NCBI GenBank assembly: GCA_003553485.1
Contig: PWEJ01000072.1
Span: forward strand, 1-64,000
Source: Halanaerobiaceae bacterium
Lineage (GTDB): Bacteria > Bacillota > Halanaerobiia > Halanaerobiales > Halarsenatibacteraceae
DNA: 64,000 nucleotides
Direction of reading: 5' to 3'
Below are positions 1-64,000 of the stretch, piece by piece. A program made the position numbers and the translations under genes. How positions within the stretch are numbered: position 1 is the first letter of the stretch; the number at the start of each line of letters is the position of its first letter. The notes under the pieces are model-generated. The model was not told where the DNA came from. It worked only from the letters and a program-made list of their open reading frames with translations, and made no database searches.

Positions 1-35
1 ATACGATAAATAATTTAACAGGTAGGGGGATTACC

Positions 36-1196
36 TTGGGTAATTTATATACCACCTCTAAAAGTCTAGGCAATAGCAATATGCTTGATATTTTCAAAAC
101 AATACATATTGAAAAAGAGATTTCCAGGGTAGAACTAGTTGACAAAACCTGTTATAGCCCAGGTACTATTTCGAATCATGTCACCACTTTGCTGGATAAA
201 GAACTAATCCTGGAACAAAAGAAAGGTATTTCCCAGGGAGGAAGAAAACCGATTTATTTAAAAGTAAATGCTCATAAACATTTTATTTTAGCTGTTAAAA
301 TTGAAGTTAAAAAAGTCTCCCTCTATCTATTAGATCTAGATCTTAATGTGGTGGAATTAGTTGAAAAACAGGATAATAAGCCAATTTCTTATGAAAATTG
401 CTTAAATTTTCTAAGTACTAATATTAGTCAGATGCTAGCTAAAAGAAAAGATATAAAAGATAAGATTTTAGGTCTGGGTATATCAGTGCCAGCAATTATA
501 AATAGAGAAGAAGGTTTAATAGAAATTGCCCCTAATCTAAAATGGTATAAAAAAAGCATATTGCAAGACCTAAAAAACAAGTATGATTTTCCTTTTTATC
601 TGGAAAATGATGCCAAAGCTGGTGCCCTAGGAGAAAAAAATAGAACTAAAGGTGATACTAATAATTTTGTTTATGTTTTAATTAATGAAGGGATTGGTTG
701 TGGAATAGTTATTAATGGAGAACTATATAGGGGTAGTAATGATAATGCTGGTGAATTTGGCCATGTTAAAATTGATCCTCAAGGACCCAATTGTCATTGT
801 GGTAATTCTGGTTGCTGGGAGACTTTAGCTTCAGTAAATTATTTAGTCAATGCCTGGGAAAAACATACAGGAGAACAAAGTAATATTCAGAACATTTATA
901 AATTAGCAGTTAAAGGAAAGAAAGAGGCTTGTAGTTTATTTGGAAAACTTGGAGAAAATATTGGGGCTGGAATTGTTTCTATTATAAATGGTCTAAGTCC
1001 AGGTAAAATAATAATCAATGGTAAGATTGTTCAGGCGAAGCCCTTTATTGATAAGTCGATAACCAAAAAAGCAAAAGAAGAATCCCTTCAGGTAGCTTAT
1101 GATAATGTAAAAATTGAATATAGTAAATTATTGGATAAAGCTGAGGTTATAGGGATTGGTTATTCTATCATCGAAAGAAGTAGATTATTTCAATAA
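36..1196 (+). CDS. xylR: ROK-family transcriptional repressor, xylose regulator (XylR)
   Basis: An N-terminal winged helix-turn-helix (about residues 20-70) is followed by a ROK sugar-kinase-like domain. The ROK zinc motif is visible as C253-H-C255-G-N-S-G-C260-W-E. Length (386 aa) fits XylR/NagC-type repressors. The start is a TTG at 36, behind a GTAGGGGGA ribosome site at 22-30. It lies 36 bp upstream of xylA, and a site matching the Bacillus XylR operator lies within the same gene group at 8150-8174, so a D-xylose-responsive repressor is the best reading. Family knowledge: these repressors release DNA when the pentose binds. The exact effector is inferred from the neighbours. Confidence 0.9.
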   Translation: MGNLYTTSKSLGNSNMLDIFKTIHIEKEISRVELVDKTCYSPGTISNHVTTLLDKELILEQKKGISQGGRKPIYLKVNAHKHFILAVKIEVKKVSLYLLDLDLNVVELVEKQDNKPISYENCLNFLSTNISQMLAKRKDIKDKILGLGISVPAIINREEGLIEIAPNLKWYKKSILQDLKNKYDFPFYLENDAKAGALGEKNRTKGDTNNFVYVLINEGIGCGIVINGELYRGSNDNAGEFGHVKIDPQGPNCHCGNSGCWETLASVNYLVNAWEKHTGEQSNIQNIYKLAVKGKKEACSLFGKLGENIGAGIVSIINGLSPGKIIINGKIVQAKPFIDKSITKKAKEESLQVAYDNVKIEYSKLLDKAEVIGIGYSIIERSRLFQ

Positions 1197-1232
1197 ATAT
1201 ATAAACACTCTTTATAAAGGGGGACTGTATCA

Positions 1233-2567
1233 ATGACATATTTTGATTTCTTGGAGACTGTAGAATTTGAAGGTCCAGGTTCTAAAAATCCATTAGCCTT
1301 TAATTATTATCAGGCCGATAAGAAAATTGGAAAAAAAACTATGGCGGAACATCTTAGATTTTCAATGGCTTACTGGCATTCTCTCACTGAAGATGGTAGT
1401 GACCCCTTTGGAAATCCAACTATGGATAGGCCCTGGAATAACTATCAAGATTCAATGGATAGAGCTGAGGCAAAGGTAGAGGCGGCTTTTGAATTAATGA
1501 GCAAACTGGGGATTAATTATTTCTGTTTTCATGATGTTGATGTAGCTCCGGAAGGAGCAACAATAAAAGAAAGTAATGAGAATTTAGAAAAGATGGCTGA
1601 ACTTTTAAAGAAAAAGATGGAGGCTACCGGAATCAAACTACTTTGGGGGACTTCAAATTTGTTTAGTCATCCCATATATATGCATGGAGCTGCTACATCT
1701 CCACAGGCTAAGGTATTTGCCTGTGCAGCTGCTAAGGTCAAAAAGGCCATTGAAGTTACTAAGTATCTAGGTGGAGAAAACTATGTTTTTTGGGGTGGAC
1801 GCGAGGGATATGAAACTTTACTCAATACCAATATGAAGCTTGAGCAGGATAACTTAGCCAGGTTTTTCTACCTGGTAATAGAATATGCTGAAAAAATAGG
1901 TTTTAACGGTCAGTTTTTAATCGAACCGAAACCTAAAGAACCAACTAAACATCAATATGATTTTGATTGTGCCAGTGTTTTAGCTTTTTTGAGAAAATAT
2001 GATTTAGAAGGTTATTTTAAATTAAATATAGAAGCAAATCATGCTACTCTGGCCGGGCATACTTTTCAGCATGAATTAAGGTATGCCAGGATAAATGACA
2101 TGCTGGGTAGTGTAGATGCTAATCAAGGTGATTTGCTGCTGGGCTGGGATACAGACCAATTCCCTTCAAATTTATACAACACAAGCCTGGCCATGTATGA
2201 AGTTTTAAAGAATGGTGGTCTTGCTCCTGGAGGGTTAAATTTTGATGCTAAGGTTAGAAGAGGTTCCTATCAACTTCAGGATTTAGTTCAAGGGCATATT
2301 CTTGGTATGGATTCCTTTGCTAAAGGATTAGAAGTTGCTCACAGTTTAATAAACTCTCAAGAAATAGAGGATCTAATTTCTTCTAGATATAAAAGCTATC
2401 AGGAAGGTCTAGGTAGTAAAATAGTTGAAGAAAATACAAGTTTAGAAGAGCTAGCAGAGATTGCCCAGAGTTTTAAACTTTCCGAAATTAAAACTAATTC
2501 TGGTTCTCAAGAAAAACTGGAAGCTATACTGAATCGGCATCTGTTGGGATCTTTAAACAGTGATTAA
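1233..2567 (+). CDS. xylA: xylose isomerase
   Basis: Converts D-xylose to D-xylulose in the cytoplasm, the first step of bacterial xylose use. The 444-aa length is that of class II xylose isomerases. Visible signatures are F97-C-F-H100-D-V-D with the catalytic histidine, the [10 protein letters not shown] block near residue 187 and the [13 protein letters not shown] metal-site block near residue 231. The ATG start has an AAAGGGGG ribosome site about 9 bases upstream. It sits directly after the ROK regulator and before a pentose ABC transporter; the matching kinase xylB lies 7 kb downstream. Assignment is firm. Confidence 0.97.
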
Positions 2568-2684
2568 ATAAGGGGGTGAGACATTTTAGAAGTCAAAATT
2601 TATAGGTTTTAAGACATAAAGTTTTTACAGGAATTTTGCATTAATTATATTAAAGCAACTTTTCAAAAAATGGAGGTTAAAAAA

Positions 2685-3656
2685 ATGACAAAGAAATTTA
2701 CATTAGCTTTAGTGGTAGTAGTTGCTCTGGTAATGGTATTTTCAGCTGCAGTAGGAGTACAGGCAGAAGACGAGGATTATTTATATATCCAGGTATCAAT
2801 GCAAAGCAGGTTGGACTACTTTTATGATCATCAGATGGGCCTAGAAGTAGCTGGGGAACACATGGGTGTTGAAACCAGGTATATGGGTCCAGCAGATGCT
2901 GACTTAGCAGGTATGGCAGATACCCTAGAAGAAGCAATAGGCATGAACCCTGATGGAATTTTAGTTGTCGGTTTTGATGAAATGTTAAATCCGATTGTAG
3001 ATGATGCAGTAGAACAGGGTATACCAGTAATAACCTTGGATTCAGATCTGCCCAATTCTGATAGATTAGCCTTTGTAGGTACTGGCAATGAAGAAGCTGG
3101 CTATATGGGAGGCCAAGAGTTAGCTGAGTTGTTGGATGGCGAAGGTGAAGTAGGTATCTTAACTATTCCTGGACAGCCAAACTTAGAGGAGAGAGTTGAA
3201 GGCTATGAGAGAGCATTAGAAGAATATGATATTGAAGTAGTACAGGTATCAGATACTCAGGGAGATGAAGCAGAAGCTGCTGGAGCTGCCTCGGCAATAT
3301 TAGAAAGATTTCCGACCCTTGATGCTTTAGTTGCTGTTGAGGCTGCTGGTGGAGTAGGTGCCGCAACAGCAGTTATGGAAGCTGGCAGAATAGGTGAGGT
3401 CGAAATTATTTCAATGGATAGAGATGAAGAAACCTTGAGTTATATTTCTGATGGCATTATTACAGCCTCTTTGGCCCAGCAGACAGCATTGATGCCTTAC
3501 TATGGATTACAAATCTTGCATAATTTGAATACAGGAAATGTACCAGAAATTACTTCAGATAATGAAGCTGCCGGAGTTACTGGAGCGCCCTTGATTGTTG
3601 ATACAGGCGTTATTTTAATAGATGAAAGTAACTACCAATATTTTCAGAGAGACTAA
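2685..3656 (+). CDS. periplasmic sugar-binding protein of ABC transporter (probable xylose binding, XylF-like)
   Basis: A secreted solute-binding protein of the Peripla_BP_4/RbsB type, 323 aa. A hydrophobic signal peptide (residues 3-26) ends in an AxA-like site (GVQA before EDED), with no lipobox cysteine. The open frame begins at 2670, but its first codons contain the GGAGGT ribosome site, so the ATG at 2685 is the likely start. The mature protein is very acidic, as is usual for exported proteins of halophiles. Together with the next two genes it forms a complete sugar importer. Xylose as ligand is inferred from xylR, xylA and xylB; ribose or another pentose is possible. Confidence 0.88.
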   Translation: MTKKFTLALVVVVALVMVFSAAVGVQAEDEDYLYIQVSMQSRLDYFYDHQMGLEVAGEHMGVETRYMGPADADLAGMADTLEEAIGMNPDGILVVGFDEMLNPIVDDAVEQGIPVITLDSDLPNSDRLAFVGTGNEEAGYMGGQELAELLDGEGEVGILTIPGQPNLEERVEGYERALEEYDIEVVQVSDTQGDEAEAAGAASAILERFPTLDALVAVEAAGGVGAATAVMEAGRIGEVEIISMDRDEETLSYISDGIITASLAQQTALMPYYGLQILHNLNTGNVPEITSDNEAAGVTGAPLIVDTGVILIDESNYQYFQRD

Positions 3657-3668
3657 TTAACATTATGG

Positions 3669-3696
3669 CTGGCAGAATTATTTTTTGTTCTGCCAG
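3669..3696 (+). promoter_or_regulatory. intercistronic stem-loop between binding protein and ABC ATPase genes
   Basis: A perfect 9-bp inverted repeat (CTGGCAGAA at 3669-3677, TTCTGCCAG at 3688-3696) encloses a 10-nt loop. It starts 12 bp after the stop codon of the binding-protein gene. The bases after it are only mildly T-rich, so it may be a leaky terminator or an mRNA-stabilising hairpin that keeps binding-protein levels above those of the membrane complex. That role is known for such hairpins in other sugar transporter operons and is inferred here. Confidence 0.7.
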
Positions 3697-3727
3697 TCTT
3701 TATAAATACAAAGAAAGGAGTGATCAA

Positions 3728-5263
3728 ATGGGCCCTGCAGAACAGAGCAAGAATGAGATAGTTTTATCAGCAAGAAATGTGAGCAAAAGCTATCCCGGAG
3801 TTCAAGCCTTAAACCAGGTTGAGATGGATTTGAAAAAAGGTGAAATTCATGCTTTGGTAGGGGAGAATGGTGCTGGCAAGAGTACATTTATCCATATCCT
3901 GGGGGGGATTTGTGAGCCTGATGAATGTGAAATTATAATCAAAGAAAATCAGGTTAACGAATTCAAACCCCATTTGGCAGCAGAATATGGTATTGGTGTG
4001 GTATTTCAAGAACTGTCGCTGGTTAATAATATGACTATAGCTGAAAACATTTTTGTTAATCGACAACCAGTTGGCAAATTTGGTTTTATAGACAAAAAAA
4101 AGATGAAGACAAAAGCTTTAGAGATGTTAGATGTTTTTGATCTTGATTTTTCTCCGGATAAAATGGTTGGTTCTCTCAGCACCGGTGATAAGCAGTTAAT
4201 TGAAATTTTGAAAGCCCTTTCTAAAAATCCTGAAGTATTAATTTTAGATGAACCGACTTCCTCATTAAGTCGAGGAGAAATCAATAGACTTTTTAAACTT
4301 TTGAAACGCTTGAAAAATGAAGGAATTGCAATTATTTATATATCTCATCATTTAGAAGAAGTTTTTGATCTTTGTGATCGGGTGACAGTATTTAGAAATG
4401 GAAAATATGTAGACACAAAACTGGTGGAAAATGTAACTGAAAAAGATCTGGTAAAAATGATGGTAGGTAAAACTTTAGAAAACTTTTATATTGATTTTAA
4501 TAAAGAAAAAGGCGAAGATTATTTTGAAGTCAGCGGTTTATCTGGAGAAAAATTCAATAATATTAATTTTTCTCTAGCCCGAGGAGAAGTTTTAGGGATT
4601 TTTGGTTTAGTAGGAGCAGGTCGAACCGAGATGGCTGAAACTATTTTCGGTATAAGAAAAAGGAGAGCTGGAGAAATTTCCTTAGAGGATAATTACTTAA
4701 ATATAAACAAACCAATTGATGCGATGAAGAAGGGCATTTCATATTTAACAGAAGATAGGCATAGCAAAGGTTTAGCTTTAAATATGAATATTAAAGAAAA
4801 TATCGCTTCTTCCTCATTGGGTGAATTTGCTAAAAGCAAGCTAGGTTTACTGGCGGATAAAGAGATGAGAGATTTTAGTAAAGATATAGTGGAAAAATAT
4901 AATATTGTCACGCCAAGTATTGAAAAGAAAGTCAAAAATCTTTCGGGAGGTAATCAACAGAAAGTTTTACTGGGAAAATGGCTTGGTACTGACCCCGAAG
5001 TTATTATTGTTGACGAACCAACCAGAGGAGGGGATGTTGGGGCTAAGCAAGAGATATATAAGTATTTAGATAAAGTTAGCAAGAGTGGAATTGGGATTAT
5101 TTTGATCTCATCAGATTTGCCTGAGGTTAAAAATTTAAGTGATAGAGTTTTAATAATGAGAGAAGGGGAAATTGTCGGTTGTTTAAGTGGGGAAGAGGCA
5201 ACTAAAGAAGCTATTTTGGCTTATGCAACTGGAACTAATACTAAGTCAGGAGGTAATAAATAA
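3728..5263 (+). CDS. sugar ABC transporter ATP-binding protein (XylG/RbsA type)
   Basis: A double-nucleotide-binding-domain ATPase of the carbohydrate uptake 2 family, 511 aa. The first half has Walker A GENGAGKST and Walker B ILDEPTSSLS. The second half has the degenerate first loop GLVGAGRTE, the signature LSGGNQQK and IIVDEPTRGGDVG. An in-frame upstream extension to 3665 exists, but it would read through the intercistronic hairpin. The ATG at 3728, behind AAAGGAG, is the better start. The stop codon abuts the permease start at 5264. It powers uptake of the sugar bound by the preceding protein. Confidence 0.93.
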   Translation: MGPAEQSKNEIVLSARNVSKSYPGVQALNQVEMDLKKGEIHALVGENGAGKSTFIHILGGICEPDECEIIIKENQVNEFKPHLAAEYGIGVVFQELSLVNNMTIAENIFVNRQPVGKFGFIDKKKMKTKALEMLDVFDLDFSPDKMVGSLSTGDKQLIEILKALSKNPEVLILDEPTSSLSRGEINRLFKLLKRLKNEGIAIIYISHHLEEVFDLCDRVTVFRNGKYVDTKLVENVTEKDLVKMMVGKTLENFYIDFNKEKGEDYFEVSGLSGEKFNNINFSLARGEVLGIFGLVGAGRTEMAETIFGIRKRRAGEISLEDNYLNINKPIDAMKKGISYLTEDRHSKGLALNMNIKENIASSSLGEFAKSKLGLLADKEMRDFSKDIVEKYNIVTPSIEKKVKNLSGGNQQKVLLGKWLGTDPEVIIVDEPTRGGDVGAKQEIYKYLDKVSKSGIGIILISSDLPEVKNLSDRVLIMREGEIVGCLSGEEATKEAILAYATGTNTKSGGNK

Positions 5264-6238
5264 ATGGCTCAAAACAATGAAAAAAATCTATTGCAAAAAA
5301 TTATTGCTATGAGAGAATTTATGATAATCTTTATAATCTTAATTATCGGCTTAATTATGACTTTTGTATCCCCCCATTTTTTAACCAGTAGTAATTTAAA
5401 GGCACTGCTTTTAAGGGTATCTATAACTTCAATTTTAGCCATTGGAATGACTATTTTATTAACAGCCGGTGATTTTGATCTTTCAGTGGGTTCAGTGCTG
5501 GCATTATCAGGTGCAATAGCAGCAATTGCCCTGAGAGCTGAGGTGCCTTTGACTTTAGCCATCTTACTGGCCTTGGCTGCAGCTACTTTAGTTGGGTTAT
5601 TTAATGGAGTAGTAGTAGCAAAAGTTGGAATTAATGCTTTTATCACTACTTTAGCCACTATGATGGCTGTACGTGGTTTAGTAATGATAATTATGGGAGG
5701 AAGAAATATTGCTGGCCTACCTGAAAGTTTCACTAGAATTGGTCGTTCTTACTTTTTTAACATACAGAGCCCCATATGGATTAGTCTTATTTTGATTGTT
5801 ATTTTTGAATTTCTCCTTAGAAAAACTAAATTCTTTAGGCAAAACTATTATATTGGTGGTAATCCTCTTTCAGCGATGTTTTCCGGTATAGAAGTGCAAA
5901 AAATGAGAATATATAACTTTATGTTAACTGGTTTTTTAGCCGGATTAGCCGGGATAGTTAATACAGCTAGATTTGCAGCAGCAACAACTACAGCTGGCGA
6001 TGGTCTGGAATTACAGGTTGTAGCAGCGGTAATATTAGGAGGAGCAAGTCTAAAAGGAGGAGAAGGTACGGTTGTTGGAGCATTTTTTGGTGCTTTATTA
6101 ATGGGTTTAATTATTAACTCCTTAAATTTAATTGGCGTTGATGTTTACTGGCAGACCTTTGTTCAGGGTAGCATTTTATTGTTTGCAGTGGTAGTTGATC
6201 AGTATGGCAAGAAAAAAACATTAAGTGCATCAGCATAG
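5264..6238 (+). CDS. sugar ABC transporter permease (XylH/RbsC type)
   Basis: An inner-membrane permease of 324 aa with 8-10 hydrophobic helices, of the BPD_transp_2 family. The family signatures AGDFDLSVGSVLALSG (about residues 70-85) and AVILGGASLKGGEGT (about residues 251-265) are visible. It begins immediately after the ATPase stop codon with no gap, which implies translational coupling. With the two genes before it, this completes the importer. Substrate (probably D-xylose) is inferred from context. Confidence 0.93.
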   Translation: MAQNNEKNLLQKIIAMREFMIIFIILIIGLIMTFVSPHFLTSSNLKALLLRVSITSILAIGMTILLTAGDFDLSVGSVLALSGAIAAIALRAEVPLTLAILLALAAATLVGLFNGVVVAKVGINAFITTLATMMAVRGLVMIIMGGRNIAGLPESFTRIGRSYFFNIQSPIWISLILIVIFEFLLRKTKFFRQNYYIGGNPLSAMFSGIEVQKMRIYNFMLTGFLAGLAGIVNTARFAAATTTAGDGLELQVVAAVILGGASLKGGEGTVVGAFFGALLMGLIINSLNLIGVDVYWQTFVQGSILLFAVVVDQYGKKKTLSASA

Positions 6239-6249
6239 GAGGGTAATAA

Positions 6250-7410
6250 ATGAAGGAAATTACATCGAGAGAAAGAATAAGAATGGCTTTAGAACATAAG
6301 GAACCTGATAAAATTCCATTAGGTTTTGATGCTCATTGTTGTGGTATACACATTCAAACTTATCGAAAATTAAGAGCAGAATTAAAGCTTGAAAAGGGGA
6401 AAGCCCATGTTTCGGATCAAATTCAGCAGTTGGGTTTTCTAGATAGGGATTTTAAAAATGAAATAAAAAATGATGTAGATGGAATATTTTCTGGAGCACC
6501 AGCAGAATGGGAGTTTGATAAGAAGGATAGAGGTAAATACTGGGAATTTGAGGATGAGTTTGGTATCCGTTGGAGAATGCCCAAAGAGGGGGGTTTTTAT
6601 TTTGATATGTGGGAGCATCCCCTTAAAGATGCTGAGAGCGTTGCTGATATAGAAAATCATGAACTTTTTGACCCTCAGGACCAGGAACGTTTTCATAAAG
6701 TTAAAGATCAATTTGCTGTAGCTAGAGAATTAGGGATGGCGCCGGTATTTAACCCTAATACTGGAGGTGTTTTTGAAATGGCGCTTTGGATTAGAAGTTT
6801 TGAAGAATTTTATCAGGATATGATATTAAATCCCAAGATGGCTGAAGCTCTGTTGGATAAAGCCTTAGAATACAAAATGAAGTTCTGGGAAAAAGCTTTA
6901 GAGGTCGCCGGTGAAGATATTTTAGTTGTAGCAGAGGCCGATGATATTGCCAGCCAAAATTCACTTTTGATTTCTCCAAAAATGTATAGAAAATTTATTA
7001 AGCCCCGGCATAAAAAGCTTTTTAGTTTTATTAAAAATAAAGCAAAAAGCAAAGCGTATATTTGGTATCATAGTTGTGGTGCGGTTAAAGAGTTAATTCC
7101 AGATTTAATTGAAGAGGGAGTTGACATTATTAATCCGGTCCAACTCAGTGCAAAGGGAATGAATGCAGAAGAACTGAAAAAAGAATTTGGTAAAGACTTG
7201 GTTTTTTGGGGAGGCGGTATTGATACTCAGAAAGCACTGCCTAACTATTCTCCAGAAGAAGTTAAAGTTGAGACTAAAAGGAATATTGATAAATTAGCGC
7301 CAGGAGGTGGATTTGTTTTTGCACCGGTTCATAATGTCCAGGCAGATGTACCGCCAGAGAATTTCCTGGCCATGTTGGAGGCAGTTGAAGAGTTACAACC
7401 TGACAATTAA
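6250..7410 (+). CDS. URO-D-superfamily corrinoid-dependent methyltransferase
   Basis: A TIM-barrel protein (386 aa) of the uroporphyrinogen decarboxylase superfamily, which includes MtaA/MtbA and the O-demethylase methyltransferase MtvB. Visible features are an N-terminal ERIRMALEHKEPDKIP block, a zinc-site-like HSCG near residue 275 and a C-terminal PVHNVQADVPPENF block resembling the CHNIQxDTPPENI motif of the family. The next gene is a cognate corrinoid protein, which argues for methyl transfer and against heme synthesis. It lies 12 bp after the sugar permease, so it is co-transcribed with xylose genes. Demethylation of a methoxylated sugar or related compound is my inference; the substrate is unknown. 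Confidence 0.85.
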   Translation: MKEITSRERIRMALEHKEPDKIPLGFDAHCCGIHIQTYRKLRAELKLEKGKAHVSDQIQQLGFLDRDFKNEIKNDVDGIFSGAPAEWEFDKKDRGKYWEFEDEFGIRWRMPKEGGFYFDMWEHPLKDAESVADIENHELFDPQDQERFHKVKDQFAVARELGMAPVFNPNTGGVFEMALWIRSFEEFYQDMILNPKMAEALLDKALEYKMKFWEKALEVAGEDILVVAEADDIASQNSLLISPKMYRKFIKPRHKKLFSFIKNKAKSKAYIWYHSCGAVKELIPDLIEEGVDIINPVQLSAKGMNAEELKKEFGKDLVFWGGGIDTQKALPNYSPEEVKVETKRNIDKLAPGGGFVFAPVHNVQADVPPENFLAMLEAVEELQPDN

Positions 7411-7497
7411 GCTGAAAATAGATGTAAAAATTTATTAAATTGATTTTCAAATAACTATAATTTAATAGTTGACACTTCAAAATATGGAGGTAAAATA

Positions 7498-8130
7498 ATG
7501 GATATCTTAAATAGGATTACTGAAGATTTACAGGCAGGAAAAGCTGAAGATGTAAGAACCGGAGTTGAAAAAGCTCTGACTGAGGGGATAAGTTCAAATG
7601 AAATCCTGCATCAGGGTATGATGAAAGCTATGAATATTGTGGGAGAAAAATTTAAAAAAGATGAAATATTTGTGCCAGAAGTATTGGTAGCTGCCAGAGC
7701 TATGAAGAGTGGAATGGAAGTTTTAGAACCAGTTTTGACAGCCGACAAAGTTGATAGTGAAGGTAAAATTCTTCTAGGAACTGTTAAAGGTGATTTGCAT
7801 GATATTGGCAAAAATTTAGTAGGAATGATGCTAGAAGGTGGTGGCTTTGAGGTTGAAGATTTAGGAGTTGATGTAGAGGCTGAAGAATTTATTAATAAAT
7901 TGCGGGAGACAGAAGCTGAAGTTCTAGCCATGTCTGCACTTTTGACCACCACTATGCCGGAGATGAAAAATGTAATAGATGTTTTAAAAGAAGAGGGTCT
8001 AAGAGATAAGGTTAAAGTAATCATAGGTGGGGCTCCAGTGACAGATGATTATGCTGAACAGATTGGTGCCGATTACTATGCTCAGGACGCAGCTTCAGCT
8101 GTGGATAAAGTTAAAGAAGCTATTAAGTAA
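7498..8130 (+). CDS. methyltransferase cognate corrinoid protein (MtaC/MtvC-like)
   Basis: A 210-aa cobalamin-binding methyl carrier. An N-terminal helical cap (B12-binding 2, residues 1-85, with the NEILHQGMMKAM and FVPEVLVAARAM blocks) precedes a Rossmann-like B12 domain. The lower cobalt ligand lies in the DxHxxG motif D99-L-H101-D-I-G104, and GGAPV near residue 180 is also typical. It is preceded by GGAGGT and an ATG at 7498. It pairs with the upstream URO-D methyltransferase: the first enzyme would methylate Co(I) and a further methyltransferase would pass the methyl group to tetrahydrofolate. No such third enzyme or reductive activator is in the window. Confidence 0.93.
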   Translation: MDILNRITEDLQAGKAEDVRTGVEKALTEGISSNEILHQGMMKAMNIVGEKFKKDEIFVPEVLVAARAMKSGMEVLEPVLTADKVDSEGKILLGTVKGDLHDIGKNLVGMMLEGGGFEVEDLGVDVEAEEFINKLRETEAEVLAMSALLTTTMPEMKNVIDVLKEEGLRDKVKVIIGGAPVTDDYAEQIGADYYAQDAASAVDKVKEAIK

Positions 8131-8149
8131 TTGAATAAATTTATTGAGA

Positions 8150-8174
8150 TTAGTTTAGACTTTCCCGAAACTAA
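8150..8174. promoter_or_regulatory. XylR operator
   Basis: Half-sites TTAGTTT (8150-8156) and AAACTAA (8168-8174) form a perfect 7-bp inverted repeat around an 11-bp spacer. From established knowledge the Bacillus xyl operator has these same half-sites with the same 11-bp spacing. The site lies 20 bp after the corrinoid gene and 43 bp before the aldo/keto reductase start. It probably lets XylR control a promoter for the reductase. I found no other copy of the full site in the window; the promoter in front of xylR lies outside it. Confidence 0.8.
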
Positions 8175-8216
8175 AAACATTTTATAGATTGGTCTAGAGG
8201 TGATAGGGGGTAATCA

Positions 8217-9200
8217 ATGAATTATAGAAAATTAGGCAAAACTGATTATCAGGTAGCAGAGATTTCTTTTGGCGCCTGGGCTATTGGAGGCTCCTGGGGA
8301 GAGGTGAAGGATCAAGTCAGTAAGCAGGCATTAGAAGAGGCAATCAATCAGGGAATAAACTTTTTTGATACTGCTGATGTTTATGGGGATGGTAGAAGTG
8401 AACGCTTAATTGGAGAGTTGAAGAAAAAAACCTCTGAAAGAATATATATTGCTACCAAAGCTGGTAGAAGATTAGATCCTCATTATGCAGAAGGATATAA
8501 TCGGAAGAATCTTACCGCTTTTGTCGAGCGGAGCAGAAGAAACTTGAAGGTTGATAAAATAGATCTTTTACAGCTACACTGTCCTCCTACTGAGGTGTTT
8601 TATAACGAAGAAGTTTTTAATGTCTTAGAGGATTTTGTGGCCAAAGGAGTTATTGAACATTATGGTGTAAGTGTTGAGACAATTGAGGAAGCAAAGAAAT
8701 CTCTTGATTATGATAATTTGGCCAGTGTTATGATTATTTATAATATCTTTAGACCTAAACCAGCAGAAGAATTTTTTCAGCTAGCTAAGGAGAAAAATGT
8801 CGGCATTATAGTCAGGGTTCCCCTTGCTAGTGGTTTGCTTACCGGGAAATTTTCTGAGGATAGTGTTTTTCCTGAAGATGACCATCGTAATTTTAATAGA
8901 GAGGGAGAGGCCTTTGATAAAGGAGAAACTTTTTCTGGAGTGGATTATAAAAAAGGGCTTCAAGCTGTCAGAGAGTTACAGCAAATTAAACCAGAAGGAA
9001 TTACGATGGCGCAGTTTGCTCTAAAATGGATTCTCATGAATGAGGCTGTAAGTTGTGTGGTACCTGGAGCTAAAAATCCTCAGCAGGTGAGGGAAAATGC
9101 TGCGACTACACATCTGGATGATTTATCACCGGAGGTTATGAAAAAGGTTGATAGAATTTATGAGCAAAATATAAAAGAAGATGTTCACCATCTCTGGTGA
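8217..9200 (+). CDS. aldo/keto reductase
   Basis: An NAD(P)H-dependent oxidoreductase of 327 aa with the aldo/keto reductase TIM barrel. It begins MNYRKLGKTDYQV and contains FFDTADVYGDGRSE (catalytic Asp and Tyr, about residues 50-63), ATKAG with the catalytic lysine and LLQLHCPP near residue 121. It is most like the YghZ/Tas-type branch. An XylR operator in the upstream gap ties it to the pentose regulon. It might reduce the aldehyde product or a side product of sugar processing; the true substrate cannot be read from sequence. A terminator follows at 9314. Confidence 0.9.
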   Translation: MNYRKLGKTDYQVAEISFGAWAIGGSWGEVKDQVSKQALEEAINQGINFFDTADVYGDGRSERLIGELKKKTSERIYIATKAGRRLDPHYAEGYNRKNLTAFVERSRRNLKVDKIDLLQLHCPPTEVFYNEEVFNVLEDFVAKGVIEHYGVSVETIEEAKKSLDYDNLASVMIIYNIFRPKPAEEFFQLAKEKNVGIIVRVPLASGLLTGKFSEDSVFPEDDHRNFNREGEAFDKGETFSGVDYKKGLQAVRELQQIKPEGITMAQFALKWILMNEAVSCVVPGAKNPQQVRENAATTHLDDLSPEVMKKVDRIYEQNIKEDVHHLW

Positions 9201-9313
9201 TAATTCCCCTGCTAAAAAAATAAACTTGTCAAAATCAAGCTCATTTAATATTAAATTTAACAGAAGAAACATAAAAGAAACTCAAAGAAAAAAGTCCATA
9301 ATTCGAAGGCTTA

Positions 9314-9351
9314 TAAGTCGGAATGCAACACAAGATTCCGGCTTATTTTTT
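9314..9351 (+). terminator. rho-independent terminator after the aldo/keto reductase gene
   Basis: The stem TAAGTCGGAAT (9314-9324) pairs with ATTCCGGCTTA (9335-9345) with one G-T pair across a 10-nt loop. Six T residues follow immediately (9346-9351). It ends the transcription unit that contains the transporter, methyltransferase and reductase genes. Confidence 0.9.
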
Positions 9352-9470
9352 CATTAAGCTATCTGGAATTAAAATAGAGGTAGATAGGCCTGAACTTACC
9401 TGTAAAATTTCAATTATAATAATTCAACTTGGAGAAGGAATTACAGGAGATATGTCAAAGTAAAAGAAAG

Positions 9471-9505
9471 ACAGGGATTTTTAAATTTTACCCTGTTTTA
9501 TCTTT
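9471..9505 (+). terminator. possible weak terminator or attenuator upstream of xylB
   Basis: ACAGGG (9471-9476) pairs with CCCTGT (9491-9496) around an AT-rich 14-nt loop, followed by a T-rich tract. The stem is only 6 bp, so this is a tentative call. Confidence 0.35.
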
Positions 9506-9602
9506 TAATCTTTAATTTGCTAATTGACATAAACTGGTTTAAAAGAAAAAAGTTTTTGATTTTAATAATAGATATTCAGTTTTTAGAGGGAGGAAATTTT
9601 AC

Positions 9603-11099
9603 ATGAAATACCTAATAGGACTAGATATTGGAACCAGCGGAGTAAAGGGCCTTCTGGTCTCTAAGCAAGGGAAAATTGCAGCCAGTTTCCGCTCGGGCTA
9701 TGAGGTTCATAACCCTAAATCAGGCTGGGCCGAGCAGGATCCTGAGGACTGGTGGCAGGCCACCAGAGAAGTTTTGCAGAAACTTACTCAAAAGCTTAAA
9801 GACTCCAGCTCAGAAGTTAGCTGTATAAGTTTCTCCGGTCAGATGCATAGCTCTGTTTTTTTGGATAAAGATGACCAGGTCATTAGACCAGCCATACTCT
9901 GGAGTGATACCCGGACCAGTGATGAATGTCAGGAAATTGAAGATAAAGTTGGTGGCCGAAAAAACCTGATAAAATTAACTGGCAATAGGGCTCTGGAGGG
10001 GTTTACTGCTCCCAAAGTTCTCTGGTTGCGCAATAATGAACCTGAAAATTATGCTAAATGTCATACTCTGCTACTGCCCAAGGATTATATCAGATGGCGG
10101 TTAACTGGCCAAAAAAATATGGATTACTCAGATGCAGCTGGAACTTTAATGCTAGATGTTGCTGGAAAGCAATGGAATTCTGAGCTTTTGTCTGCTCTCC
10201 AGATAGATAAATCTATCTTACCTCCTCTTTGTGAGTCAGTCGATATTGTGGGAAAGGTAACCAAAGGAGCTGCCGAGCTAACAGGACTTAAAGAAGGGAC
10301 TCCTGTAGTGGCAGGAGGTGCCGACAATGCCTGCGGGGCAGTAGGTAGTGGGATGATAAAAGAAGGAAGAGTTATGGTGAGTGTAGGCTCTTCCGGGGTA
10401 GTGTTAGCGCCGGCGCAAAACTATCAAGCAGAGCCCGAGGGTAAATTACACTTATTTAATCATGCTGCCCCTGATAGTTATTATTATATGGGGGTTATGC
10501 TGGCAGCCGGTCAGGCTTTAAGCTGGGCTAAGAATAATATATTGCCAGAAAGCTGGAATTATGATATTTTAAATAATAGAGCCAGTCAGATATCTCCAGG
10601 TAGCGAGGGACTGATTTTTCTGCCCTATCTCTATGGAGAAAGAACTCCTCATGCTGATGCTCAAGCCAGAGGTGTATTTTTTGGTCTATCTGCTCGACAT
10701 GATAAATCTCATTTGGCCCGGAGTGTCATGGAAGGAGTAACCTTTGGTTTAAAGGATTCTCTGGAGTTGATTAAAAAACGCGGGGTTGTCATAGAAAAAG
10801 TTAGAGCAATAGGTGGAGGAGCGAAGAGTAAGGTCTGGCAACAAATCATTGCTGATATTTTCGCAGTTCCCGTTGATCTCTTAGAGATGGAAGAAGGTCC
10901 AGCCTTTGGAGCGGCAATGCTGGCCGGGGTTGGAGTGGGGATGTTTAAAGACTTTTCAGAGGTTGATAAAGAATTGATTAAAGTTAGGACAACTATCGAG
11001 CCTAAAGCAGAGAATATAGATAAGTACCACAAAAACTACCAGGTGTATAAATCATTATATCCGGCTTTGAAAGATATTTTTCCCTCTATTATTGAATAA
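9603..11099 (+). CDS. xylB: xylulokinase
   Basis: Phosphorylates D-xylulose to D-xylulose 5-phosphate with ATP, feeding the pentose phosphate pathway. It is an FGGY-family kinase of 498 aa, the usual XylB length. It begins YLIGLDIGTSGVKGLLV (phosphate 1 loop) and carries the xylulokinase hallmark SFSGQMHSSVFLD near residue 78, WSDTR near 101 and the adenosine-site AIGGGAKSKVWQQ near 402. The ATG is preceded by GAGGGAGG. Its codon use is slightly less AT-rich than the upstream genes. It completes the xylose pathway begun by xylA. Confidence 0.96.
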   Translation: MKYLIGLDIGTSGVKGLLVSKQGKIAASFRSGYEVHNPKSGWAEQDPEDWWQATREVLQKLTQKLKDSSSEVSCISFSGQMHSSVFLDKDDQVIRPAILWSDTRTSDECQEIEDKVGGRKNLIKLTGNRALEGFTAPKVLWLRNNEPENYAKCHTLLLPKDYIRWRLTGQKNMDYSDAAGTLMLDVAGKQWNSELLSALQIDKSILPPLCESVDIVGKVTKGAAELTGLKEGTPVVAGGADNACGAVGSGMIKEGRVMVSVGSSGVVLAPAQNYQAEPEGKLHLFNHAAPDSYYYMGVMLAAGQALSWAKNNILPESWNYDILNNRASQISPGSEGLIFLPYLYGERTPHADAQARGVFFGLSARHDKSHLARSVMEGVTFGLKDSLELIKKRGVVIEKVRAIGGGAKSKVWQQIIADIFAVPVDLLEMEEGPAFGAAMLAGVGVGMFKDFSEVDKELIKVRTTIEPKAENIDKYHKNYQVYKSLYPALKDIFPSIIE

Positions 11100-11182
11100 T
11101 ATTTTCTTTTGAAAATCAAAAAGTGGCTTTTACGCAAAAAATTTATTTACCTGAAAAATCCTGAAAGAAAGAGTGACTAATA

Positions 11183-12193
11183 ATGGCGAATATGTTAGAC
11201 GTTGCTAAATTGGCTGATGTATCTCCGGCCACAGTTTCTAGAGTATTGACTAATCCAGATATTGTTTCTGATCATACCAAAGATAAAGTCTTAAAGGCCA
11301 TTGAAGAATTAAACTATAAACCAAATGTCCTGGCCAGGAATCTAAGAAAAATGGAAAATAAAAATATACTGGTTATTTTACCCGACATAACCAACACTTT
11401 TTTTTCCCAGGTATTGCGGGGAATTGACCAGGTGGCAAGTGAGAATGGTTATAGGGTCTTGCTGGCCGATACCAAAGATGAATTAGATTTAGAGCATGAA
11501 TATTTAACTTATCTGGACTTAAAAATTGCTGATGCGGCAATAATGCTTACCTCCAGAAATGTTGAAGCTATAGAAGAGTTAGCCCGGAAACACCAGATAG
11601 TACTGGCCTGTGAATATATTAAAGATTCGCAATTGCCCATGGTTTCTATAGATAATATCAAAAGTGCCTATAAAGCAACTAAACATCTAATAGATTTAGG
11701 CCACCAAAAGATTGCCCATATTTCTGGGCCCATGGATATTATTCTTAATAAAGATAGATTTGAGGGCTATAAAAAAGCACTGCTTGAGGCAAATTTAAAA
11801 TTTAATAGAGATTGGGTTAAGGAGGGCGAATATACCGTTGACTCAGGATATTCTGAAATGGAAAAACTCTTACAATTATCTGCCCCTCCTACGGCAGTCT
11901 TTGCTTCCAATGATGAGATGGCAATAGGGGCTATAAAAGCTATTAAAAATAGCAATATGAAAGTGCCTGATGATATAGCGGTGGTTGGTTTTGATGATAT
12001 TAAATGGGCTTCAATATATGAGCCCGCCCTGACTACCATCTTTCAGCCTACCTTTGAAATAGGCAAGAAAGCCATGTCAATTTTGCTGAAACTAATCAAA
12101 GAAGAAAAAGAAGATTTTCAGCTGGAACGCAAGGTATATGAAGGCGAATTGGTTGTGCGAAAAACTTGTGGAGCAAAAAACAATCGTGATTGA
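11183..12193 (+). CDS. LacI-family transcriptional regulator
   Basis: A 336-aa repressor. The N-terminal helix-turn-helix and hinge read MLDVAKLADVSPATVSRVL through ALNYKPN-like residues and end in LARNLR at about residue 55. A periplasmic-binding-protein-like sugar domain follows, with the C-terminal VVGFDDIKWASIYEP block. It lies 83 bp after xylB and 248 bp before the oxidoreductase gene. Two copies of a LacI-type palindrome in that downstream gap suggest it represses the operon starting at 12441. The effector is unknown, perhaps a sugar, polyol or its acid. Confidence 0.93.
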   Translation: MANMLDVAKLADVSPATVSRVLTNPDIVSDHTKDKVLKAIEELNYKPNVLARNLRKMENKNILVILPDITNTFFSQVLRGIDQVASENGYRVLLADTKDELDLEHEYLTYLDLKIADAAIMLTSRNVEAIEELARKHQIVLACEYIKDSQLPMVSIDNIKSAYKATKHLIDLGHQKIAHISGPMDIILNKDRFEGYKKALLEANLKFNRDWVKEGEYTVDSGYSEMEKLLQLSAPPTAVFASNDEMAIGAIKAIKNSNMKVPDDIAVVGFDDIKWASIYEPALTTIFQPTFEIGKKAMSILLKLIKEEKEDFQLERKVYEGELVVRKTCGAKNNRD

Positions 12194-12235
12194 TGGAGGA
12201 GTTTTTGCTTTTACAGCGAATATAAATAATAGCAG

Positions 12236-12249
12236 TGAAATGGATTTCA
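12236..12249. promoter_or_regulatory. LacI-family operator, upstream copy
   Basis: TGAAAT-GG-ATTTCA, a palindrome with 6-bp arms, identical over 14 bases to the copy at 12372-12385. It lies 43 bp after the LacI-type regulator gene. The two centres are 136 bp apart, close to 13 helical turns, compatible with repression by looping. Confidence 0.65.
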
Positions 12250-12370
12250 TTTTGTAAAACAATTATGGAAAGAGCCATTATTACCCTGATTTTTTATATT
12301 AAATCTTGTTTTAATCTTATGAAATAAAGCAATCAGTCTTAGAGATTTGTGCTTGTTAAGTATAATTTCA

Positions 12371-12386
12371 ATGAAATGGATTTCAT
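12371..12386. promoter_or_regulatory. LacI-family operator, promoter-proximal copy
   Basis: ATGAAAT-GG-ATTTCAT, with 7-bp arms. It begins 4 bp after a TATAAT hexamer at 12361-12366, so a repressor here would sit over the probable transcription start. The minus-35 for that hexamer is poor. The site lies 55 bp before the oxidoreductase start. Confidence 0.7.
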
Positions 12387-12440
12387 AATGACAAATAATT
12401 CTAATTATAAGAATAATAACAAAAAATGAGGAGGCCAATT

Positions 12441-13589
12441 ATGACCAAGAAAAAACTCAGGTATGGGATGGTAGGTGGCGGTCCTGGTGCCTTCATCGGC
12501 GAGGTTCACAGAAGAGCAGCAAAATTTGATGGGAAAAACATTCTTGTAGCCGGGAGTTTTTCAAGTGACTACGATAAAACTCTGGCCAAAGGTGAAGAAT
12601 TAGGTCTGGAGGAAAAAAGACTGTATAAGACTTATGAAGAAATGGCTGCCCGGGAATCTGAGCTCAAGGAGGGTATAGATTTTGTTTCCATAACGACCCC
12701 TAATCATACTCATTTTAAAATTGCCAGAGCTTTTTTAACAAGAGGAATCAGTGTCGTCTGTGATAAACCAGTAACCACCTCCAGTGCTGAAGCTGAAGAA
12801 TTATTGGAATTAGCGGAAAAACACCGGGCTTTGTTTTGTGTTACCTATACCTATTCCGGTTATCCAATGGTAAAGGAAGCTAAAGAGCTAGTAGAAAATG
12901 GTGAGTTAGGTGATATTAGAGTTATTATGGGAGAATATCCCCAGGAATGGTTAGCAGAACGAGCGGAAATGGGCGATAACAGGCAGGCTTCCTGGAGAAC
13001 CAATCCAGCTGAAGCGGGAATCTCAAATTGCATGGGAGATATTGGCAGTCATATAGAGCATACCACCAGCTATATAACTGGCTGCGAAATATCTCAGCTC
13101 AGTGCTAACTTAAATACTTTTGTTGAGGGTAGAATTCTGGATGATAATGGTCAGGTAATGATTAAATATAAAAATGGAGCTACCGGGATGTTCTGGGCCT
13201 CTCAGGTTGCAATTGGCAATGATAATGGACTAAAGGTGCGAGTTTTTGGCTCAAAGGGTTCCCTGGAATGGGAACAGGAAAATCCCAATTACCTTCACTT
13301 TACTAAACTAAATGAAGCAACAAAAATTCTCTCCCGGGGTCATGATTATCTGGGTCCTGCAGCAAAGAAAAATACTCGGATCCCTTCTGGTCATCCGGAA
13401 GGTTATTTTGAAGCCTTTGCTAATATTTATAATAACTTTAGTCAGGCCTTACTGGAAAAGAAAGAAAAAGGGAAAGTTAAGGAAGAAGACTTTGATTATC
13501 CTAAGTTAGAAGAGGGATACCGGGGAGTTAAATTTGTAGAAAAATGCGTTGAAAGTTCAAATAATGGATCTAGCTGGCTTGATTTTTAA
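12441..13589 (+). CDS. Gfo/Idh/MocA-family oxidoreductase
   Basis: An NAD(P)-dependent sugar or polyol dehydrogenase of 382 aa. The Rossmann domain shows the glycine-rich GMVGGGPGAFIG near residue 9, ITTPNHTHF (about residue 87) and VVCDKPVTTS with the catalytic lysine. A C-terminal Gfo_Idh_MocA domain follows. The open frame reaches back to 12426, but its first codons are the GAGGAGG ribosome site, so ATG 12441 is the start. With the adjacent TIM-barrel epimerase and sugar importer, it probably oxidises a cyclic polyol or sugar. Homology cannot fix the substrate. Confidence 0.92.
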   Translation: MTKKKLRYGMVGGGPGAFIGEVHRRAAKFDGKNILVAGSFSSDYDKTLAKGEELGLEEKRLYKTYEEMAARESELKEGIDFVSITTPNHTHFKIARAFLTRGISVVCDKPVTTSSAEAEELLELAEKHRALFCVTYTYSGYPMVKEAKELVENGELGDIRVIMGEYPQEWLAERAEMGDNRQASWRTNPAEAGISNCMGDIGSHIEHTTSYITGCEISQLSANLNTFVEGRILDDNGQVMIKYKNGATGMFWASQVAIGNDNGLKVRVFGSKGSLEWEQENPNYLHFTKLNEATKILSRGHDYLGPAAKKNTRIPSGHPEGYFEAFANIYNNFSQALLEKKEKGKVKEEDFDYPKLEEGYRGVKFVEKCVESSNNGSSWLDF

Positions 13590-13653
13590 AACTAATTATA
13601 AACACTTATTTAATTCTATTGAAATTCTATAAAACTAAAATGGGGGTAGAAAA

Positions 13654-14643
13654 ATGAGTAGACCGGTAACGCTTTTTACAGGTCAATGGGCTGATTTGCC
13701 CTTTGAAAAAATATGTGCCTTAGCTGAAGAAATGGGTTATGATGGTCTGGAAATTGCTGCCTGGGGAGATCACTTTAAGGCCCAGAAGGCAGTTGAGGAT
13801 CCTGAATATGTTCCTAAGAAAAAAGAAATTTTGCAAAAACATAATTTAAAATGCTGGGCAATTGGAGCTCACTTGCCAGGGCAATGTGTAGGAGCGCGTT
13901 ATGATAAAAGGTATGATGCTTTTGCGCCTGATGAACTTGCCGGTAAACCAGAAGAAATTAGAAACTGGGGAATTGAGCAGATGAAGATGCTGGCTGAAGG
14001 GGCAAATAAAATGGGTTGTCAGGTCATAACAGGTTTTACAGGTTCTCCTATCTGGAAGTTTTTGTATTCATTTCCTCCCACCAGTCAGGAAATGATTGAA
14101 AAGGCCTTTGCAGAGATTGTAGAGCTCTGGAATCCTATTCTGGATAGATTTGATAAATATGAGGTAAAATTTGCTCTAGAAGTCCATCCCACTGAAATTG
14201 CCTTTGATTATTATACTACTGAAAAACTTCTTAAAGCCTTTGACTATCGTGAAGCTTTTGGTATAAATTTTGATCCCAGTCATCTGATCTGGCAGGGCGT
14301 TGACCCTGAAGTATTTTTGCGGGATTTTGCTGACAGAATTTATCATGTCCACATGAAGGATGCAGCTGTTAACCTGGATGGGAAAGCAGGAATTCTGGCT
14401 TCTCATTTACCCTTTGGAGATTTAAGAAGAGGATGGGACTTTAGATCTTTAGGTCATGGAGATGTGGACTTTGAAGTAATTATCAGACAGTTAAATGCGA
14501 TGAATTATAACGGACCATTATCTGTTGAATGGGAAGATAGTGGTATGGACAGAATTTATGGTGCAAAGGAAGCTCTAGAATTTGTTAGAGAGATTGATTT
14601 CAAACCATCAGAACGAGCCTTTGATGAATCAATGGAGAATTAA
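13654..14643 (+). CDS. sugar phosphate isomerase/epimerase-like TIM-barrel protein
   Basis: A 329-aa AP endonuclease 2-type TIM barrel, related to IolE, hydroxypyruvate isomerase and tagatose epimerases. Metal-site residues are visible in FALEVHPTEIAFD (Glu near residue 172), INFDPSHLIWQG (His near residue 210), IYHVHMKDA (His pair near residue 231) and LSVEWED near residue 290. It starts at ATG 13654 behind TGGGGG, 64 bp after the oxidoreductase gene. The pair resembles polyol or keto-sugar interconversion modules such as inositol catabolism, but no iolB, iolC or iolD is present. Confidence 0.88.
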   Translation: MSRPVTLFTGQWADLPFEKICALAEEMGYDGLEIAAWGDHFKAQKAVEDPEYVPKKKEILQKHNLKCWAIGAHLPGQCVGARYDKRYDAFAPDELAGKPEEIRNWGIEQMKMLAEGANKMGCQVITGFTGSPIWKFLYSFPPTSQEMIEKAFAEIVELWNPILDRFDKYEVKFALEVHPTEIAFDYYTTEKLLKAFDYREAFGINFDPSHLIWQGVDPEVFLRDFADRIYHVHMKDAAVNLDGKAGILASHLPFGDLRRGWDFRSLGHGDVDFEVIIRQLNAMNYNGPLSVEWEDSGMDRIYGAKEALEFVREIDFKPSERAFDESMEN

Positions 14644-14661
14644 ATTTCTGGAGGGTATAAA

Positions 14662-16161
14662 GTGGAGGATACTTTATTAACGACTAAAAATATCTGTAAG
14701 GATTTTGGCCCGGTGAGAGTATTGGATGATATTAATTTCAATCTAAATCCTGGAGAAGTTAATGCTCTAATCGGTGAAAATGGTGCGGGGAAATCTACTT
14801 TAGTAAAGATTATCTCTGGTTACCATAAACCTACAGAAGGCAAATTATTTCTGGAGGGAGAAAAATTATCATTAGATAATATTGCTGAAGGAGAAAAAAA
14901 GGGCATAGTCATGATACATCAGGAATTGAATTTAGCTCCAGATTTAACTGTCGAGGAAAACATTTTTTTGGGTCAGGAGAAGAAGAAAGGTTATTTATTA
15001 GATGAAAAATATATGTATGATGAATGCCAGAAAATTTTAAAAGAGTTAAATTGCGATATTACTCCTAAAGAAAGAATTAAGGACTTAAGCATTTCCAATC
15101 AACAAATGGTCGAAATAGCCAAGGCTGTCAGAAAAGAAGCCAAGGTTATTATAATGGATGAACCTACATCTTCACTAACAAAAGAAGAAGTTAAAATTCT
15201 TTTTAAGTTGATCAATAAATTGAAAGGCGAAAATGTAGGGATTATCTTTATATCCCATAAACTGGATGAGGTACAAGAGATAGCTGATAAAGTGACTATA
15301 TTGCGAGATGGCAAACAGATTAAAACAGGTGCGGCAAAAGAATTCACTGAAAATCAAATGGCTAATTTGATGGTAGGTAGAGAACTTGAGGATATGTATC
15401 CTGAAAAGCCGGTCTCAGAGAATAAAAAAGTTGTTTTAGAAGCAAAAAATATCAGCGTTCCTGGCTTTGTAGATTCCGCTAGTTTTAAACTGTATGAAAA
15501 TGAAATTTTAGGCTTTGCCGGTTTAGTGGGAGCAGGAAGAACCGAACTTTTAGAAGCTGTTGTAGGACTTAGGGAGAGAACTTCGGGGCAGATATATAAA
15601 AGGGATCAGGAAATTGATGCAAGTAACTATATAAAGTCAATTGATAATAATATAGCTTATTTATCAGAGGATAGAAAAGGAAAAACACTTTTAACGAGCA
15701 AAAATCTGCCCTTTAATTTAACTCTGCTATCCCTGGAGAAATATTCAGATCCCTTTATTGATAAGAATAGAGAATTAAAAGCCTTAAAAGAGGCTGAAGA
15801 AAAGTTTGAAATCCAGATTCCTAATTACAGATTAAGAGCTGATAAATTAAGTGGTGGAAACCAGCAAAAATTAGGGGTAGCAAAATTAATGGAAGCAGAA
15901 CCGGAAATAATTATATTTGATGAACCGACCCGAGGAATTGATGTAGGAACAAAACAGCAGATGTATTCATTTATAAAAGAGCTGGTAACTAAAAAGAATA
16001 AATCCTGCATAGTAATCTCTTCAGAATTACAGGAAATTATTGGCCTGTGCACCAGGGTTATAGTTATGTGTGATGGTAAGATAACAGGAAGTTTAACAGG
16101 GGAGCAAATTAAGGAAGAGATTATTATGCAGTATGCCACAGGATTAAAGGGGGCTGTCTGA
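14662..16161 (+). CDS. sugar ABC transporter ATP-binding protein (second system)
   Basis: A two-domain ATPase of 499 aa in the carbohydrate uptake 2 family. It has Walker A GENGAGKST, the Walker B block IIMDEPTSSLTKEE, a second half starting AGLVGAGRTELLEA, signature LSGGNQQKLG and IIFDEPTRGIDVG. Translation starts at GTG 14662 behind GGAGGGT. Its TGA stop overlaps the ATG of the permease by one base, so the two are translationally coupled. It is a paralogue of the protein at 3728-5263 but clearly diverged. Confidence 0.94.
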   Translation: MEDTLLTTKNICKDFGPVRVLDDINFNLNPGEVNALIGENGAGKSTLVKIISGYHKPTEGKLFLEGEKLSLDNIAEGEKKGIVMIHQELNLAPDLTVEENIFLGQEKKKGYLLDEKYMYDECQKILKELNCDITPKERIKDLSISNQQMVEIAKAVRKEAKVIIMDEPTSSLTKEEVKILFKLINKLKGENVGIIFISHKLDEVQEIADKVTILRDGKQIKTGAAKEFTENQMANLMVGRELEDMYPEKPVSENKKVVLEAKNISVPGFVDSASFKLYENEILGFAGLVGAGRTELLEAVVGLRERTSGQIYKRDQEIDASNYIKSIDNNIAYLSEDRKGKTLLTSKNLPFNLTLLSLEKYSDPFIDKNRELKALKEAEEKFEIQIPNYRLRADKLSGGNQQKLGVAKLMEAEPEIIIFDEPTRGIDVGTKQQMYSFIKELVTKKNKSCIVISSELQEIIGLCTRVIVMCDGKITGSLTGEQIKEEIIMQYATGLKGAV

Positions 16162-17159
16162 TGGATTTGGCAAAAAAGTTAGGACTTGATGATATAGAAT
16201 TAAATTACGGAACAGTAAAAACCTTAGGCCCATTTATAGCGCTGGTATTACTTTTCATTTTAGCTACTGCCATTAATCCAGCCTTTCTATCTGCGGGAAA
16301 TTTACGAAATGTATTTGCCAGAACTGCTTTTATTGGGATAATAGCTGTTGGTTCTACCTTCGTCATAATTGCAGGTGGGATAGATTTATCAGTGGGCTCG
16401 ATGGCTGCTTTTATTTCCGGCGTGATGATTATCGTCATGAATGCAGCTGCAGCTAACTTTGGAGTTGGAGTCACTACAGTTGTAATTGGGATAATAACAT
16501 CGCTAGTTTTAGGATTTTTAGCCGGAGCCTTTAATGGCCTTTTTATAACCAAAGGGGGAATAGAGCCCTTTATCGTTACCCTGGGAACCATGGGGATTTT
16601 TCGCTCATTGGTAACCTATCTTGCCGATGGGGGGACCTTATCTTTAGACTTTGGCGTTAGGGCAACTTACCGCCCGGTCTATTATCAATTGATACTGGGC
16701 ATTCCAGTACCGGTAATTGTCTTTGGAATTATTGCCATACTATCAACAATTATTCTAAATAAAACTAGCTTTGGTAGATACTGTCTGGCGATAGGCTCTA
16801 ATTATGAAGTGGCTAAATATTCAGCAATAAACGTACCAAAGGTCAGAACAATAACCTTTATTTTGCAGGGCTTATGTGTTGCGGTAGCAACTATTTTATA
16901 TGTTCCCAGGCTGGGCGCAGCTTCAGCCTCAACCGGTTTGATGTGGGAGTTAGAGGCTATTGCAGCTGTAATAATTGGTGGCACTGCTTTAAAGGGTGGT
17001 GCTGGAAGAATCTGGGGTACAATTGTTGGGGCCATTATTTTAACCTTAATTGGAAATATCCTAAACTTAACTGATCTGGTAAGCCCTTATTTAAATGGAA
17101 CTGTTCAGGGTTTAATTATCATTGGAGCTGTTATGTTCCAGAGAAGTGGTAGCAACTAA
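16161..17159 (+). CDS. sugar ABC transporter permease (second system)
   Basis: An RbsC-like inner-membrane permease of 332 aa with about eight to ten hydrophobic segments. The signature IIAGGIDLSVGSMAAF lies near residue 68 and AVIIGGTALKGGAGRIWG near residue 271. It overlaps the ATPase stop codon by one base. It forms the channel of the importer with the preceding ATPase and the following binding protein. Confidence 0.94.
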   Translation: MDLAKKLGLDDIELNYGTVKTLGPFIALVLLFILATAINPAFLSAGNLRNVFARTAFIGIIAVGSTFVIIAGGIDLSVGSMAAFISGVMIIVMNAAAANFGVGVTTVVIGIITSLVLGFLAGAFNGLFITKGGIEPFIVTLGTMGIFRSLVTYLADGGTLSLDFGVRATYRPVYYQLILGIPVPVIVFGIIAILSTIILNKTSFGRYCLAIGSNYEVAKYSAINVPKVRTITFILQGLCVAVATILYVPRLGAASASTGLMWELEAIAAVIIGGTALKGGAGRIWGTIVGAIILTLIGNILNLTDLVSPYLNGTVQGLIIIGAVMFQRSGSN

Positions 17160-17264
17160 AACTAATTGAGGGGAGGGATAATTAACAGTACTAAAATTTA
17201 ACTTTTCAGATTCTTATTTAAAGAACAATTTTAAATTTATTTTTTAAAAGGGGGATTATTAACG

Positions 17265-18224
17265 ATGAGAAAATTATTAACAGGAATTTTGCTTATCTCT
17301 GTACTTTTTGTTTTAGGCTTTGCTGCTACTCCTGTCATGGCTGAAGAGGAAATGACAATTGGGGTATCAATTCCGGCAGCCACACATGGCTGGACCGGTG
17401 GAGTTAACTACTGGGCTGAAAGAACAGTTGACAAACTGGACGAAGCCAATCCACACATCAATTTCGTTTTAGCCACTGCCGATGGTCCTGAGGAGCAGAT
17501 TAATGACCTGGAAGATCTGCATGCCATTCATGATATAGATGCTCTGGTCATTCTGCCCTTTGAATCTGATCCTTTAACTGAACCAGTTAGGTATCTAAAG
17601 GAACAGGGAGTCTTTATTACAGTTGTAGATAGAGGTTTAGCCGATCCAGAAATTCAGGATATTTATGTTGCCGGTGATAACCCGGGAATGGGTCGAGTTT
17701 CTGCAGAATATTTAATTGACAGATTGGATGGTTCCGGAGATATTGTTGTACTTCGCGGTATACCAACAGTCATTGATGATCAAAGATTTGATGCTTTCAT
17801 GGATGAGATTGAAGATACTGATATCAATGTTTTAGACTGGGAGCATGCCAACTGGAATAGAGATGATGGTTATGAAGTTATGCAGGATTTCTTGACCAGA
17901 TTTGATCAAATTGATGCAGTCTGGTCCCAGGATGACGATATTTCTCTTGGAGTAATTGAAGCCATTAAAGAAGTTGGGCGAGAGGATGAAATGTTTGTTG
18001 TTGGTGGAGCCGGTATGGTAGAAATCATTGAAAGGATTATGGATGGTGACGCCCTAACTCCAGTTACTGTAACCTATCCCCCTGATATGATTTCAGCAGG
18101 ATTAGAGATAACTGTAGCCCACTTTAATTCTGAAGCCCCAATTTTAGGTGAATTTATTATGTCAGCTGAATTAATAACCCAGGATAATGCAGAGATGTAT
18201 TATTATCCTGATTCTCCCTTTTAA
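17265..18224 (+). CDS. periplasmic sugar-binding protein (second system)
   Basis: A secreted RbsB/YtfQ-type solute-binding protein of 319 aa. The signal peptide is MRKLLTGILLISVLFVLGF onward and ends at the VMA-EEE cleavage site near residue 27. The mature part starts MTIGVSIPAATHGW, and an ADGPEEQINDLEDL block follows. It is strongly acidic. It is last in its operon, unlike the first binding protein, and a terminator follows at 18302. About 100 bp separates it from the permease, so it may have extra regulation. Ligand unknown. Confidence 0.9.
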   Translation: MRKLLTGILLISVLFVLGFAATPVMAEEEMTIGVSIPAATHGWTGGVNYWAERTVDKLDEANPHINFVLATADGPEEQINDLEDLHAIHDIDALVILPFESDPLTEPVRYLKEQGVFITVVDRGLADPEIQDIYVAGDNPGMGRVSAEYLIDRLDGSGDIVVLRGIPTVIDDQRFDAFMDEIEDTDINVLDWEHANWNRDDGYEVMQDFLTRFDQIDAVWSQDDDISLGVIEAIKEVGREDEMFVVGGAGMVEIIERIMDGDALTPVTVTYPPDMISAGLEITVAHFNSEAPILGEFIMSAELITQDNAEMYYYPDSPF

Positions 18225-18757
18225 TCTATAATCTACTTTGATTTTAGTTTAGGATTATAGTAACCATAATAGTAACCATGCAAATATAGTTCGAGCATTT
18301 AAAATCTCTAGAAGATGTAGCCTGATTGATCTGTAGTTAATTTAAGGCCCGTCTTCTAGAGATTTTTTTGTAAACAATTAATAATTACATAAGAAATCAC
18401 AAAAAAATATCGATTAATCAGAAAAACTACTTGCAAAAGCTAAATAAATATGTTAGCATTAAAGCAAAGATAGTGAAATAAATTACAAAAAGGTTGGGAA
18501 CTTAATAAGCCGCAAAAATTAAGTTTTATTTTATAATAAAAAGCTTATAGATACTGTTATGGCATGAATTAGATTGAAAAATAGCAATGAAATTAATTCT
18601 ACCATATTAAATCTATAATAGATCATTAAAGGATTCTAATACAAAAACAACTTCGTAATAACTTTTTTATTACCTAAAATTGTGAATAAATTAACAAAAT
18701 ATATAAATATAAGCTTTATAGTTCAATTTAGATACCCTATTTGGAGGTGAATTAATA
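18225..18757. other. intergenic region, 533 bp
   Basis: Very AT-rich. It contains the terminator at 18302-18369, a short direct repeat (AGTAACCAT twice near 18259 and 18272) and a tentative promoter for the leucine-rich-repeat gene: TTGTGA at 18680-18685, a 16-bp spacer and TATAAA at 18702-18707. No open frame of note is present on either strand, and I see no recognisable RNA gene. Confidence 0.5.
18302..18369 (+). terminator. rho-independent terminator after second sugar operon
   Basis: A perfect 14-bp stem (AAATCTCTAGAAGA at 18302-18315 with TCTTCTAGAGATTT at 18352-18365) and T residues to 18369. The loop is unusually long (36 nt). Confidence 0.8.
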
Positions 18758-19567
18758 ATGAAAAATTTGTTTAAATCGCATTTAAGTCTAATCATTCTGG
18801 TATTTATTGCTGCGGGCTTGCTAATGACAGGAACAGTACAGGCAGAAGAGATTACTTTCGCTGATGATAATCTGGAGGCAGCCCTAAGAGAAGAAGTCAA
18901 TATAGATGATAGTCCTCTCACCATCGATGATCTCGCTGATTTGAAGTGGTTTAGACCTCATAATAGTAATATTGAAAGCCTTGAAGGCATTGAACAGTTA
19001 AAGTCACTGGAGAGATTGGAGTTGCAGGGAAATGAGGTAGAAGACCTTTCTCCTCTGGCGCAATTACCTGAACTCAAATGGCTAAATCTGACTGATAATA
19101 AGGTAGAAGACCTTTCTCCTTTAAGTGAAGTGAAAAACCTTAAATTTCTTTATCTTAAAGATAATAAGATAACTGATATTTCAGAGCTGGCTGAACTTGA
19201 AGAGCTGATGCTGTTAGATTTTAGCGGCAATGAAGTAAGCGATATTACTCCTCTTAGTGATAACAAAAAACTTTCTGTCTTAATCTTTGCCGATAACAGG
19301 GTGGAAAATATTGAACCCCTGGCAGAATTAGAAAAATTAAGGGCTTTGAATATGAACAATAACAGGGTCAGGGATATATCTTCCCTGGCTAAGCTGGAGG
19401 ATTTAAGAAGCTTGCATTTTGAAAATAATTTAGTCAATGATATTTCTCCTCTAGCCCGCCTGGAAAACATTAGAAATTTAGGGCTCTGTCGCAATGAAGT
19501 TAAAGATATTACTCCTCTGAAAGACCTCCCTAACCTGCAGAGACTGTCTCCTGAGATTTCAGGATGA
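18758..19567 (+). CDS. exported leucine-rich-repeat protein, internalin-like
   Basis: A 269-aa secreted protein. A signal peptide (about residues 1-29, ending VQA-EE) and a short cap beginning ITFADDNLEAALRE precede about eight 21-22-residue leucine-rich repeats of the internalin type, with recurring NEVEDLSPLAQL-like units (N-x-V-x-D-I/L-S/T-P-L). There is no LPxTG anchor, transmembrane tail or extra domain after the repeats. It stands alone between two terminator-like hairpins. A role in surface or protein binding is plausible from the fold, but nothing nearby reveals its partner. Confidence 0.85.
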   Translation: MKNLFKSHLSLIILVFIAAGLLMTGTVQAEEITFADDNLEAALREEVNIDDSPLTIDDLADLKWFRPHNSNIESLEGIEQLKSLERLELQGNEVEDLSPLAQLPELKWLNLTDNKVEDLSPLSEVKNLKFLYLKDNKITDISELAELEELMLLDFSGNEVSDITPLSDNKKLSVLIFADNRVENIEPLAELEKLRALNMNNNRVRDISSLAKLEDLRSLHFENNLVNDISPLARLENIRNLGLCRNEVKDITPLKDLPNLQRLSPEISG

Positions 19568-19589
19568 TTGTTGATTTTAAGATAAAAGA

Positions 19590-19617
19590 CATAGCCTCCC
19601 CTTTCAGGGAGGCTATG
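19590..19617. terminator. hairpin between convergent genes
   Basis: An 11-bp perfect stem (CATAGCCTCCC at 19590-19600 with GGGAGGCTATG at 19607-19617) and a 6-nt loop. It lies between the converging LRR and fdhB genes. On the minus strand it is followed by a moderately T-rich tract (TCTTTTATCTT), so it probably ends the fdh operon and perhaps both transcripts. Confidence 0.8.
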
Positions 19618-19639
19618 CATAAGAACAACTCTATTGAGG

Positions 19640-20380
19640 TTAACTCTGTTGTTTGTTATTTCCTTTTCCTATGATTCTAGCCCCTAAAGAGCAGGCTAAA
19701 CTACCAGGAAGGCAGTATTTTAAAGCCTTTAAAAGATAAACTAGGCTACCAGGTTGAGGATTGCGGGACAGTTTAAAACGTTCGCTCTCATCGGGGAGCA
19801 CGTAAAGCACATGGAGGCCCTCTAGTTCATCTTCACCGTATACTTTGTAATCCGGGGATTTGTCGGCAGCTTCATGGGCTTTTTTTAGCATTTCCTCTCG
19901 CTCTCCGTAAAGAAGAGCACTGGTGGAGCAGGCTTTGACACAGGCAGGCTCTAGTTCGTTTCTTATCCGATTAATACAGAAGTTACATTTCACTGCAATA
20001 TCTCCCACCTGAGGCACATTGTAGGGGCAAGCCTCTTCGCACATGTGACAGGCTACACACTTGTCTCTATTAATGATAACAAAACCCTCTTCCGTGTGAG
20101 TTATAGCTTCAGGTGGGCAGATATCAATACAGGCAGCATCTGTACAGTGCAGGCAGGTCCGGCGACTAAAGGACCACTTTACTTCATTTCCAGTTTCCCA
20201 TTCAGTAAATTTTACCAGATTCCAGGTTTTATTGGAGAGCTCGGCCGGGTTTTGATAGCTCCCGGTAAGGGCAAAATTTGTTTCTTCGGCTGGAAGTTCG
20301 TTCCACTGCTTGCAGGCTGTTTGACAGGCTTTACACCCCATGCAGCTAGTCACATCGTTTAAGATTGCCATTTCAGCCAT
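19640..20380 (-). CDS. fdhB: formate dehydrogenase iron-sulfur subunit
   Basis: A ferredoxin-like electron-transfer subunit of 246 aa with four cysteine clusters: CMGCKACQTAC near residue 13, CLHCTDAACIDICP near residue 75, CVACHMCEEACP near residue 107 and CNFCINRI near residue 131. This is the FdnH/HybA arrangement of four 4Fe-4S clusters. Its ATG overlaps the TAA of fdhA by one base. The C-terminal 30 residues are mildly hydrophobic and may help membrane attachment. No cytochrome b (FdhC/FdnI) gene is adjacent, so the electron acceptor is not apparent. A Tat signal is not seen here; it may be carried with FdhA. Confidence 0.93.
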   Translation of the reverse strand: MAEMAILNDVTSCMGCKACQTACKQWNELPAEETNFALTGSYQNPAELSNKTWNLVKFTEWETGNEVKWSFSRRTCLHCTDAACIDICPPEAITHTEEGFVIINRDKCVACHMCEEACPYNVPQVGDIAVKCNFCINRIRNELEPACVKACSTSALLYGEREEMLKKAHEAADKSPDYKVYGEDELEGLHVLYVLPDESERFKLSRNPQPGSLVYLLKALKYCLPGSLACSLGARIIGKGNNKQQS

Positions 20381-23300
20381 TATTTACTCTCCCCCTTCTT
20401 TTGAATATTACAAAGAAAAGCCTTGTATTCAGGAATAGTAGTGTTGGGATCACCTATTGCCGGGGAGAGGTCATTAGCCACAGGTCCAGTAGACATACCG
20501 GCATAACCCCAATGCCAGACAATCCCCACCATTTCAATATCATTATTATTAATAGCAAAGGGTTTAAGACGAGGAGTTACGCAGGCTGCTGCTTCTATCT
20601 CGCCCCGAGGGCTGGAAACAATGACCTGTTCACCACTTTCGACATTTAGTTTCCGGGCAAGAGAAGGACTAATTTCAACAAAAAGATCAGGCATAGCCTC
20701 ATTTAACCAGGGCATATTTCTGGTGAGCATACCGGTCTGATAGTGTTCAGTTACCCGGTAACTGGTAGCCACATAGGGGTATTCCTTGCTGCCGACCTTG
20801 GCCCTCTGTTCGGGATACCATTCTTGGATGGCAGGATTAAACTGGGTGCCGGAGATTAGATTTTGAATGGGGCTCTCCCAGGGTTCGTAGTGTTCCGGGA
20901 AGGGGCCTCCTGCCAGTCCTGGAGCAAATAATCTAGCCTGAAATTCCGGTAGCATTATAAAGGGAGCATTTGCCGTTTCTTCTGGGGGTAGGGAAGCATT
21001 AAAATCTGGCACATCGTTTTTTTGCCAGGCTCCATTTTCCCACCAGATAACAGGAGTATTTTTATTCCAGGGTTTTCCTTTAGCATCGGCTCCAGCCCGA
21101 TTATAGATAATGCGACGGTTTAAAGGCCAGGCGTAGGCCCAGTCGTGATGACTGCCTATACCTTCTGCCTCAGGCAAACGGCTCATGGTGGCAGGATCAT
21201 CTTTGTCAGCAAAATAACCACTGTATATCCAGCTGCCAGCAGCAGTGGAGCCATCACTGGCCAGTTTAGTGAAATCAGCCACCAACTTCTTATCTTCTGT
21301 GTGATAACCATTTAATTCTCTGGCTACCAGCTCTGGGTCTGGTTCTTCGCCATAATCCCAGTTCATTTCAACTATGGGCTCAGGTTTAACGCCTTCTTCT
21401 TCCTCGTAAAGATTGCGAACAGCCTTAAATATCCTGTCTGCGATCCAGAGATCAGACTTAGCATCTTCTGGCGGATTTAATGATTGGTGACGCCACTGAA
21501 TCCAGCGGCCACTGTTAGTTATCGAGCCCGCTCTCTCTAAATGCATAGCAGCCGGCAACAGAAAAACTTCAGTTTTTATCTCCTTGCTATCCACCCCTGG
21601 TTCCTTCCAGAAAGAGGCCGTTTCAGTTTCAAAGATATCCACTGCCACCAGCCAATCAAGATTTCCCAGGTCCTGGCGCTGGTCACCGGCGGAGGGGCCA
21701 CTTACAGCTGGATTATCAGCCCAGCTGATCAAACCTTCGATGTTGCCCTCCTTCATTTCATTAAATATTCCAATGTGAGAACGATCCTTATCATCCATTT
21801 TGGGCAGGTAGTCATAGCAGAAGTCGTTATCTTCAGTGGCATTTTCTCCATAAAAGGCCTTAAGCAGACTAACAAAGAAGCTGGGCTTATTTTCCCAGTA
21901 ACCTGTTTCCGGTGTCTCTACATCCAGATAATCTGCTAAAGTAGGATGAAGCTCTGCCCGGGGCACACCCATATAGCCAGGAATCAGGTGGAAGAGCATT
22001 CCTGTATCACAGGCCCCCTGAACATTAGACTGACCTCTTTGTGCATTAACTCCGCCTCCAGCTATCCCCATATTGCCTAAAAGAAGCTGGAGCATAGCTA
22101 TGGAGCGGACATTTTGGGAACCGTGAGTGAATTGGGTGATTCCCATAGCATACATAATATTTCCGGCTTTTTCTGGAGCACCAGTTTCAGCATAAAGCTG
22201 GCAAAGCTCTTCATATTTGTCTTCAGGTGAACCTGTAATATTACAGACAGTGTTGATATCGTACCGGGAATAATGCTTTTTCATTAACTGAAATACACAG
22301 TTTGGATCCTCAAGACTTTCATCTTTAAGGATGTCCCCTTCTTCATCCTGTTGATAGGCCCAACTCTTTTTATCATAGGCAACTCTATTATTCACTTTTT
22401 GAGCGCCTGAAAACATACCGTCTGCAAAATCAAATTCCGGATCGATGAGATAGGAGGCATTGGTGAAATTTTTGATGTAATCCTCGTTGTATTTTTTATT
22501 CTCTAAAACATAATTAATAAGTCCCGCTAAGAAGGCTATATTAGTACCAGGACGCATTGGGACATAGAGATCTGATACTGCGGCCGTTCTGGTATAACGG
22601 GGGTCAACACAGACCAGTTTGGCATCGTTTTCCTCCTGAGCCTTTTCGATCCACTTCATAGAAACAGGATGGTTTTCTGCGGTGTTCAGGCCAATGTTGA
22701 TAAAAACATCGGAATTTTGATAATCAATCCAGTGATTGGTCATGGCTCCTCTTCCAAACGTGTTGCCGAGACCGGCAACAGTAGAAGAGTGTCATAGACG
22801 GGCGCAGTGATCGATATTTACCAGTCCTAAAGCCCGCACCAATTTGTGGAAAATATAATTTTCCTCATTATTGACCATAGCACTGCCTAAATGAGCAATG
22901 GAAGTTGTTCTGTTGACAGTTGTTCCTTCCTCATCTGTTTCTTCAAATGTTCTATCCCGGGTATTTTTAATTTTTTCAGCAATTTTTTCTAAAGCCCAGT
23001 CCCAGTCTTTCACCTGCCAGCGTTCACCATAGGGTTCCCGATAAAATACTTTGGTAACCCGATTGGGATTAGGCCTACCCTCACCTTCTTGATCATAAAT
23101 TTTGACCAGGTTTATAAGAGAACTTCCTTTACTGCAAAGAGTCCCCTCGTTAATGGGATGGTCGGGGTCTCCTTCAATGTTTATTAGCTCCCCTTCCTGA
23201 ATATGACATATTAAACCGCAACCTACCGAACAAAAGGGACAGATGCTAGTAGTTTCCTCTCCATATTCAATGCGCAGATCATCAAAATCCCGGGCTGAAA

Positions 23301-23385
23301 GCACAGTGGAGCTTTTTTTCTTAAAATAAGCGCTTCCCACAATTAATCCGGATACTTTCAAAAAATTTCTTCGGGTTAGTGGCAA
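20380..23385 (-). CDS. fdhA: selenocysteine-containing formate dehydrogenase, catalytic subunit
   Basis: Oxidises formate to CO2 at a molybdenum or tungsten bis-pterin centre. One 1001-residue protein is read through an in-frame TGA at 22794-22792 (residue 198). The context R-L-U-H-S-S-T-V-A-G-L matches the Sec site of FdnG-type enzymes, and a SECIS hairpin follows directly. The N-terminus has a Tat signal (T-R5-R6-N-F-L-K) and a 4Fe-4S site C49-x2-C52-x3-C56 with C84. The start is a TTG at 23385 behind AGGGGGGG. An ORF finder splits it at the TGA and offers a false start at the internal ATG (22743). Tat export implies a periplasmic enzyme. It is preceded by fdhE and overlaps fdhB. Confidence 0.94.
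22749..22794 (-). promoter_or_regulatory. SECIS element and UGA selenocysteine codon of fdhA
   Basis: Directly after the TGA (22794-22792, minus strand) the message folds into a hairpin. The lower stem is CTCTTC with GAAGAG (22784-22789 and 22749-22754). The upper stem is GTTGCC with GGCAAC, capped by GGTCTC. The apical GGUCU resembles the Escherichia coli fdhF/fdnG SECIS loop recognised by SelB. The distance from the UGA fits bacterial SECIS elements. Confidence 0.9.
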
Positions 23386-23506
23386 TTGATTCCCCCCCTA
23401 ACTAGCTTATTATGCCTTTAAAATGAAATAAATAAATATTTACAGCAATATTCTGAAAAGAATGGGCTGTTTTTTTAATAGCCGCTGAATTAAACTTTCT
23501 TTCTCT

Positions 23507-24367
23507 TTAATAGTTCCTTTTATATCCCTCCTTTTCTGCCAGCTTATCCAGGTGGAGAGTTCCTAAATCATTTTCCAGCCAGGTAAGCGGGCCCGCTTGT
23601 TTTTCTGGAATTTGACGTTGGTCTATAACTTTTAGATAGTGATTGCAGTTATCACAGATATCAACCCGGTAAGGAGTGTCCTTGACAGCAAAATAAGACT
23701 GGCCTTCAGCCAAATTTTCCTGACAATAAAGACAGGTGAATCTGTTAAAGCGCCATTCTGTACCACAGAGCCAGCAAAATAACAACCTTTTTCCCTGCTC
23801 GGGGGTAAGCCTTGCAAGTTCCGGGATAGCCCCACAAAGGGGACAGGTATTTTGCTGCCAGCTTTCTTTAAAATTAGTGAAGCCTTTAATATTGTCTCTA
23901 ATCCAGCTGATAAAGGGCCTTAAAGTGAAGAGCATAACCTGGGCAAAAAGTTCTTCCTTTAAAGAATGAGCTTTTGCAACCTTTAAGTCCTTTTTTCCAG
24001 AATATATTTCCAGTAAATGAGCAAAACTAATCTCGCCAGCACTTACCTTTTTCGAGAAAATCTGTAATTGTTCTGCGTCACCCTTATCTAAGACTTGTGC
24101 GAAATCATGACAGATCTCCTTGAATAGAGAGCTAGCAATTGTTTCTGGCAGTGAGATTTGTTTTAAACTTACAAAAGACTCCTCAACTGGATTATTATTT
24201 TTTTTAGAAATAAAAGGGGGACGAGAGTAGCCTAAATCATCGGGCTTATAGCCCTCAGCTGTAAGTTCTTTGTTTATCCATAGATAATGCTGTTCAAGGT
24301 TGTGATAGAGTTTTTTCAGATCAGGAGATAAAGCTGGAGGATAAGCATTCATTTTAGAATTGCCCAT
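23507..24367 (-). CDS. fdhE: formate dehydrogenase accessory protein FdhE-like
   Basis: A 286-aa rubredoxin-like zinc or iron protein needed for maturation of Tat-exported formate dehydrogenases in enterobacteria. The C-terminal half shows four paired-cysteine knuckles: CPLCG near residue 165, CWLCG near 189, CLYCQ near 203 and CDNCN near 227. The start is ATG 24367 behind AAGGAGGG. It is the first gene of the fdhE-fdhA-fdhB operon, 121 bp before fdhA, which supports the assignment. The N-terminal helical half is poorly conserved, as is usual for the family. Confidence 0.88.
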   Translation of the reverse strand: MGNSKMNAYPPALSPDLKKLYHNLEQHYLWINKELTAEGYKPDDLGYSRPPFISKKNNNPVEESFVSLKQISLPETIASSLFKEICHDFAQVLDKGDAEQLQIFSKKVSAGEISFAHLLEIYSGKKDLKVAKAHSLKEELFAQVMLFTLRPFISWIRDNIKGFTNFKESWQQNTCPLCGAIPELARLTPEQGKRLLFCWLCGTEWRFNRFTCLYCQENLAEGQSYFAVKDTPYRVDICDNCNHYLKVIDQRQIPEKQAGPLTWLENDLGTLHLDKLAEKEGYKRNY

Positions 24368-24491
24368 TAAGAGGCCCTCCTTATATTAAAACCAGTTCTG
24401 ATTTCAATGGTTTTGCCATATTATTAGAAACCGTTTATAAATTCAGAAAAATATGATTAAAAAAATAGACTATAGACTAGAGTACTTCATT

Positions 24492-24572
24492 ATGATTTCT
24501 AAGTTCTTTTATTCGCTCTTGTTCCTGATAGACAACTCTAACTCAATATATTAGCACCTCCTTAGAAATCAT
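24492..24572. repeat. 12-bp inverted repeat upstream of fdhE
   Basis: ATGATTTCTAAG (24492-24503) is perfectly inverted as CTTAGAAATCAT (24561-24572), with 57 bp between. It could be a long-loop RNA hairpin in the fdh leader or a pair of regulator half-sites. Confidence 0.6.
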
Positions 24573-24835
24573 TTGCAAAAAGAAGGGAATATAAGAAAAA
24601 GATAAGTTTAAAGCAAGAGTTGTTCAAAAATTCACATTCTTTGCTTGATAAAATTATATCATTTACAGGATTAGATTACAACCCTGAAAGGCAAATATTA
24701 TTTATAAATCGTTAAAATTTTCATATTTAACTCTAAATAGCAAAAATTATTAACCCCAAAATGGTCATATTCATATAAAAGCAGGGAAATTAGATAAAGC
24801 AGGCAGAAAAACACCTGAAAATATCGGTTTAATGT

Positions 24836-24873
24836 GCTAAAATATAAATAAGATGCTAAAATATAAACAAGAT
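24836..24873 (+). repeat. 19-bp tandem duplication with two extended minus-10 motifs
   Basis: Two adjacent 19-bp copies (24836-24854 and 24855-24873) differ at one base. Each carries GCTAAAAT preceded by T, giving TGC-TAAAAT, an extended minus-10-like element. They lie 50-87 bp before the permease start and may be its promoter. Confidence 0.6.
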
Positions 24874-24922
24874 AAAAGAAAGTTCAAAGACATATTTAGC
24901 AAAAATCAAAGTAAAGGAATAG

Positions 24923-25858
24923 GTGAATAAGTTGGAAAATCAGTCACAGCAAAATAATACATATAATAAAAGACTGGGCATAATTTATGGCGTTATGGCC
25001 TTTACGGCCTGGGGGCTTCTACCTATCTACTGGAAGCTCCTGGATAGAATACCGGCCTTAGAAATTTTAGCCCATCGGATAGTCTGGTCCTTTGTTTTTG
25101 TCGCCGTTCTACTTATATTTAAAAATGACTTTAAAATCTTAAAAGAAATTTTAGCCAGCCGGAGAAAATCTCTCCTAATTCTTGCTGGAGCAGTCCTGAT
25201 CAGCATCAACTGGTATACCTATATCTGGGCAGTGAATGCCAATTTTGTCCTGCAGACCAGCATGGGGTATTACATTAATCCTCTGGTGGTATCTCTATTG
25301 AGCATGTTTGTTCTAAAGGAAAAATTTAATCGGGGTAAAATTATAGCCCTGCTTTTGGCCACCACTGGTGTTCTTATTCTGACAATACAATATGGAGAGG
25401 TTCCCTGGGTGGCCCTGATCCTGGCCATATCCTTTGCCCTCTATGGCCTGGTAAAAAAGATTCTTAACCTCGATACCATCACTGTTCTGGCCCTGGAAAC
25501 CCTGATGATTACACCAATAGCCCTCTTTTATATCGGCCGTCTTCAGCTTACTGGTGAGGGAAGCCTTGCGGTTATACCAACTTCAGTTTTAGCATTATTA
25601 ATTTTTTCCGGGGTAGTTACAGCGACCCCCTTGCTCTGGTTTGCCAGGGGCACTCATCTGGTTGAGTTTTCCACTATAGGATTTTTGCAGTATATCGCTC
25701 CAACCATAAGTTTTTTTCTGGGGATATTTCTCTTTAATGAAGAGTTTTCCACCACTCATTTAATCAGCTTTGGTTTTATCTGGGTAGCATTGATAGTCTA
25801 TACAGTGGCCATCACCAGAGGAGAGAAACAGACAAAAAAGGCCCGGGAAGCTGTTTAG
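24923..25858 (+). CDS. rarD: RarD-type EamA-family permease
   Basis: An inner-membrane protein of 311 aa with about ten transmembrane helices in two EamA repeats. It opens GIIYGVMAFTAWGLLPIYWK, the recognisable RarD start (about residues 19-38), and carries the block ILAHRIVWSF near residue 48. RarD-like proteins are annotated as chloramphenicol-sensitive proteins, but the transported compound is uncertain. The GTG start at 24923 has AAGGA upstream. It is 112 bp before the DUF885 gene; a functional link is not evident. Confidence 0.88.
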   Translation: MNKLENQSQQNNTYNKRLGIIYGVMAFTAWGLLPIYWKLLDRIPALEILAHRIVWSFVFVAVLLIFKNDFKILKEILASRRKSLLILAGAVLISINWYTYIWAVNANFVLQTSMGYYINPLVVSLLSMFVLKEKFNRGKIIALLLATTGVLILTIQYGEVPWVALILAISFALYGLVKKILNLDTITVLALETLMITPIALFYIGRLQLTGEGSLAVIPTSVLALLIFSGVVTATPLLWFARGTHLVEFSTIGFLQYIAPTISFFLGIFLFNEEFSTTHLISFGFIWVALIVYTVAITRGEKQTKKAREAV

Positions 25859-25970
25859 ACGGGTTTCAACACCTTTGACCCTGGTTTGATTCTGGTTTTG
25901 AAAAGGGTTCAGGGGAAAATTCTTCTTGACTACCTTTGACTTCGGATTTAAAAAAGGAGGGGTTTAAATC

Positions 25971-27611
25971 ATGTCTCAAGAAAAGTTATATGAGCTTGGC
26001 GATGAAGTTATCAATTATATCATGGAAGTCTGGCCAGTTACTGGAACACACATGGGCGTCCATGAAAGGGATGGCAAATTAGCTGACCTGCAGGAAGAAA
26101 AAATAGGCGAAAATTATCAGCAACTGGCTGATTATCGACAACAGGTTGATGCTATTACCAAGGAAAATTTTACTTTAGAGGCCGAGATAGACCAGCAGTT
26201 ACTCTATCATAATCTATCATCCATGGTCAGAGATTATGAATTTAAAGAGAATCATCTGAGAAATCCCAATCTTTATGTAGAAGAGGTCTTCGGGGGGATA
26301 ATGTCCTTACTGCTGAAAGATTTTGCCCCACTAAGAGAAAGGTTGCAATCTCTTAAAGAACGTCTGGCTGATATTCCCCGGGTTTTTGAGCAGGGAGAGC
26401 AAAATCTAGTTCCTGCCAGGATTCCACCTGTCTGGCTGGAGGTTAGTTTAGAGCAACTAAAAATGGCCCCAGGACTCTTTGCCCAGCTGCTTCCAGGTCT
26501 GGTAGCTGAGCATCTACCGGAAGCAGAAGATGATTTTCGCCAGCTTGGTCAATCAGCGGCAGCGGCAGCAGAAGAGTTTAGCTCTTATCTTAAAAATGAT
26601 GCTGGCTTTAAAGCTAAAGGTGAGTTTGATGTGGGAGAAGAATATTTTAACACCCTGTTAGAAGAGAACCACCTGGTAAGCTATAATGCTGAAGAACTTC
26701 TGGAGATTGGAGAAGAGATCTTTGCTGAAACTAAGGCAGCAATGAAAAGACAGGCTGAGAAGATTAAACCTGGCCATAATGCAGCGAAACTGCTGGAGGA
26801 GGCCAAAAAAGATCATCCAGCTGCCGGTGAACTTCTATCAGCCTACCAGCAGGCCATGGAAGAAACCCGGGAGTTTGTAATCAAGGAGCAGATTGTCAAC
26901 ATACCAGAAGGAGAGGAACTTAAAATTATAGAGACTCCACCCTATCTCCGTCCTATTATTCCCTATGCTGCCTATATGCAGCCGGGAATTTTTGCCGATG
27001 ATCTCACCGGCCTCTTTCTGGTAACTCCTGTTGATCCAGATGCCGACGCTGAGCTTAAGGAAGAAAAACTCAAGGGACACTTCTATGCTAAACTCCCCAT
27101 TACCACCCTTCATGAGGGTTATCCCGGTCATCATCTACAACTGTCCTGGGCGGCTAAAAGCGGCTCTAATATTCGTAAAACCGGTTCTTTTCTTTCCACT
27201 CTCTTTGTGGAAGGCTGGGCCTTTTACTGCGAGGAACTAATGGAGGACTTAGGTTATATTGCCGACCCCCTGCAGAAATTAAGTCGCCTTGCTGATCAAC
27301 TCTGGCGAGCAGCCCGAATTATACTGGATGTCAAATTGCACTGCCAGGGCATGTCTGTAGAGGATGCTATTGATTTTCTGGTTGATAATTGTCAGCTGGA
27401 GCGCAGCAACGCCAGGGCTGAAGTTCGCCGTTATACTTCTTCTCCCACCCAACCTCAATCCTATTTAATGGGTAAAAGGGAGATCTTAAACATTATCAAA
27501 GATTACCAACGCCGCTATCCCAATAAATCTCTGCAGGAGATGCATAATGAAATTCTACAGGCCGGTTCTTTACCGCCAAAATTGCTGCGCCGGCATCTTG
27601 AGTTGGAATAA
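25971..27611 (+). CDS. DUF885 family protein, probable metallopeptidase
   Basis: A 546-aa, mostly helical protein of the DUF885 family. Near residue 380 it has TTLHEGYPGHHLQLSW, a zinc-site-like motif in which HExxH is replaced by H-E-G-Y-P-G-H-H. About 27 residues later comes VEGWAFYCEELM, supplying the usual downstream glutamate of gluzincin peptidases. There is no signal peptide, so it is probably cytoplasmic. The ATG is preceded by AAGGAGGGG. The response-regulator gene follows 11 bp later, so the two may be co-transcribed. Peptide substrate and role are unknown. Confidence 0.88.
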   Translation: MSQEKLYELGDEVINYIMEVWPVTGTHMGVHERDGKLADLQEEKIGENYQQLADYRQQVDAITKENFTLEAEIDQQLLYHNLSSMVRDYEFKENHLRNPNLYVEEVFGGIMSLLLKDFAPLRERLQSLKERLADIPRVFEQGEQNLVPARIPPVWLEVSLEQLKMAPGLFAQLLPGLVAEHLPEAEDDFRQLGQSAAAAAEEFSSYLKNDAGFKAKGEFDVGEEYFNTLLEENHLVSYNAEELLEIGEEIFAETKAAMKRQAEKIKPGHNAAKLLEEAKKDHPAAGELLSAYQQAMEETREFVIKEQIVNIPEGEELKIIETPPYLRPIIPYAAYMQPGIFADDLTGLFLVTPVDPDADAELKEEKLKGHFYAKLPITTLHEGYPGHHLQLSWAAKSGSNIRKTGSFLSTLFVEGWAFYCEELMEDLGYIADPLQKLSRLADQLWRAARIILDVKLHCQGMSVEDAIDFLVDNCQLERSNARAEVRRYTSSPTQPQSYLMGKREILNIIKDYQRRYPNKSLQEMHNEILQAGSLPPKLLRRHLELE

Positions 27612-27622
27612 GGAGGGTTATT

Positions 27623-28000
27623 GTGACGACTAAGACAGGGCAAAGGATACTGGTAGTGGAAGATGAAAAGGCAATTCAAAGCCTGGAAAGAGATAAGCTT
27701 GAGAGAGCTGGCTATGAAGTAGATACTGCTGATGATGGCCGGCAGGCCTGGGAGAAGATCCAGAATAACGAATATGAATTGATTTTAATAGATATATTTT
27801 TACCCAAGATGGACGGCTTTCAATTATTAAATAAAATCAAGTCTCAGAGAATTCCGGTTAAAAAAGTAGTGTTATCAAGTAAGAGTCAGGATAGATACAT
27901 CAATAAAGCCTATAATTTAGGAGCCGATGATTATCTGACCAAGCCCTTTGATAGCAAAGTGGTTTTAACGACCATCGATAATCTTTTAGAGCAGGGTTAA
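27623..28000 (+). CDS. single-domain response regulator
   Basis: A stand-alone CheY-like receiver of 125 aa. The acidic pair E13-D14, phosphoacceptor D57 (in ILIDIFLPKMDGF), the conserved S/T near residue 87 (VVLSSK) and K107 (in DYLTKPFD) are all present. There is no output domain, so it must act through protein contact. It starts at GTG 27623 behind AAGGAGGG and ends 2 bp before the HEAT-repeat gene, implying coupling. It could gate the downstream glycosyltransferase. No histidine kinase is nearby. Confidence 0.92.
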   Translation: MTTKTGQRILVVEDEKAIQSLERDKLERAGYEVDTADDGRQAWEKIQNNEYELILIDIFLPKMDGFQLLNKIKSQRIPVKKVVLSSKSQDRYINKAYNLGADDYLTKPFDSKVVLTTIDNLLEQG

Positions 28001-28002
28001 TT

Positions 28003-29079
28003 ATGCTGACAATAATAAGAGCTATAATAATTGTGCTCCTTACAGTCCAAATTGGTCTGATGGCAGCTCTCATTCTTTATATTATCAGAGCTAAGAGGGC
28101 TGAGCGAAGGTCGAAGGAGTTAGAGGCCAGATGGCAGCCTCTATTATATGAATATCTGGAAGACGAAGTTGATATAAAGACCATGGAAATAGAATTAGCT
28201 GAAAATTATAATAGTATGTGGAATTTTTTCCGCCCCTATCTCGATAATCTAATCGGTTCTGACCGGGAAAAGATTGAAAAGTTGCTGCAGGAAATTGGTT
28301 TTATCGCTCATTTCCGTCAGCAATTGAACTCTGAAAATAGAAGTAAAAGAATAAGAGCAGCCTTTGTTTTAGGTAAGGTGAGGGATAGTGTTTCCTTGCC
28401 TCAACTAGAAGAAATGCTGCAATCTGATTCTACCTATGAAATTATCATAGCAGGACAGGCAATTACCGATATCGGAGCAACCGAGCTGGTTTTTGAGATA
28501 ATGGCTGCTTTTTTACAGCGTACTAATATTACTTTTGAGGGAATATCTCAGATTATAATTAATTATGGTGAGGAAATTTGTCCGCCTTTGATCACAATTC
28601 TGACAGACTGGCTGGCCGGCAGGGTAGATCTGGAAGAAAAATTTCAGGTGCCAGCCTATCAGTCAGCAGCTCTTTTTGTCGAACTTCTGGGCCATAGCCG
28701 TTATCAGGAAGCTTTGCCGGTTTTTGAAAAGATTTTACAGCAAAGAGAAAATGAAGAACTGCTGATTCAGGTTTTGAAGGCTCTAAGCCGGTTGAAAGAG
28801 CCAGTTCAGATTGATTTAAAACCCTTTCTCACTCACGAAAATAGAGTGATTAGAAATCAGACCCTAAAATACCTCTATAAATGCTGCCAGCCGGGGTATG
28901 AAGAGCAAATAGTCGGGCTTTTGGCCGATGAAAACTGGTGGGTTAGTTTTTATGCTGCCATGTTGCTTTACCATAATGGCCGGCAGAATATATTGACTGA
29001 GATAGCTGGCAGTGCTGAACAGGGAGCAGCAATGAGCAGTTATATACTGGAGGCGGGTGGTCAATTTGAACATTTTTAG
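28003..29079 (+). CDS. membrane-anchored HEAT-repeat protein
   Basis: A 358-aa protein with one N-terminal transmembrane helix (about residues 5-29, IRAIIIVLLTVQIGL onward). A short charged stretch and a cytoplasmic alpha-solenoid follow, with HEAT-like repeats such as RSKRIRAAFVLGKVRDS near residue 112 and HENRVIRNQTLKYLYK near residue 278. HEAT solenoids are protein-binding scaffolds. The gene sits between the receiver and the glycosyltransferase, overlapping the latter by 23 bp, so it may link the signal from the receiver to the synthase. That role is inferred. Confidence 0.8.
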   Translation: MLTIIRAIIIVLLTVQIGLMAALILYIIRAKRAERRSKELEARWQPLLYEYLEDEVDIKTMEIELAENYNSMWNFFRPYLDNLIGSDREKIEKLLQEIGFIAHFRQQLNSENRSKRIRAAFVLGKVRDSVSLPQLEEMLQSDSTYEIIIAGQAITDIGATELVFEIMAAFLQRTNITFEGISQIIINYGEEICPPLITILTDWLAGRVDLEEKFQVPAYQSAALFVELLGHSRYQEALPVFEKILQQRENEELLIQVLKALSRLKEPVQIDLKPFLTHENRVIRNQTLKYLYKCCQPGYEEQIVGLLADENWWVSFYAAMLLYHNGRQNILTEIAGSAEQGAAMSSYILEAGGQFEHF

Positions 29080-30451
29080 AACCATAATATATATATCTAT
29101 CATCTACTTTTTGCTGGTGAATTTAACCTATATTGCTCTAAATTTAGTGGCCTTTTTGGCCCTGAAGAAAGAAAAGATAAAATTTGAAGTGACAGATTTG
29201 CAAAAAACCTTTCAAAGTGAATTTTATAAGCCTTTAAGTATAATTGTACCAGCTTATAATGAAGAGAAAACAATCACTGAAAGTATTCAGGCCATGCTTT
29301 CCCTGACCTATCCTGAATTTGAAATAGTGGTTGTGAATGATGGCTCCAAAGATGATACTTTAAAGCGCTTAAGGGAAAAATTTAACCTGGTGCCCTCTAA
29401 TAGAACAAATAAAGCTGATTTGACAACGGCTAAAATACGCGGGGTCTATGACTCTCTGGATTATCCAAACCTGGTAGTGGTTGATAAAGAAAATGGTGGT
29501 AAAGCTGATTCTCTCAATGCCGGGATAAATTACGCCCACTTTCCCCTGGTCTGCAATATAGACGCCGACTCCCTCATTGAAAGTGATGCCCTTTTGCGCC
29601 TGGTGGAACCCTTTGTAGAAGATAAGAGGGTCGTGGCGGCCGGCGGCTCTATCCGAATAGCTAACGACTGTGTGGTGGAGGAAGGAAAAGTGACCAGGGT
29701 TAAGCTACCTGGAAGCTGGCTGGCTCGCCTGCAGATAGTGGAGTATTTACGGGCCTTTCTCTTTGGACGGGTTGGTTGGGCTGCCCTTGAAGGACTGATG
29801 ATAATCTCCGGGGCCTTCGGTATTTTTCGTAAAAGTCATCTGATTGCCGCTGGAGGTTATAGCCGGGATACCATTGGTGAAGATATGGAACTGGTGTTAA
29901 AATTAAACCGCAAATTAAAGGAACAGGGACGTGATTATCGGACAGTATTTCTGCCGGATCCTGTCTGCTGGACCCAGGTGCCAGAGACCATTAAAACTTT
30001 AGGCCGACAGCGGCGGCGCTGGCAGCAGGGCCTGGGTCAGAGCCTGATGATGAATAAAGAGTTGCTCTTTAACCGGGACTATGGGGTAGTAGGTTTGCTG
30101 GCTTATCCCTTTTTCTTTTTCGGTGAGTTTATCGGCCCGGTCATTGAGTTTTTTGGCTATATCTCACTCTTTATAGTCTTGTTCTTTGGATGGGCCAGCC
30201 TGGAATTGGTTTTAACCTTCCTGACGGTTTCTATTTTGCTCAGAATAGTTCTTTCCACTCTCTCTATCCTCTTTGAACAATTGACTTTTCGAAAATATGA
30301 AAATCTAAGAGATAATGGCAAGCTCCTTTTGACAGCCTTTTTAGAAGGTTTTGGTTATCAGCAGCTCCATATGATCTGGCGTTTACAGGGCCTCTATGAT
30401 TTTCTAAAAGGGAAAAACATCTGGGGCGAGCAGCAGCGGAAAGAATTTTAG
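29057..30451 (+). CDS. processive family 2 glycosyltransferase, membrane-bound
   Basis: A 464-aa membrane glycosyltransferase like PgaC/IcaA, hyaluronan and cellulose synthases. After one N-terminal helix the GT-A domain shows VPAYNEEKTI, VVNDGSKDD, NIDADS (the DxD motif), GEDMEL (catalytic base) and LGRQRRRWQQG (the QxxRW motif). Three or so helices follow. The set D, DxD, D, QxxRW marks a synthase that also extrudes polymer across the inner membrane. The GTG start at 29057 lies inside the HEAT gene; a TTG at 29066 is also possible. The sugar polymerised is unknown. Confidence 0.92.
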   Translation: MVNLNIFRTIIYISIIYFLLVNLTYIALNLVAFLALKKEKIKFEVTDLQKTFQSEFYKPLSIIVPAYNEEKTITESIQAMLSLTYPEFEIVVVNDGSKDDTLKRLREKFNLVPSNRTNKADLTTAKIRGVYDSLDYPNLVVVDKENGGKADSLNAGINYAHFPLVCNIDADSLIESDALLRLVEPFVEDKRVVAAGGSIRIANDCVVEEGKVTRVKLPGSWLARLQIVEYLRAFLFGRVGWAALEGLMIISGAFGIFRKSHLIAAGGYSRDTIGEDMELVLKLNRKLKEQGRDYRTVFLPDPVCWTQVPETIKTLGRQRRRWQQGLGQSLMMNKELLFNRDYGVVGLLAYPFFFFGEFIGPVIEFFGYISLFIVLFFGWASLELVLTFLTVSILLRIVLSTLSILFEQLTFRKYENLRDNGKLLLTAFLEGFGYQQLHMIWRLQGLYDFLKGKNIWGEQQRKEF

Positions 30452-30586
30452 CCAGGTTGATATCCTTTAATTTTAATTTAAGGAGAAGTAAGAAATTTAA
30501 AGATTTACATTGAGGACATTTGTCCTTATTTATTGATCTTAAAAATATTGTCTGAAATAAAACAGTCTAAAAAGGAAGTTATAATA

Positions 30587-31792
30587 ATGAAGACCAACTC
30601 TAATAATATTAAATCAACTGCTTTAGTAATAGCTAAAATAACTACATTTATGTTATTAGTTTTGCTTATATTAACCCCTTCTATGCCTCTTCAGGCTCAA
30701 GGGGAGATTGAGGAAGAGGATGTCTGGCAGTTAATAGCTGCCGGGGAAAGAGAGGCAGCCTGGAATCTGCTGGAAGATAAGGAGATAGCGACAAACTATG
30801 ATCTTCGCTTTGCTCGGGCTCTTTTGCTTAGCTGGGAAGGAGAAACAGATGAAGCCCTGGCTGAACTCAATTATCTCAGGGCCCAGGTGCCGGAGCGGCG
30901 GGATATTGCTGAGCAGCTGATTAGAGTCTTGGGCTGGCAGGGAGAATTTCGCCAGGCCGAAGAAGTAGCCCGGGAGTTATTGGCGGAAAGAGAAGAGGCC
31001 AGCCTTTATGCCTTGCTGGCAGTGCATTCTCAGTGGCAGGATAACTGGCAGCAGGCAGTTTCTTACTGGCAGCAGGCTAAAAAGCTGGCTGAAAGTTCAG
31101 AGGAAGAAAAAGAGTATCAATTAGCGCTGGAGACAGCCACTGAAAGGATGAAAGCAAGAGGTAAACTGGATTTTAGATTAGCCCGGGATACTGGAAACTT
31201 CACCGGTGAGTTGGGCTTCAATGTTAGTCAGTGGCAGAACCCCGGGGTTTCTGCCACTCTTGGTTTAAGGGGAATAAAAGATGTTGAACTACAAAGCTGG
31301 GAATTTAATATTGGCACCACTATCTCCGAGCCTGCCCTGCCCGAGGATATTCGTTTAACTTCCCGCCTTGATTTCCGCCCCCAAAAAGCACGTCAACTGG
31401 CTTTGCGCCAGGGGCTGGGCTGGCAGGCCACAGCCAGTCAGAGCCTGGGCCTGGAGTTTACCACTGAATTGGCCGGCGAACCCGCTATCAGTTCTTTAAG
31501 GACAAGCTACTATCACCGGGTAGAGCCGCTGCTTTTCACTGCAGGCTTTACTTCCCGCTATGATGAAGGGGGGTTAGAAGCCAACTTCTCCCGCCATTTT
31601 CATGTCCGCTGGTTGAGAGAAGAATGGCAGCCCGAATTAGCTATAAACCATTATGGCGGCGATGAATATCTGGTCAAATTATCGCTGGATCTGCTGGTTA
31701 CTGAGACCCCTGAAAAGCCCTTTAATTTTGCTGACACCTCTCTCTTTATTTTTTCTGATGACCACTTTGGCATTGAAGGGATAATTTATTAA
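30587..31792 (+). CDS. TPR and beta-barrel outer-membrane protein, YaiO/PgaA-like
   Basis: A 401-aa exported protein. The signal peptide (about residues 1-37) ends PLQAQ. A TPR-like helical segment (residues 45-190, with repeated W-Q-x-A-x-Y blocks) precedes a C-terminal region of alternating polar and hydrophobic residues typical of an outer-membrane barrel (residues 195-401) and ends in IIY. The open frame extends upstream to 30533, but ATG 30587 behind AAGGAAG fits the signal peptide. This TPR-plus-barrel plan is that of PgaA, the PNAG export porin. It lies 135 bp after the glycosyltransferase gene, so polymer export is the likely job. Confidence 0.78.
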   Translation: MKTNSNNIKSTALVIAKITTFMLLVLLILTPSMPLQAQGEIEEEDVWQLIAAGEREAAWNLLEDKEIATNYDLRFARALLLSWEGETDEALAELNYLRAQVPERRDIAEQLIRVLGWQGEFRQAEEVARELLAEREEASLYALLAVHSQWQDNWQQAVSYWQQAKKLAESSEEEKEYQLALETATERMKARGKLDFRLARDTGNFTGELGFNVSQWQNPGVSATLGLRGIKDVELQSWEFNIGTTISEPALPEDIRLTSRLDFRPQKARQLALRQGLGWQATASQSLGLEFTTELAGEPAISSLRTSYYHRVEPLLFTAGFTSRYDEGGLEANFSRHFHVRWLREEWQPELAINHYGGDEYLVKLSLDLLVTETPEKPFNFADTSLFIFSDDHFGIEGIIY

Positions 31793-31986
31793 GCTCAATG
31801 GATCAAATGAAAATTAAGCCCCTGCGTTATTATTTAACCTTTAATTATCTTTTGGGCTCAATTTTGCAGGGAAATCAACCCTGGCTGTTGAAGTTAATGG
31901 TAATCCCTCTTATGAATTTCTTAAAAAGTCTGAAATATGAGAACAGCAATAATTTTAACAGCTCTAGCAAAGGCGGTGATAGTTCA
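31793..31986 (+). other. leader region before sucC
   Basis: This 194-bp stretch is open in the sucC frame, with a possible ATG at 31798, but the encoded 63 residues are not part of any succinyl-CoA synthetase and show no domain. It more likely holds the promoter: TTGAAG at 31888-31893, a 17-bp spacer and TATGAA at 31911-31916. Confidence 0.4.
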
Positions 31987-33069
31987 ATGAAACTCTATGA
32001 ATATCAAGCTAAGGAGATTTTTCAGGATTATAATATCCCGGTGCCCGGGGCTGAAGTAGCTGAGAACCCGGCAGAGGTCCAATCTGTAGCCGAAAAACTG
32101 GGCAGTTCCGTTACCCTAAAGGCCCAGGTGCTGGTTGGAGGGCGAGGCAAGGCCGGTGGGATTAAATTTGCCGATAGCCCCGGGGAAGCCAGCCAGCTGG
32201 CTGAAGAATTATTTGCTCTAAAAATAAAGGGACTGCCGGTTGAAAAACTTTTAGTGGAGGAAAAGTTAGCTATTGAAAAGGAGCTTTATCTGGGTCTTAC
32301 AATTGACCGTTCAGAGAAGAAACCAGTTTTGATGGTTAGCAGTGAGGGAGGAGTCGATATCGAGGAGGTAGCTGAAACTTCTCCGGACAAAATTATCAAA
32401 AGCCATCTCTCTCCAGAAAAGAAACTGGAACTATATCAGCTCCGGGAGATCATTTCAGAACTCCCTATACCTCACCGATATTTAAGCAAACTGGCCTATA
32501 TTGCAGGGCAGCTTTATCGGCTATTCCAGGAAAAAGATGCCCAGATAGCCGAAATTAACCCCCTGGCCCTGACAGCCGATGGTATCATGGCAGCCGATGC
32601 CAAGCTGGTAATTGATGAAGATGCTCTTTTCCGGCAGTCAGAGTTTAGCGGTCCGGAAGAGGACCTGCCCTATGTGGAGCTTGAGGGCAATGTCGGTTGT
32701 ATCGTCAATGGAGCCGGCCTGGCGATGAGCACCATGGATACCCTGCTTCACTGCGGCGGAGAGCCGGCTAATTTTCTGGATATCGGCGGCGGTGCTTCAG
32801 CTGAAGTGATGGCTAAAGCCCTTAACAAAGTTTCCCATCATGCTGGAGTGGAGTCTATCTTCATTAATATCTTGGGTGGTATCACCCGCTGTGATGAGGT
32901 GGCTAAGGGCATCCTGCAGACCCTCGATAAAGTTGAAGTTCCGGTGGTGGTAAGATTGCGGGGCACTAATGAAAAAGAAGGCGTCAAGATACTGCAAGAA
33001 GAGGGTTTAGAAGTGGAGCGCAGCATGACGGCAGCAACGGAAAAAGCAATTTCTGTAGCTAAGGAGTGA
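31987..33069 (+). CDS. sucC: succinyl-CoA synthetase (ADP- or GDP-forming), beta subunit
   Basis: Interconverts succinyl-CoA plus ADP/GDP and succinate plus ATP/GTP. It has an ATP-grasp domain beginning MKLYEYQAKEIFQDYNIPVP, GRGKAGGIKFA near residue 53, EINPLAL near residue 187 and the CoA-ligase domain with NFLDIGGGAS near residue 260. The start is ATG 31987; the longer in-frame extension does not belong to the family. At 360 aa it is slightly shorter than the E. coli protein (388). It is 4 bp from sucD and heads the fumarate/succinate cluster, where it would link the succinyl-CoA pool to succinate with substrate-level ATP. Confidence 0.95.
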   Translation: MKLYEYQAKEIFQDYNIPVPGAEVAENPAEVQSVAEKLGSSVTLKAQVLVGGRGKAGGIKFADSPGEASQLAEELFALKIKGLPVEKLLVEEKLAIEKELYLGLTIDRSEKKPVLMVSSEGGVDIEEVAETSPDKIIKSHLSPEKKLELYQLREIISELPIPHRYLSKLAYIAGQLYRLFQEKDAQIAEINPLALTADGIMAADAKLVIDEDALFRQSEFSGPEEDLPYVELEGNVGCIVNGAGLAMSTMDTLLHCGGEPANFLDIGGGASAEVMAKALNKVSHHAGVESIFINILGGITRCDEVAKGILQTLDKVEVPVVVRLRGTNEKEGVKILQEEGLEVERSMTAATEKAISVAKE

Positions 33070-33073
33070 TCTT

Positions 33074-33937
33074 ATGGCCATTTATATCAATAAAGATAGC
33101 AAGGTTTTAGTACAGGGTATTACCGGAAATCAGGGCCGCTTTCATACTAATTTGATGCTGGAATATGGTACTAATATTGTAGCCGGTGTCACCCCTGGTC
33201 GCGCCGGAGAAGAAGTCCAGGGAGTCCCTGTCTTCAATACTGTCTCTCAGGCTGTGGAGAGGAGCGGGGCGGATACAGCTGTAATCTTTGTCCCGGCCCC
33301 CTTTGCTCGAGATGCAGCTTTAGAAGCTTTAGAATATCTGGAACAGGTGGTTGTTATCACAGAAGGCATTCCCGTCCAGGATACCATGGAACTGGCGGCG
33401 ATAGCCCGGGAAAAAGGCCGCCGTTTATTGGGCCCCAATACTGCCGGGGTTATCAGCCCGGGTCGGGCCAAGGTCGGAATCATGCCCGGGGCCGTCTTCA
33501 CTCCCGGTGAAGTAGGGGTGATATCGCGGAGCGGGACTCTGGCCTATGAGATTTCCCTGGCTCTAACAGAAGCTGGTTTTGGTCAGAGTTCTCTGGTCGG
33601 CATCGGTGGCGATAGAGTGATAGGCACTTCTTTTGTGGATGTGCTCCAGGATTTCCAGGCCGACCCTGAGACCAAAGCAATAGTCATTATCGGTGAGATC
33701 GGTGGTCAGGCCGAGGAAGAAGCAGCAGAGTATATCAAGGAGATGGATAAGCCGGTGGTAGGCTATATCGCCGGGCGCACAGCTCCTGCCGGCAAGCGCA
33801 TGGGACATGCCGGGGCTATTATTTCTGGCGGTACCGGGACAGCAGAAGGAAAGATCAAAGCTTTAGAAGAGGCTGGAGCTCAGGTGGCCAGAATCCCAAC
33901 CTCTATTCCAGAACTAATTGAAGAAGTCTTAGCTTGA
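33074..33937 (+). CDS. sucD: succinyl-CoA synthetase, alpha subunit
   Basis: The CoA-binding and phosphohistidine subunit, 287 aa, the usual length. It begins [21 protein letters not shown] and carries [10 protein letters not shown] near residue 120, SRSGTLAYE near residue 154 and the active-site histidine in [11 protein letters not shown] near residue 244. It follows sucC by 4 bp. An 80-bp gap with a tentative promoter separates it from the Hdr genes. Confidence 0.97.
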
Positions 33938-33948
33938 TCTCACATTAG

Positions 33949-33976
33949 TTGATTGACCTGTATATAACTATATTAT
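33949..33976 (+). promoter_or_regulatory. tentative promoter before the hdr genes
   Basis: TTGATT (33949-33954), a 16-bp spacer and TATTAT (33971-33976), a five-of-six minus-10 match. It lies about 42 bp before the likely hdrB start. Confidence 0.35.
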
Positions 33977-34017
33977 TACCGGAGCTTAGCATTTTTTAAA
34001 GAGGGGAGTTGATACTT

Positions 34018-34872
34018 TTGCAATACCCTTATTATCCCGGCTGTTCTTTATTTGAAAAAGCGGCAGCCTTTAACGAATCAGCCCTAGAGGCCTACAATAG
34101 CCTGGGGATTGAGCTTAAGGAACTACCAGAATGGCAGTGCTGCGGAGCGGTTTATCCTCTTTCCAGCGATGGGCTTTTTCCTCTGGCAGCTCCTTTGAGA
34201 AACCTGGTGCAGGCTGAAAGGATGAGCAAAGAGGACGAAGTTTCCAATAAGATGGTTACTGCCTGCTCAGCCTGTTTTAATGTCCACAAAAGAGTTAATT
34301 ATTTAGCAGATAATGACCAGGAGACTTTAGACAGGATTAACAGCTATAATCGCGAAGATGAGTATCATCAGGGGGTGGAGGTGGTTCATCTGCTGGAAGT
34401 TTTGCAGCAGGAGGTGGGGTTTGCCAAATTAAGTGAACTGGTAAAGGTCGACCTTTCAGATCTGAAGGTTGCTCCCTATTATGGCTGTCTGTTGTTACGC
34501 CCCCGGGAAGAGCTTGAATTTGATGATCCGGAAAACCCCAAAATTTTTGAGGATTTTTTAGCTGGCCTGGGTTCTAAACCAGTGGATTTTCCCCATCGAG
34601 CGGAGTGCTGCGGGGCCTATGCTACCCTGCAATTAGAGACTCCTCCAGAAATAGCCACTCGGGCAGTGGTGGATTCTGCCAGTGAGCGGGGAGCTGAGTT
34701 GATTGTGGCCAGTTGTCCCCTCTGTCATTTTAATTTACAGGAAAGCCAGCAAAGAATAAGTCAGCGGGAGCCAGGTTTTAGTGAAATTCCTGTTATTTAC
34801 TTCACTGAACTTCTCCAATTTGCTCTGGGATTGAGCTCAAAATTGCCTGGTTTCGATATGCCGGTGAAGTGA
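34018..34872 (+). CDS. hdrB: heterodisulfide reductase subunit B-like protein
   Basis: A 284-aa cytoplasmic protein with two CCG domains. The first has Y-P-G-C near residue 7, W-Q-C-C-G near residue 41 and C-S-A-C near residue 82. The second has Y-Y-G-C near 156, A-E-C-C-G near 198 and S-C-P-L-C near 236. In methanogens these bind noncubane 4Fe-4S clusters that reduce disulfides. Start codons are TTG at 34009 or 34018; spacing from GAGGGGAG favours 34018. It is followed after 1 bp by hdrA. In a bacterium without CoM-CoB disulfide it more likely passes electrons to the fumarate reductase subunits encoded downstream. Confidence 0.9.
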   Translation: MQYPYYPGCSLFEKAAAFNESALEAYNSLGIELKELPEWQCCGAVYPLSSDGLFPLAAPLRNLVQAERMSKEDEVSNKMVTACSACFNVHKRVNYLADNDQETLDRINSYNREDEYHQGVEVVHLLEVLQQEVGFAKLSELVKVDLSDLKVAPYYGCLLLRPREELEFDDPENPKIFEDFLAGLGSKPVDFPHRAECCGAYATLQLETPPEIATRAVVDSASERGAELIVASCPLCHFNLQESQQRISQREPGFSEIPVIYFTELLQFALGLSSKLPGFDMPVK

Positions 34873-34873
34873 C

Positions 34874-36823
34874 ATGAAGAGAATAGGAGTATTTATCTGT
34901 GGCTGCGGAAAAAATATTGCTGGCACCGTTGATATCGACTGGCTGGTGGAGAAGAGCCAGGAGAAAAAAGAGGTTGTTTATGCTGAAAATTACCAGTATC
35001 TCTGTTCAGAACCCGGTCAGAAAATTATCTATGATGCCATTTTAGATAAAGAGCTGGAGGGCGTAGTGATAGCGGCCTGTTCGCCAAATATGCACCAGGA
35101 AACCTTTCGGGGTCTGGTCAATACCGCCGGCATGAACCCCTATCAGTGCGAAATAGCTAATATTAGAGAGCAGTGCAGCTGGGTCCATCCAGCTGGTGAG
35201 CTTGCTACCGGGAAAGCTCTTGATATTATTAGCTCCCAGGTAGCTAAAGTCAGGAGGGATAAAGATTTGCAAGAGATAAAAGCATCACTGACCAAAAAAG
35301 CTTTAGTTATAGGCGCAGGAATTAGCGGAATACAGACTGCTTTAGAGATAGCAGAAAGTGGCCATGAGGTTATCCTGCTGGAGAGAAATTCCTATCTTGG
35401 AGGACATATGGCTCAGCTCTCGGAAACTTTTCCTACTCTGGATTGCTCACAATGTATTATGACTCCTAAAACTGCCGAGATTAGCCGCCATCCAAAGATA
35501 AGGCTGCTGATGAATAGCGAATTAGAGGAAATATCAGGTTATGTAGGCAACTTCACCGTAAAGGTTAAAGAGAAAGCTACCTACGTGGACTGGGATAAGT
35601 GTACTGGCTGTGGAGATTGCCAGGAAAAATGCCCTACCGAGGTTAAAAGTGACTTTGAACGGGGTTTAGCTAAAGAAAAGGCGATATCAGTGCCCTTTCC
35701 CCAGGCGGTGCCCAATAAACCGACTATAAAAGCGGCGGCCTGCAGGTATTTGCAGGAAGAGAAATGTGGGGTCTGTCAGCAGATCTGCCCCACAGAAGCT
35801 ATTGATTTTCAGGACCAGGATGAAATTATAGAACTGGAGGTGGGAGCCGTGGTAGCTGCCACCGGTTATGACCTGCTGGGTCAGGATAAATTAAGCGAAT
35901 ATGGTTACGGTGAGGTGCCTGATGTCATTGATGGCCTGCAGTTTGAAAGGCTTTTATCTGCCTCCGGTCCCACCGGCGGCGAGGTCCGCCGGCCCTCTGA
36001 TGGAAAGGTCCCTGAGGAAGTGGTCTTTATTCAATGCGTGGGTTCTCGAGATGAAGAAAAGGGTTACCCCTATTGTTCCAGAATCTGTTGCATGTATACC
36101 GCCAAGCATGCCAAGCTTTATCAGCATCAGGTGGAAGACGGCCAGGCCTATGTCTTCTACATGGATATTAGGGCTGGTGGCAAAGGCTATGAAGAGTTCA
36201 TCCAGGAGGGAATTCAGCAGGAGGGTACCCGTTATTTTCGAGGCCGGGTCTCTCGCCTCTTTCGAGAGAGGGAGCAGGTCAAAGTTTTAGGCGTCGATAC
36301 CTTAAGCGATGAGCAGATTGAAATAGACGCTGACCTGGTGGTTTTAGCCTGCGCTATTGTCCCTAATTCTGGCGTAAAGGAACTGGCTCAAAAACTTAAA
36401 ATAGGTACCGATGAGCATGGCTTCCTCAATGAAGCTCACCCCAAATTAAAACCGGTGGAAAGTCTAACCCGGGGAATTTATCTGGCCGGTGCAGCTCAGG
36501 CTCCCAAGGATATTCCCGATACTGTGAGCCAGGCCGGCTTTGCTGCCAGCAAGGTCAAGAGTCTTTTTTCCGGTGATGAACTGGCCCATTCCCCTACAGT
36601 GGTATATGTTGAAGAGGATCTCTGCACCGGCTGTGGTCAGTGTGTTGAAGCCTGTGTTTATGAAGCCCGGGAGATCAGTAGCCGCCAGAAAGTAGCGAAA
36701 GTTCAAGAAGTGCTCTGTGAAGGCTGCGGAGCCTGTGTGGCTGCCTGTCCCAATGGGGCAACCCGACAGCATAACTTAGAACCGGGTCAGTTTATGGATA
36801 TGATCGATGAAGTATTAGAGTAA
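34874..36823 (+). CDS. hdrA: heterodisulfide reductase subunit A-like flavoprotein
   Basis: A 649-aa HdrA, the family's electron-bifurcating subunit. An N-terminal domain opens RIGVFICGCGKNI. The FAD Rossmann core starts VIGAGISGIQTALEIAESG near residue 143 and is followed by the conserved DCSQCIMTPK. A ferredoxin insert lies at residues 242-310 (CTGCGDCQEKCP and CGVCQQICP), and a C-terminal ferredoxin pair at residues 584-630 (CTGCGQCVEAC and CEGCGACVAACP). This is the full HdrA cluster set. It is co-transcribed with hdrB and the large fusion gene. Confidence 0.93.
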   Translation: MKRIGVFICGCGKNIAGTVDIDWLVEKSQEKKEVVYAENYQYLCSEPGQKIIYDAILDKELEGVVIAACSPNMHQETFRGLVNTAGMNPYQCEIANIREQCSWVHPAGELATGKALDIISSQVAKVRRDKDLQEIKASLTKKALVIGAGISGIQTALEIAESGHEVILLERNSYLGGHMAQLSETFPTLDCSQCIMTPKTAEISRHPKIRLLMNSELEEISGYVGNFTVKVKEKATYVDWDKCTGCGDCQEKCPTEVKSDFERGLAKEKAISVPFPQAVPNKPTIKAAACRYLQEEKCGVCQQICPTEAIDFQDQDEIIELEVGAVVAATGYDLLGQDKLSEYGYGEVPDVIDGLQFERLLSASGPTGGEVRRPSDGKVPEEVVFIQCVGSRDEEKGYPYCSRICCMYTAKHAKLYQHQVEDGQAYVFYMDIRAGGKGYEEFIQEGIQQEGTRYFRGRVSRLFREREQVKVLGVDTLSDEQIEIDADLVVLACAIVPNSGVKELAQKLKIGTDEHGFLNEAHPKLKPVESLTRGIYLAGAAQAPKDIPDTVSQAGFAASKVKSLFSGDELAHSPTVVYVEEDLCTGCGQCVEACVYEAREISSRQKVAKVQEVLCEGCGACVAACPNGATRQHNLEPGQFMDMIDEVLE

Positions 36824-36856
36824 TTTAGGTCAGTCTTTTAAATGAGGTGATATACC

Positions 36857-39800
36857 TTGGACAACCTGAACGTAAAAGCTCAAAATAATATAGCCCTAAA
36901 AGCAGCTCAATCTCAAGCTAAAGATGATGGCAAAAACCTGGTGGGGGCAGTGATGGTGGTAGGTGGAGGTATAGCCGGCATTCAGGCTTCCCTGGACCTG
37001 GCTGAAGCTGGCTATAAGGTCTACCTGGTGGAAAAAAAGTCTGCCATTGGAGGCAGAATGGCCCGGTTGGATAAAACCTTTCCCACCAATGATTGTGCCA
37101 TGTGTATTGTATCTCCTAAGCTGGTGGACTGTGGCCGCCACTTGAATATAGAGATAATTACAGAAGCTGAAGTTGAGTCAATCCAGGGAGAGGCCGGTAA
37201 CTTTCAGGTGACTCTGGACAAAAAAGCCAGTTATATTGATCCGGAAGAATGTACCGCCTGTGGTGACTGTGCTGAAGTCTGCCCGGTGGAGATAAAAGAT
37301 GAGTTTAATGAGGGGTTTAACAACAGAAAGGCTGCCTATAAGCTCTATCCCCAGGCTATACCCAGTAATTACAATATAGAGAAGAAGGGTCTTCCCCCCT
37401 GTCGGGAAGCCTGTCCTGCTGGTTGCAATGTACAGGGATATACCGCTCTAATAAGAGAAGAAAAGTTTGCCGAAGCCCTGCAGGTTATCCGCCGGGATAT
37501 ACCTTTTCCCAGCATCTGCGGTCGGATCTGCCATCATCCCTGTGAAGAGGCCTGTAACCGTCAGGATTTTGATGAACCCATAGCTGCCGCCAGTCTAAAA
37601 AGAGCAGCGGCGGATTACGGCTGGACTGACGAACCACTCTTTGAACTGGAATCAGATAAGGAGAAAGAAGAAGAAATAGCCATTGTGGGGGCGGGACCAG
37701 CGGGATTGACTGCGGCTTTAGATTTAAGAGCGGCCGGCTATCAGGTCAAAGTTTTTGCCCGGGAGGAAGAACCCGGTGGCACTCTTTATACTGCCCTGCC
37801 TGGTTACCGATTGGACCCCGAAGTTTTAAGGCAGGATATTGATTATATTTTATCCCATGGCATTGAATTTCAGGGCGAGACAGAAGTGGGTCAGGATGTA
37901 AGCTGGCAGGAACTGAAGGATAACTATGATGCCCTATTGCTGGCCACAGGAGCCACTAAAGCCCGCTCTCTAGACCTTCCTAATTCAGATTTAGCAGGAA
38001 TTATGGAGGGACTGGATTTTATCAAAGCAGCAAAAGAAAATTACTGTAACAAGAAAGAAAATTTTAGTTCCCTTCCAGAGGTTGAAGGGGCTCAGGTCCT
38101 GGTTATTGGTGGCGGCAATGTGGCCATCGATGCCGCACGCACGGCTATTAGAGAGGGTGCTTCTCGGGTCCAGTTAGCCTGCCTGGAAAGCCAGGAAGAA
38201 ATGCCGGCCCATCAATGGGAGTTAGAGGAGGCCCTGGCTGAAGGGGTTGTGATTAATACTTCCCTGGGACCCAGGCGGTTTATCCCTGGAGAGGATAATC
38301 AAGTTGTCGGGGTTGAGTTTTGGGAAACCATAGCTGTCTTTGATGAAGAGGGCAACTTTGCCCCGCAATATGATAAGAGCAGTACTGAAATTATATCTGC
38401 CGACCTGGTCTTAACGGCCATTGGCCAGGAGCCTGAAGAGCTGGGCATAGTCGGTGATGGTATTGCCGCCAGAGCTAATAATACCATTAAGGCCGATGAA
38501 ACAACTCTGGCTACAGGAGAAGAGGGTGTCTTTGCTGCTGGAGAAATAATAACAGGACCCTCTTCAGTGGTGGAGGCCATTGCCAGCGGTCAACAGGCCG
38601 CTCTATCTCTTCAGCGCTATCTCAGTGGCGAAGACTTAAAAGCTGGCCGGGAGCCTGATCTTAAAGACGACCTGCCGGCCCCGGAAGCGGCTGTTACATG
38701 TGAGCCTCGTATTTCCCCTGCAACTGCAACGCCAGAGGAGAGATGTCAGGATTATCGGGAGGTAATCTCAGGTTATAGCCAGCAAGAAGCTATAGCAGAA
38801 GCCGAGCGCTGCCTGGACTGTGCTATCTGCTCTGAGTGCTGGCAGTGTATAGATAAATGTGAACCAGATTGTATTGATCATACTAAAAAAGATGAAAAGC
38901 CTGCCTATAATGTGGGGGCAGTGATTTTTAGCACCGGTAGTGAACTTGTTAGCCCCACCGACCTAAGTGACTATGAATATGACCGCTGGGATAATATGCT
39001 CACCAGCCTTGAGTATGAGCGGATTTTAAGTGCCTCAGGTCCCTTTGCCGGCGAGATAATGCGCCCTTCTGACCGGCAGCATCCTGGCAGGATAGCCTTT
39101 GTGCAGTGTGCTGGTTCCCGGGATATTTCTCAGGATAATAACTACTGCTCAGCTGTCTGTTGTATGTATACCATTAAGCAGGCTCTGATAACTTTAGAGC
39201 ACCAGGAAAATGTGGAGATTGATATTTATTATATTGATATTAGATCCCATGGTAAAGATTTTGAGAGATATTATAACCGGGCTCAGGCCAGGCCGGAGAT
39301 TAACTTTATTCGCTCCCGGGTATCCGGCGTAGAAAAAGGAGATAGCCCGGGCAATATCAGGTTAAAGGCCACCAGCGGAGAAGGTCCTTCAGTCAGGCGT
39401 GAATACGATCTGGTAATTCTGGCCAGCGGCCTTAAAGCGGAGGAAAAGATGAGCCAGCAACTGCAGGATTTACAGATTCGCACCAACAAGTATGGCTTTG
39501 CTGCCAGCGATGAATTTGCCCCCTTTGCTACCGGTAAAAGGGGTATTTATACCTGTGGCCTTCTTAAAGGGCCAAAGGATATCCCGGAGACTGTCACCGA
39601 GGCCAGTGGAGCAGCTGCTGAAGCAGCTGGCTTATTAGCTCCTGCTCGCAATACTCTTACCCGGGAGAAGGAATATCCCGAGGAGAAAGAATTAGGAGAA
39701 GAGATAAGAGTGGGGGTCTTTATCTGCCACTGTGGTATCAATATCGGCAGTGTGATAGATGTGCCGGAAGTGGTGGCCTCAGCCTCTGAGCTGAAGGAGG

Positions 39801-41398
39801 TGGAGCTGGCTGCTGAAAATCTCTACACCTGCTCTCAGGATTCTCTAGATGAGATCAAGGAGCAGATTAAAGAAAAGGATCTTAACCGGGTGGTGGTGGC
39901 TTCCTGTACACCTAGAACTCACGAACCACTTTATCAGGATACCGTCAGGGAAGCGGGTTTAAATCCCTATCTCTTTGAAATGACCAATATCCGAGAACAG
40001 GCCTCCTGGGTGCATCAACAGCAGCCACAAGCGGCCACCGAGAAGGCCAAGGATCTGGTGAAGATGGCAGTAAATCGGGTCAAAAAGAAAGAACCTGTTT
40101 ATACCAGCTCCTTTACTATCAACCAGCAGGCCCTGATAATCGGGGGCGGCGTTGCCGGTCTGACTTCAGCTCTAGAGTTAGCCCAGTTGGGTTTCCCCGT
40201 TTTTCTAATAGAAAAGGAGCAGCAGTTAGGCGGTCAGGCTCGGAAATTATCTCGCACCCCTGCGGATAGGCCGATAAGATATCATTTAGAAAAGTTAAAG
40301 AGTCAGGTGCTTAACCATGAACTGATTGAGGTCCATTATGGACAGGAAATTGCTGATATTTCAGGTTTTGTAGGAAATTATCACCTGAAGTTGAAACCCT
40401 CTGCCAGTGACAGCAGCCAAAATGATCTTGCAGAGCAGCAGACCAGGAGAGAGATTGAAGCCGGTATTATCATTGTGGCCACCGGAGCCAGGGAAGCAGA
40501 ACCAGAGGAGTATAATTATAAAGAGAGTGAGCGGGTTATAACTCAGCTAGAATTAGAAGAGTTATTTACCAGACAGGAAATCCCCGAGACAGAGAGTCTC
40601 TACATGATCCAATGTGTTGGCTCCAGAGAAGAGGATCGACCATACTGTAGCCGCCTCTGCTGTGGCCAGGCCCTTCGTAATGCTATCCATCTCAAAGAAC
40701 AAAGACCGGAGATGGAGATCACCATACTTTATCGAGAGATGCGCAGCTATGGTTATCAGGAAGATCTTTACCGCCGGGCCAGAAAATTAGGGATTAATTT
40801 TAACCGTTACACCAAAGATAACAAACCTGAGGTTAAACCTCAAGAGGAAGCTTTAGCTATAACTTATCAGGAGCCATTGACCTCTCAAAAAATCAGCGAT
40901 ATGGCTGATATGGTGGTGCTGGCTTCAGCTATTGTTCCTGGAGAAAGCAACCAGCAATTAAGCCAGATGTTGAAAACTCCTCTAAATGAAGATAACTTCT
41001 TCCTGGAGGCACATGTCAAATTACAGCCTGTGGATTCCGCTACCAAGGGAGTTTTTCTGGCCGGTCTGGCCCATTCCCCCAAAAATATCAGTGAGACGAT
41101 AGCTCAGGCTCAGGCGGCTGCTATGAGGGCGGCCACTCTCTTGAGCCAGGAGGAGTTGGAGAGCACCGGTATAGTGGCTGAAGTCAAAGAACGGGTCTGC
41201 ACTGGCTGTGGGGTCTGCGTGGAGTTATGTCCCTATGATGCCCGGGAGATAGACACCGAGACTAAAGTAGCTGAGGTCAAAGAAATTTTATGTCAGGGCT
41301 GCGGGGCCTGTGTGGTGGGCTGTCCTGGAGGTGCTTCTCGCCACCGCGGTTTTCAGAAAGAGGAAATTATGGCTATGCTGGAAGCGACAACTTTTTAG
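36857..41398 (+). CDS. giant HdrA-GltD-HdrA fusion, iron-sulfur flavoprotein
   Basis: A single 1513-residue frame. Order: an HdrA FAD half (VVGGGIAGIQASLDLAEAG near residue 34, DCAMCIVSPK near residue 76) with a ferredoxin motif CTACGDCAEVCP near 133; a GltD-like NAD(P)H oxidoreductase module (CREACPAGC near 181, FAD loop IVGAGPAGLTAALDL near 274, NAD(P) loop VIGGGNVAIDAARTA near 414); a cysteine cluster CLDCAICSECWQC near 652 and the returning first HdrA core; then a second HdrA from VGVFICHCGINIG near 952, FAD loop IIGGGVAGLTSALEL near 1092 and terminal ferredoxins (about 1447-1490). It starts at TTG 36857 behind GAGGTGA. It could bind three FADs and many clusters and accept electrons from NAD(P)H. 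Confidence 0.9.
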   Translation: MDNLNVKAQNNIALKAAQSQAKDDGKNLVGAVMVVGGGIAGIQASLDLAEAGYKVYLVEKKSAIGGRMARLDKTFPTNDCAMCIVSPKLVDCGRHLNIEIITEAEVESIQGEAGNFQVTLDKKASYIDPEECTACGDCAEVCPVEIKDEFNEGFNNRKAAYKLYPQAIPSNYNIEKKGLPPCREACPAGCNVQGYTALIREEKFAEALQVIRRDIPFPSICGRICHHPCEEACNRQDFDEPIAAASLKRAAADYGWTDEPLFELESDKEKEEEIAIVGAGPAGLTAALDLRAAGYQVKVFAREEEPGGTLYTALPGYRLDPEVLRQDIDYILSHGIEFQGETEVGQDVSWQELKDNYDALLLATGATKARSLDLPNSDLAGIMEGLDFIKAAKENYCNKKENFSSLPEVEGAQVLVIGGGNVAIDAARTAIREGASRVQLACLESQEEMPAHQWELEEALAEGVVINTSLGPRRFIPGEDNQVVGVEFWETIAVFDEEGNFAPQYDKSSTEIISADLVLTAIGQEPEELGIVGDGIAARANNTIKADETTLATGEEGVFAAGEIITGPSSVVEAIASGQQAALSLQRYLSGEDLKAGREPDLKDDLPAPEAAVTCEPRISPATATPEERCQDYREVISGYSQQEAIAEAERCLDCAICSECWQCIDKCEPDCIDHTKKDEKPAYNVGAVIFSTGSELVSPTDLSDYEYDRWDNMLTSLEYERILSASGPFAGEIMRPSDRQHPGRIAFVQCAGSRDISQDNNYCSAVCCMYTIKQALITLEHQENVEIDIYYIDIRSHGKDFERYYNRAQARPEINFIRSRVSGVEKGDSPGNIRLKATSGEGPSVRREYDLVILASGLKAEEKMSQQLQDLQIRTNKYGFAASDEFAPFATGKRGIYTCGLLKGPKDIPETVTEASGAAAEAAGLLAPARNTLTREKEYPEEKELGEEIRVGVFICHCGINIGSVIDVPEVVASASELKEVELAAENLYTCSQDSLDEIKEQIKEKDLNRVVVASCTPRTHEPLYQDTVREAGLNPYLFEMTNIREQASWVHQQQPQAATEKAKDLVKMAVNRVKKKEPVYTSSFTINQQALIIGGGVAGLTSALELAQLGFPVFLIEKEQQLGGQARKLSRTPADRPIRYHLEKLKSQVLNHELIEVHYGQEIADISGFVGNYHLKLKPSASDSSQNDLAEQQTRREIEAGIIIVATGAREAEPEEYNYKESERVITQLELEELFTRQEIPETESLYMIQCVGSREEDRPYCSRLCCGQALRNAIHLKEQRPEMEITILYREMRSYGYQEDLYRRARKLGINFNRYTKDNKPEVKPQEEALAITYQEPLTSQKISDMADMVVLASAIVPGESNQQLSQMLKTPLNEDNFFLEAHVKLQPVDSATKGVFLAGLAHSPKNISETIAQAQAAAMRAATLLSQEELESTGIVAEVKERVCTGCGVCVELCPYDAREIDTETKVAEVKEILCQGCGACVVGCPGGASRHRGFQKEEIMAMLEATTF

Positions 41399-41454
41399 CA
41401 GGGTAATGCAAAAGATTCATGAAAGAAGAACTTTAGCAGTTAGGAGGAAGAAAA

Positions 41455-41877
41455 ATGGCTGATTTTGAACCCAAGATTGTGGCCTTTCTCTGTAATTGGT
41501 GCTCCTATGCTGGAGCTGATCTGGCCGGTACTTCTCGCACTCAGTATCCGGCCAATACCAGAAATATCAGGGTTATGTGCAGCAGCTCCGTCGATCCTCT
41601 CTATATTTTAAAGGCCCTCCTTGATGGGGCTGATGGTGTTTTAATAGGCGGTTGTCATGCCGGCGACTGTCATTATATAAGCGGCAATTTTAAAGCTCGC
41701 CGGCGTATATCTCTGGTCAAAAATATTCTGCAGCAGTTTGGCATTGCTGAAGAGAGGGTCTGCTTTAAATTTATCAGCGCCAGTGAAGGAAATAAATTTG
41801 CCGAAACAGTAGCGGAGATGGTGACAAGATTAAAGGAACTGGGACCAAATACCTTGAAAAATAATTGGGAAATTTAG
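41455..41877 (+). CDS. mvhD: MvhD-like iron-sulfur electron-transfer subunit
   Basis: A 140-aa protein of the MvhD/FlpD family. It shows FLCNWCSYAGADLAG (about residues 10-24), VMCSSSVDP near residue 42 and GCHAGDCHYISGN near residue 63, whose cysteines bind a 2Fe-2S cluster. In methanogens MvhD connects a hydrogenase or formate dehydrogenase to HdrA. Here it lies directly after the HdrA fusion and before an FrhB/FdhB-like gene, so it probably hands electrons from that partner or from the GltD module to HdrA. The ATG is behind TAGGAGGAAG. Confidence 0.92.
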   Translation: MADFEPKIVAFLCNWCSYAGADLAGTSRTQYPANTRNIRVMCSSSVDPLYILKALLDGADGVLIGGCHAGDCHYISGNFKARRRISLVKNILQQFGIAEERVCFKFISASEGNKFAETVAEMVTRLKELGPNTLKNNWEI

Positions 41878-41889
41878 TGAGGGATGACC

Positions 41890-43008
41890 ATGACCAAGAC
41901 TTTTAAAATTAGCAAAGATAGGTCCACCGAAGATCTTACCACCAGGGTAATTGAGGAACTTTTTGCTCCCCTTTTAGCTCAGGGTACCATTCAGGGACTG
42001 CTGGCTCCCCGTAAGACCACTGCCGGAGGGATAGTTTCTTCTCTCCTGCAGAATCTTCAGGGAGCGGAACTGTTTTTATTTTCCCCTAATCAGGTTGTCA
42101 ATGCCGCTGAGCTGGTTTCAGATCTTACTTTCAAAGAACCAGCTGATAAACTGGCGGTGTTGTTAAAACCCTGTGAGGTGAGAGCTTTAGTGGAATTAAA
42201 AAAGCTGCAGCAGGTTAATCTGGACCATCTTCTTCTCATTGGCGTTGATTGTCTGGGGACCTGTGAACCCGGGGAGCTTAAAGAGCTGCTGGCTGCTGAG
42301 CAAGACTTCCTGTCCCGCTGGCTAAAATCACTGCGGGCTGGTGAAGTTGAAGAAATACCTTTAAGAAAGGCCTGTCAATATTGTCAGCACCCCGCTACCT
42401 CTTTAGTGGATATTAATCTAGCTTTAGTTGGCAGTGAACCGGGAGAAATTCTCCTCACGGCCTCTTCGGAAGAGGGAGAGAAGCTGCTTGCAGAGCTGGG
42501 CCTAGCAGAAAGCGAGATTGCCCCTGAGCGGTCAGAGCTGCTTAAAGCTATCAAAGAAGAAAGAAGAGCTAACTGGCAGCAGAAAATAAATGATTTTTCC
42601 CAGGAGATAGCTGATATTACTGGACTTATTGCCACCTTAGATCTCTGCCGTACCTGTCACAATTGTCGCCGGGCCTGCCCTATCTGTTACTGTCAGGAGT
42701 GTGTTTTTACTACGGAAATCTTTCTCCATGAAGGCCGCAAATACCTCAATTGGGCTGAACGCAAGGGGGCAATTAAAATGCCTGCTGACACTTTATTATT
42801 TCATTTGACGCGACTAAATCATATGGGGCTATCCTGTGTTGCCTGTGGCCAGTGTGAAAGTGCCTGCCCCAATGATATTCCGCTGCTGGAGATCTTTAAA
42901 TTGGTGGGGGAAAGAGCCCAGGAATTTTTCTCTTACCTCCCGGGAGAAGATTTAGAGGAACCGCTGCCCTTGACTACCTATGAGGAAGATGAGTTGACAC
43001 CTAATTAA
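41890..43008 (+). CDS. FrhB/FdhB-like 4Fe-4S flavoprotein (electron input or output subunit)
   Basis: A 372-aa protein. The N-terminal two thirds resemble the F420-hydrogenase/formate dehydrogenase beta subunit: KPCEVRALVELKKLQ near residue 96 and a DCLGTCEPGE block near residue 118. The C-terminal part carries the cysteine clusters CRTCHNCRRACPICYCQEC (about residues 251-269) and CVACGQCESACP (about residues 317-328). Start ATG 41890 is preferred to 41884 on ribosome-site spacing (TGAGGG). It follows mvhD by 12 bp. FrhB relatives bind flavin and exchange electrons with a soluble carrier; which carrier is used here is unknown. Confidence 0.75.
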   Translation: MTKTFKISKDRSTEDLTTRVIEELFAPLLAQGTIQGLLAPRKTTAGGIVSSLLQNLQGAELFLFSPNQVVNAAELVSDLTFKEPADKLAVLLKPCEVRALVELKKLQQVNLDHLLLIGVDCLGTCEPGELKELLAAEQDFLSRWLKSLRAGEVEEIPLRKACQYCQHPATSLVDINLALVGSEPGEILLTASSEEGEKLLAELGLAESEIAPERSELLKAIKEERRANWQQKINDFSQEIADITGLIATLDLCRTCHNCRRACPICYCQECVFTTEIFLHEGRKYLNWAERKGAIKMPADTLLFHLTRLNHMGLSCVACGQCESACPNDIPLLEIFKLVGERAQEFFSYLPGEDLEEPLPLTTYEEDELTPN

Positions 43009-43042
43009 CTAGCAATTGTGTGCGAAGGGGGTAAAATGCAAG

Positions 43043-43723
43043 ATGGCTGATGGCATGGTAACAATTTATTTGATGGGAAAAGCTTATTCTGTTCCCGAAA
43101 ATTTGACGATTATGAAGGCTATGGAGTATTCAGGTTTCCAGCTCAAAAGAGGCTGTGGCTGTCGCGGTGGTTTCTGTGGAGCCTGCGCCACTGTTTACCG
43201 TATCAAGGGTGACTATCGAGTCCAGGAAGGGCTGGCCTGTCAGACAGTGGTAGCTGAAGATATGTATCTTTCAATGTTGCCCTTTTATCCAGCGATAAAG
43301 AAGACCTATGATATTGAAGAACTAAAGGCCCGGGGCAATGTTTTGATGAATTTATACCCTGAGATTAATCGCTGTTTGGGCTGTAATACCTGTACTAGAT
43401 CCTGTCCTCAGGATTTAGAAGTGATGAATTATATGAATGCTGCTATCCGCGGCGATATAACTAAAGTGGCCAATCTTTCCTTTGACTGTATTATGTGCGG
43501 TCTCTGTGCTTCCCGCTGTCCGGCAGAATTAGTACAGCATAATATTGGGATCCTGGCCCGGAGAATTTATGGTAAGTATATACTTCCAGCAGCTGATCAT
43601 TTAGCAAAGAGAGTAGAGGAAATAGAAAAGGGTGAATTTGAAGAAGAAGTCAATGAACTGATGGAAAAGGAGCAGGAAGAGCTGGCTAAACTTTATAATG
43701 AGCGGGATATTGAAGAAGAGTAA
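43043..43723 (+). CDS. fumarate reductase/succinate dehydrogenase iron-sulfur subunit
   Basis: A 226-aa SdhB/FrdB-like protein. An N-terminal plant-type 2Fe-2S ferredoxin domain (CGCRGGFCGAC near residue 38, final cysteine in LACQT near residue 66) is followed by two cysteine clusters, CLGCNTCTRSCP near residue 111 and CIMCGLCASRCP near residue 149. No membrane helix or cytochrome gene is present. The frame opens at TTG 43016, but ATG 43043 behind AAGGGGG fits better. It pairs with the flavoprotein gene 73 bp downstream. This resembles the soluble TfrB/SdhB arrangement rather than quinone-linked complex II. Confidence 0.88.
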   Translation: MADGMVTIYLMGKAYSVPENLTIMKAMEYSGFQLKRGCGCRGGFCGACATVYRIKGDYRVQEGLACQTVVAEDMYLSMLPFYPAIKKTYDIEELKARGNVLMNLYPEINRCLGCNTCTRSCPQDLEVMNYMNAAIRGDITKVANLSFDCIMCGLCASRCPAELVQHNIGILARRIYGKYILPAADHLAKRVEEIEKGEFEEEVNELMEKEQEELAKLYNERDIEEE

Positions 43724-43796
43724 GGAAATTTAAAAAAGAGTTATTAAATTTAAAGCTCAAGGCAAAATATCTGGTTTTTGAGAGAGGTGAGAAAGA

Positions 43797-45404
43797 GTGT
43801 CATATCCTAAAGAGATGCAGGCTGCCATAAAAAAGGTGGCTGCAACTAGAAAGAGCCGCATGAACGAGACCTATCCCATGTTATCGCCTGAAGAAAAACA
43901 GGAACTTTTAAATAATTATCATCCTGATTATCGTGATGATGCCTTCCGTCAGGTGCAGGTGGGGGCCAATAAGGGAGAGAGTTTACCCCATGAAGTGGTG
44001 GATATAATCGAGGCCCGCAGTAGAATTGAACCAGCTGACTTTTCTCTAACAGCCGATAAAGAAGTGGATGTTTTGGTTATCGGCGGTGGTGGGGGAGGTT
44101 GTTCCGCTGCTCTAGTGGCAGCAGAAAAGGGAGCAGAGGTCTTGCAGGTCACCAAACTGCGCCTTGGCGATGCCAATACCATGATGGCCCAGGGTGGAAT
44201 TCAGATAGCCGATAAAGAGAATGACTCTCCAGCCATTCATTATCTAGATGTGATGGGTGGAGGAGGCTTTGTCAATAAGCCAGAGCTGGTAAAGGCTTTA
44301 GTAATGGATGCTCCTAAGGTCGGCAAGTGGCTGGAAGATTTGGGCTATATGTTTGATAAAGATGAAGAGGGTCGAATGGTGACCCGTCATGGAGGCGGAA
44401 CTTCTCGCAAGAGAATGCATTCAGCCCGGGATTACAGTGGAGCAGAGATAATGCGGACTTTACGTGACGAAGTGCAGAATAGAGGTATTGAATATATCGA
44501 ATTTCTTCCGGCTGTGGAGCTGTTGTTGGATGAACAGGAAAGGTGTCAGGGAGCTATCTTATATGACCTGGAGACTGAGGAATACATGGTAGTGAGGGCT
44601 AGGACTGTCATTCTGGCCACAGGAGGATTTGGTCGGATTCATGTTTCTGGTTTCCCCACCACCAACCACTATGGTGCTACTGCCGATGGTCTGGTTATGG
44701 CCTATCGTGCTGGTGCTAACCTTCTCTTCATGGACTCCACTCAGTTTCATCCCACAGGAGCTGCTTTTCCGGAACAGATTGTGGGCCTTTTAATCACAGA
44801 AAAGGTGAGAGGGCTGGGAGCTCAACTGGTTAACAATAAAGGAGAGCAGTTTGTCTATCCCTTAGAGACCAGAGATGCTGAAGCTTCAGCTATTATCCGG
44901 GAATGTGAAGGGCGGAATCTAGGAATTACTACCCCTACGGGCATGACCGGGGTCTGGCTTGATTCTCCAATGATCGATGAAATTCATGGTCCAGGGACTT
45001 TACAGAAGGAGTTGCCGGCCATGTACCGACAGTTTGACCGCTTTGATATTGATATTACCAAAGACCCAATGCTGATCTTCCCTACCCTCCACTATCAAAA
45101 TGGCGGTGTGGAGATAGACCAAAGGGGAGAGACTGCCATAGAAAACCTCTTTATTGCCGGGGAAACTTCTGGAGGTCTCCATGGTAAAAATCGCCTGATG
45201 GGCAACTCCCTACTGGATGTGCTGGTCTTTGGCCGCCGAGCCGGTAAAGCCGCTACGGAGAGAGCCCGGGAAGTAAGTTTTGGAGACAGTTTATCCTTAA
45301 AACATGTGGAGAGTTTTCATCAGCAATTAGCTGCTAAAGGTGTTGAGACCGAGAGGGTATCTCCGATGCTTTTACCTGATTATTCTAACTCTAATATATC
45401 CTAA
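43797..45404 (+). CDS. fumarate reductase/succinate dehydrogenase flavoprotein subunit
   Basis: A 535-aa FAD protein that interconverts fumarate and succinate. The dinucleotide loop VIGGGGGGCSAALVAAE lies near residue 91. Catalytic signatures of the family are all present: AQGGIQ near 127, RHGGGTSRKRMHS near 199, QFHPTG (substrate histidine) near 316, EKVRGLGA (catalytic arginine) near 334, LHYQNGGVEID near 430 and HGKNRLMGNS near 461. It is shorter than complex II SdhA (about 590), with a reduced C-terminus. The GTG start at 43797 follows GAGAGGTGAG. With HdrC next, it probably works as the active-site subunit of a soluble Hdr-linked complex. Confidence 0.93.
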   Translation: MSYPKEMQAAIKKVAATRKSRMNETYPMLSPEEKQELLNNYHPDYRDDAFRQVQVGANKGESLPHEVVDIIEARSRIEPADFSLTADKEVDVLVIGGGGGGCSAALVAAEKGAEVLQVTKLRLGDANTMMAQGGIQIADKENDSPAIHYLDVMGGGGFVNKPELVKALVMDAPKVGKWLEDLGYMFDKDEEGRMVTRHGGGTSRKRMHSARDYSGAEIMRTLRDEVQNRGIEYIEFLPAVELLLDEQERCQGAILYDLETEEYMVVRARTVILATGGFGRIHVSGFPTTNHYGATADGLVMAYRAGANLLFMDSTQFHPTGAAFPEQIVGLLITEKVRGLGAQLVNNKGEQFVYPLETRDAEASAIIRECEGRNLGITTPTGMTGVWLDSPMIDEIHGPGTLQKELPAMYRQFDRFDIDITKDPMLIFPTLHYQNGGVEIDQRGETAIENLFIAGETSGGLHGKNRLMGNSLLDVLVFGRRAGKAATERAREVSFGDSLSLKHVESFHQQLAAKGVETERVSPMLLPDYSNSNIS

Positions 45405-45425
45405 CCATAAATGAGGTGAAGACCA

Positions 45426-45827
45426 GTGAAAATTTCCCGGAAGCATATAAAGAGTGATTTTATCCACCGCATTGAAGAGATCAGCGGGGAGAAGATTTCG
45501 GCCTGTTATCAGTGTGGCAAATGCTCAGCTGGCTGTCCCATGGCCCAGGAGATGGAGGTGCTGCCTCATCAGGTGATCCGCTATTTACATCTGGGAGCTA
45601 AGGATAAAGCCCTTAAGTCAAAATCAATCTGGCTCTGTGCCTCCTGCCACTCCTGTTCCTCTCGCTGCCCGCAGTCCTTTGATTTAGCCAATATGATGGA
45701 GGCTCTGCGACTTATCACCCTGCGGGCTGGCAGGTTGCAGCTTAGACCGGAAGATATTGATACTGAATTGCTGGAAAAAGCTCCTCAGCAGGCCTTTGTC
45801 AGTGCCTTTCGTAAGTACTCTAATTAA
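45426..45827 (+). CDS. hdrC: heterodisulfide reductase subunit C-like protein
   Basis: A 133-aa ferredoxin-like protein with two cysteine clusters, CYQCGKCSAGCPM near residue 27 and CASCHSCSSRCPQ near residue 75. It contains no membrane helix. HdrC bridges HdrA and HdrB in Hdr complexes. Here it is separated from hdrBA and sits right after the fumarate reductase flavoprotein gene (21 bp), which physically ties the Hdr module to the reductase. The GTG start at 45426 follows TGAGGTGAAG. Confidence 0.92.
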   Translation: MKISRKHIKSDFIHRIEEISGEKISACYQCGKCSAGCPMAQEMEVLPHQVIRYLHLGAKDKALKSKSIWLCASCHSCSSRCPQSFDLANMMEALRLITLRAGRLQLRPEDIDTELLEKAPQQAFVSAFRKYSN

Positions 45828-45917
45828 GGATTGAAGTCTGACTTGCCTTCAGAGTTATTTTGCTTTATTATTATATGCAGTTGACCTTTAAATAAGGGAA
45901 AGGGTGATAGGCTTACT

Positions 45918-46763
45918 ATGCGTCAAGTCAAGGTTGCAACTATAACTGAAGAGGTTGCTCGCCTTTCTCAGGAGAGCAATTATTATCTGGATCAGGAATT
46001 AAAGGATTTTTTTATTCAGGCTAAGGAAGAAGAGGAATCCCCGACGGCCCAGGCTGTCTTTGCTCAGCTTTTGGAGAATGCCAGCATTGCTGGGGAAGAA
46101 GAGGTGCCTCTCTGTCAGGATACCGGCACCACCGTGGTCTTTGTCGAATTAGGCCAGGAAGTGCAACTGGTGGGAGGAAATTTAGAAGAGGCCATCAACG
46201 AAGGGGTCAGTCAGGGCTATACTCAGGGTTATCTGCGCAAATCGATGGTGGAGGACCCGGCAGGCAAGCGTAAGAATACCGGCGATAATACTCCCGCCAT
46301 TATCCATAGCAAAATAGTGCCTGGCGATAAGGTTAAATTGACAATAGCCCCCAAGGGGGGAGGCAGTGAAAACATGAGTCAGATCAAAATGCTGAAACCG
46401 GCTGATGGTGCTGCAGGAGTGAAAGACTTTGTAGTCAAAACAGTGGTGGAAGCAGGTCCCAACCCCTGCCCTCCGGTAATTGTTGGAGTAGGTATCGGCG
46501 GCAACTTTGAAAAGTCCGCTCTTCTGGCCAAGGAAGCACTTCTACTGCCCTTAAATAAAGAAGGTGTAGAGCGAGATATGCCTGAACTGGAGGATGAGAT
46601 TCTCAAGGAGATAAATAATAGCGGCGTCGGACCTCAGGGTTTTGGCGGACGGACCACGGCCCTGGCAGTAAATATTAAGACCCACCCCTGCCATATTGCT
46701 TCTCTACCGGTGGCCGTAAATATCAACTGTCATGCTGCTCGACATCGCAGTGTTGTTCTTTAA
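45918..46763 (+). CDS. fumA: class I fumarate hydratase, alpha subunit
   Basis: The N-terminal, iron-sulfur half of a two-subunit fumarase that hydrates fumarate to malate, 281 aa. The conserved LCQDTGTTVVFVELGQ lies near residue 60 and RKNTGDNTPAIIHSKIVPGD near residue 117. Other blocks are PKGGGSENMSQ and GIGGNFEKSALLAKEALL. The cysteines for the labile 4Fe-4S cluster are at about residues 61, 182 and 269. The related L-tartrate dehydratase alpha subunit cannot be fully excluded, but the sucCD and fumarate reductase neighbours favour fumarase. Confidence 0.93.
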   Translation: MRQVKVATITEEVARLSQESNYYLDQELKDFFIQAKEEEESPTAQAVFAQLLENASIAGEEEVPLCQDTGTTVVFVELGQEVQLVGGNLEEAINEGVSQGYTQGYLRKSMVEDPAGKRKNTGDNTPAIIHSKIVPGDKVKLTIAPKGGGSENMSQIKMLKPADGAAGVKDFVVKTVVEAGPNPCPPVIVGVGIGGNFEKSALLAKEALLLPLNKEGVERDMPELEDEILKEINNSGVGPQGFGGRTTALAVNIKTHPCHIASLPVAVNINCHAARHRSVVL

Positions 46764-46787
46764 TAGAAGAGAGGAGGTATAAATAAA

Positions 46788-47345
46788 ATGGCAAAGAAGA
46801 TATCCACTCCCTTAACTGAAGAAACCATAACAGGATTAAAAGCAGGAGATAAAGTCTTGCTCTCAGGGACAATTTATACTGCCCGGGATGCAGCTCATGA
46901 GAGGCTGGTTAAGCTGCTGGAATCCGGTGAAGAACTCCCCTTCGATTTAGCCGGAGCCGTTATCTATTACGTTGGTCCAGCTCCAGCTAAACCCGGTTAT
47001 GTCATCGGTCCTGCCGGCCCCACCACCAGTTACCGGATGGACCCTTACACACCGGCCATGTTAGAGGGTGGCTTGAAGGGAATGATAGGTAAAGGCTCAA
47101 GGTCTCGGGAAGTTAGAGATCTCTTGCAGGAGCATAAGGCTATTTACTTTGGGGCAGTGGGAGGAGCAGCTGCTCTTATCTCTTCAGCCATCAAAGAAGC
47201 AGAAGTGATTGCCTATGAAGATCTTGGCACCGAAGCAATCCGTCGCCTGCAGGTGAAGGATTTTCCCCTGGTAGTAGTCAATGATTGCAAAGGAGGAGAC
47301 CTCTATGAGCAGGGGCGAGAAAAATACCGTATCAGCAGTAACTGA
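46788..47345 (+). CDS. fumB: class I fumarate hydratase, beta subunit
   Basis: The C-terminal half of the split fumarase, 185 aa. It contains GDKVLLSGTIYTARDAAHERL near residue 19, VGPAPAKPGYVIGPAGPTTSYRMD near residue 62, IGKGSRS near residue 101 and FGAVGGAAALIS near residue 121. It follows the alpha gene by 24 bp with a strong GAGGAGGT ribosome site. Together they connect the fumarate/succinate step to malate and close the succinyl-CoA-to-malate segment coded by this cluster. Confidence 0.95.
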   Translation: MAKKISTPLTEETITGLKAGDKVLLSGTIYTARDAAHERLVKLLESGEELPFDLAGAVIYYVGPAPAKPGYVIGPAGPTTSYRMDPYTPAMLEGGLKGMIGKGSRSREVRDLLQEHKAIYFGAVGGAAALISSAIKEAEVIAYEDLGTEAIRRLQVKDFPLVVVNDCKGGDLYEQGREKYRISSN

Positions 47346-47365
47346 GGCCATGATTTGATCCTGGT

Positions 47366-47394
47366 TTGTCACCAGCCCTAAAACATAGTATAAT
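47366..47394 (+). promoter_or_regulatory. strong sigma-A-type promoter for cobS
   Basis: TTGTCA (47366-47371), an exact 17-bp spacer and a perfect TATAAT (47389-47394). It lies 60 bp before the cobS start. No cobalamin riboswitch is recognisable in the 5' leader. Confidence 0.8.
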
Positions 47395-47453
47395 GGAGTA
47401 CGGGATTATTAGTTCTGATAATAATATATTTTTATAAGGAAGTTGATAAGTCG

Positions 47454-48224
47454 ATGGTGAAGCAACCCTTACAGGCTTTTGCCTTTGCTCTGAGTTTTTT
47501 AACCAGGATTCCTGTACCAGGAGAGATTGATTATAATGAAGAACTGCCACTGCGCTCCACCGTTTTCTTTCCGCTGGTGGGACTGATTCTGGGAATTTTA
47601 TTAGTGGTTTTAGATCGTTTATTTCGTTTTCTGCTTCCTCTGCCAGTGGCGGCCATACTGCTTTTAATCAGTTATGTCTATTTAACTGGTGCCCTCCATC
47701 TTGATGGACTTTTGGATACCATGGATGGTTTTTTCAGTGGCAAAAGCGGTCAGGAGATGGAGGAAATTATGAGGGACAGCGTTAATGGCTCCTTTGCCAG
47801 TATAACCGCTGTTCTTTATCTATTATTAAAGTTTACTTTTTTCTGGCAGTTAGAACCTGGCCTGCGGCTCCCGGGACTGCTTTTTTTTCCTGTGTTAAGC
47901 AGGTTCTTTATGAATGTAGTCATGTACCGTTCGCCCATTGCTGAAGGCAGTAGCCTCGGCAAAATTTTTGGTTCAGATTATCCTCGGGTCTATCTTTTAT
48001 TAGCAGCGGTGGTCCCTGTATTGCTGGCCGGCATCATATCGCTGGCAGCTTTGCTACCCCGTTATGTTCTTCTGGCCCAGTTTTTAGCAGGGCTACTGAC
48101 TCTTTATCTTATCTCTAAGGTAATAATCCGACGATTAAAGGGGCTGACCGGTGATGTTTATGGCATGATCAATGAAGTAACTGAAGCTGTTATATTGCTT
48201 ATTTTACTTATCTATCAGGGGTGA
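47454..48224 (+). CDS. cobS: adenosylcobinamide-GDP ribazoletransferase (cobalamin 5'-phosphate synthase)
   Basis: An inner-membrane enzyme of 256 aa that joins alpha-ribazole to adenosylcobinamide-GDP, the last assembly step of cobalamin. It begins FAFALSFLTRIPVP and carries the family motif GALHLDGLLDTMDGFFSG near residue 80, then several hydrophobic helices. The ATG follows AAGGAAG. It is followed by a CobC-like phosphatase 4 bp later. Cobalamin made or salvaged here would serve the corrinoid protein at 7498. Other cobalamin genes are not in the window. Confidence 0.95.
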   Translation: MVKQPLQAFAFALSFLTRIPVPGEIDYNEELPLRSTVFFPLVGLILGILLVVLDRLFRFLLPLPVAAILLLISYVYLTGALHLDGLLDTMDGFFSGKSGQEMEEIMRDSVNGSFASITAVLYLLLKFTFFWQLEPGLRLPGLLFFPVLSRFFMNVVMYRSPIAEGSSLGKIFGSDYPRVYLLLAAVVPVLLAGIISLAALLPRYVLLAQFLAGLLTLYLISKVIIRRLKGLTGDVYGMINEVTEAVILLILLIYQG

Positions 48225-48228
48225 TAAT

Positions 48229-48834
48229 GTGGAAAGAGAATTGATTTTTTTACGTCATGGAGAGACAGAGTGGAACCGGCAGAAGAAATATCAGGGATCA
48301 TTAAATATTGGCCTCAATGAAAAGGGACGAGATCAGGCCAAAAAAGCGGCTAAGATGCTAGAAAATCAGAAGATAGATTTAATATTTAGCAGTGACTTAG
48401 ACCGGGCCAGTGATACGGCTTCAATCATCGGCAAACGCCTGGGATTGAAGGTGCAGAAAAAGGAACAGCTGCGGGAGATGGATTTTGGTGATTGGGAAGG
48501 CAAAGATTATCTCACTATAAGGAAAGAGCAACCGGAGAGTTTTGATAATTGGCTGGATGATCCCAATGAAAATCCCCCACCTGGAGGAGAGCGTCTGGAA
48601 GATTTTCGCGACCGGGTGGTAACGGCCTGCAAGGAAATATTATCTGTACCAGCAGAAAGCGTGCTGGTGGTCTGTCATGGTGGAGTCATAATGGTCTATT
48701 TAACCCATATCCTGGGCATGGACCTTAAGGATTACCGCAAATTAAGCGTCACCAATACCGGATTTACCAGGGTTATGTATTATGATCGCCATCCGGTTTT
48801 AAGCACCTTTAACTGCACAGCCCATCTTGATTGA
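48229..48834 (+). CDS. cobC: histidine phosphatase family protein, probable alpha-ribazole phosphatase
   Basis: A 201-aa member of the phosphoglycerate mutase-like superfamily. The phosphohistidine motif LRHGETEWNRQKKYQG begins near residue 7, with E-L-R-E-M-D-F-G near residue 82 and the second catalytic histidine in VVCHGGVIM near residue 144. Sequence alone does not separate CobC from other small phosphatases. The 4-bp spacing from cobS makes alpha-ribazole-5'-phosphate phosphatase the best call. It starts at GTG 48229. Confidence 0.85.
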   Translation: MERELIFLRHGETEWNRQKKYQGSLNIGLNEKGRDQAKKAAKMLENQKIDLIFSSDLDRASDTASIIGKRLGLKVQKKEQLREMDFGDWEGKDYLTIRKEQPESFDNWLDDPNENPPPGGERLEDFRDRVVTACKEILSVPAESVLVVCHGGVIMVYLTHILGMDLKDYRKLSVTNTGFTRVMYYDRHPVLSTFNCTAHLD

Positions 48835-48869
48835 TTTACCCTGTTTAAAAGCAGGAAGGATTTCCGGGG

Positions 48870-50636
48870 TTGATTATTGTGGAAAATATTAAAAGAATTT
48901 ATCAATACGTGAAGCCTTACCGTCGGCGATTCTGGCTGGCTATTTTATGTATGATCATTCATGCCTTCCTAACAGTTTTCTTTGTCCGGGTTTTCCAGGA
49001 GTTGCTGGAGGCTATCATAGCTGATATCACGGTAGAAGAGGGAGGGCTGGTTATTCTCTCAGCCATTGCTGGCGGTTTGATATTGATTTACTTTTTAAAG
49101 GGTTTTATTTATTACGGGCAAAAATATTTAAGCAAGTATGTTTCTCATAAGGTGATGAGGGACCTGCGCCGTGATTTATTTGCTCATCTGCAGAACCTCT
49201 CATTGAGTTTTTATAATACCAATAAGACCGGAGAGATAATATCCCGGCTGACCAATGATGTTAAAGTCCTGGAGGGGGCAATTGTCAGGGGCTCGGTTTC
49301 TCTGGTATATGAGTCACTAACAGTTTTAGGCGGTTTTATCTATCTATTATATTTGAATTTTCGTCTGACTCTTTTTCTTCTGGTCATTATACCTATTATC
49401 GCCTTCATCGTGGTAAAATTCAACAAGAAAATACGCCACAAGAGCAAAGAGGTGCAGAGTAAAATAGCCGATGTCTCTGATGTGATCCAGGAGACGATAT
49501 CTGCTATCAGAGTGGTGAAATCCTTTGGCCGGGAGAATTATGAACAGGACCGTTTTTCAGCAGAGAATCAGGCCAATTTTCGGGCCACCGTGAAAAACTC
49601 CCAGTACAAGGCGGCTTTAAGCCCCCTGGTTGAATTCACCGCTGCCCTGGGTTTTACCCTGGTGCTCTGGTTTGGCGGCCTGGAAGTTATGCGGGGAACG
49701 ATGAGACCGGCTGAACTCATCGCCTTTTTTACCATGCTGATAACCATGGGAGGTCCTCTAAGATCAGTGACCAAGGTCAATGCCACCCTGCAGACGGCTC
49801 TGGCGGCAGCAGAGCGAATATTTGCCACTTTAGACTACGATCAAATCATCAAATCTCCCCCTGAAGCAGTTGAGTTAAAGGAAGTACAGGGGCAGGTTAC
49901 CTTTGCCGGGGTCAGCTTTGCTTATAACGACAAGGAGGAAGTGCTGAGCAATATCAACCTGGAGGTTGAACCAGGAGAAGCAGTGGCACTAGTCGGCCCC
50001 AGTGGGGCAGGTAAATCCACCCTGGTCGATCTCATTCCCCGTTTTTATGATCCTGTAGCCGGAGAGGTTTTAGTCGATGGTCAGGATATTAAAACCCTTG
50101 AGCTCACCAGTTTGCGGGAAAATATTGGCATAGTACCCCAGGAGACGGTGTTATTCTCCGGTACTATTCGAGAAAATATCGCCTATGGTAATTTAACAGC
50201 CGGGGAAGAAAAAATAAGGGCAGCGGCTAAGGCCAGCAATTCCCATGAGTTTATCTCTGAGTTCCCGGCCGGTTATGACACTGAGATTGGGGAACGAGGT
50301 GTGGGGTTGTCAGGAGGCCAAAAACAGCGGATTGCCATTGCTCGAGCCCTTTTAAAGGAACCGGCTATTCTTATTTTTGATGAAGCCACCTCTTCCCTGG
50401 ATGCAAAATCCGAGGAGCTGGTCCAGCAGGCTCTGCAGAATTTGATGCAAGATCGTACAACCTTTATTATTGCCCATCGTCTGCGGACTATTATCAATGC
50501 CGACCGAATTATAGTTATGGACCAGGGAGAAATTGTGGAGCAGGGAGACCATGAGAGCCTATTAGAGCGCGGTGGGCTCTATTCTAAACTCTACCAGCAT
50601 CAATATCAGGGAAACTCGCTGGGAGTCAAGGCTTAA
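48870..50636 (+). CDS. msbA: ABC exporter, MsbA-type lipid A flippase
   Basis: A half-size exporter of 588 aa with six transmembrane helices (residues 15-310) and an ATPase domain. Walker A is GPSGAGKST near residue 378, the signature is LSGGQKQR near 480 and Walker B is ILIFDEATSSLD near 501. The family also includes drug exporters, but its position as the first gene of the lpxK-kds-waaA operon makes lipid A-core flipping across the inner membrane the likely role. It starts at TTG 48870 behind AGGAAGGA. Confidence 0.88.
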   Translation: MIIVENIKRIYQYVKPYRRRFWLAILCMIIHAFLTVFFVRVFQELLEAIIADITVEEGGLVILSAIAGGLILIYFLKGFIYYGQKYLSKYVSHKVMRDLRRDLFAHLQNLSLSFYNTNKTGEIISRLTNDVKVLEGAIVRGSVSLVYESLTVLGGFIYLLYLNFRLTLFLLVIIPIIAFIVVKFNKKIRHKSKEVQSKIADVSDVIQETISAIRVVKSFGRENYEQDRFSAENQANFRATVKNSQYKAALSPLVEFTAALGFTLVLWFGGLEVMRGTMRPAELIAFFTMLITMGGPLRSVTKVNATLQTALAAAERIFATLDYDQIIKSPPEAVELKEVQGQVTFAGVSFAYNDKEEVLSNINLEVEPGEAVALVGPSGAGKSTLVDLIPRFYDPVAGEVLVDGQDIKTLELTSLRENIGIVPQETVLFSGTIRENIAYGNLTAGEEKIRAAAKASNSHEFISEFPAGYDTEIGERGVGLSGGQKQRIAIARALLKEPAILIFDEATSSLDAKSEELVQQALQNLMQDRTTFIIAHRLRTIINADRIIVMDQGEIVEQGDHESLLERGGLYSKLYQHQYQGNSLGVKA

Positions 50637-50672
50637 TCTTTGGTAGTGGCAGGAGAGATGGTGAAATAATCT

Positions 50673-51827
50673 ATGGATGATTTTTTTGTCAAAACAAAAA
50701 ATTATCTATTAAAAATAATCAGTGAAGATAAAAAAGGAGTTCTTCCCTTTGTTATCAAGACTGTACTATATTTTTTAGCTTTGTTATTTTATCTGGCAGT
50801 TAGGTTTAGAAATGCGTTGTTTGACTGGGGGATAAAAAAGAAAACCACCCTGGACTCTAAGGTCATCAGCCTGGGCAATATTACCACCGGTGGCACCGGA
50901 AAGACACCGGCTACAGCCAGTTTAGCAGAATATTTTCAGAAGCAGAAGAAAAAAGTAGTGGTAGTTAGCAGGGGATATCACGGTGAGAATCAACGACCCC
51001 TTATAGTCTCCGATGGTGAGAACATGATGGTTGGAGCAGGCCTGGCCGGTGATGAAGCCTACATGCTGGCTCGCAAGCTGGAGAATGTACCGGTGGTAAT
51101 TTGCCGTGATAAGACCAGGGCGGCTCTTTTTGCCGAGCAGGAATTTGCTCCTGATGTAATCCTGCTCGATGATGGTTTTCAACATCGGAGTGTGGCTCGG
51201 GATTTTGATTTAGTATTAATTGATGCCACTCAGCCCTTTGGTCATGGATATATGCTGCCCCGGGGATTGCTGCGGGAACCCCTTACCTCTTTAAAGAGAG
51301 CTGATGGTGTGGTGATAACCAGAAGTGATCTTGTTTCCCCGGCCCGACTCAGTTCCATAACGGCCCGGGTGAAAAAATATTTCCGCGGCGATTTTATTTA
51401 TTTAGCCCATCACGCTCCCTTCGGTCTGCAGTCCTTTGCCGGCAAGCGTTACGACCTTTCTTTGCTGGCAGATAGTAAGGTGGTCTCCTTTAGCGGTCTG
51501 GCCAATTCTTCAGGCTTTACTGGCACTTTAGAGAATTTAGGAGCGGAAATTATCAAACACTTTGATTTTCCTGACCACCATAACTATTCCCGGGAGCATA
51601 TGAAAGAAATAGTGGAATTTTTTCTGGCAAAACAAGATATCGATTTTCTCATCACCACCAGAAAAGATATGGTTAAGTTTGGAGAGGATATAGTAGATTT
51701 TCTCAAGATAAAAAAAATAGATCCTATCAGATTAGAAATAAAAATGGTGTTTAACAATCATTTTCCCGGCAGTCAGCCCTTTGCTGATAGGCTGGCAGCT
51801 TCTATTTGGGAAGAGGAGGTGGATTAG
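50673..51827 (+). CDS. lpxK: tetraacyldisaccharide 4'-kinase
   Basis: Phosphorylates the lipid A disaccharide at the 4' position on the cytoplasmic face of the inner membrane. It is 384 aa with an N-terminal membrane helix (residues 25-45), the P-loop-like [20 protein letters not shown] near residue 70, VVSRGYHG near residue 94 and [20 protein letters not shown] near residue 168. The C-terminus has [10 protein letters not shown]. It lies in the LPS operon directly before kdsB. Firm family assignment. Confidence 0.95.
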
Positions 51828-51829
51828 CT

Positions 51830-52594
51830 GTGAAGGTTGCTGCAATTATCCCTGCTCGTTATGGCTCCAGCCGCTTTCCTGGGAAACCTCTGGCTGAGAT
51901 TGCAGGAAAGACCATGATAGCTCGAGTATATGAGCAGGTTGAGAAAGCCCGGCTGCCTGAGTTAACGCTGGTAGCTACCGATGATGAAAGAATAGCTGCT
52001 TAGATTGCAAATATCGGCGGAGAAGCTATGATGACCTCTCCAGAGCATAAAACCGGCACCGATAGATTGGCGGAGGCAGCTCAAAATCTGTCGGCTGAGA
52101 TTATAGTTAATATCCAGGGAGATGAACCCCTTATCAGGCCGGCGATGGTAGATGAGGCAGTTAAGACCTTGCAAAGAGATGAAGCGATTGCTCTGGCCAC
52201 TTTAGCAGCCCCGGTTGGCCCTGAAATAGGTCCAGATCCCAATCGGGTAAAGGTGGTTTTAGATAACAGCAATAGGGCTCTTTATTTTTCCCGGGCAGCT
52301 ATACCAGCCACCCCTGGTGCTCTGGATAGCTCTCAGGACAATAATTCTACCGCTAAAAAGGGAAGATTTTTACTACATATTGGCCTCTATGCCTACCGGC
52401 AAAAGTTTCTGCAGAAGTTTACCGAGTTAGCTCCTACCCCCTTAGAACAACGGGAGTCCCTGGAACAATTGCGAGCCCTGGAGAATGGCTATCAGATTGG
52501 AGTCAGCCTCTGTGAATATCATGGCCCTGGTGTTGACTGTCCTGAAGATATTCCCCTGGTGGAAGAAAAGTTAACTGTCAGCAAAAATAAATAG
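51830..52594 (+). pseudogene. kdsB: 3-deoxy-manno-octulosonate cytidylyltransferase interrupted by an in-frame TAG
   Basis: KdsB activates Kdo as CMP-Kdo. The reading frame from GTG 51830 (behind AAGAGGAGG) gives [19 protein letters not shown], then an amber TAG at codon 58 (52001-52003). It continues in the same frame through GGEAMMTSPEHKTGTDRLAE and VNIQGDEPLI to a normal end at 254 residues, the family length (about 250). Nothing else is damaged, so this is a single nonsense change (for example CAG to TAG), an assembly error or a suppressed codon. A restart at ATG 52028 would lack the nucleotide-binding N-terminus. All partners kdsA, kdsD and waaA are intact. Confidence 0.88.
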
Positions 52595-52665
52595 CAACAT
52601 TTTAAAGTCAAGGTATAATAAGCAAGAGTAAATTTTTATAACCCTACAGGAGGTGGAGAAAGCAG

Positions 52666-53508
52666 ATGGCAACCAGTATTCGTTTGCGGGATGATATTGT
52701 TTTTGGCAGCTCAGACCATCCCTTTGTACTTCTGGCTGGACCCTGTGTTATTGAGAGCCGGGAGATGGCTTTGCAGACTGCCAGTCATTTAAAGGAGTTG
52801 ACTGAGTCTTTAGATATTCCCTTTGTTTTTAAATCATCCTATGACAAGGCTAATCGTTCCTCTCTTCATTCTTTTCGGGGTCCTGGTTTAGATAGTGGTC
52901 TCCATATTTTAGCCGATGTCAGGGAAAAGCTTGGAGTGCCAGTCCTGTCAGATGTCCATACTGCAGAACAGGCAGAGGCAGCTGCTGAGGTCTTAGATGT
53001 GATGCAGATCCCAGCTTTTTTGTCTCGCCAGACCGACCTGGTTCTGGCCGTAGGTAATACCGGCAAGATTGTTAATGTTAAGAAGGGGCAATTTTTGGCC
53101 CCCTGGGATATCGACCAGGTGGTGGAAAAGATTGAGAGCACCGGTAATAGGAAAATCCTGCTCACTGAGCGGGGGGTAACCTTTGGCTATAATAACCTGG
53201 TAGTTGATATGCGGTCGCTGGTCAGGATGAAGGAGACTGGTTATCCAGTGGTCTTTGATGCCACTCACAGTGTACAACTTCCTGGTGGAGAGGGTGATAG
53301 TTCAGGTGGTGAGCGGAAATATGTCCGGCCCCTAGCCCGCTCAGCAGCTGCTTTAGGTATTTCTGCTCTCTTTGTGGAAACCCATCCCCGGCCGGCAGAA
53401 GCTAAAAGCGATAGTCAGACGATGGTGTCCCTGGATGATATGGAAAAACTACTGAAGGAAGTTAAGGACTTTGATAGATTACGACGCCAGGGTGGTGCCA
53501 GAAGTTGA
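52666..53508 (+). CDS. kdsA: 3-deoxy-D-manno-octulosonate 8-phosphate synthase
   Basis: Condenses phosphoenolpyruvate with arabinose 5-phosphate to Kdo-8-phosphate. It is 280 aa, a DAHP synthase I/KDSA TIM barrel. Visible blocks are LLAGPCVIESREMALQTA near residue 24, FKSSYDKANRSS near residue 54, SDVHTAEQA near residue 90, CITSK-like residues replaced by IPAFLSRQTDLVLA near residue 115, and DATHSVQLPGG near residue 202. It is preceded by AGGAGGTGG. Its TGA overlaps the kdsD ATG. Confidence 0.97.
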   Translation: MATSIRLRDDIVFGSSDHPFVLLAGPCVIESREMALQTASHLKELTESLDIPFVFKSSYDKANRSSLHSFRGPGLDSGLHILADVREKLGVPVLSDVHTAEQAEAAAEVLDVMQIPAFLSRQTDLVLAVGNTGKIVNVKKGQFLAPWDIDQVVEKIESTGNRKILLTERGVTFGYNNLVVDMRSLVRMKETGYPVVFDATHSVQLPGGEGDSSGGERKYVRPLARSAAALGISALFVETHPRPAEAKSDSQTMVSLDDMEKLLKEVKDFDRLRRQGGARS

Positions 53509-54491
53509 TGACAGAAGCAGACCTTAAGACTGCCTTGAATTATTCTCGGGAAGTTTTACAGCTGGAAGCTCAAGCTGTGGGACGATTAGCTGACGCACTG
53601 GAGGAGGAATATCTTGAGGTGCTAGAACGCCTCTATCAATCCCAGGGGCGATTGCTACTTACGGGAGTGGGTAAATCTGGCCTCATAGCACGGAAAATGG
53701 CCGCCACCTTTTCCAGCACTGGTACCCCTGCTTATTTTGTCCATGCCGGTGAGGCTCTTCATGGAGATTTAGGTATGGTTACCGGTCAGGATATCCTTTT
53801 GGCTCTTTCCACCAGTGGAGAAACCCAGGAGGTATTGCGGCTGGTGCCAGCGGTAAAGAGAATTGGAGCGGACTTAATAGTGATCACCTCCAATCCCCAG
53901 TCCCCCCTGGCAGAGCAGGCTGATCTGGTGTTAGATACCCTGGTGGAAGAGGAAGCCTGCCCCCTGGGGTTAGCCCCCACCACCAGTACCACCGCTGCTC
54001 TGGCTTTAGGCGATGCTCTGGCGATGGCTTTGTTGCACCTTCAGGGACTCAGCAAAGAAGATTTTGCTCTTTTTCATCCTGGAGGTTCTTTAGGGCGTAA
54101 ACTACTGACCACTGTTGAGGATGTGCTGGAGATCCGCCAGCAAAATCCCGTGGTTAAAGAGGATGCTACCATGCAGCAGGCCTTATTTATCATGACCGAC
54201 AGCAGAATGGGGTCCACTTCAGTGATTGATGGTCAGGATAGGCTGGTGGGCATAATCACCGATGGTGATATACGCCGGGCTATCGGTGAGGGAGATCAGC
54301 AGCTATTAAAGCAGCCAGTTAGCAAAATAATGACCGTTGACCCCAGTAAAGTAAAACCTGATCTGCTGGCTGTAAAGGCCTTAAAGTTCATGGAAGAGGA
54401 AGAGATCAATCATCTGCCGGTGGTGGATGAAAAAGACTCCCCTCTGGGTATGGTAAATTTTCAAGATCTATTAAGGGCTAAGGTCTGGTAG
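53508..54491 (+). CDS. kdsD: arabinose-5-phosphate isomerase (KpsF/GutQ family)
   Basis: Makes D-arabinose 5-phosphate from ribulose 5-phosphate for the KdsA reaction. It is 327 aa with an N-terminal SIS domain (GVGKSGLIARKMAATFSSTG near residue 49, ALSTSGET near residue 100) and two C-terminal CBS domains (about residues 205-325). The ATG at 53508 overlaps the kdsA stop codon (TGATG), so translation is coupled. No separate heptose synthesis gene is present in the window. Confidence 0.95.
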   Translation: MTEADLKTALNYSREVLQLEAQAVGRLADALEEEYLEVLERLYQSQGRLLLTGVGKSGLIARKMAATFSSTGTPAYFVHAGEALHGDLGMVTGQDILLALSTSGETQEVLRLVPAVKRIGADLIVITSNPQSPLAEQADLVLDTLVEEEACPLGLAPTTSTTAALALGDALAMALLHLQGLSKEDFALFHPGGSLGRKLLTTVEDVLEIRQQNPVVKEDATMQQALFIMTDSRMGSTSVIDGQDRLVGIITDGDIRRAIGEGDQQLLKQPVSKIMTVDPSKVKPDLLAVKALKFMEEEEINHLPVVDEKDSPLGMVNFQDLLRAKVW

Positions 54492-54510
54492 ACTGGTAGG
54501 AGGGATAGCT

Positions 54511-55392
54511 TTGCAGGAAAAATTAATCGCTCTAATATTTAATATCTTAAGTGTGCTGGTTCGCCTGCTGCCGTCCTTTTTCTTAGCTCCCTTAGGAAAA
54601 CTTCTGGGCTGGTCAGGCCATAAATTTATCGCCGGGGAACGGGAAAGGGCCAGCCAGAATATTCGCCGCGCTGAAATTGCTCATTTCACAGAAGAGGAGA
54701 AAGAGGAAATCATCGAGAAAAGTTTTCTCCATTTTGGTCAGTTTCTACTGGAGTTCTTGCAAATGCCGGCACTAAAGAAGTCTTCCTTTGAAGAACATTT
54801 TCAGCTCTCTGGCCATAACCATTTACATACTGCCTATCGTCGCCAGCAGGGGGTTATCATTTATACTGCCCATTACGGCAACTGGGAATGGTTGGGCCCG
54901 GCCCTGGTGAAACTGGGTTATCCTGTGGCGGCTATTGCAGCGGAACAGCAATATTTAGATGACAGAATAAATGAGATTAGAAAAGACTTAGGACTAGAAG
55001 TGATTAAAACTGGTTTTTCTCTCCGGAGAGCTTATAAAGCTCTAGAAGATGGGAAATTGCTGTTGGTTCTTGGAGATCAGCATGCCGGAGATAGTGGTTT
55101 GGAGCTGGAGTTTTTTGGTCGACCGGCCAGTGTCTATCGGGGAGCCGTAAGATTAGCCAGTAAGACTGGAGCAGCTTTGCTGCCGGTTTTTATTGGAAGG
55201 CAGGATTATGCCAGTTTTTCTATTAATATTAAACCTGAAGTTAAGCTGCCTCAGGAGTTAACTCCTGGCAGGGAACGGGAAATTTTAAAAAAGCTGCTGG
55301 AGATAACGGAAAAAGAGATAATTGCTAACCCCGAGCAGTGGAACTGGTTTTATCGGCGCTGGAAACTGGCTGACCGGCGATTGGAGGAATGA
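54511..55392 (+). CDS. lysophospholipid acyltransferase family protein, LpxL/HtrB-like (first copy)
   Basis: A late lipid A acyltransferase of 293 aa that would add a secondary acyl chain to Kdo-lipid A at the inner membrane. It has an N-terminal membrane-association helix, the catalytic H-x4-D/E motif as AHYGNWEWLG near residue 120, the GDQHAGDSG block near residue 191 and GAVRLASKTGAALLPVF near residue 212. TTG start at 54511 behind GGTAGGAGGG. It is a tandem paralogue of the next gene. Confidence 0.9.
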   Translation: MQEKLIALIFNILSVLVRLLPSFFLAPLGKLLGWSGHKFIAGERERASQNIRRAEIAHFTEEEKEEIIEKSFLHFGQFLLEFLQMPALKKSSFEEHFQLSGHNHLHTAYRRQQGVIIYTAHYGNWEWLGPALVKLGYPVAAIAAEQQYLDDRINEIRKDLGLEVIKTGFSLRRAYKALEDGKLLLVLGDQHAGDSGLELEFFGRPASVYRGAVRLASKTGAALLPVFIGRQDYASFSINIKPEVKLPQELTPGREREILKKLLEITEKEIIANPEQWNWFYRRWKLADRRLEE

Positions 55393-55398
55393 GTCTTT

Positions 55399-56289
55399 AT
55401 GTTGCTGAAAGCAAGAAAACTGCTTGTTAAACCTCTGATTTTAGCATTATTTTATGGAGCTCTCTTTTTAGTTAATATATTGCCTGATTTTTGCAATCAG
55501 CAGCTGGGCAAGCTCCTTGGCCGGATGGCTCTCTGGCTGGGTCTGAGAAAGGAAGTGGCCCGGGGAAATTTACGCCAGGCTCTAGGTGATGAATATTCAC
55601 CAGCAGAGCTGGAGAGGATTTTAAAAAAATACTACCTCCATCTGGGCCAGGTGATCATAGAATTTTTCTTACAGCGAAAGTTTAAAAAGCAGGCTTTAAC
55701 TGACTTTTTTGACCTAAGTGAACTCAAAAAATTAGAGGAATTAAAGAATAGAGAAGAGGGCGTGATAATTTATAGCGCTCATTTAGGTAACTGGGAATGG
55801 CTGGCCTCACTGCTGGCCCAAAAGAACTTTTTCTTAACAGCTATTGCCAAAAGCCAGTCGGAGGATATTTTTACTGATCTTATCAATAAATTCAGAGAAG
55901 AGTTGGGCATCAATATTATCGATAGAAAAGCAGGAGTCCGCAAGGCTTATCGCACCCTGCAGAAAAAGGAGTCTTTGTATATCCTGGGAGATCAACATGC
56001 TTCCCATGGAGTGATAATGGATTTCTTCTCGCAGCCGGCCAGCGTCCATCGAGGGGCAGTCCGCTTAAGTGCTCGTACTGGGGCTATAATTGTTCCAGTA
56101 TTTTTAGTCCGTCAGGGTTTTGCCAGTTATAAATTGAAGGTGGAGGATTCCTTTAAAGTCCCTAAGGATTTAGACCAGGAAGAAGAGAAAATCTGGTTAA
56201 AAAAGCTTTTAAATATTACTGAAAGTTATATCAGAGCTCATCCCAGCCAGTGGACCTGGACTCACCGGCGCTGGAAGGTTGATGCCTGA
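55399..56289 (+). CDS. lysophospholipid acyltransferase family protein, LpxL/HtrB-like (second copy)
   Basis: A 296-aa paralogue of the preceding gene, 6 bp downstream. It has an N-terminal hydrophobic segment (residues 12-30), AHLGNWEWLA near residue 130, GDQHASHGVIMDFF near residue 198 and GAVRLSARTGAIIVPVF near residue 219. Two tandem copies suggest two different secondary acyl additions, as with LpxL and LpxM in enterobacteria. Which one acts first cannot be told. Confidence 0.9.
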   Translation: MLLKARKLLVKPLILALFYGALFLVNILPDFCNQQLGKLLGRMALWLGLRKEVARGNLRQALGDEYSPAELERILKKYYLHLGQVIIEFFLQRKFKKQALTDFFDLSELKKLEELKNREEGVIIYSAHLGNWEWLASLLAQKNFFLTAIAKSQSEDIFTDLINKFREELGINIIDRKAGVRKAYRTLQKKESLYILGDQHASHGVIMDFFSQPASVHRGAVRLSARTGAIIVPVFLVRQGFASYKLKVEDSFKVPKDLDQEEEKIWLKKLLNITESYIRAHPSQWTWTHRRWKVDA

Positions 56290-56327
56290 AAGAGGAAATA
56301 TTTTATTTTTGGAGGCAGGATCTTAAC

Positions 56328-58718
56328 GTGAGACTAATTATACCAAAGGTGCTCTATTTTTGTTACCAATTGATTATCTTTCCCTTGCTGGTAATATTGA
56401 TGATCCCTTATTTTATCTATTTAGTCCTTAAAGGGCGAGGAAGGGAGATACAGGAAAGGCTGGGCTTACTGCAGGCCCGGGATATTAGGAAAATGCAGGG
56501 GAGAAAGGTGATCTGGATCCAGGCTGCTTCTGTAGGTGAAGTAAGAGTAGCCGGCCAGATAATCGATCAGTATGCTCAGCGGGAGGAAGATTACTTTTTT
56601 TTGCTGACAGTGATGACCCCTCAGGGCCGGAGCCTGGGCAAAAAAGAAATTAGCGGGGTGGATATTGTCTCTTATCTGCCCCTGGATTTCAGTCCTCTCC
56701 TCTTTTTCTTCTTGAAAAAGGTCCAGCCGGATCTGTTGCTTTTGGTGGAGACTGAGATCTGGCCGACGGTTATTGGCGAAGCCCACCGCCAGCAGGTTCC
56801 CATAGCGATGGTTAATGGACGCATTAGTCAGCAGAGTTTTGGCAAATATCGCCTCTTTCGTTTCTTTTTCCGGCCTCTTCTACATAAGGTGGCTGAGTTT
56901 TATATGCAGAGTGCCGGTGATAAAGAACGTATTATTGAAATAGGAGCTCCTTCAGAGCGGGTCTATGAAGCTGAAAACATCAAGCTGGCCGAGGTCTTAG
57001 CTCAGAAGGAAGATGAGACCTCCTTTGCCGTTGAAGGGAATAGAAAAATCATTGTAGCCGGTAGTACTCATTCGCCAGAGGAAGAAAAAATGGTGGAGGT
57101 CTTTAAAAACTTACAGCAGAAATTTCCTGAACTCTTGCTTGTTTTAGCTCCCCGCCATATAGAGAGGCGTGAAGAAGTTAAATTCATTTTGAAACAGAAA
57201 AGAATCAGCTTTCAGCAGCGCAGTATAGGTATCTCTGAGGTGGCCAAGGAGGCTGAGGTCTTTTTGCTGGATACTTTAGGCGAGCTGCGGGATTTTTATA
57301 ATCTGGCTGATATTGTCTTCCTGGGAGGCACGCTTTCCCCTGTTGGAGGGCATAACTTTTTAGAGGCAGTAGCCAAGAAGATCCCCGTTGTTACAGGACC
57401 CCAGGTCGACAATATTAAGAGTCTGCTGCCGGAATTTCAGCAGGTAGGGGCCGTTAAAAAAGCAGCAAATTTAGAGGAAATAGAGAGCTGCCTTTTAGAA
57501 CTGCTCAGGGAAGAAGAGGTGGCCAGTGAAGCTGGACGCCAGGGCTATGACTTATTGCAGAAAAAATCGGCTGCTGCCCTAAAACAGCTTGAGCAGGCTG
57601 AAAAGCTTTTACCCTTAAAATCATCGCAGGGGAGGTTGCTCTTTGTCAGATTAAGTGCCCTGGGAGATGTTATCCAGACTTTGCCAGCCTTAAGCTGGCT
57701 GGCTAAGGAAAGGCCCAATTTAGAAATTCACTGGCTGGTAGAGCCCTTAGCTGCTCCTCTATTGGAACAGCAAAAGTATATCGATAAAGTACAGGTGATG
57801 CCGAAAAATCGCTGGCGCGGGGAAGAAAGATTACCTTTCTGGCAGATACCGCCGGATATTAAGGGCTATTTTTCCCGTCTGGCTCAGGAAGATTATTCTG
57901 TTAGCCTGGATTTTCATGGGCTTTTAAAGAGTTCACTGGCAGCCTATTTAGCTCGAGCCCCGGTCCGTTTTGGCCCGGAGGGCAGTGGCGAAGGCAGTAG
58001 CTTCTTTTATCATAAAGCTCTTTCCTTCACTGCCAGGCCCTTGCCTGCCACTCAGTTATTACCGGAACATCGCATCTCAGAAAATTTAAAGCTGATGTCA
58101 GCTGCCCTGGGTAAAAAACTCAAAACTGCTACCCTGGATTATGGCCTGGAATTACCTGATAACTGGCAGGAAAACCTCGATTATGAGCTGAAGGAATTTA
58201 TCGCAGCTGAGCCCCAGAAACCTCTTTATGTCATTCATCCCTTTACCAGCTGGGAAAGCAAAAATTGGCCTCTGGTTAAGTACAGACGTTTAATTGGCCT
58301 TTTATCAGGCTGGCCCATTAAAATTATTGTAAGTGGGACAGCTCAGGAGAGAGAAGAACTACAGCAGATAAAACCTGACACCGGACATAATGTAATGATT
58401 GCAGCAGGCAGGGTAACTCTGCCTCAATTATATGGACTTTTAAAAGAGACAGCTATTTTTATAGGAGGAGATACTGGCCCTATGCATCTGGCCGTGGCCG
58501 CCGGGGCTAGCATAGTGGCTATCATGGGTCCCACCGACCCCGAAACTCATGGTCCCTATACCGAAGATAAGATAGTGGTACAGCAGGAAGGAATTATCTG
58601 TCTTAACTGCTGGAAGAGAAAGTGCCCCTATGACCATCACAAATGTCTGCAGGAACTTCCAGTTCAAAAAGTTTTAGAAGCAGTGGAAGAGTTGGCTGTC
58701 TCCAACAGCAATTTTTAA
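56328..58718 (+). CDS. waaA: Kdo transferase fused to a GT9 heptosyltransferase
   Basis: A 796-aa bifunctional protein. Residues 1-425 are WaaA/KdtA: an N-terminal membrane anchor, IWIQAASVGEVRVAGQII near residue 64, LVETEIWP near residue 141, VAGSTHSPEEE near residue 244 and FLGGTLSPVGGHNFLEA near residue 336. Residues 435-796 are a family 9 glycosyltransferase: FVRLSALGDVIQTLPALSWL near residue 438, HPFTSWESKNWP near residue 640, IGGDTGPMHLAVAAGA near residue 711 and a cysteine-rich tail. The linker has no stop or start signal, so it is one protein. It would add Kdo and then heptose (or another sugar) to lipid A. GTG start at 56328. Confidence 0.93.
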   Translation: MRLIIPKVLYFCYQLIIFPLLVILMIPYFIYLVLKGRGREIQERLGLLQARDIRKMQGRKVIWIQAASVGEVRVAGQIIDQYAQREEDYFFLLTVMTPQGRSLGKKEISGVDIVSYLPLDFSPLLFFFLKKVQPDLLLLVETEIWPTVIGEAHRQQVPIAMVNGRISQQSFGKYRLFRFFFRPLLHKVAEFYMQSAGDKERIIEIGAPSERVYEAENIKLAEVLAQKEDETSFAVEGNRKIIVAGSTHSPEEEKMVEVFKNLQQKFPELLLVLAPRHIERREEVKFILKQKRISFQQRSIGISEVAKEAEVFLLDTLGELRDFYNLADIVFLGGTLSPVGGHNFLEAVAKKIPVVTGPQVDNIKSLLPEFQQVGAVKKAANLEEIESCLLELLREEEVASEAGRQGYDLLQKKSAAALKQLEQAEKLLPLKSSQGRLLFVRLSALGDVIQTLPALSWLAKERPNLEIHWLVEPLAAPLLEQQKYIDKVQVMPKNRWRGEERLPFWQIPPDIKGYFSRLAQEDYSVSLDFHGLLKSSLAAYLARAPVRFGPEGSGEGSSFFYHKALSFTARPLPATQLLPEHRISENLKLMSAALGKKLKTATLDYGLELPDNWQENLDYELKEFIAAEPQKPLYVIHPFTSWESKNWPLVKYRRLIGLLSGWPIKIIVSGTAQEREELQQIKPDTGHNVMIAAGRVTLPQLYGLLKETAIFIGGDTGPMHLAVAAGASIVAIMGPTDPETHGPYTEDKIVVQQEGIICLNCWKRKCPYDHHKCLQELPVQKVLEAVEELAVSNSNF

Positions 58719-58734
58719 GTAAGGAGCATCAAAA

Positions 58735-59811
58735 ATGCTGGCCCAAAAATTTGCTGCCGCGGAAAAAATATTGGTTATTAATTTGTTATACCTGGGGGAT
58801 TTGATTTTTTCTCTTCCTCTATTGGCCGAGATTAAAAAGCAGCGCCCTGATATAAAGCTTGATCTGGTGGCCAATAGTAATTTTGCTGCCCTGGCTGCCC
58901 AGGCTGATTTTATTGATCAGGTCTTTGCCTATGACAAAAATTTTTCCTTGAGTCAAAGCCTGCACTTTGCCCGGGAGCGCAAGCAGAAGAATTATCCGGT
59001 GAGTTTAAATATTCATGGCAGCTGGCGGAGTGTTATTTTGCAGTACTTGTGTGGTGGTGATTTCCGCGCCGGTTACCATCGCGGTGGTCAGCAGATATTC
59101 TTACATCACAGTAAGAAATGGGATCCAAAAGAGCGGCATATGGTGGAATTTTACCTGGACTGGACTGGGGAATTGGGCCTTACCAGACCAGAAGAACCGA
59201 CTCTGCCCGCCCTCTCCATTAATCAGCAGGCTGAAAAGAAAATCAGGCAAAAATTAGCTGATGGGTTAGCTTTCCAGTCTGCTCCGGCGATTTCAAAGGA
59301 ATTCTGGGTAATTAATACCGGCGGTAGCTGGCCCAGTAAGCGCTGGCCCGAGGAAAAATTCGTTGCTCTGACTGAAAAAATTTTAGAAGCCACCGATAAG
59401 GCTGTGGTTTTTTCTGGCAGCCAGGCTGACTTTGATAGAAACGAAACTATTCTGGCTGAGGTTAATGCTGGCAGCTTCGAGCAGTATGAAACTCGTCTCT
59501 GGAATGCAGCCGGCTCCACCACTATTCCAGAGCTAATAGCTCTTCTGCGCCAGGCTGAGCTAATGATCAGCGGCGATAGCGGTCCTGTGCATGTAGCTGC
59601 CCTGGTTGATACTCCGACCTTGACTCTCTTTGGTCCTTCCGATGAGGTTAAATATCATCCCTATCATAAAAAAGGGCAAATAATAAAAAATGCTAGGCTA
59701 AACTGCCGGCCCTGCGGAGAGCATAACTGCCCTCTTGAGAGTCACAACTGCTTAGAGAAGTTATCAGTGGCTCAGGTCTGGCAGGAAATTGTAACCTTAG
59801 GGGTGCTTTAA
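58735..59811 (+). CDS. GT9-family heptosyltransferase
   Basis: A 358-aa cytoplasmic LPS core glycosyltransferase of the WaaC/WaaF/WaaQ family. It shows VINLLYLGDLIFSLPLLAEIK near residue 14, NTGGSWPSKRWPEEKF near residue 202, ISGDSGPVHVAALVDTPTLTLFGPS near residue 280 and the family's cysteine tail CRPCGEHNCPLESHNC near residue 324. It follows the fusion gene by 16 bp. It probably adds the second core sugar. Confidence 0.92.
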   Translation: MLAQKFAAAEKILVINLLYLGDLIFSLPLLAEIKKQRPDIKLDLVANSNFAALAAQADFIDQVFAYDKNFSLSQSLHFARERKQKNYPVSLNIHGSWRSVILQYLCGGDFRAGYHRGGQQIFLHHSKKWDPKERHMVEFYLDWTGELGLTRPEEPTLPALSINQQAEKKIRQKLADGLAFQSAPAISKEFWVINTGGSWPSKRWPEEKFVALTEKILEATDKAVVFSGSQADFDRNETILAEVNAGSFEQYETRLWNAAGSTTIPELIALLRQAELMISGDSGPVHVAALVDTPTLTLFGPSDEVKYHPYHKKGQIIKNARLNCRPCGEHNCPLESHNCLEKLSVAQVWQEIVTLGVL

Positions 59812-59844
59812 GTAGTTTCAAGGCCTGAAAAAGGAGTTAAAACT

Positions 59845-60648
59845 GTGAACATTAGAGATTATCAATTTCGAACAGAGCGCTATAAAATTAATATCTGGCA
59901 GAATTCAACTCTATCACAGGAGTTTGAAGAGTTAGCTTTGAAGTTACCTGACCTTTTTCCTGCCGGAGGAGAGCTTATAAATAGCAATTCCCGCAACACC
60001 ATCAAAGCCTTTGCAAAGCTTCCTAATCTAGCGGATTTCAAAGGTAAGATAACAGTTAAAAAGTTTGGGCAGCGGGGTTTATATGATAATCTTCGTTTTC
60101 GTTTAGCCAGATCGCGAGCTCGGCGCTCCCTGCTTACTGCCAGTAGAATTAAAGCAGCTGGCTTACAGGTTCCAAAACCCCTGGCGGCCTTTGAGTATCG
60201 AGTCCGGGGGAATAAACTGGCCGCTTCTTTTTATCTTTACAAATATTTTCCAGCTGACTTTAATTTATATTCTTTATATGATGATATTCTGGATAGTTCC
60301 ACCACGGAAAAGCTTTTAATTAAACTTGCCAGAGAGATAAAAACCATGCATGATGCCGGCATATTTCACGCCGATCTCCACCCTAAGAATATATTATTTA
60401 AAGCCCGGGAGAAAAAAGGGGTTTTTGCTCTTTTTTATCTGGATTTTAATAGAGCAAAAAACTTTTCCTCTCTATCGACAGCCAGGCGGGCTCGAGATCT
60501 TTATCGACTGCGGCTGCCAGCCAAACATCGAGAATTATTTTTAAGTAACTATGACCGAGAAAAAAAGGAAGAGTTAAAAGAATTGATGGATAAATATTAC
60601 AAGTGGCATCAAAGGAGAAAGTCACTGAAGAATTGGCTTAAGGGATAA
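59845..60648 (+). CDS. lipopolysaccharide core kinase (WaaP/KdkA-like)
   Basis: A protein-kinase-fold enzyme of 267 aa. The catalytic loop is HADLHPKNILF near residue 173 and the metal-binding DFN (in YLDFNRAK) lies near residue 196. The N-terminal TVKKFGQRGLYDNLRF resembles KdkA, which phosphorylates Kdo. It starts at GTG 59845 behind AAGGAG and sits in the LPS operon between the heptosyltransferase and a second kinase-like gene. The phosphorylated sugar, Kdo or heptose, is not certain. Confidence 0.85.
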   Translation: MNIRDYQFRTERYKINIWQNSTLSQEFEELALKLPDLFPAGGELINSNSRNTIKAFAKLPNLADFKGKITVKKFGQRGLYDNLRFRLARSRARRSLLTASRIKAAGLQVPKPLAAFEYRVRGNKLAASFYLYKYFPADFNLYSLYDDILDSSTTEKLLIKLAREIKTMHDAGIFHADLHPKNILFKAREKKGVFALFYLDFNRAKNFSSLSTARRARDLYRLRLPAKHRELFLSNYDREKKEELKELMDKYYKWHQRRKSLKNWLKG

Positions 60649-60705
60649 AAGTTATTTTAAAAGTAATTAAAAAAAGTTTTAGGAAAGGCTTAAGGGGATT
60701 AATCT

Positions 60706-61500
60706 ATGGGGGAAAACAAAAATTTCACAGCTCAAATAATCCACCGGCAGCAGGTTTCTGATAAGCTTGTTAAAGCCCTTAACATCTTAATTAACGCTGA
60801 TTTTGCTGCACCGGAGTTAAAATTTATCAAAGGCGATAAAGGTCATGAAGTTTATAAATGGTGTTTTCAGGGTCAAATCTATTTCATTAAGAATTATGCT
60901 TACCGGCGGTGGAGCAAGCGAATTAAAAATTATCTGCGGCGGCCCCGGGCCTTTAAAGTCGTCAAATATCACAAAAGATTGACTCAGGCCGGGATTGCTA
61001 CAGCCCCAATAAGATTAGCTTTGGATTATTCTCCCGCTTTTTTCAGCAATAAAAGTCTGGTGCTCAGCAAAAAAGTAAAGGGTCAGGATCTAGAAAAATA
61101 CTTAAATGAGAAACAGGAAAGGGAAAAAAGGCGCCAGGCTTTAGAGTCTTTAAGTAGGGCTATTCATTCTCTCTATGTTAATAAAATAATACTGGGAGAC
61201 CCTTCCCTCCATAACTATTTCTACCAGCCTCAGGAAGCTAAAATGATTTTGCTGGATTTAGATAACCTCAGGCAATACCCGTTTTTACCAGAATATCTCT
61301 TTTATCGCAGCCTGGCTAAACTCCTGGCTCTGACCTCGGCCCGCAAGATGAAGTTTTCTCTGGCAGAACAGCGGTTCTTTTTAGAAAATATATTATCTCT
61401 TATGGTCAAAAATAAAGAAGCTCAAAGTAATATTTTGAAGAAAATATATCGTTTAACCAATAAGAGACTTAAAAAATGGGGTAAAGCGGAGATGTTTTAG
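60706..61500 (+). CDS. LPS core heptose kinase-like protein (WaaY-like)
   Basis: A 264-aa, strongly basic protein with a divergent kinase fold. FIKNYAYRRWSKRIKNYL near residue 65 holds the likely ATP lysine. GDPSLHNYFY near residue 165 stands in for the catalytic loop and LLDLDN near residue 183 for the metal site. It is the last gene of the LPS run. RfaY-like kinases phosphorylate core heptose; that role is inferred from fold and position. Confidence 0.75.
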   Translation: MGENKNFTAQIIHRQQVSDKLVKALNILINADFAAPELKFIKGDKGHEVYKWCFQGQIYFIKNYAYRRWSKRIKNYLRRPRAFKVVKYHKRLTQAGIATAPIRLALDYSPAFFSNKSLVLSKKVKGQDLEKYLNEKQEREKRRQALESLSRAIHSLYVNKIILGDPSLHNYFYQPQEAKMILLDLDNLRQYPFLPEYLFYRSLAKLLALTSARKMKFSLAEQRFFLENILSLMVKNKEAQSNILKKIYRLTNKRLKKWGKAEMF

Positions 61501-61559
61501 GTTGCAAAAGCAACATGTATTGCTGGTCTATTCCATCTCCAGGGCAGTATCAGCCCTAA

Positions 61560-62303
61560 TCAAAATTCCATTCCAAACCTGATACCAGCTTCTTTGTCGC
61601 TGATAAAAGGGTTAAAGGTTAGCTTCTGCTCTGCTGAAGTATTCAATTTTAAAGTCAATCGGCCAATTCCGTAACCCACCAGAGAACCGACGACGACATC
61701 GGAAAGCCAGTGAGCATCTTCATAGATTCTAAAAGCTGCAGTCAGAGTAGCCAGACCGTAAGCGGCTTGCCTTAAATCTGGATATCTACTCCCAACCACA
61801 GTTAGAACTGACCAGACACCGGAAGCATGTCCGGAAAAAAAGGAGGCGCCTCCTTCACGGCTAAAAGGATTATCGGGGCTGTCCCTGGGTCTATCTCTGC
61901 CGACCACCAGTTTGCTGGCTTCCGTCAGAGTCTGACCCACCAGGAGTGACTGCATTGCCAGCAGCAATGAATCCTGGTGATATCTATTGCCGCTTAAAAA
62001 GGCCAGCCCACCTCCAGCAGCAAATATTTTCCAGGCCTTATCACTGGAGCCCAGATTATAAATAAACTCAGTGATGATATTGTTTCCCTGATAAATATTA
62101 TTCTGCACATAATCTCGTACAGCCTGGTCCAAAAGAAAGGAAGTTAGCAAAACCCCTCCTATTTGAAGATTTCGCTCCAGCCCATCGCTATCAGTTCTGC
62201 CCAGCTGTAAAGCAGCTTCTCTGGGTACCTGCCAGAAATTATATAAATAATCCTGTCGATTTATTTCATAATCTATCTCTCCGTAAGGATTGGCACCCTG
62301 CAC
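61560..62303 (-). CDS. PAP2-family phosphatase (membrane-associated or exported)
   Basis: A type 2 phosphatidic acid phosphatase. The three motif blocks are KLVVGRDRPRDSPDNPF near residue 131, SFFSGHASGVWS near residue 153 and RIYEDAHWLSDVVVGSLVGY near residue 192, containing the catalytic histidines. The only conventional start in frame is GTG 62303. However, the frame stays open upstream to 62459 and encodes a clear signal-peptide-like stretch (FIKIFAVVFLGAFLISGYA), so the true start is probably further up. Substrates of relatives are undecaprenyl pyrophosphate, phosphatidic acid or lipid A phosphate. Confidence 0.88.
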   Translation of the reverse strand: MQGANPYGEIDYEINRQDYLYNFWQVPREAALQLGRTDSDGLERNLQIGGVLLTSFLLDQAVRDYVQNNIYQGNNIITEFIYNLGSSDKAWKIFAAGGGLAFLSGNRYHQDSLLLAMQSLLVGQTLTEASKLVVGRDRPRDSPDNPFSREGGASFFSGHASGVWSVLTVVGSRYPDLRQAAYGLATLTAAFRIYEDAHWLSDVVVGSLVGYGIGRLTLKLNTSAEQKLTFNPFISDKEAGIRFGMEF

Positions 62304-62593
62304 AGCATAGCCTGAGATTAAAAATGCTCCCAGAAAAACAACTGCAAATATTTTTATAAACGGGATAACAGAAAAGCTCTGAATAAAACCGGTTAAGTTT
62401 GTATCAGATAAATTTAATTTTAACCTGAATAGATGTCTTGAATTATAGGTGATAATTCATTACCTCCCTGGCTTTTGTTCAGGATGGCAGCAAAATGTTA
62501 GATTATAGCTATATTTCAAGCTCAGTTTGCTACCTATCAAAATACATTATATACTATAGTCACTGGAAATTTAGAAAAGATTAATAGTCAATA

Positions 62594-63196
62594 TTACCAT
62601 TTATAGCTGACAAATCTGGCACTTAGATAGCCAATTCCTGCACCGGCTATTACATCGCTAACCCAGTGATTGTCGCGATATATTCTGGTAAAACCGACTA
62701 AAGCTGCCAGGGAATAGGTCAATAGCTTATAATCATCAGTGTTTTCGGCCAGACTGGCTGCCAGGGCAAAGGCCGATGAGGTGTGGCCTGAAGGCATGGA
62801 ATGATAGCTGCTGTCAAGCTCGAAGGGCTTAAAATCAAAGGGATCTGGCTCTTCACCTGAAGGGCGGCGTCGGCCAATCAAAAACTTTAGTATTGCTGTT
62901 GACACTGCTGCAACTAACTGGGTTCTTACAGCATGCTTTTGTAATTCCGATTCAGATATGGAGAGGGCAACTGAGCCGGTGATTATGCCATCTCCAAGAT
63001 GAGTAGCAGAATCCATGAAATGATCTAGAGTATTAGTACGACTATCCTGAACGGCTTCTCGAACTCTAGCATCGAAGGCCTGAGCAGAAAAATTGCCAGC
63101 AAGCACCATTGAAAAAGCTAATATGATTATTAGCAAAGTTATAATTAGCCTTATTTTTAGATTTGCTTTGAGAGATAAATAATTAGCTAAAAACAT
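62594..63196 (-). CDS. PAP2-family membrane phosphatase
   Basis: A 200-aa integral membrane phosphatase. An N-terminal hydrophobic segment (residues 15-40) is followed by the PAP2 motifs KFLIGRRRPSGEEPDPF near residue 105, YHSMPSGHTSSAFALAASL near residue 132 and RIYRDNHWVSDVIAGAGIGY near residue 172. ATG 63196 lies 15 bp after a GGAGGAG site, a long spacing. It is a paralogue of the gene at 61560-62303 and 29 bp from the outer-membrane gene upstream. Likely acts on lipid pyrophosphates or lipid A phosphates in the envelope. Confidence 0.9.
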   Translation of the reverse strand: MFLANYLSLKANLKIRLIITLLIIILAFSMVLAGNFSAQAFDARVREAVQDSRTNTLDHFMDSATHLGDGIITGSVALSISESELQKHAVRTQLVAAVSTAILKFLIGRRRPSGEEPDPFDFKPFELDSSYHSMPSGHTSSAFALAASLAENTDDYKLLTYSLAALVGFTRIYRDNHWVSDVIAGAGIGYLSARFVSYKW

Positions 63197-63225
63197 AATC
63201 GGCTCTTTGTCTCCTCCTTTTTTAG

Positions 63226-63915
63226 TTAGAAATTAAAGCCCAGACCTATTAATCCATGGATAGCAATATTAGGGACTTCAGCTTTTAGATCTCGATAATC
63301 ACCGTCAGAGAAGGTTATTTCACCGTGGGTTGCCGTTACTTTACCTTCCAGGGCCAGATAAAAATTTTCCGTCAGGTCGACCTGGTTTCCCAGAGAAACC
63401 TGGGCAGTGGGGCCGACTAAATGAAAGCCGGTATCTAACATGCCTTCATCGGAAGGGTAGCGGTCACCTCTGATGGTAAAATGAGGATAGGCAATCAACA
63501 CTCCGGCCCCCACTCTAACAATAGCTTCATCTATTTTCCAGCCTCTATTGATAGTCGTCAAATTATATCCATGAGTTATTGTGAAACGGTCGATGCTGTC
63601 GTACTGCTCTAGTTGCTTTTCCGATAGATAGAGAGTATGGTGAAGAAGTTCAAACTCCCAGGATTTTTCATCCTGCCATCTTGCCAGCCTGATAGAGTAA
63701 TATGGGGTGGAATCCAGCGGGTTGGTATCAAAGCGAGCTCTCTGGATATTTATATCTTCTTCGCCGGCCTGTTCAATATTGAGAGGGAGCATTAGATTAA
63801 AAGCACTGCCCCCAAAGAGCTCAGCCTGCCAGATATTGTTAGCCTGACTGCTGAAGGGTAGAGCCAGGATGTAGATGATAATTACTAAAAAAATGAATGG
63901 CGCCTTTACTTTCAT
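63226..63915 (-). CDS. small outer-membrane beta-barrel protein of unknown function
   Basis: A 229-aa exported protein. The signal peptide MKVKAPFIFLVIIIYILAL onward ends near the SQA site at residue 25. The rest alternates polar and hydrophobic residues, is rich in Tyr, Gly and acidic residues, and ends GLIGLGFNF with the terminal phenylalanine needed by the outer-membrane Bam machinery. The size suits an 8-10-strand barrel. ATG 63915 follows GGAGGT, and a TATAAT lies on the minus strand at 63944-63939. It heads an operon with two PAP2 phosphatases, which hints at envelope lipid handling. I do not recognise a named family. Confidence 0.72.
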   Translation of the reverse strand: MKVKAPFIFLVIIIYILALPFSSQANNIWQAELFGGSAFNLMLPLNIEQAGEEDINIQRARFDTNPLDSTPYYSIRLARWQDEKSWEFELLHHTLYLSEKQLEQYDSIDRFTITHGYNLTTINRGWKIDEAIVRVGAGVLIAYPHFTIRGDRYPSDEGMLDTGFHLVGPTAQVSLGNQVDLTENFYLALEGKVTATHGEITFSDGDYRDLKAEVPNIAIHGLIGLGFNF

Positions 63916-64000
63916 TATGTATTACCTCCAGAATAGGAATTATAGAATATTTATTGGTTATTATTTTTTATTCTTGAAGGTTGCCGTTAAATCCTTTAAT

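Follow-up and report, generated by a model that had tools for sequence, protein, structure and literature searches.

Corrinoid demethylases and methylated sugars

Several described O-demethylases, namely Moorella MtvABC, OdmABCD, VdmABCD and the archaeal MtoABCD, combine an MT-I of the UroD superfamily with a separate corrinoid protein, and the gene pair considered here has the same make-up. The likeness is one of gene set and superfamily; the pair differs from these systems in that it adjoins a monosaccharide importer and pentose genes, and in that the MT-II and activase, although present in the same genome, lie outside the operon. The chloromethane dehalogenase CdmBCA is likewise built from a UroD-superfamily MT-I and a separate corrinoid protein, but it takes haloalkanes via a hydrophobic channel (PMC13222342), whereas the present pair stands in a sugar context. 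Bacterial Type 1 Mlp clusters join an MtaA-like protein to corrinoid protein and activator genes; their proteins are nearer to the CoM methyltransferases and occur with sulfur genes (PMC10418091), neither of which holds for our pair. Finally, the methylcobamide:CoM methyltransferases MtaA and MtbA and the related CmuA (TIGR01463) share a common fold with the protein studied here (4ay7 being its best match) as well as the HxC zinc residues, but the latter stays far below the cut-offs of their models, falls in a separate clade and is missing the third zinc cysteine.

Polysaccharides of plants, algae and cyanobacteria commonly contain O-methylated sugars. An aerobic cytochrome P450 is able to demethylate 6-O-methyl-galactose, taking off the methyl ether before central metabolism, with O2 being required and formaldehyde being formed. 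Such O2-dependent removal is impossible in anoxic sediment or gut, and the route proposed below would differ in being anaerobic and in yielding methyl-THF. In the literature searched no anaerobic enzyme for sugar O-demethylation was found, nor, in the open-licence literature, any paper on corrinoid demethylation of sugars. Corrinoid O-demethylases are known as a kind, and a sugar as the likely substrate class would be what is new. If true, such a demethylase would (i) close the gap in anaerobic sugar demethylation and provide anaerobes with an undescribed way to use methylated polysaccharides, (ii) give a function to widespread genes now labelled uroporphyrinogen decarboxylase and (iii) add the methyl groups of sugars to the C1 supply of acetogens.

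Genomic context of the gene pair

The window (the whole stretch of 64,000 nucleotides that was analysed) belongs to contig C45 in an assembly (2.84 Mb, 172 contigs, 98% complete) of a salt-loving, anaerobic Halanaerobiaceae bacterium. From position 36 to 11099, all on the forward strand, the order is a ROK regulator, xylA, the sugar-binding protein (SBP), ATPase and permease of a CUT2 importer, a URO-D methyltransferase, a corrinoid protein, an operator, an aldo/keto reductase (AKR) and xylB. The XylR-like regulator (36..1196; PF00480, E 1.2e-57) reached the cut-off of none of the NCBIfam equivalog models. The xylose isomerase XylA (1233..2567; TIGR02630, 701 bits, cut-off 533) and the xylulokinase XylB (9603..11099; TIGR01312, 628 bits, cut-off 380) are both well above theirs, which bears out the isomerase and kinase named in an earlier, sequence-only reading of this DNA. 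The AKR (8217..9200; PF00248, E 2.9e-67) has a 77% identical copy on another contig of the same genome, C79.

The importer is of the CUT2 (ribose) type, with an SBP (2670..3656; PF13407, E 3.7e-49), an ATPase (3665..5263; full-length matches to the RbsA, AraG and XylG models, under their cut-offs) whose true start codon may be further downstream, and a permease (5264..6238; PF02653, E 1.6e-40). The solved structures nearest to the SBP are 3g1w, the arabinose-binding protein 6sw4 and the sugar-binding proteins 2h3h/3c6q; against the XylF model it scores 38 bits, under the cut-off of 390. Its best model is that for rhizopine (75 of 420 bits), which was considered too weak for use. A further cluster for a polyol or sugar adjoins at 11183-18224; besides another CUT2 importer, the second in this region, it has a LacI regulator, a Gfo/Idh dehydrogenase and a TIM-barrel isomerase.

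Directly behind the permease stand the two genes of interest, a URO-D-superfamily protein of 386 aa (6250..7410; PF01208, E 4.8e-26), which we propose as the MT-I (sugar:corrinoid methyltransferase), and a stand-alone corrinoid (methyl-carrier) protein of 210 aa (7498..8130; PF02310, E 1.4e-29, and PF02607, E 6.8e-21). Both reading frames, their Pfam matches and their motifs agree with the earlier description, as does the position just behind the permease, with the correction that the gap is 11 bp and not 12. Each gene has a good ribosome-binding site (GGAGGG and GGAGG, respectively). Since no terminator-like site was found on the same strand between the permease and the corrinoid gene, save one weak hit within the URO-D coding sequence, a single transcript is likely. 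We gave no weight to a promoter-like TTGACA-N16-TAAAAT at 7469-7496, as it ends one base ahead of the corrinoid gene start codon and as promoter and terminator counts are at about the level of shuffled sequence. An Rfam scan of window positions 1-30000 gave zero matches.

An exact XylR-type operator, TTAGTTT-N11-AAACTAA, follows at 8150..8174 on the forward strand, just after the pair, as had been claimed. The layout is that of Bacillus xylO; an exact site occurs nowhere else in the 2.84 Mb of the genome, with about 0.04 sites expected from base composition. It lies about 20 bp 3′ of the corrinoid gene and 42 bp 5′ of the AKR start codon, so that the AKR, and perhaps xylB too, are the likely targets of XylR. 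Neither ahead of xylA nor ahead of the importer did a second good copy of the operator turn up. The suggestion that the pair itself belongs to a xylose regulon is not supported in its original form, as the operator is downstream of it and the other copies of the pair (see below) are not followed by a complete xyl gene set.

Family assignment of the two proteins

The URO-D protein is a member of its superfamily (92 bits against PF01208, gathering score 23.9) and remains far from the characterized CoM methyltransferases, with 68.6 bits against the MtaA/CmuA model TIGR01463 (cut-off 235.4) and 57.9 of 400 and 48.3 of 600 bits against the MtaA and MtbA models (NF040654 and NF041608). In a tree of 63 rows, three of them CmuA-fusion sequences that aligned poorly, all 12 TIGR01463 proteins are found across a 99/95 branch from it. 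Membership of MtaA, MtbA or CmuA was rejected on both counts, and the close grouping with methanol or methylamine enzymes that had been named as one of two observations against a sugar reading is absent. A haem-synthesis uroporphyrinogen decarboxylase was also rejected, given that the URO-D profile is matched only in part and that many paralogs reside in sugar operons. A plasmid search returned distant relatives only, CmuC among them.

The AF2 model (pLDDT 94.6) has the UroD/MtaA TIM-barrel fold; its closest solved fold is the methylcobalamin:CoM methyltransferase 4ay7, followed by UroD and then MetE, with TM of about 0.65-0.75 for the 4ay7 and UroD structures. The HSC of the MtaA zinc site is retained (H274 and C276, in the HSCG motif at 7069..7080, from alignment to the MtaA Zn ligands), and the third Zn-ligand cysteine is replaced by glycine (LAPGGGF). 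The loss of this cysteine counts against a thiol-methylating role of the MtaA type. The missing cysteine does not oppose a demethylase function, because UroD-type methyltransferases contain zinc in some O-demethylases and none in the Moorella enzyme or CdmB (PMC13222342).

In the corrinoid protein the helical cap, the B12-binding domain and the DxHxxG signature are all present, the last as DLHDIG at residues 99-104 (7792..7809) with His101 as the cobalt ligand, exactly as first read. Its closest solved structure is 1y80 (E 5e-57), and every subfamily cut-off is missed (MtgC 241.4/370, MtbC 205.4/350 and TIGR02370 206.5/215.3 bits).

Conservation of the importer and the pair

The order of importer and MT-I recurs in four Halanaerobiaceae loci, at 76-77% identity for the MT-I and 79-82% for the corrinoid protein. 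Besides the window there are three loci with the MT-I behind the same importer, in two of which the corrinoid gene is visible: a second copy in the same genome (contig C79), 76% and 79% identical and directly behind a CUT2 permease; a copy in G030, with importer and pair spread over two contigs that seem to adjoin (L124 and L046); and one in G026 (L047), where the contig ends after the URO-D gene. In another genome, G028 (L123), the importer alone is visible, as the contig ends within the permease. Thus, the pair is preserved in all three loci that have a visible downstream flank, and the sugar importer adjoins in every orthologous locus found, contrary to the concern that relatives might carry the pair away from sugar genes. 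The closest named relatives with the URO-D gene are the Halanaerobiaceae MAGs T1Sed10 and CSSed16, from sample series of soda-lake sediment. Between the C79 and G030 copies dN is about one tenth of dS, and it is far under dS wherever dS is measurable.

What follows the pair differs from locus to locus: the operator, AKR and xylB in the window; an M24 peptidase, a class II aldolase and an AraB-like kinase on C79; and another URO-D protein in G030 (L046:2376-3524), possibly a second methyltransferase for a different sugar position. Complete xylA and xylB are found beside one copy of the unit only, with fragments of xylA and an AKR at the opposite end of the C79 contig. Therefore, what is conserved is the importer together with the pair, and the xylose genes represent one downstream route among other possibilities.

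Relatives in other sugar operons

Ten URO-D matches are encoded in this genome, five of which adjoin one of its 20 CUT2-type permeases, and in the nearest supported clade a CUT2 importer stands beside six of the seven members. A 53% identical paralog on contig C37 lies in an apparent hexuronate operon (UxaA-like, UxuB-like and KDPG-aldolase-like genes). More generally, relatives at 35-53% identity are spread across the phylum in arabinose, hexuronate and other operons, several of the neighbour labels being BLAST transfers or readings of the sequence rather than matches to curated models. For instance, a relative stands beside an L-arabinose-isomerase-like (AraA) gene in L051 and L053, beside an AraB-like kinase and an aldolase in L050, and beside KDG kinase and KDPG aldolase in L089, L054 and L055; the accompanying importers are of the CUT1, CUT2 or TRAP kind. 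Many sugar pathways around one enzyme type is the pattern expected of a shared unmasking step.

Among 107 genes adjacent to the relatives in 33 loci there are 7 CUT2 and 9 BPD_transp_1 (CUT1-type) permeases, 8 CUT2 binding proteins, 6 corrinoid proteins, 4 FGGY kinases and 3 DctQ, whereas beyond 6.5 kb, 83 genes have among them four CUT2 permeases plus four binding proteins, with neither CUT1-type permeases nor corrinoid proteins among the families listed. As these outer genes still belong to sugar regions, the difference is a moderate one. Other relatives adjoin amino-acid dehydrogenases, aldehyde ferredoxin oxidoreductase, 2-keto-3-deoxygalactonokinase or unrelated genes, so that the clade as a whole need not act on sugars. 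L098, L099 and L103 form a subclade with an HCD motif, for which a separate pathway is proposed; creatininase-like and aldehyde ferredoxin oxidoreductase-like proteins occur in L098 and L099, and L099 has a TRAP importer too. On C79 two more proteins follow a second CUT2 importer. One is a distant URO-D relative whose motif reads HSD and not HSC (L009:2348-3442), the other a 432-aa protein (L009:1035-2333) that has no Pfam match and a relative on C37.

Co-occurrence with corrinoid proteins

In another reading the URO-D protein catalyses some other reaction, without methyl transfer, on a sugar or an intermediate, with the corrinoid gene its neighbour by accident. This alternative, which we regard as unlikely, could draw on the fact that most relatives, including most paralogs in the same genome, have no adjacent corrinoid gene, and on the HSD or HCD that replaces HSC in some members. 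Several observations speak against it, beginning with the retention of the pair in all three informative loci. In a sample of 398 genomes of the phylum, which are related to each other, the clade (defined at E <= 1e-70) is present in 26, every one of which has a RACo activator, as opposed to 191 of the 372 others (51%; Fisher p 7e-8, ignoring relatedness). A methyltransferase-type corrinoid protein is found in 25 of the 26 and in 84 of the 372 (23%; p 2e-14, ignoring relatedness), at a limit of E <= 1e-55 that was aimed to exclude methionine synthase and picked after the scores were viewed. Moreover, corrinoid genes share a cluster with distant relatives: directly adjoining the URO-D gene together with MT-II-like genes in L104 and L105, with RACo in L100 and with MT-II in L098. 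Given this co-occurrence and these clusters, an accidental corrinoid neighbour in the window is unlikely, and members that have none adjacent probably use a carrier encoded elsewhere.

Candidate substrates

Slightly less probable again is that the pair is a methoxy-aromatic O-demethylase of the MtvB/OdmB type, co-expressed with pentose genes since lignin ethers and xylose share a plant source. MtvB, OdmB and VdmB are indeed UroD-superfamily MT-I proteins with a separate corrinoid protein (PMC13222342; PMC8630106), and the 40% identical relative in L105 sits in a cluster of MT-II, corrinoid and MT-I genes with no adjacent importer of the CUT2 kind. On the other hand, the constant partner of the pair is a monosaccharide importer and not an aromatic transporter, enzymes for arabinose and hexuronates accompany the relatives, and the orthologous loci come from lake-sediment Halanaerobiaceae MAGs, which would not appear to be an obvious lignin habitat. 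Another donor such as methanol, methylamine or betaine, with the pair merely sharing a promoter with the xyl genes, is improbable: the MtgC and MtbC models are the closest to the corrinoid protein, but their cut-offs are missed (241 of 370 and 205 of 350 bits), separate dimethylamine and trimethylamine/betaine-type enzymes are encoded in the genome, some with their own corrinoid proteins, and the methanol and amine MT-I enzymes known so far belong to families other than URO-D.

We consider, then, that the pair probably supplies the substrate-specific part of a corrinoid O-demethylase, one that acts on a methylated sugar or a close derivative. The core of the original idea, removal of a methyl group from a sugar, is thereby supported by the relatives in sugar operons and by the corrinoid co-occurrence; its exact substrate is not. 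Sequence does not separate xylose from other pentoses, nor a methyl ether from a methyl glycoside, and any single named sugar is clearly less probable than the general reading. At this locus an O-methyl pentose is the most likely class.

From ecology, rather than sequence, 3-O-methylxylose is a plausible guess. Among the sugars in the calcium spirulan of Arthrospira are 3-O-methylxylose, O-methyl rhamnoses and uronic acids (PMC8004682), soda lakes are where Arthrospira reaches its highest abundance (PMC8700078), and in a Spirulina digester inoculated with soda-lake sediment about 15% of the binned community belonged to Halanaerobiales (PMC4475827); the coincidence of the three makes this sugar a sensible candidate. 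For the hexuronate paralog on C37, the 4-O-methylglucuronate of plant xylan would fit. With a little less than even confidence, we extend the proposal to a large UroD-type clade of anaerobic Bacillota and relatives, which might carry out corrinoid-dependent cleavage of methyl ethers on imported sugars and sugar acids, each paralog serving a different sugar pathway, thus coupling methylated-glycan catabolism to the Wood-Ljungdahl pathway, with soda-lake substrates that would include 3-O-methylxylose from Arthrospira polysaccharide.

Proposed route and C1 metabolism

In the route that we infer, the CUT2 importer would take up the methylated sugar, and the URO-D protein would demethylate it, with the Co(I) corrinoid that the partner binds through His101 as the methyl acceptor. 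From there the methyl group would go to tetrahydrofolate by way of a methyl-THF transferase encoded elsewhere in the genome, and a RACo-type activase would re-reduce the cobalt. The released pentose could enter XylA and XylB, and the methyl group acetyl-CoA synthase or oxidation. A methyl-tetrahydrofolate methyltransferase and a reductive activator, which the sequence-only reading had suggested looking for, are present in trans to the pair: the genome has three MT-II (Pterin_bind) and two RACo, along with ACS/CODH subunits and FTHFS. Contig C163 encodes an AcsV-like activator, MT-II and AcsB/C/D, and contig C87 an activator, formate-THF ligase, a methylene-THF-reductase-like protein and MT-II, so that a sugar-derived methyl group could reach methyl-THF and acetyl-CoA.

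Other C1 and redox genes were observed in the same genome. Genes for dimethylamine and probably trimethylamine methyltransferases, split into two ORFs (L057:1802-3178 and L056:8162-9688, 12752-14131; contigs C171 and C90), adjoin corrinoid proteins in what looks like a pyrrolysine methylamine system in a member of the Halanaerobiaceae. In the window, the minus-strand gene for formate dehydrogenase alpha (20380-23385) is broken by a TGA in frame where Sec usually stands (HCARL*HSSTV). A short GC-rich hairpin comes after this codon, and the product is probably a selenocysteine enzyme, accompanied by FdhE (23507-24367) and by an Fe-S subunit (19640-20380). Further along, at 34874-43723, large Fe-S/FAD proteins, one of 649 aa and the other, a double flavoprotein fusion, of 1513 aa, together with an FrhB-like protein make up a heterodisulfide-reductase-like electron module.
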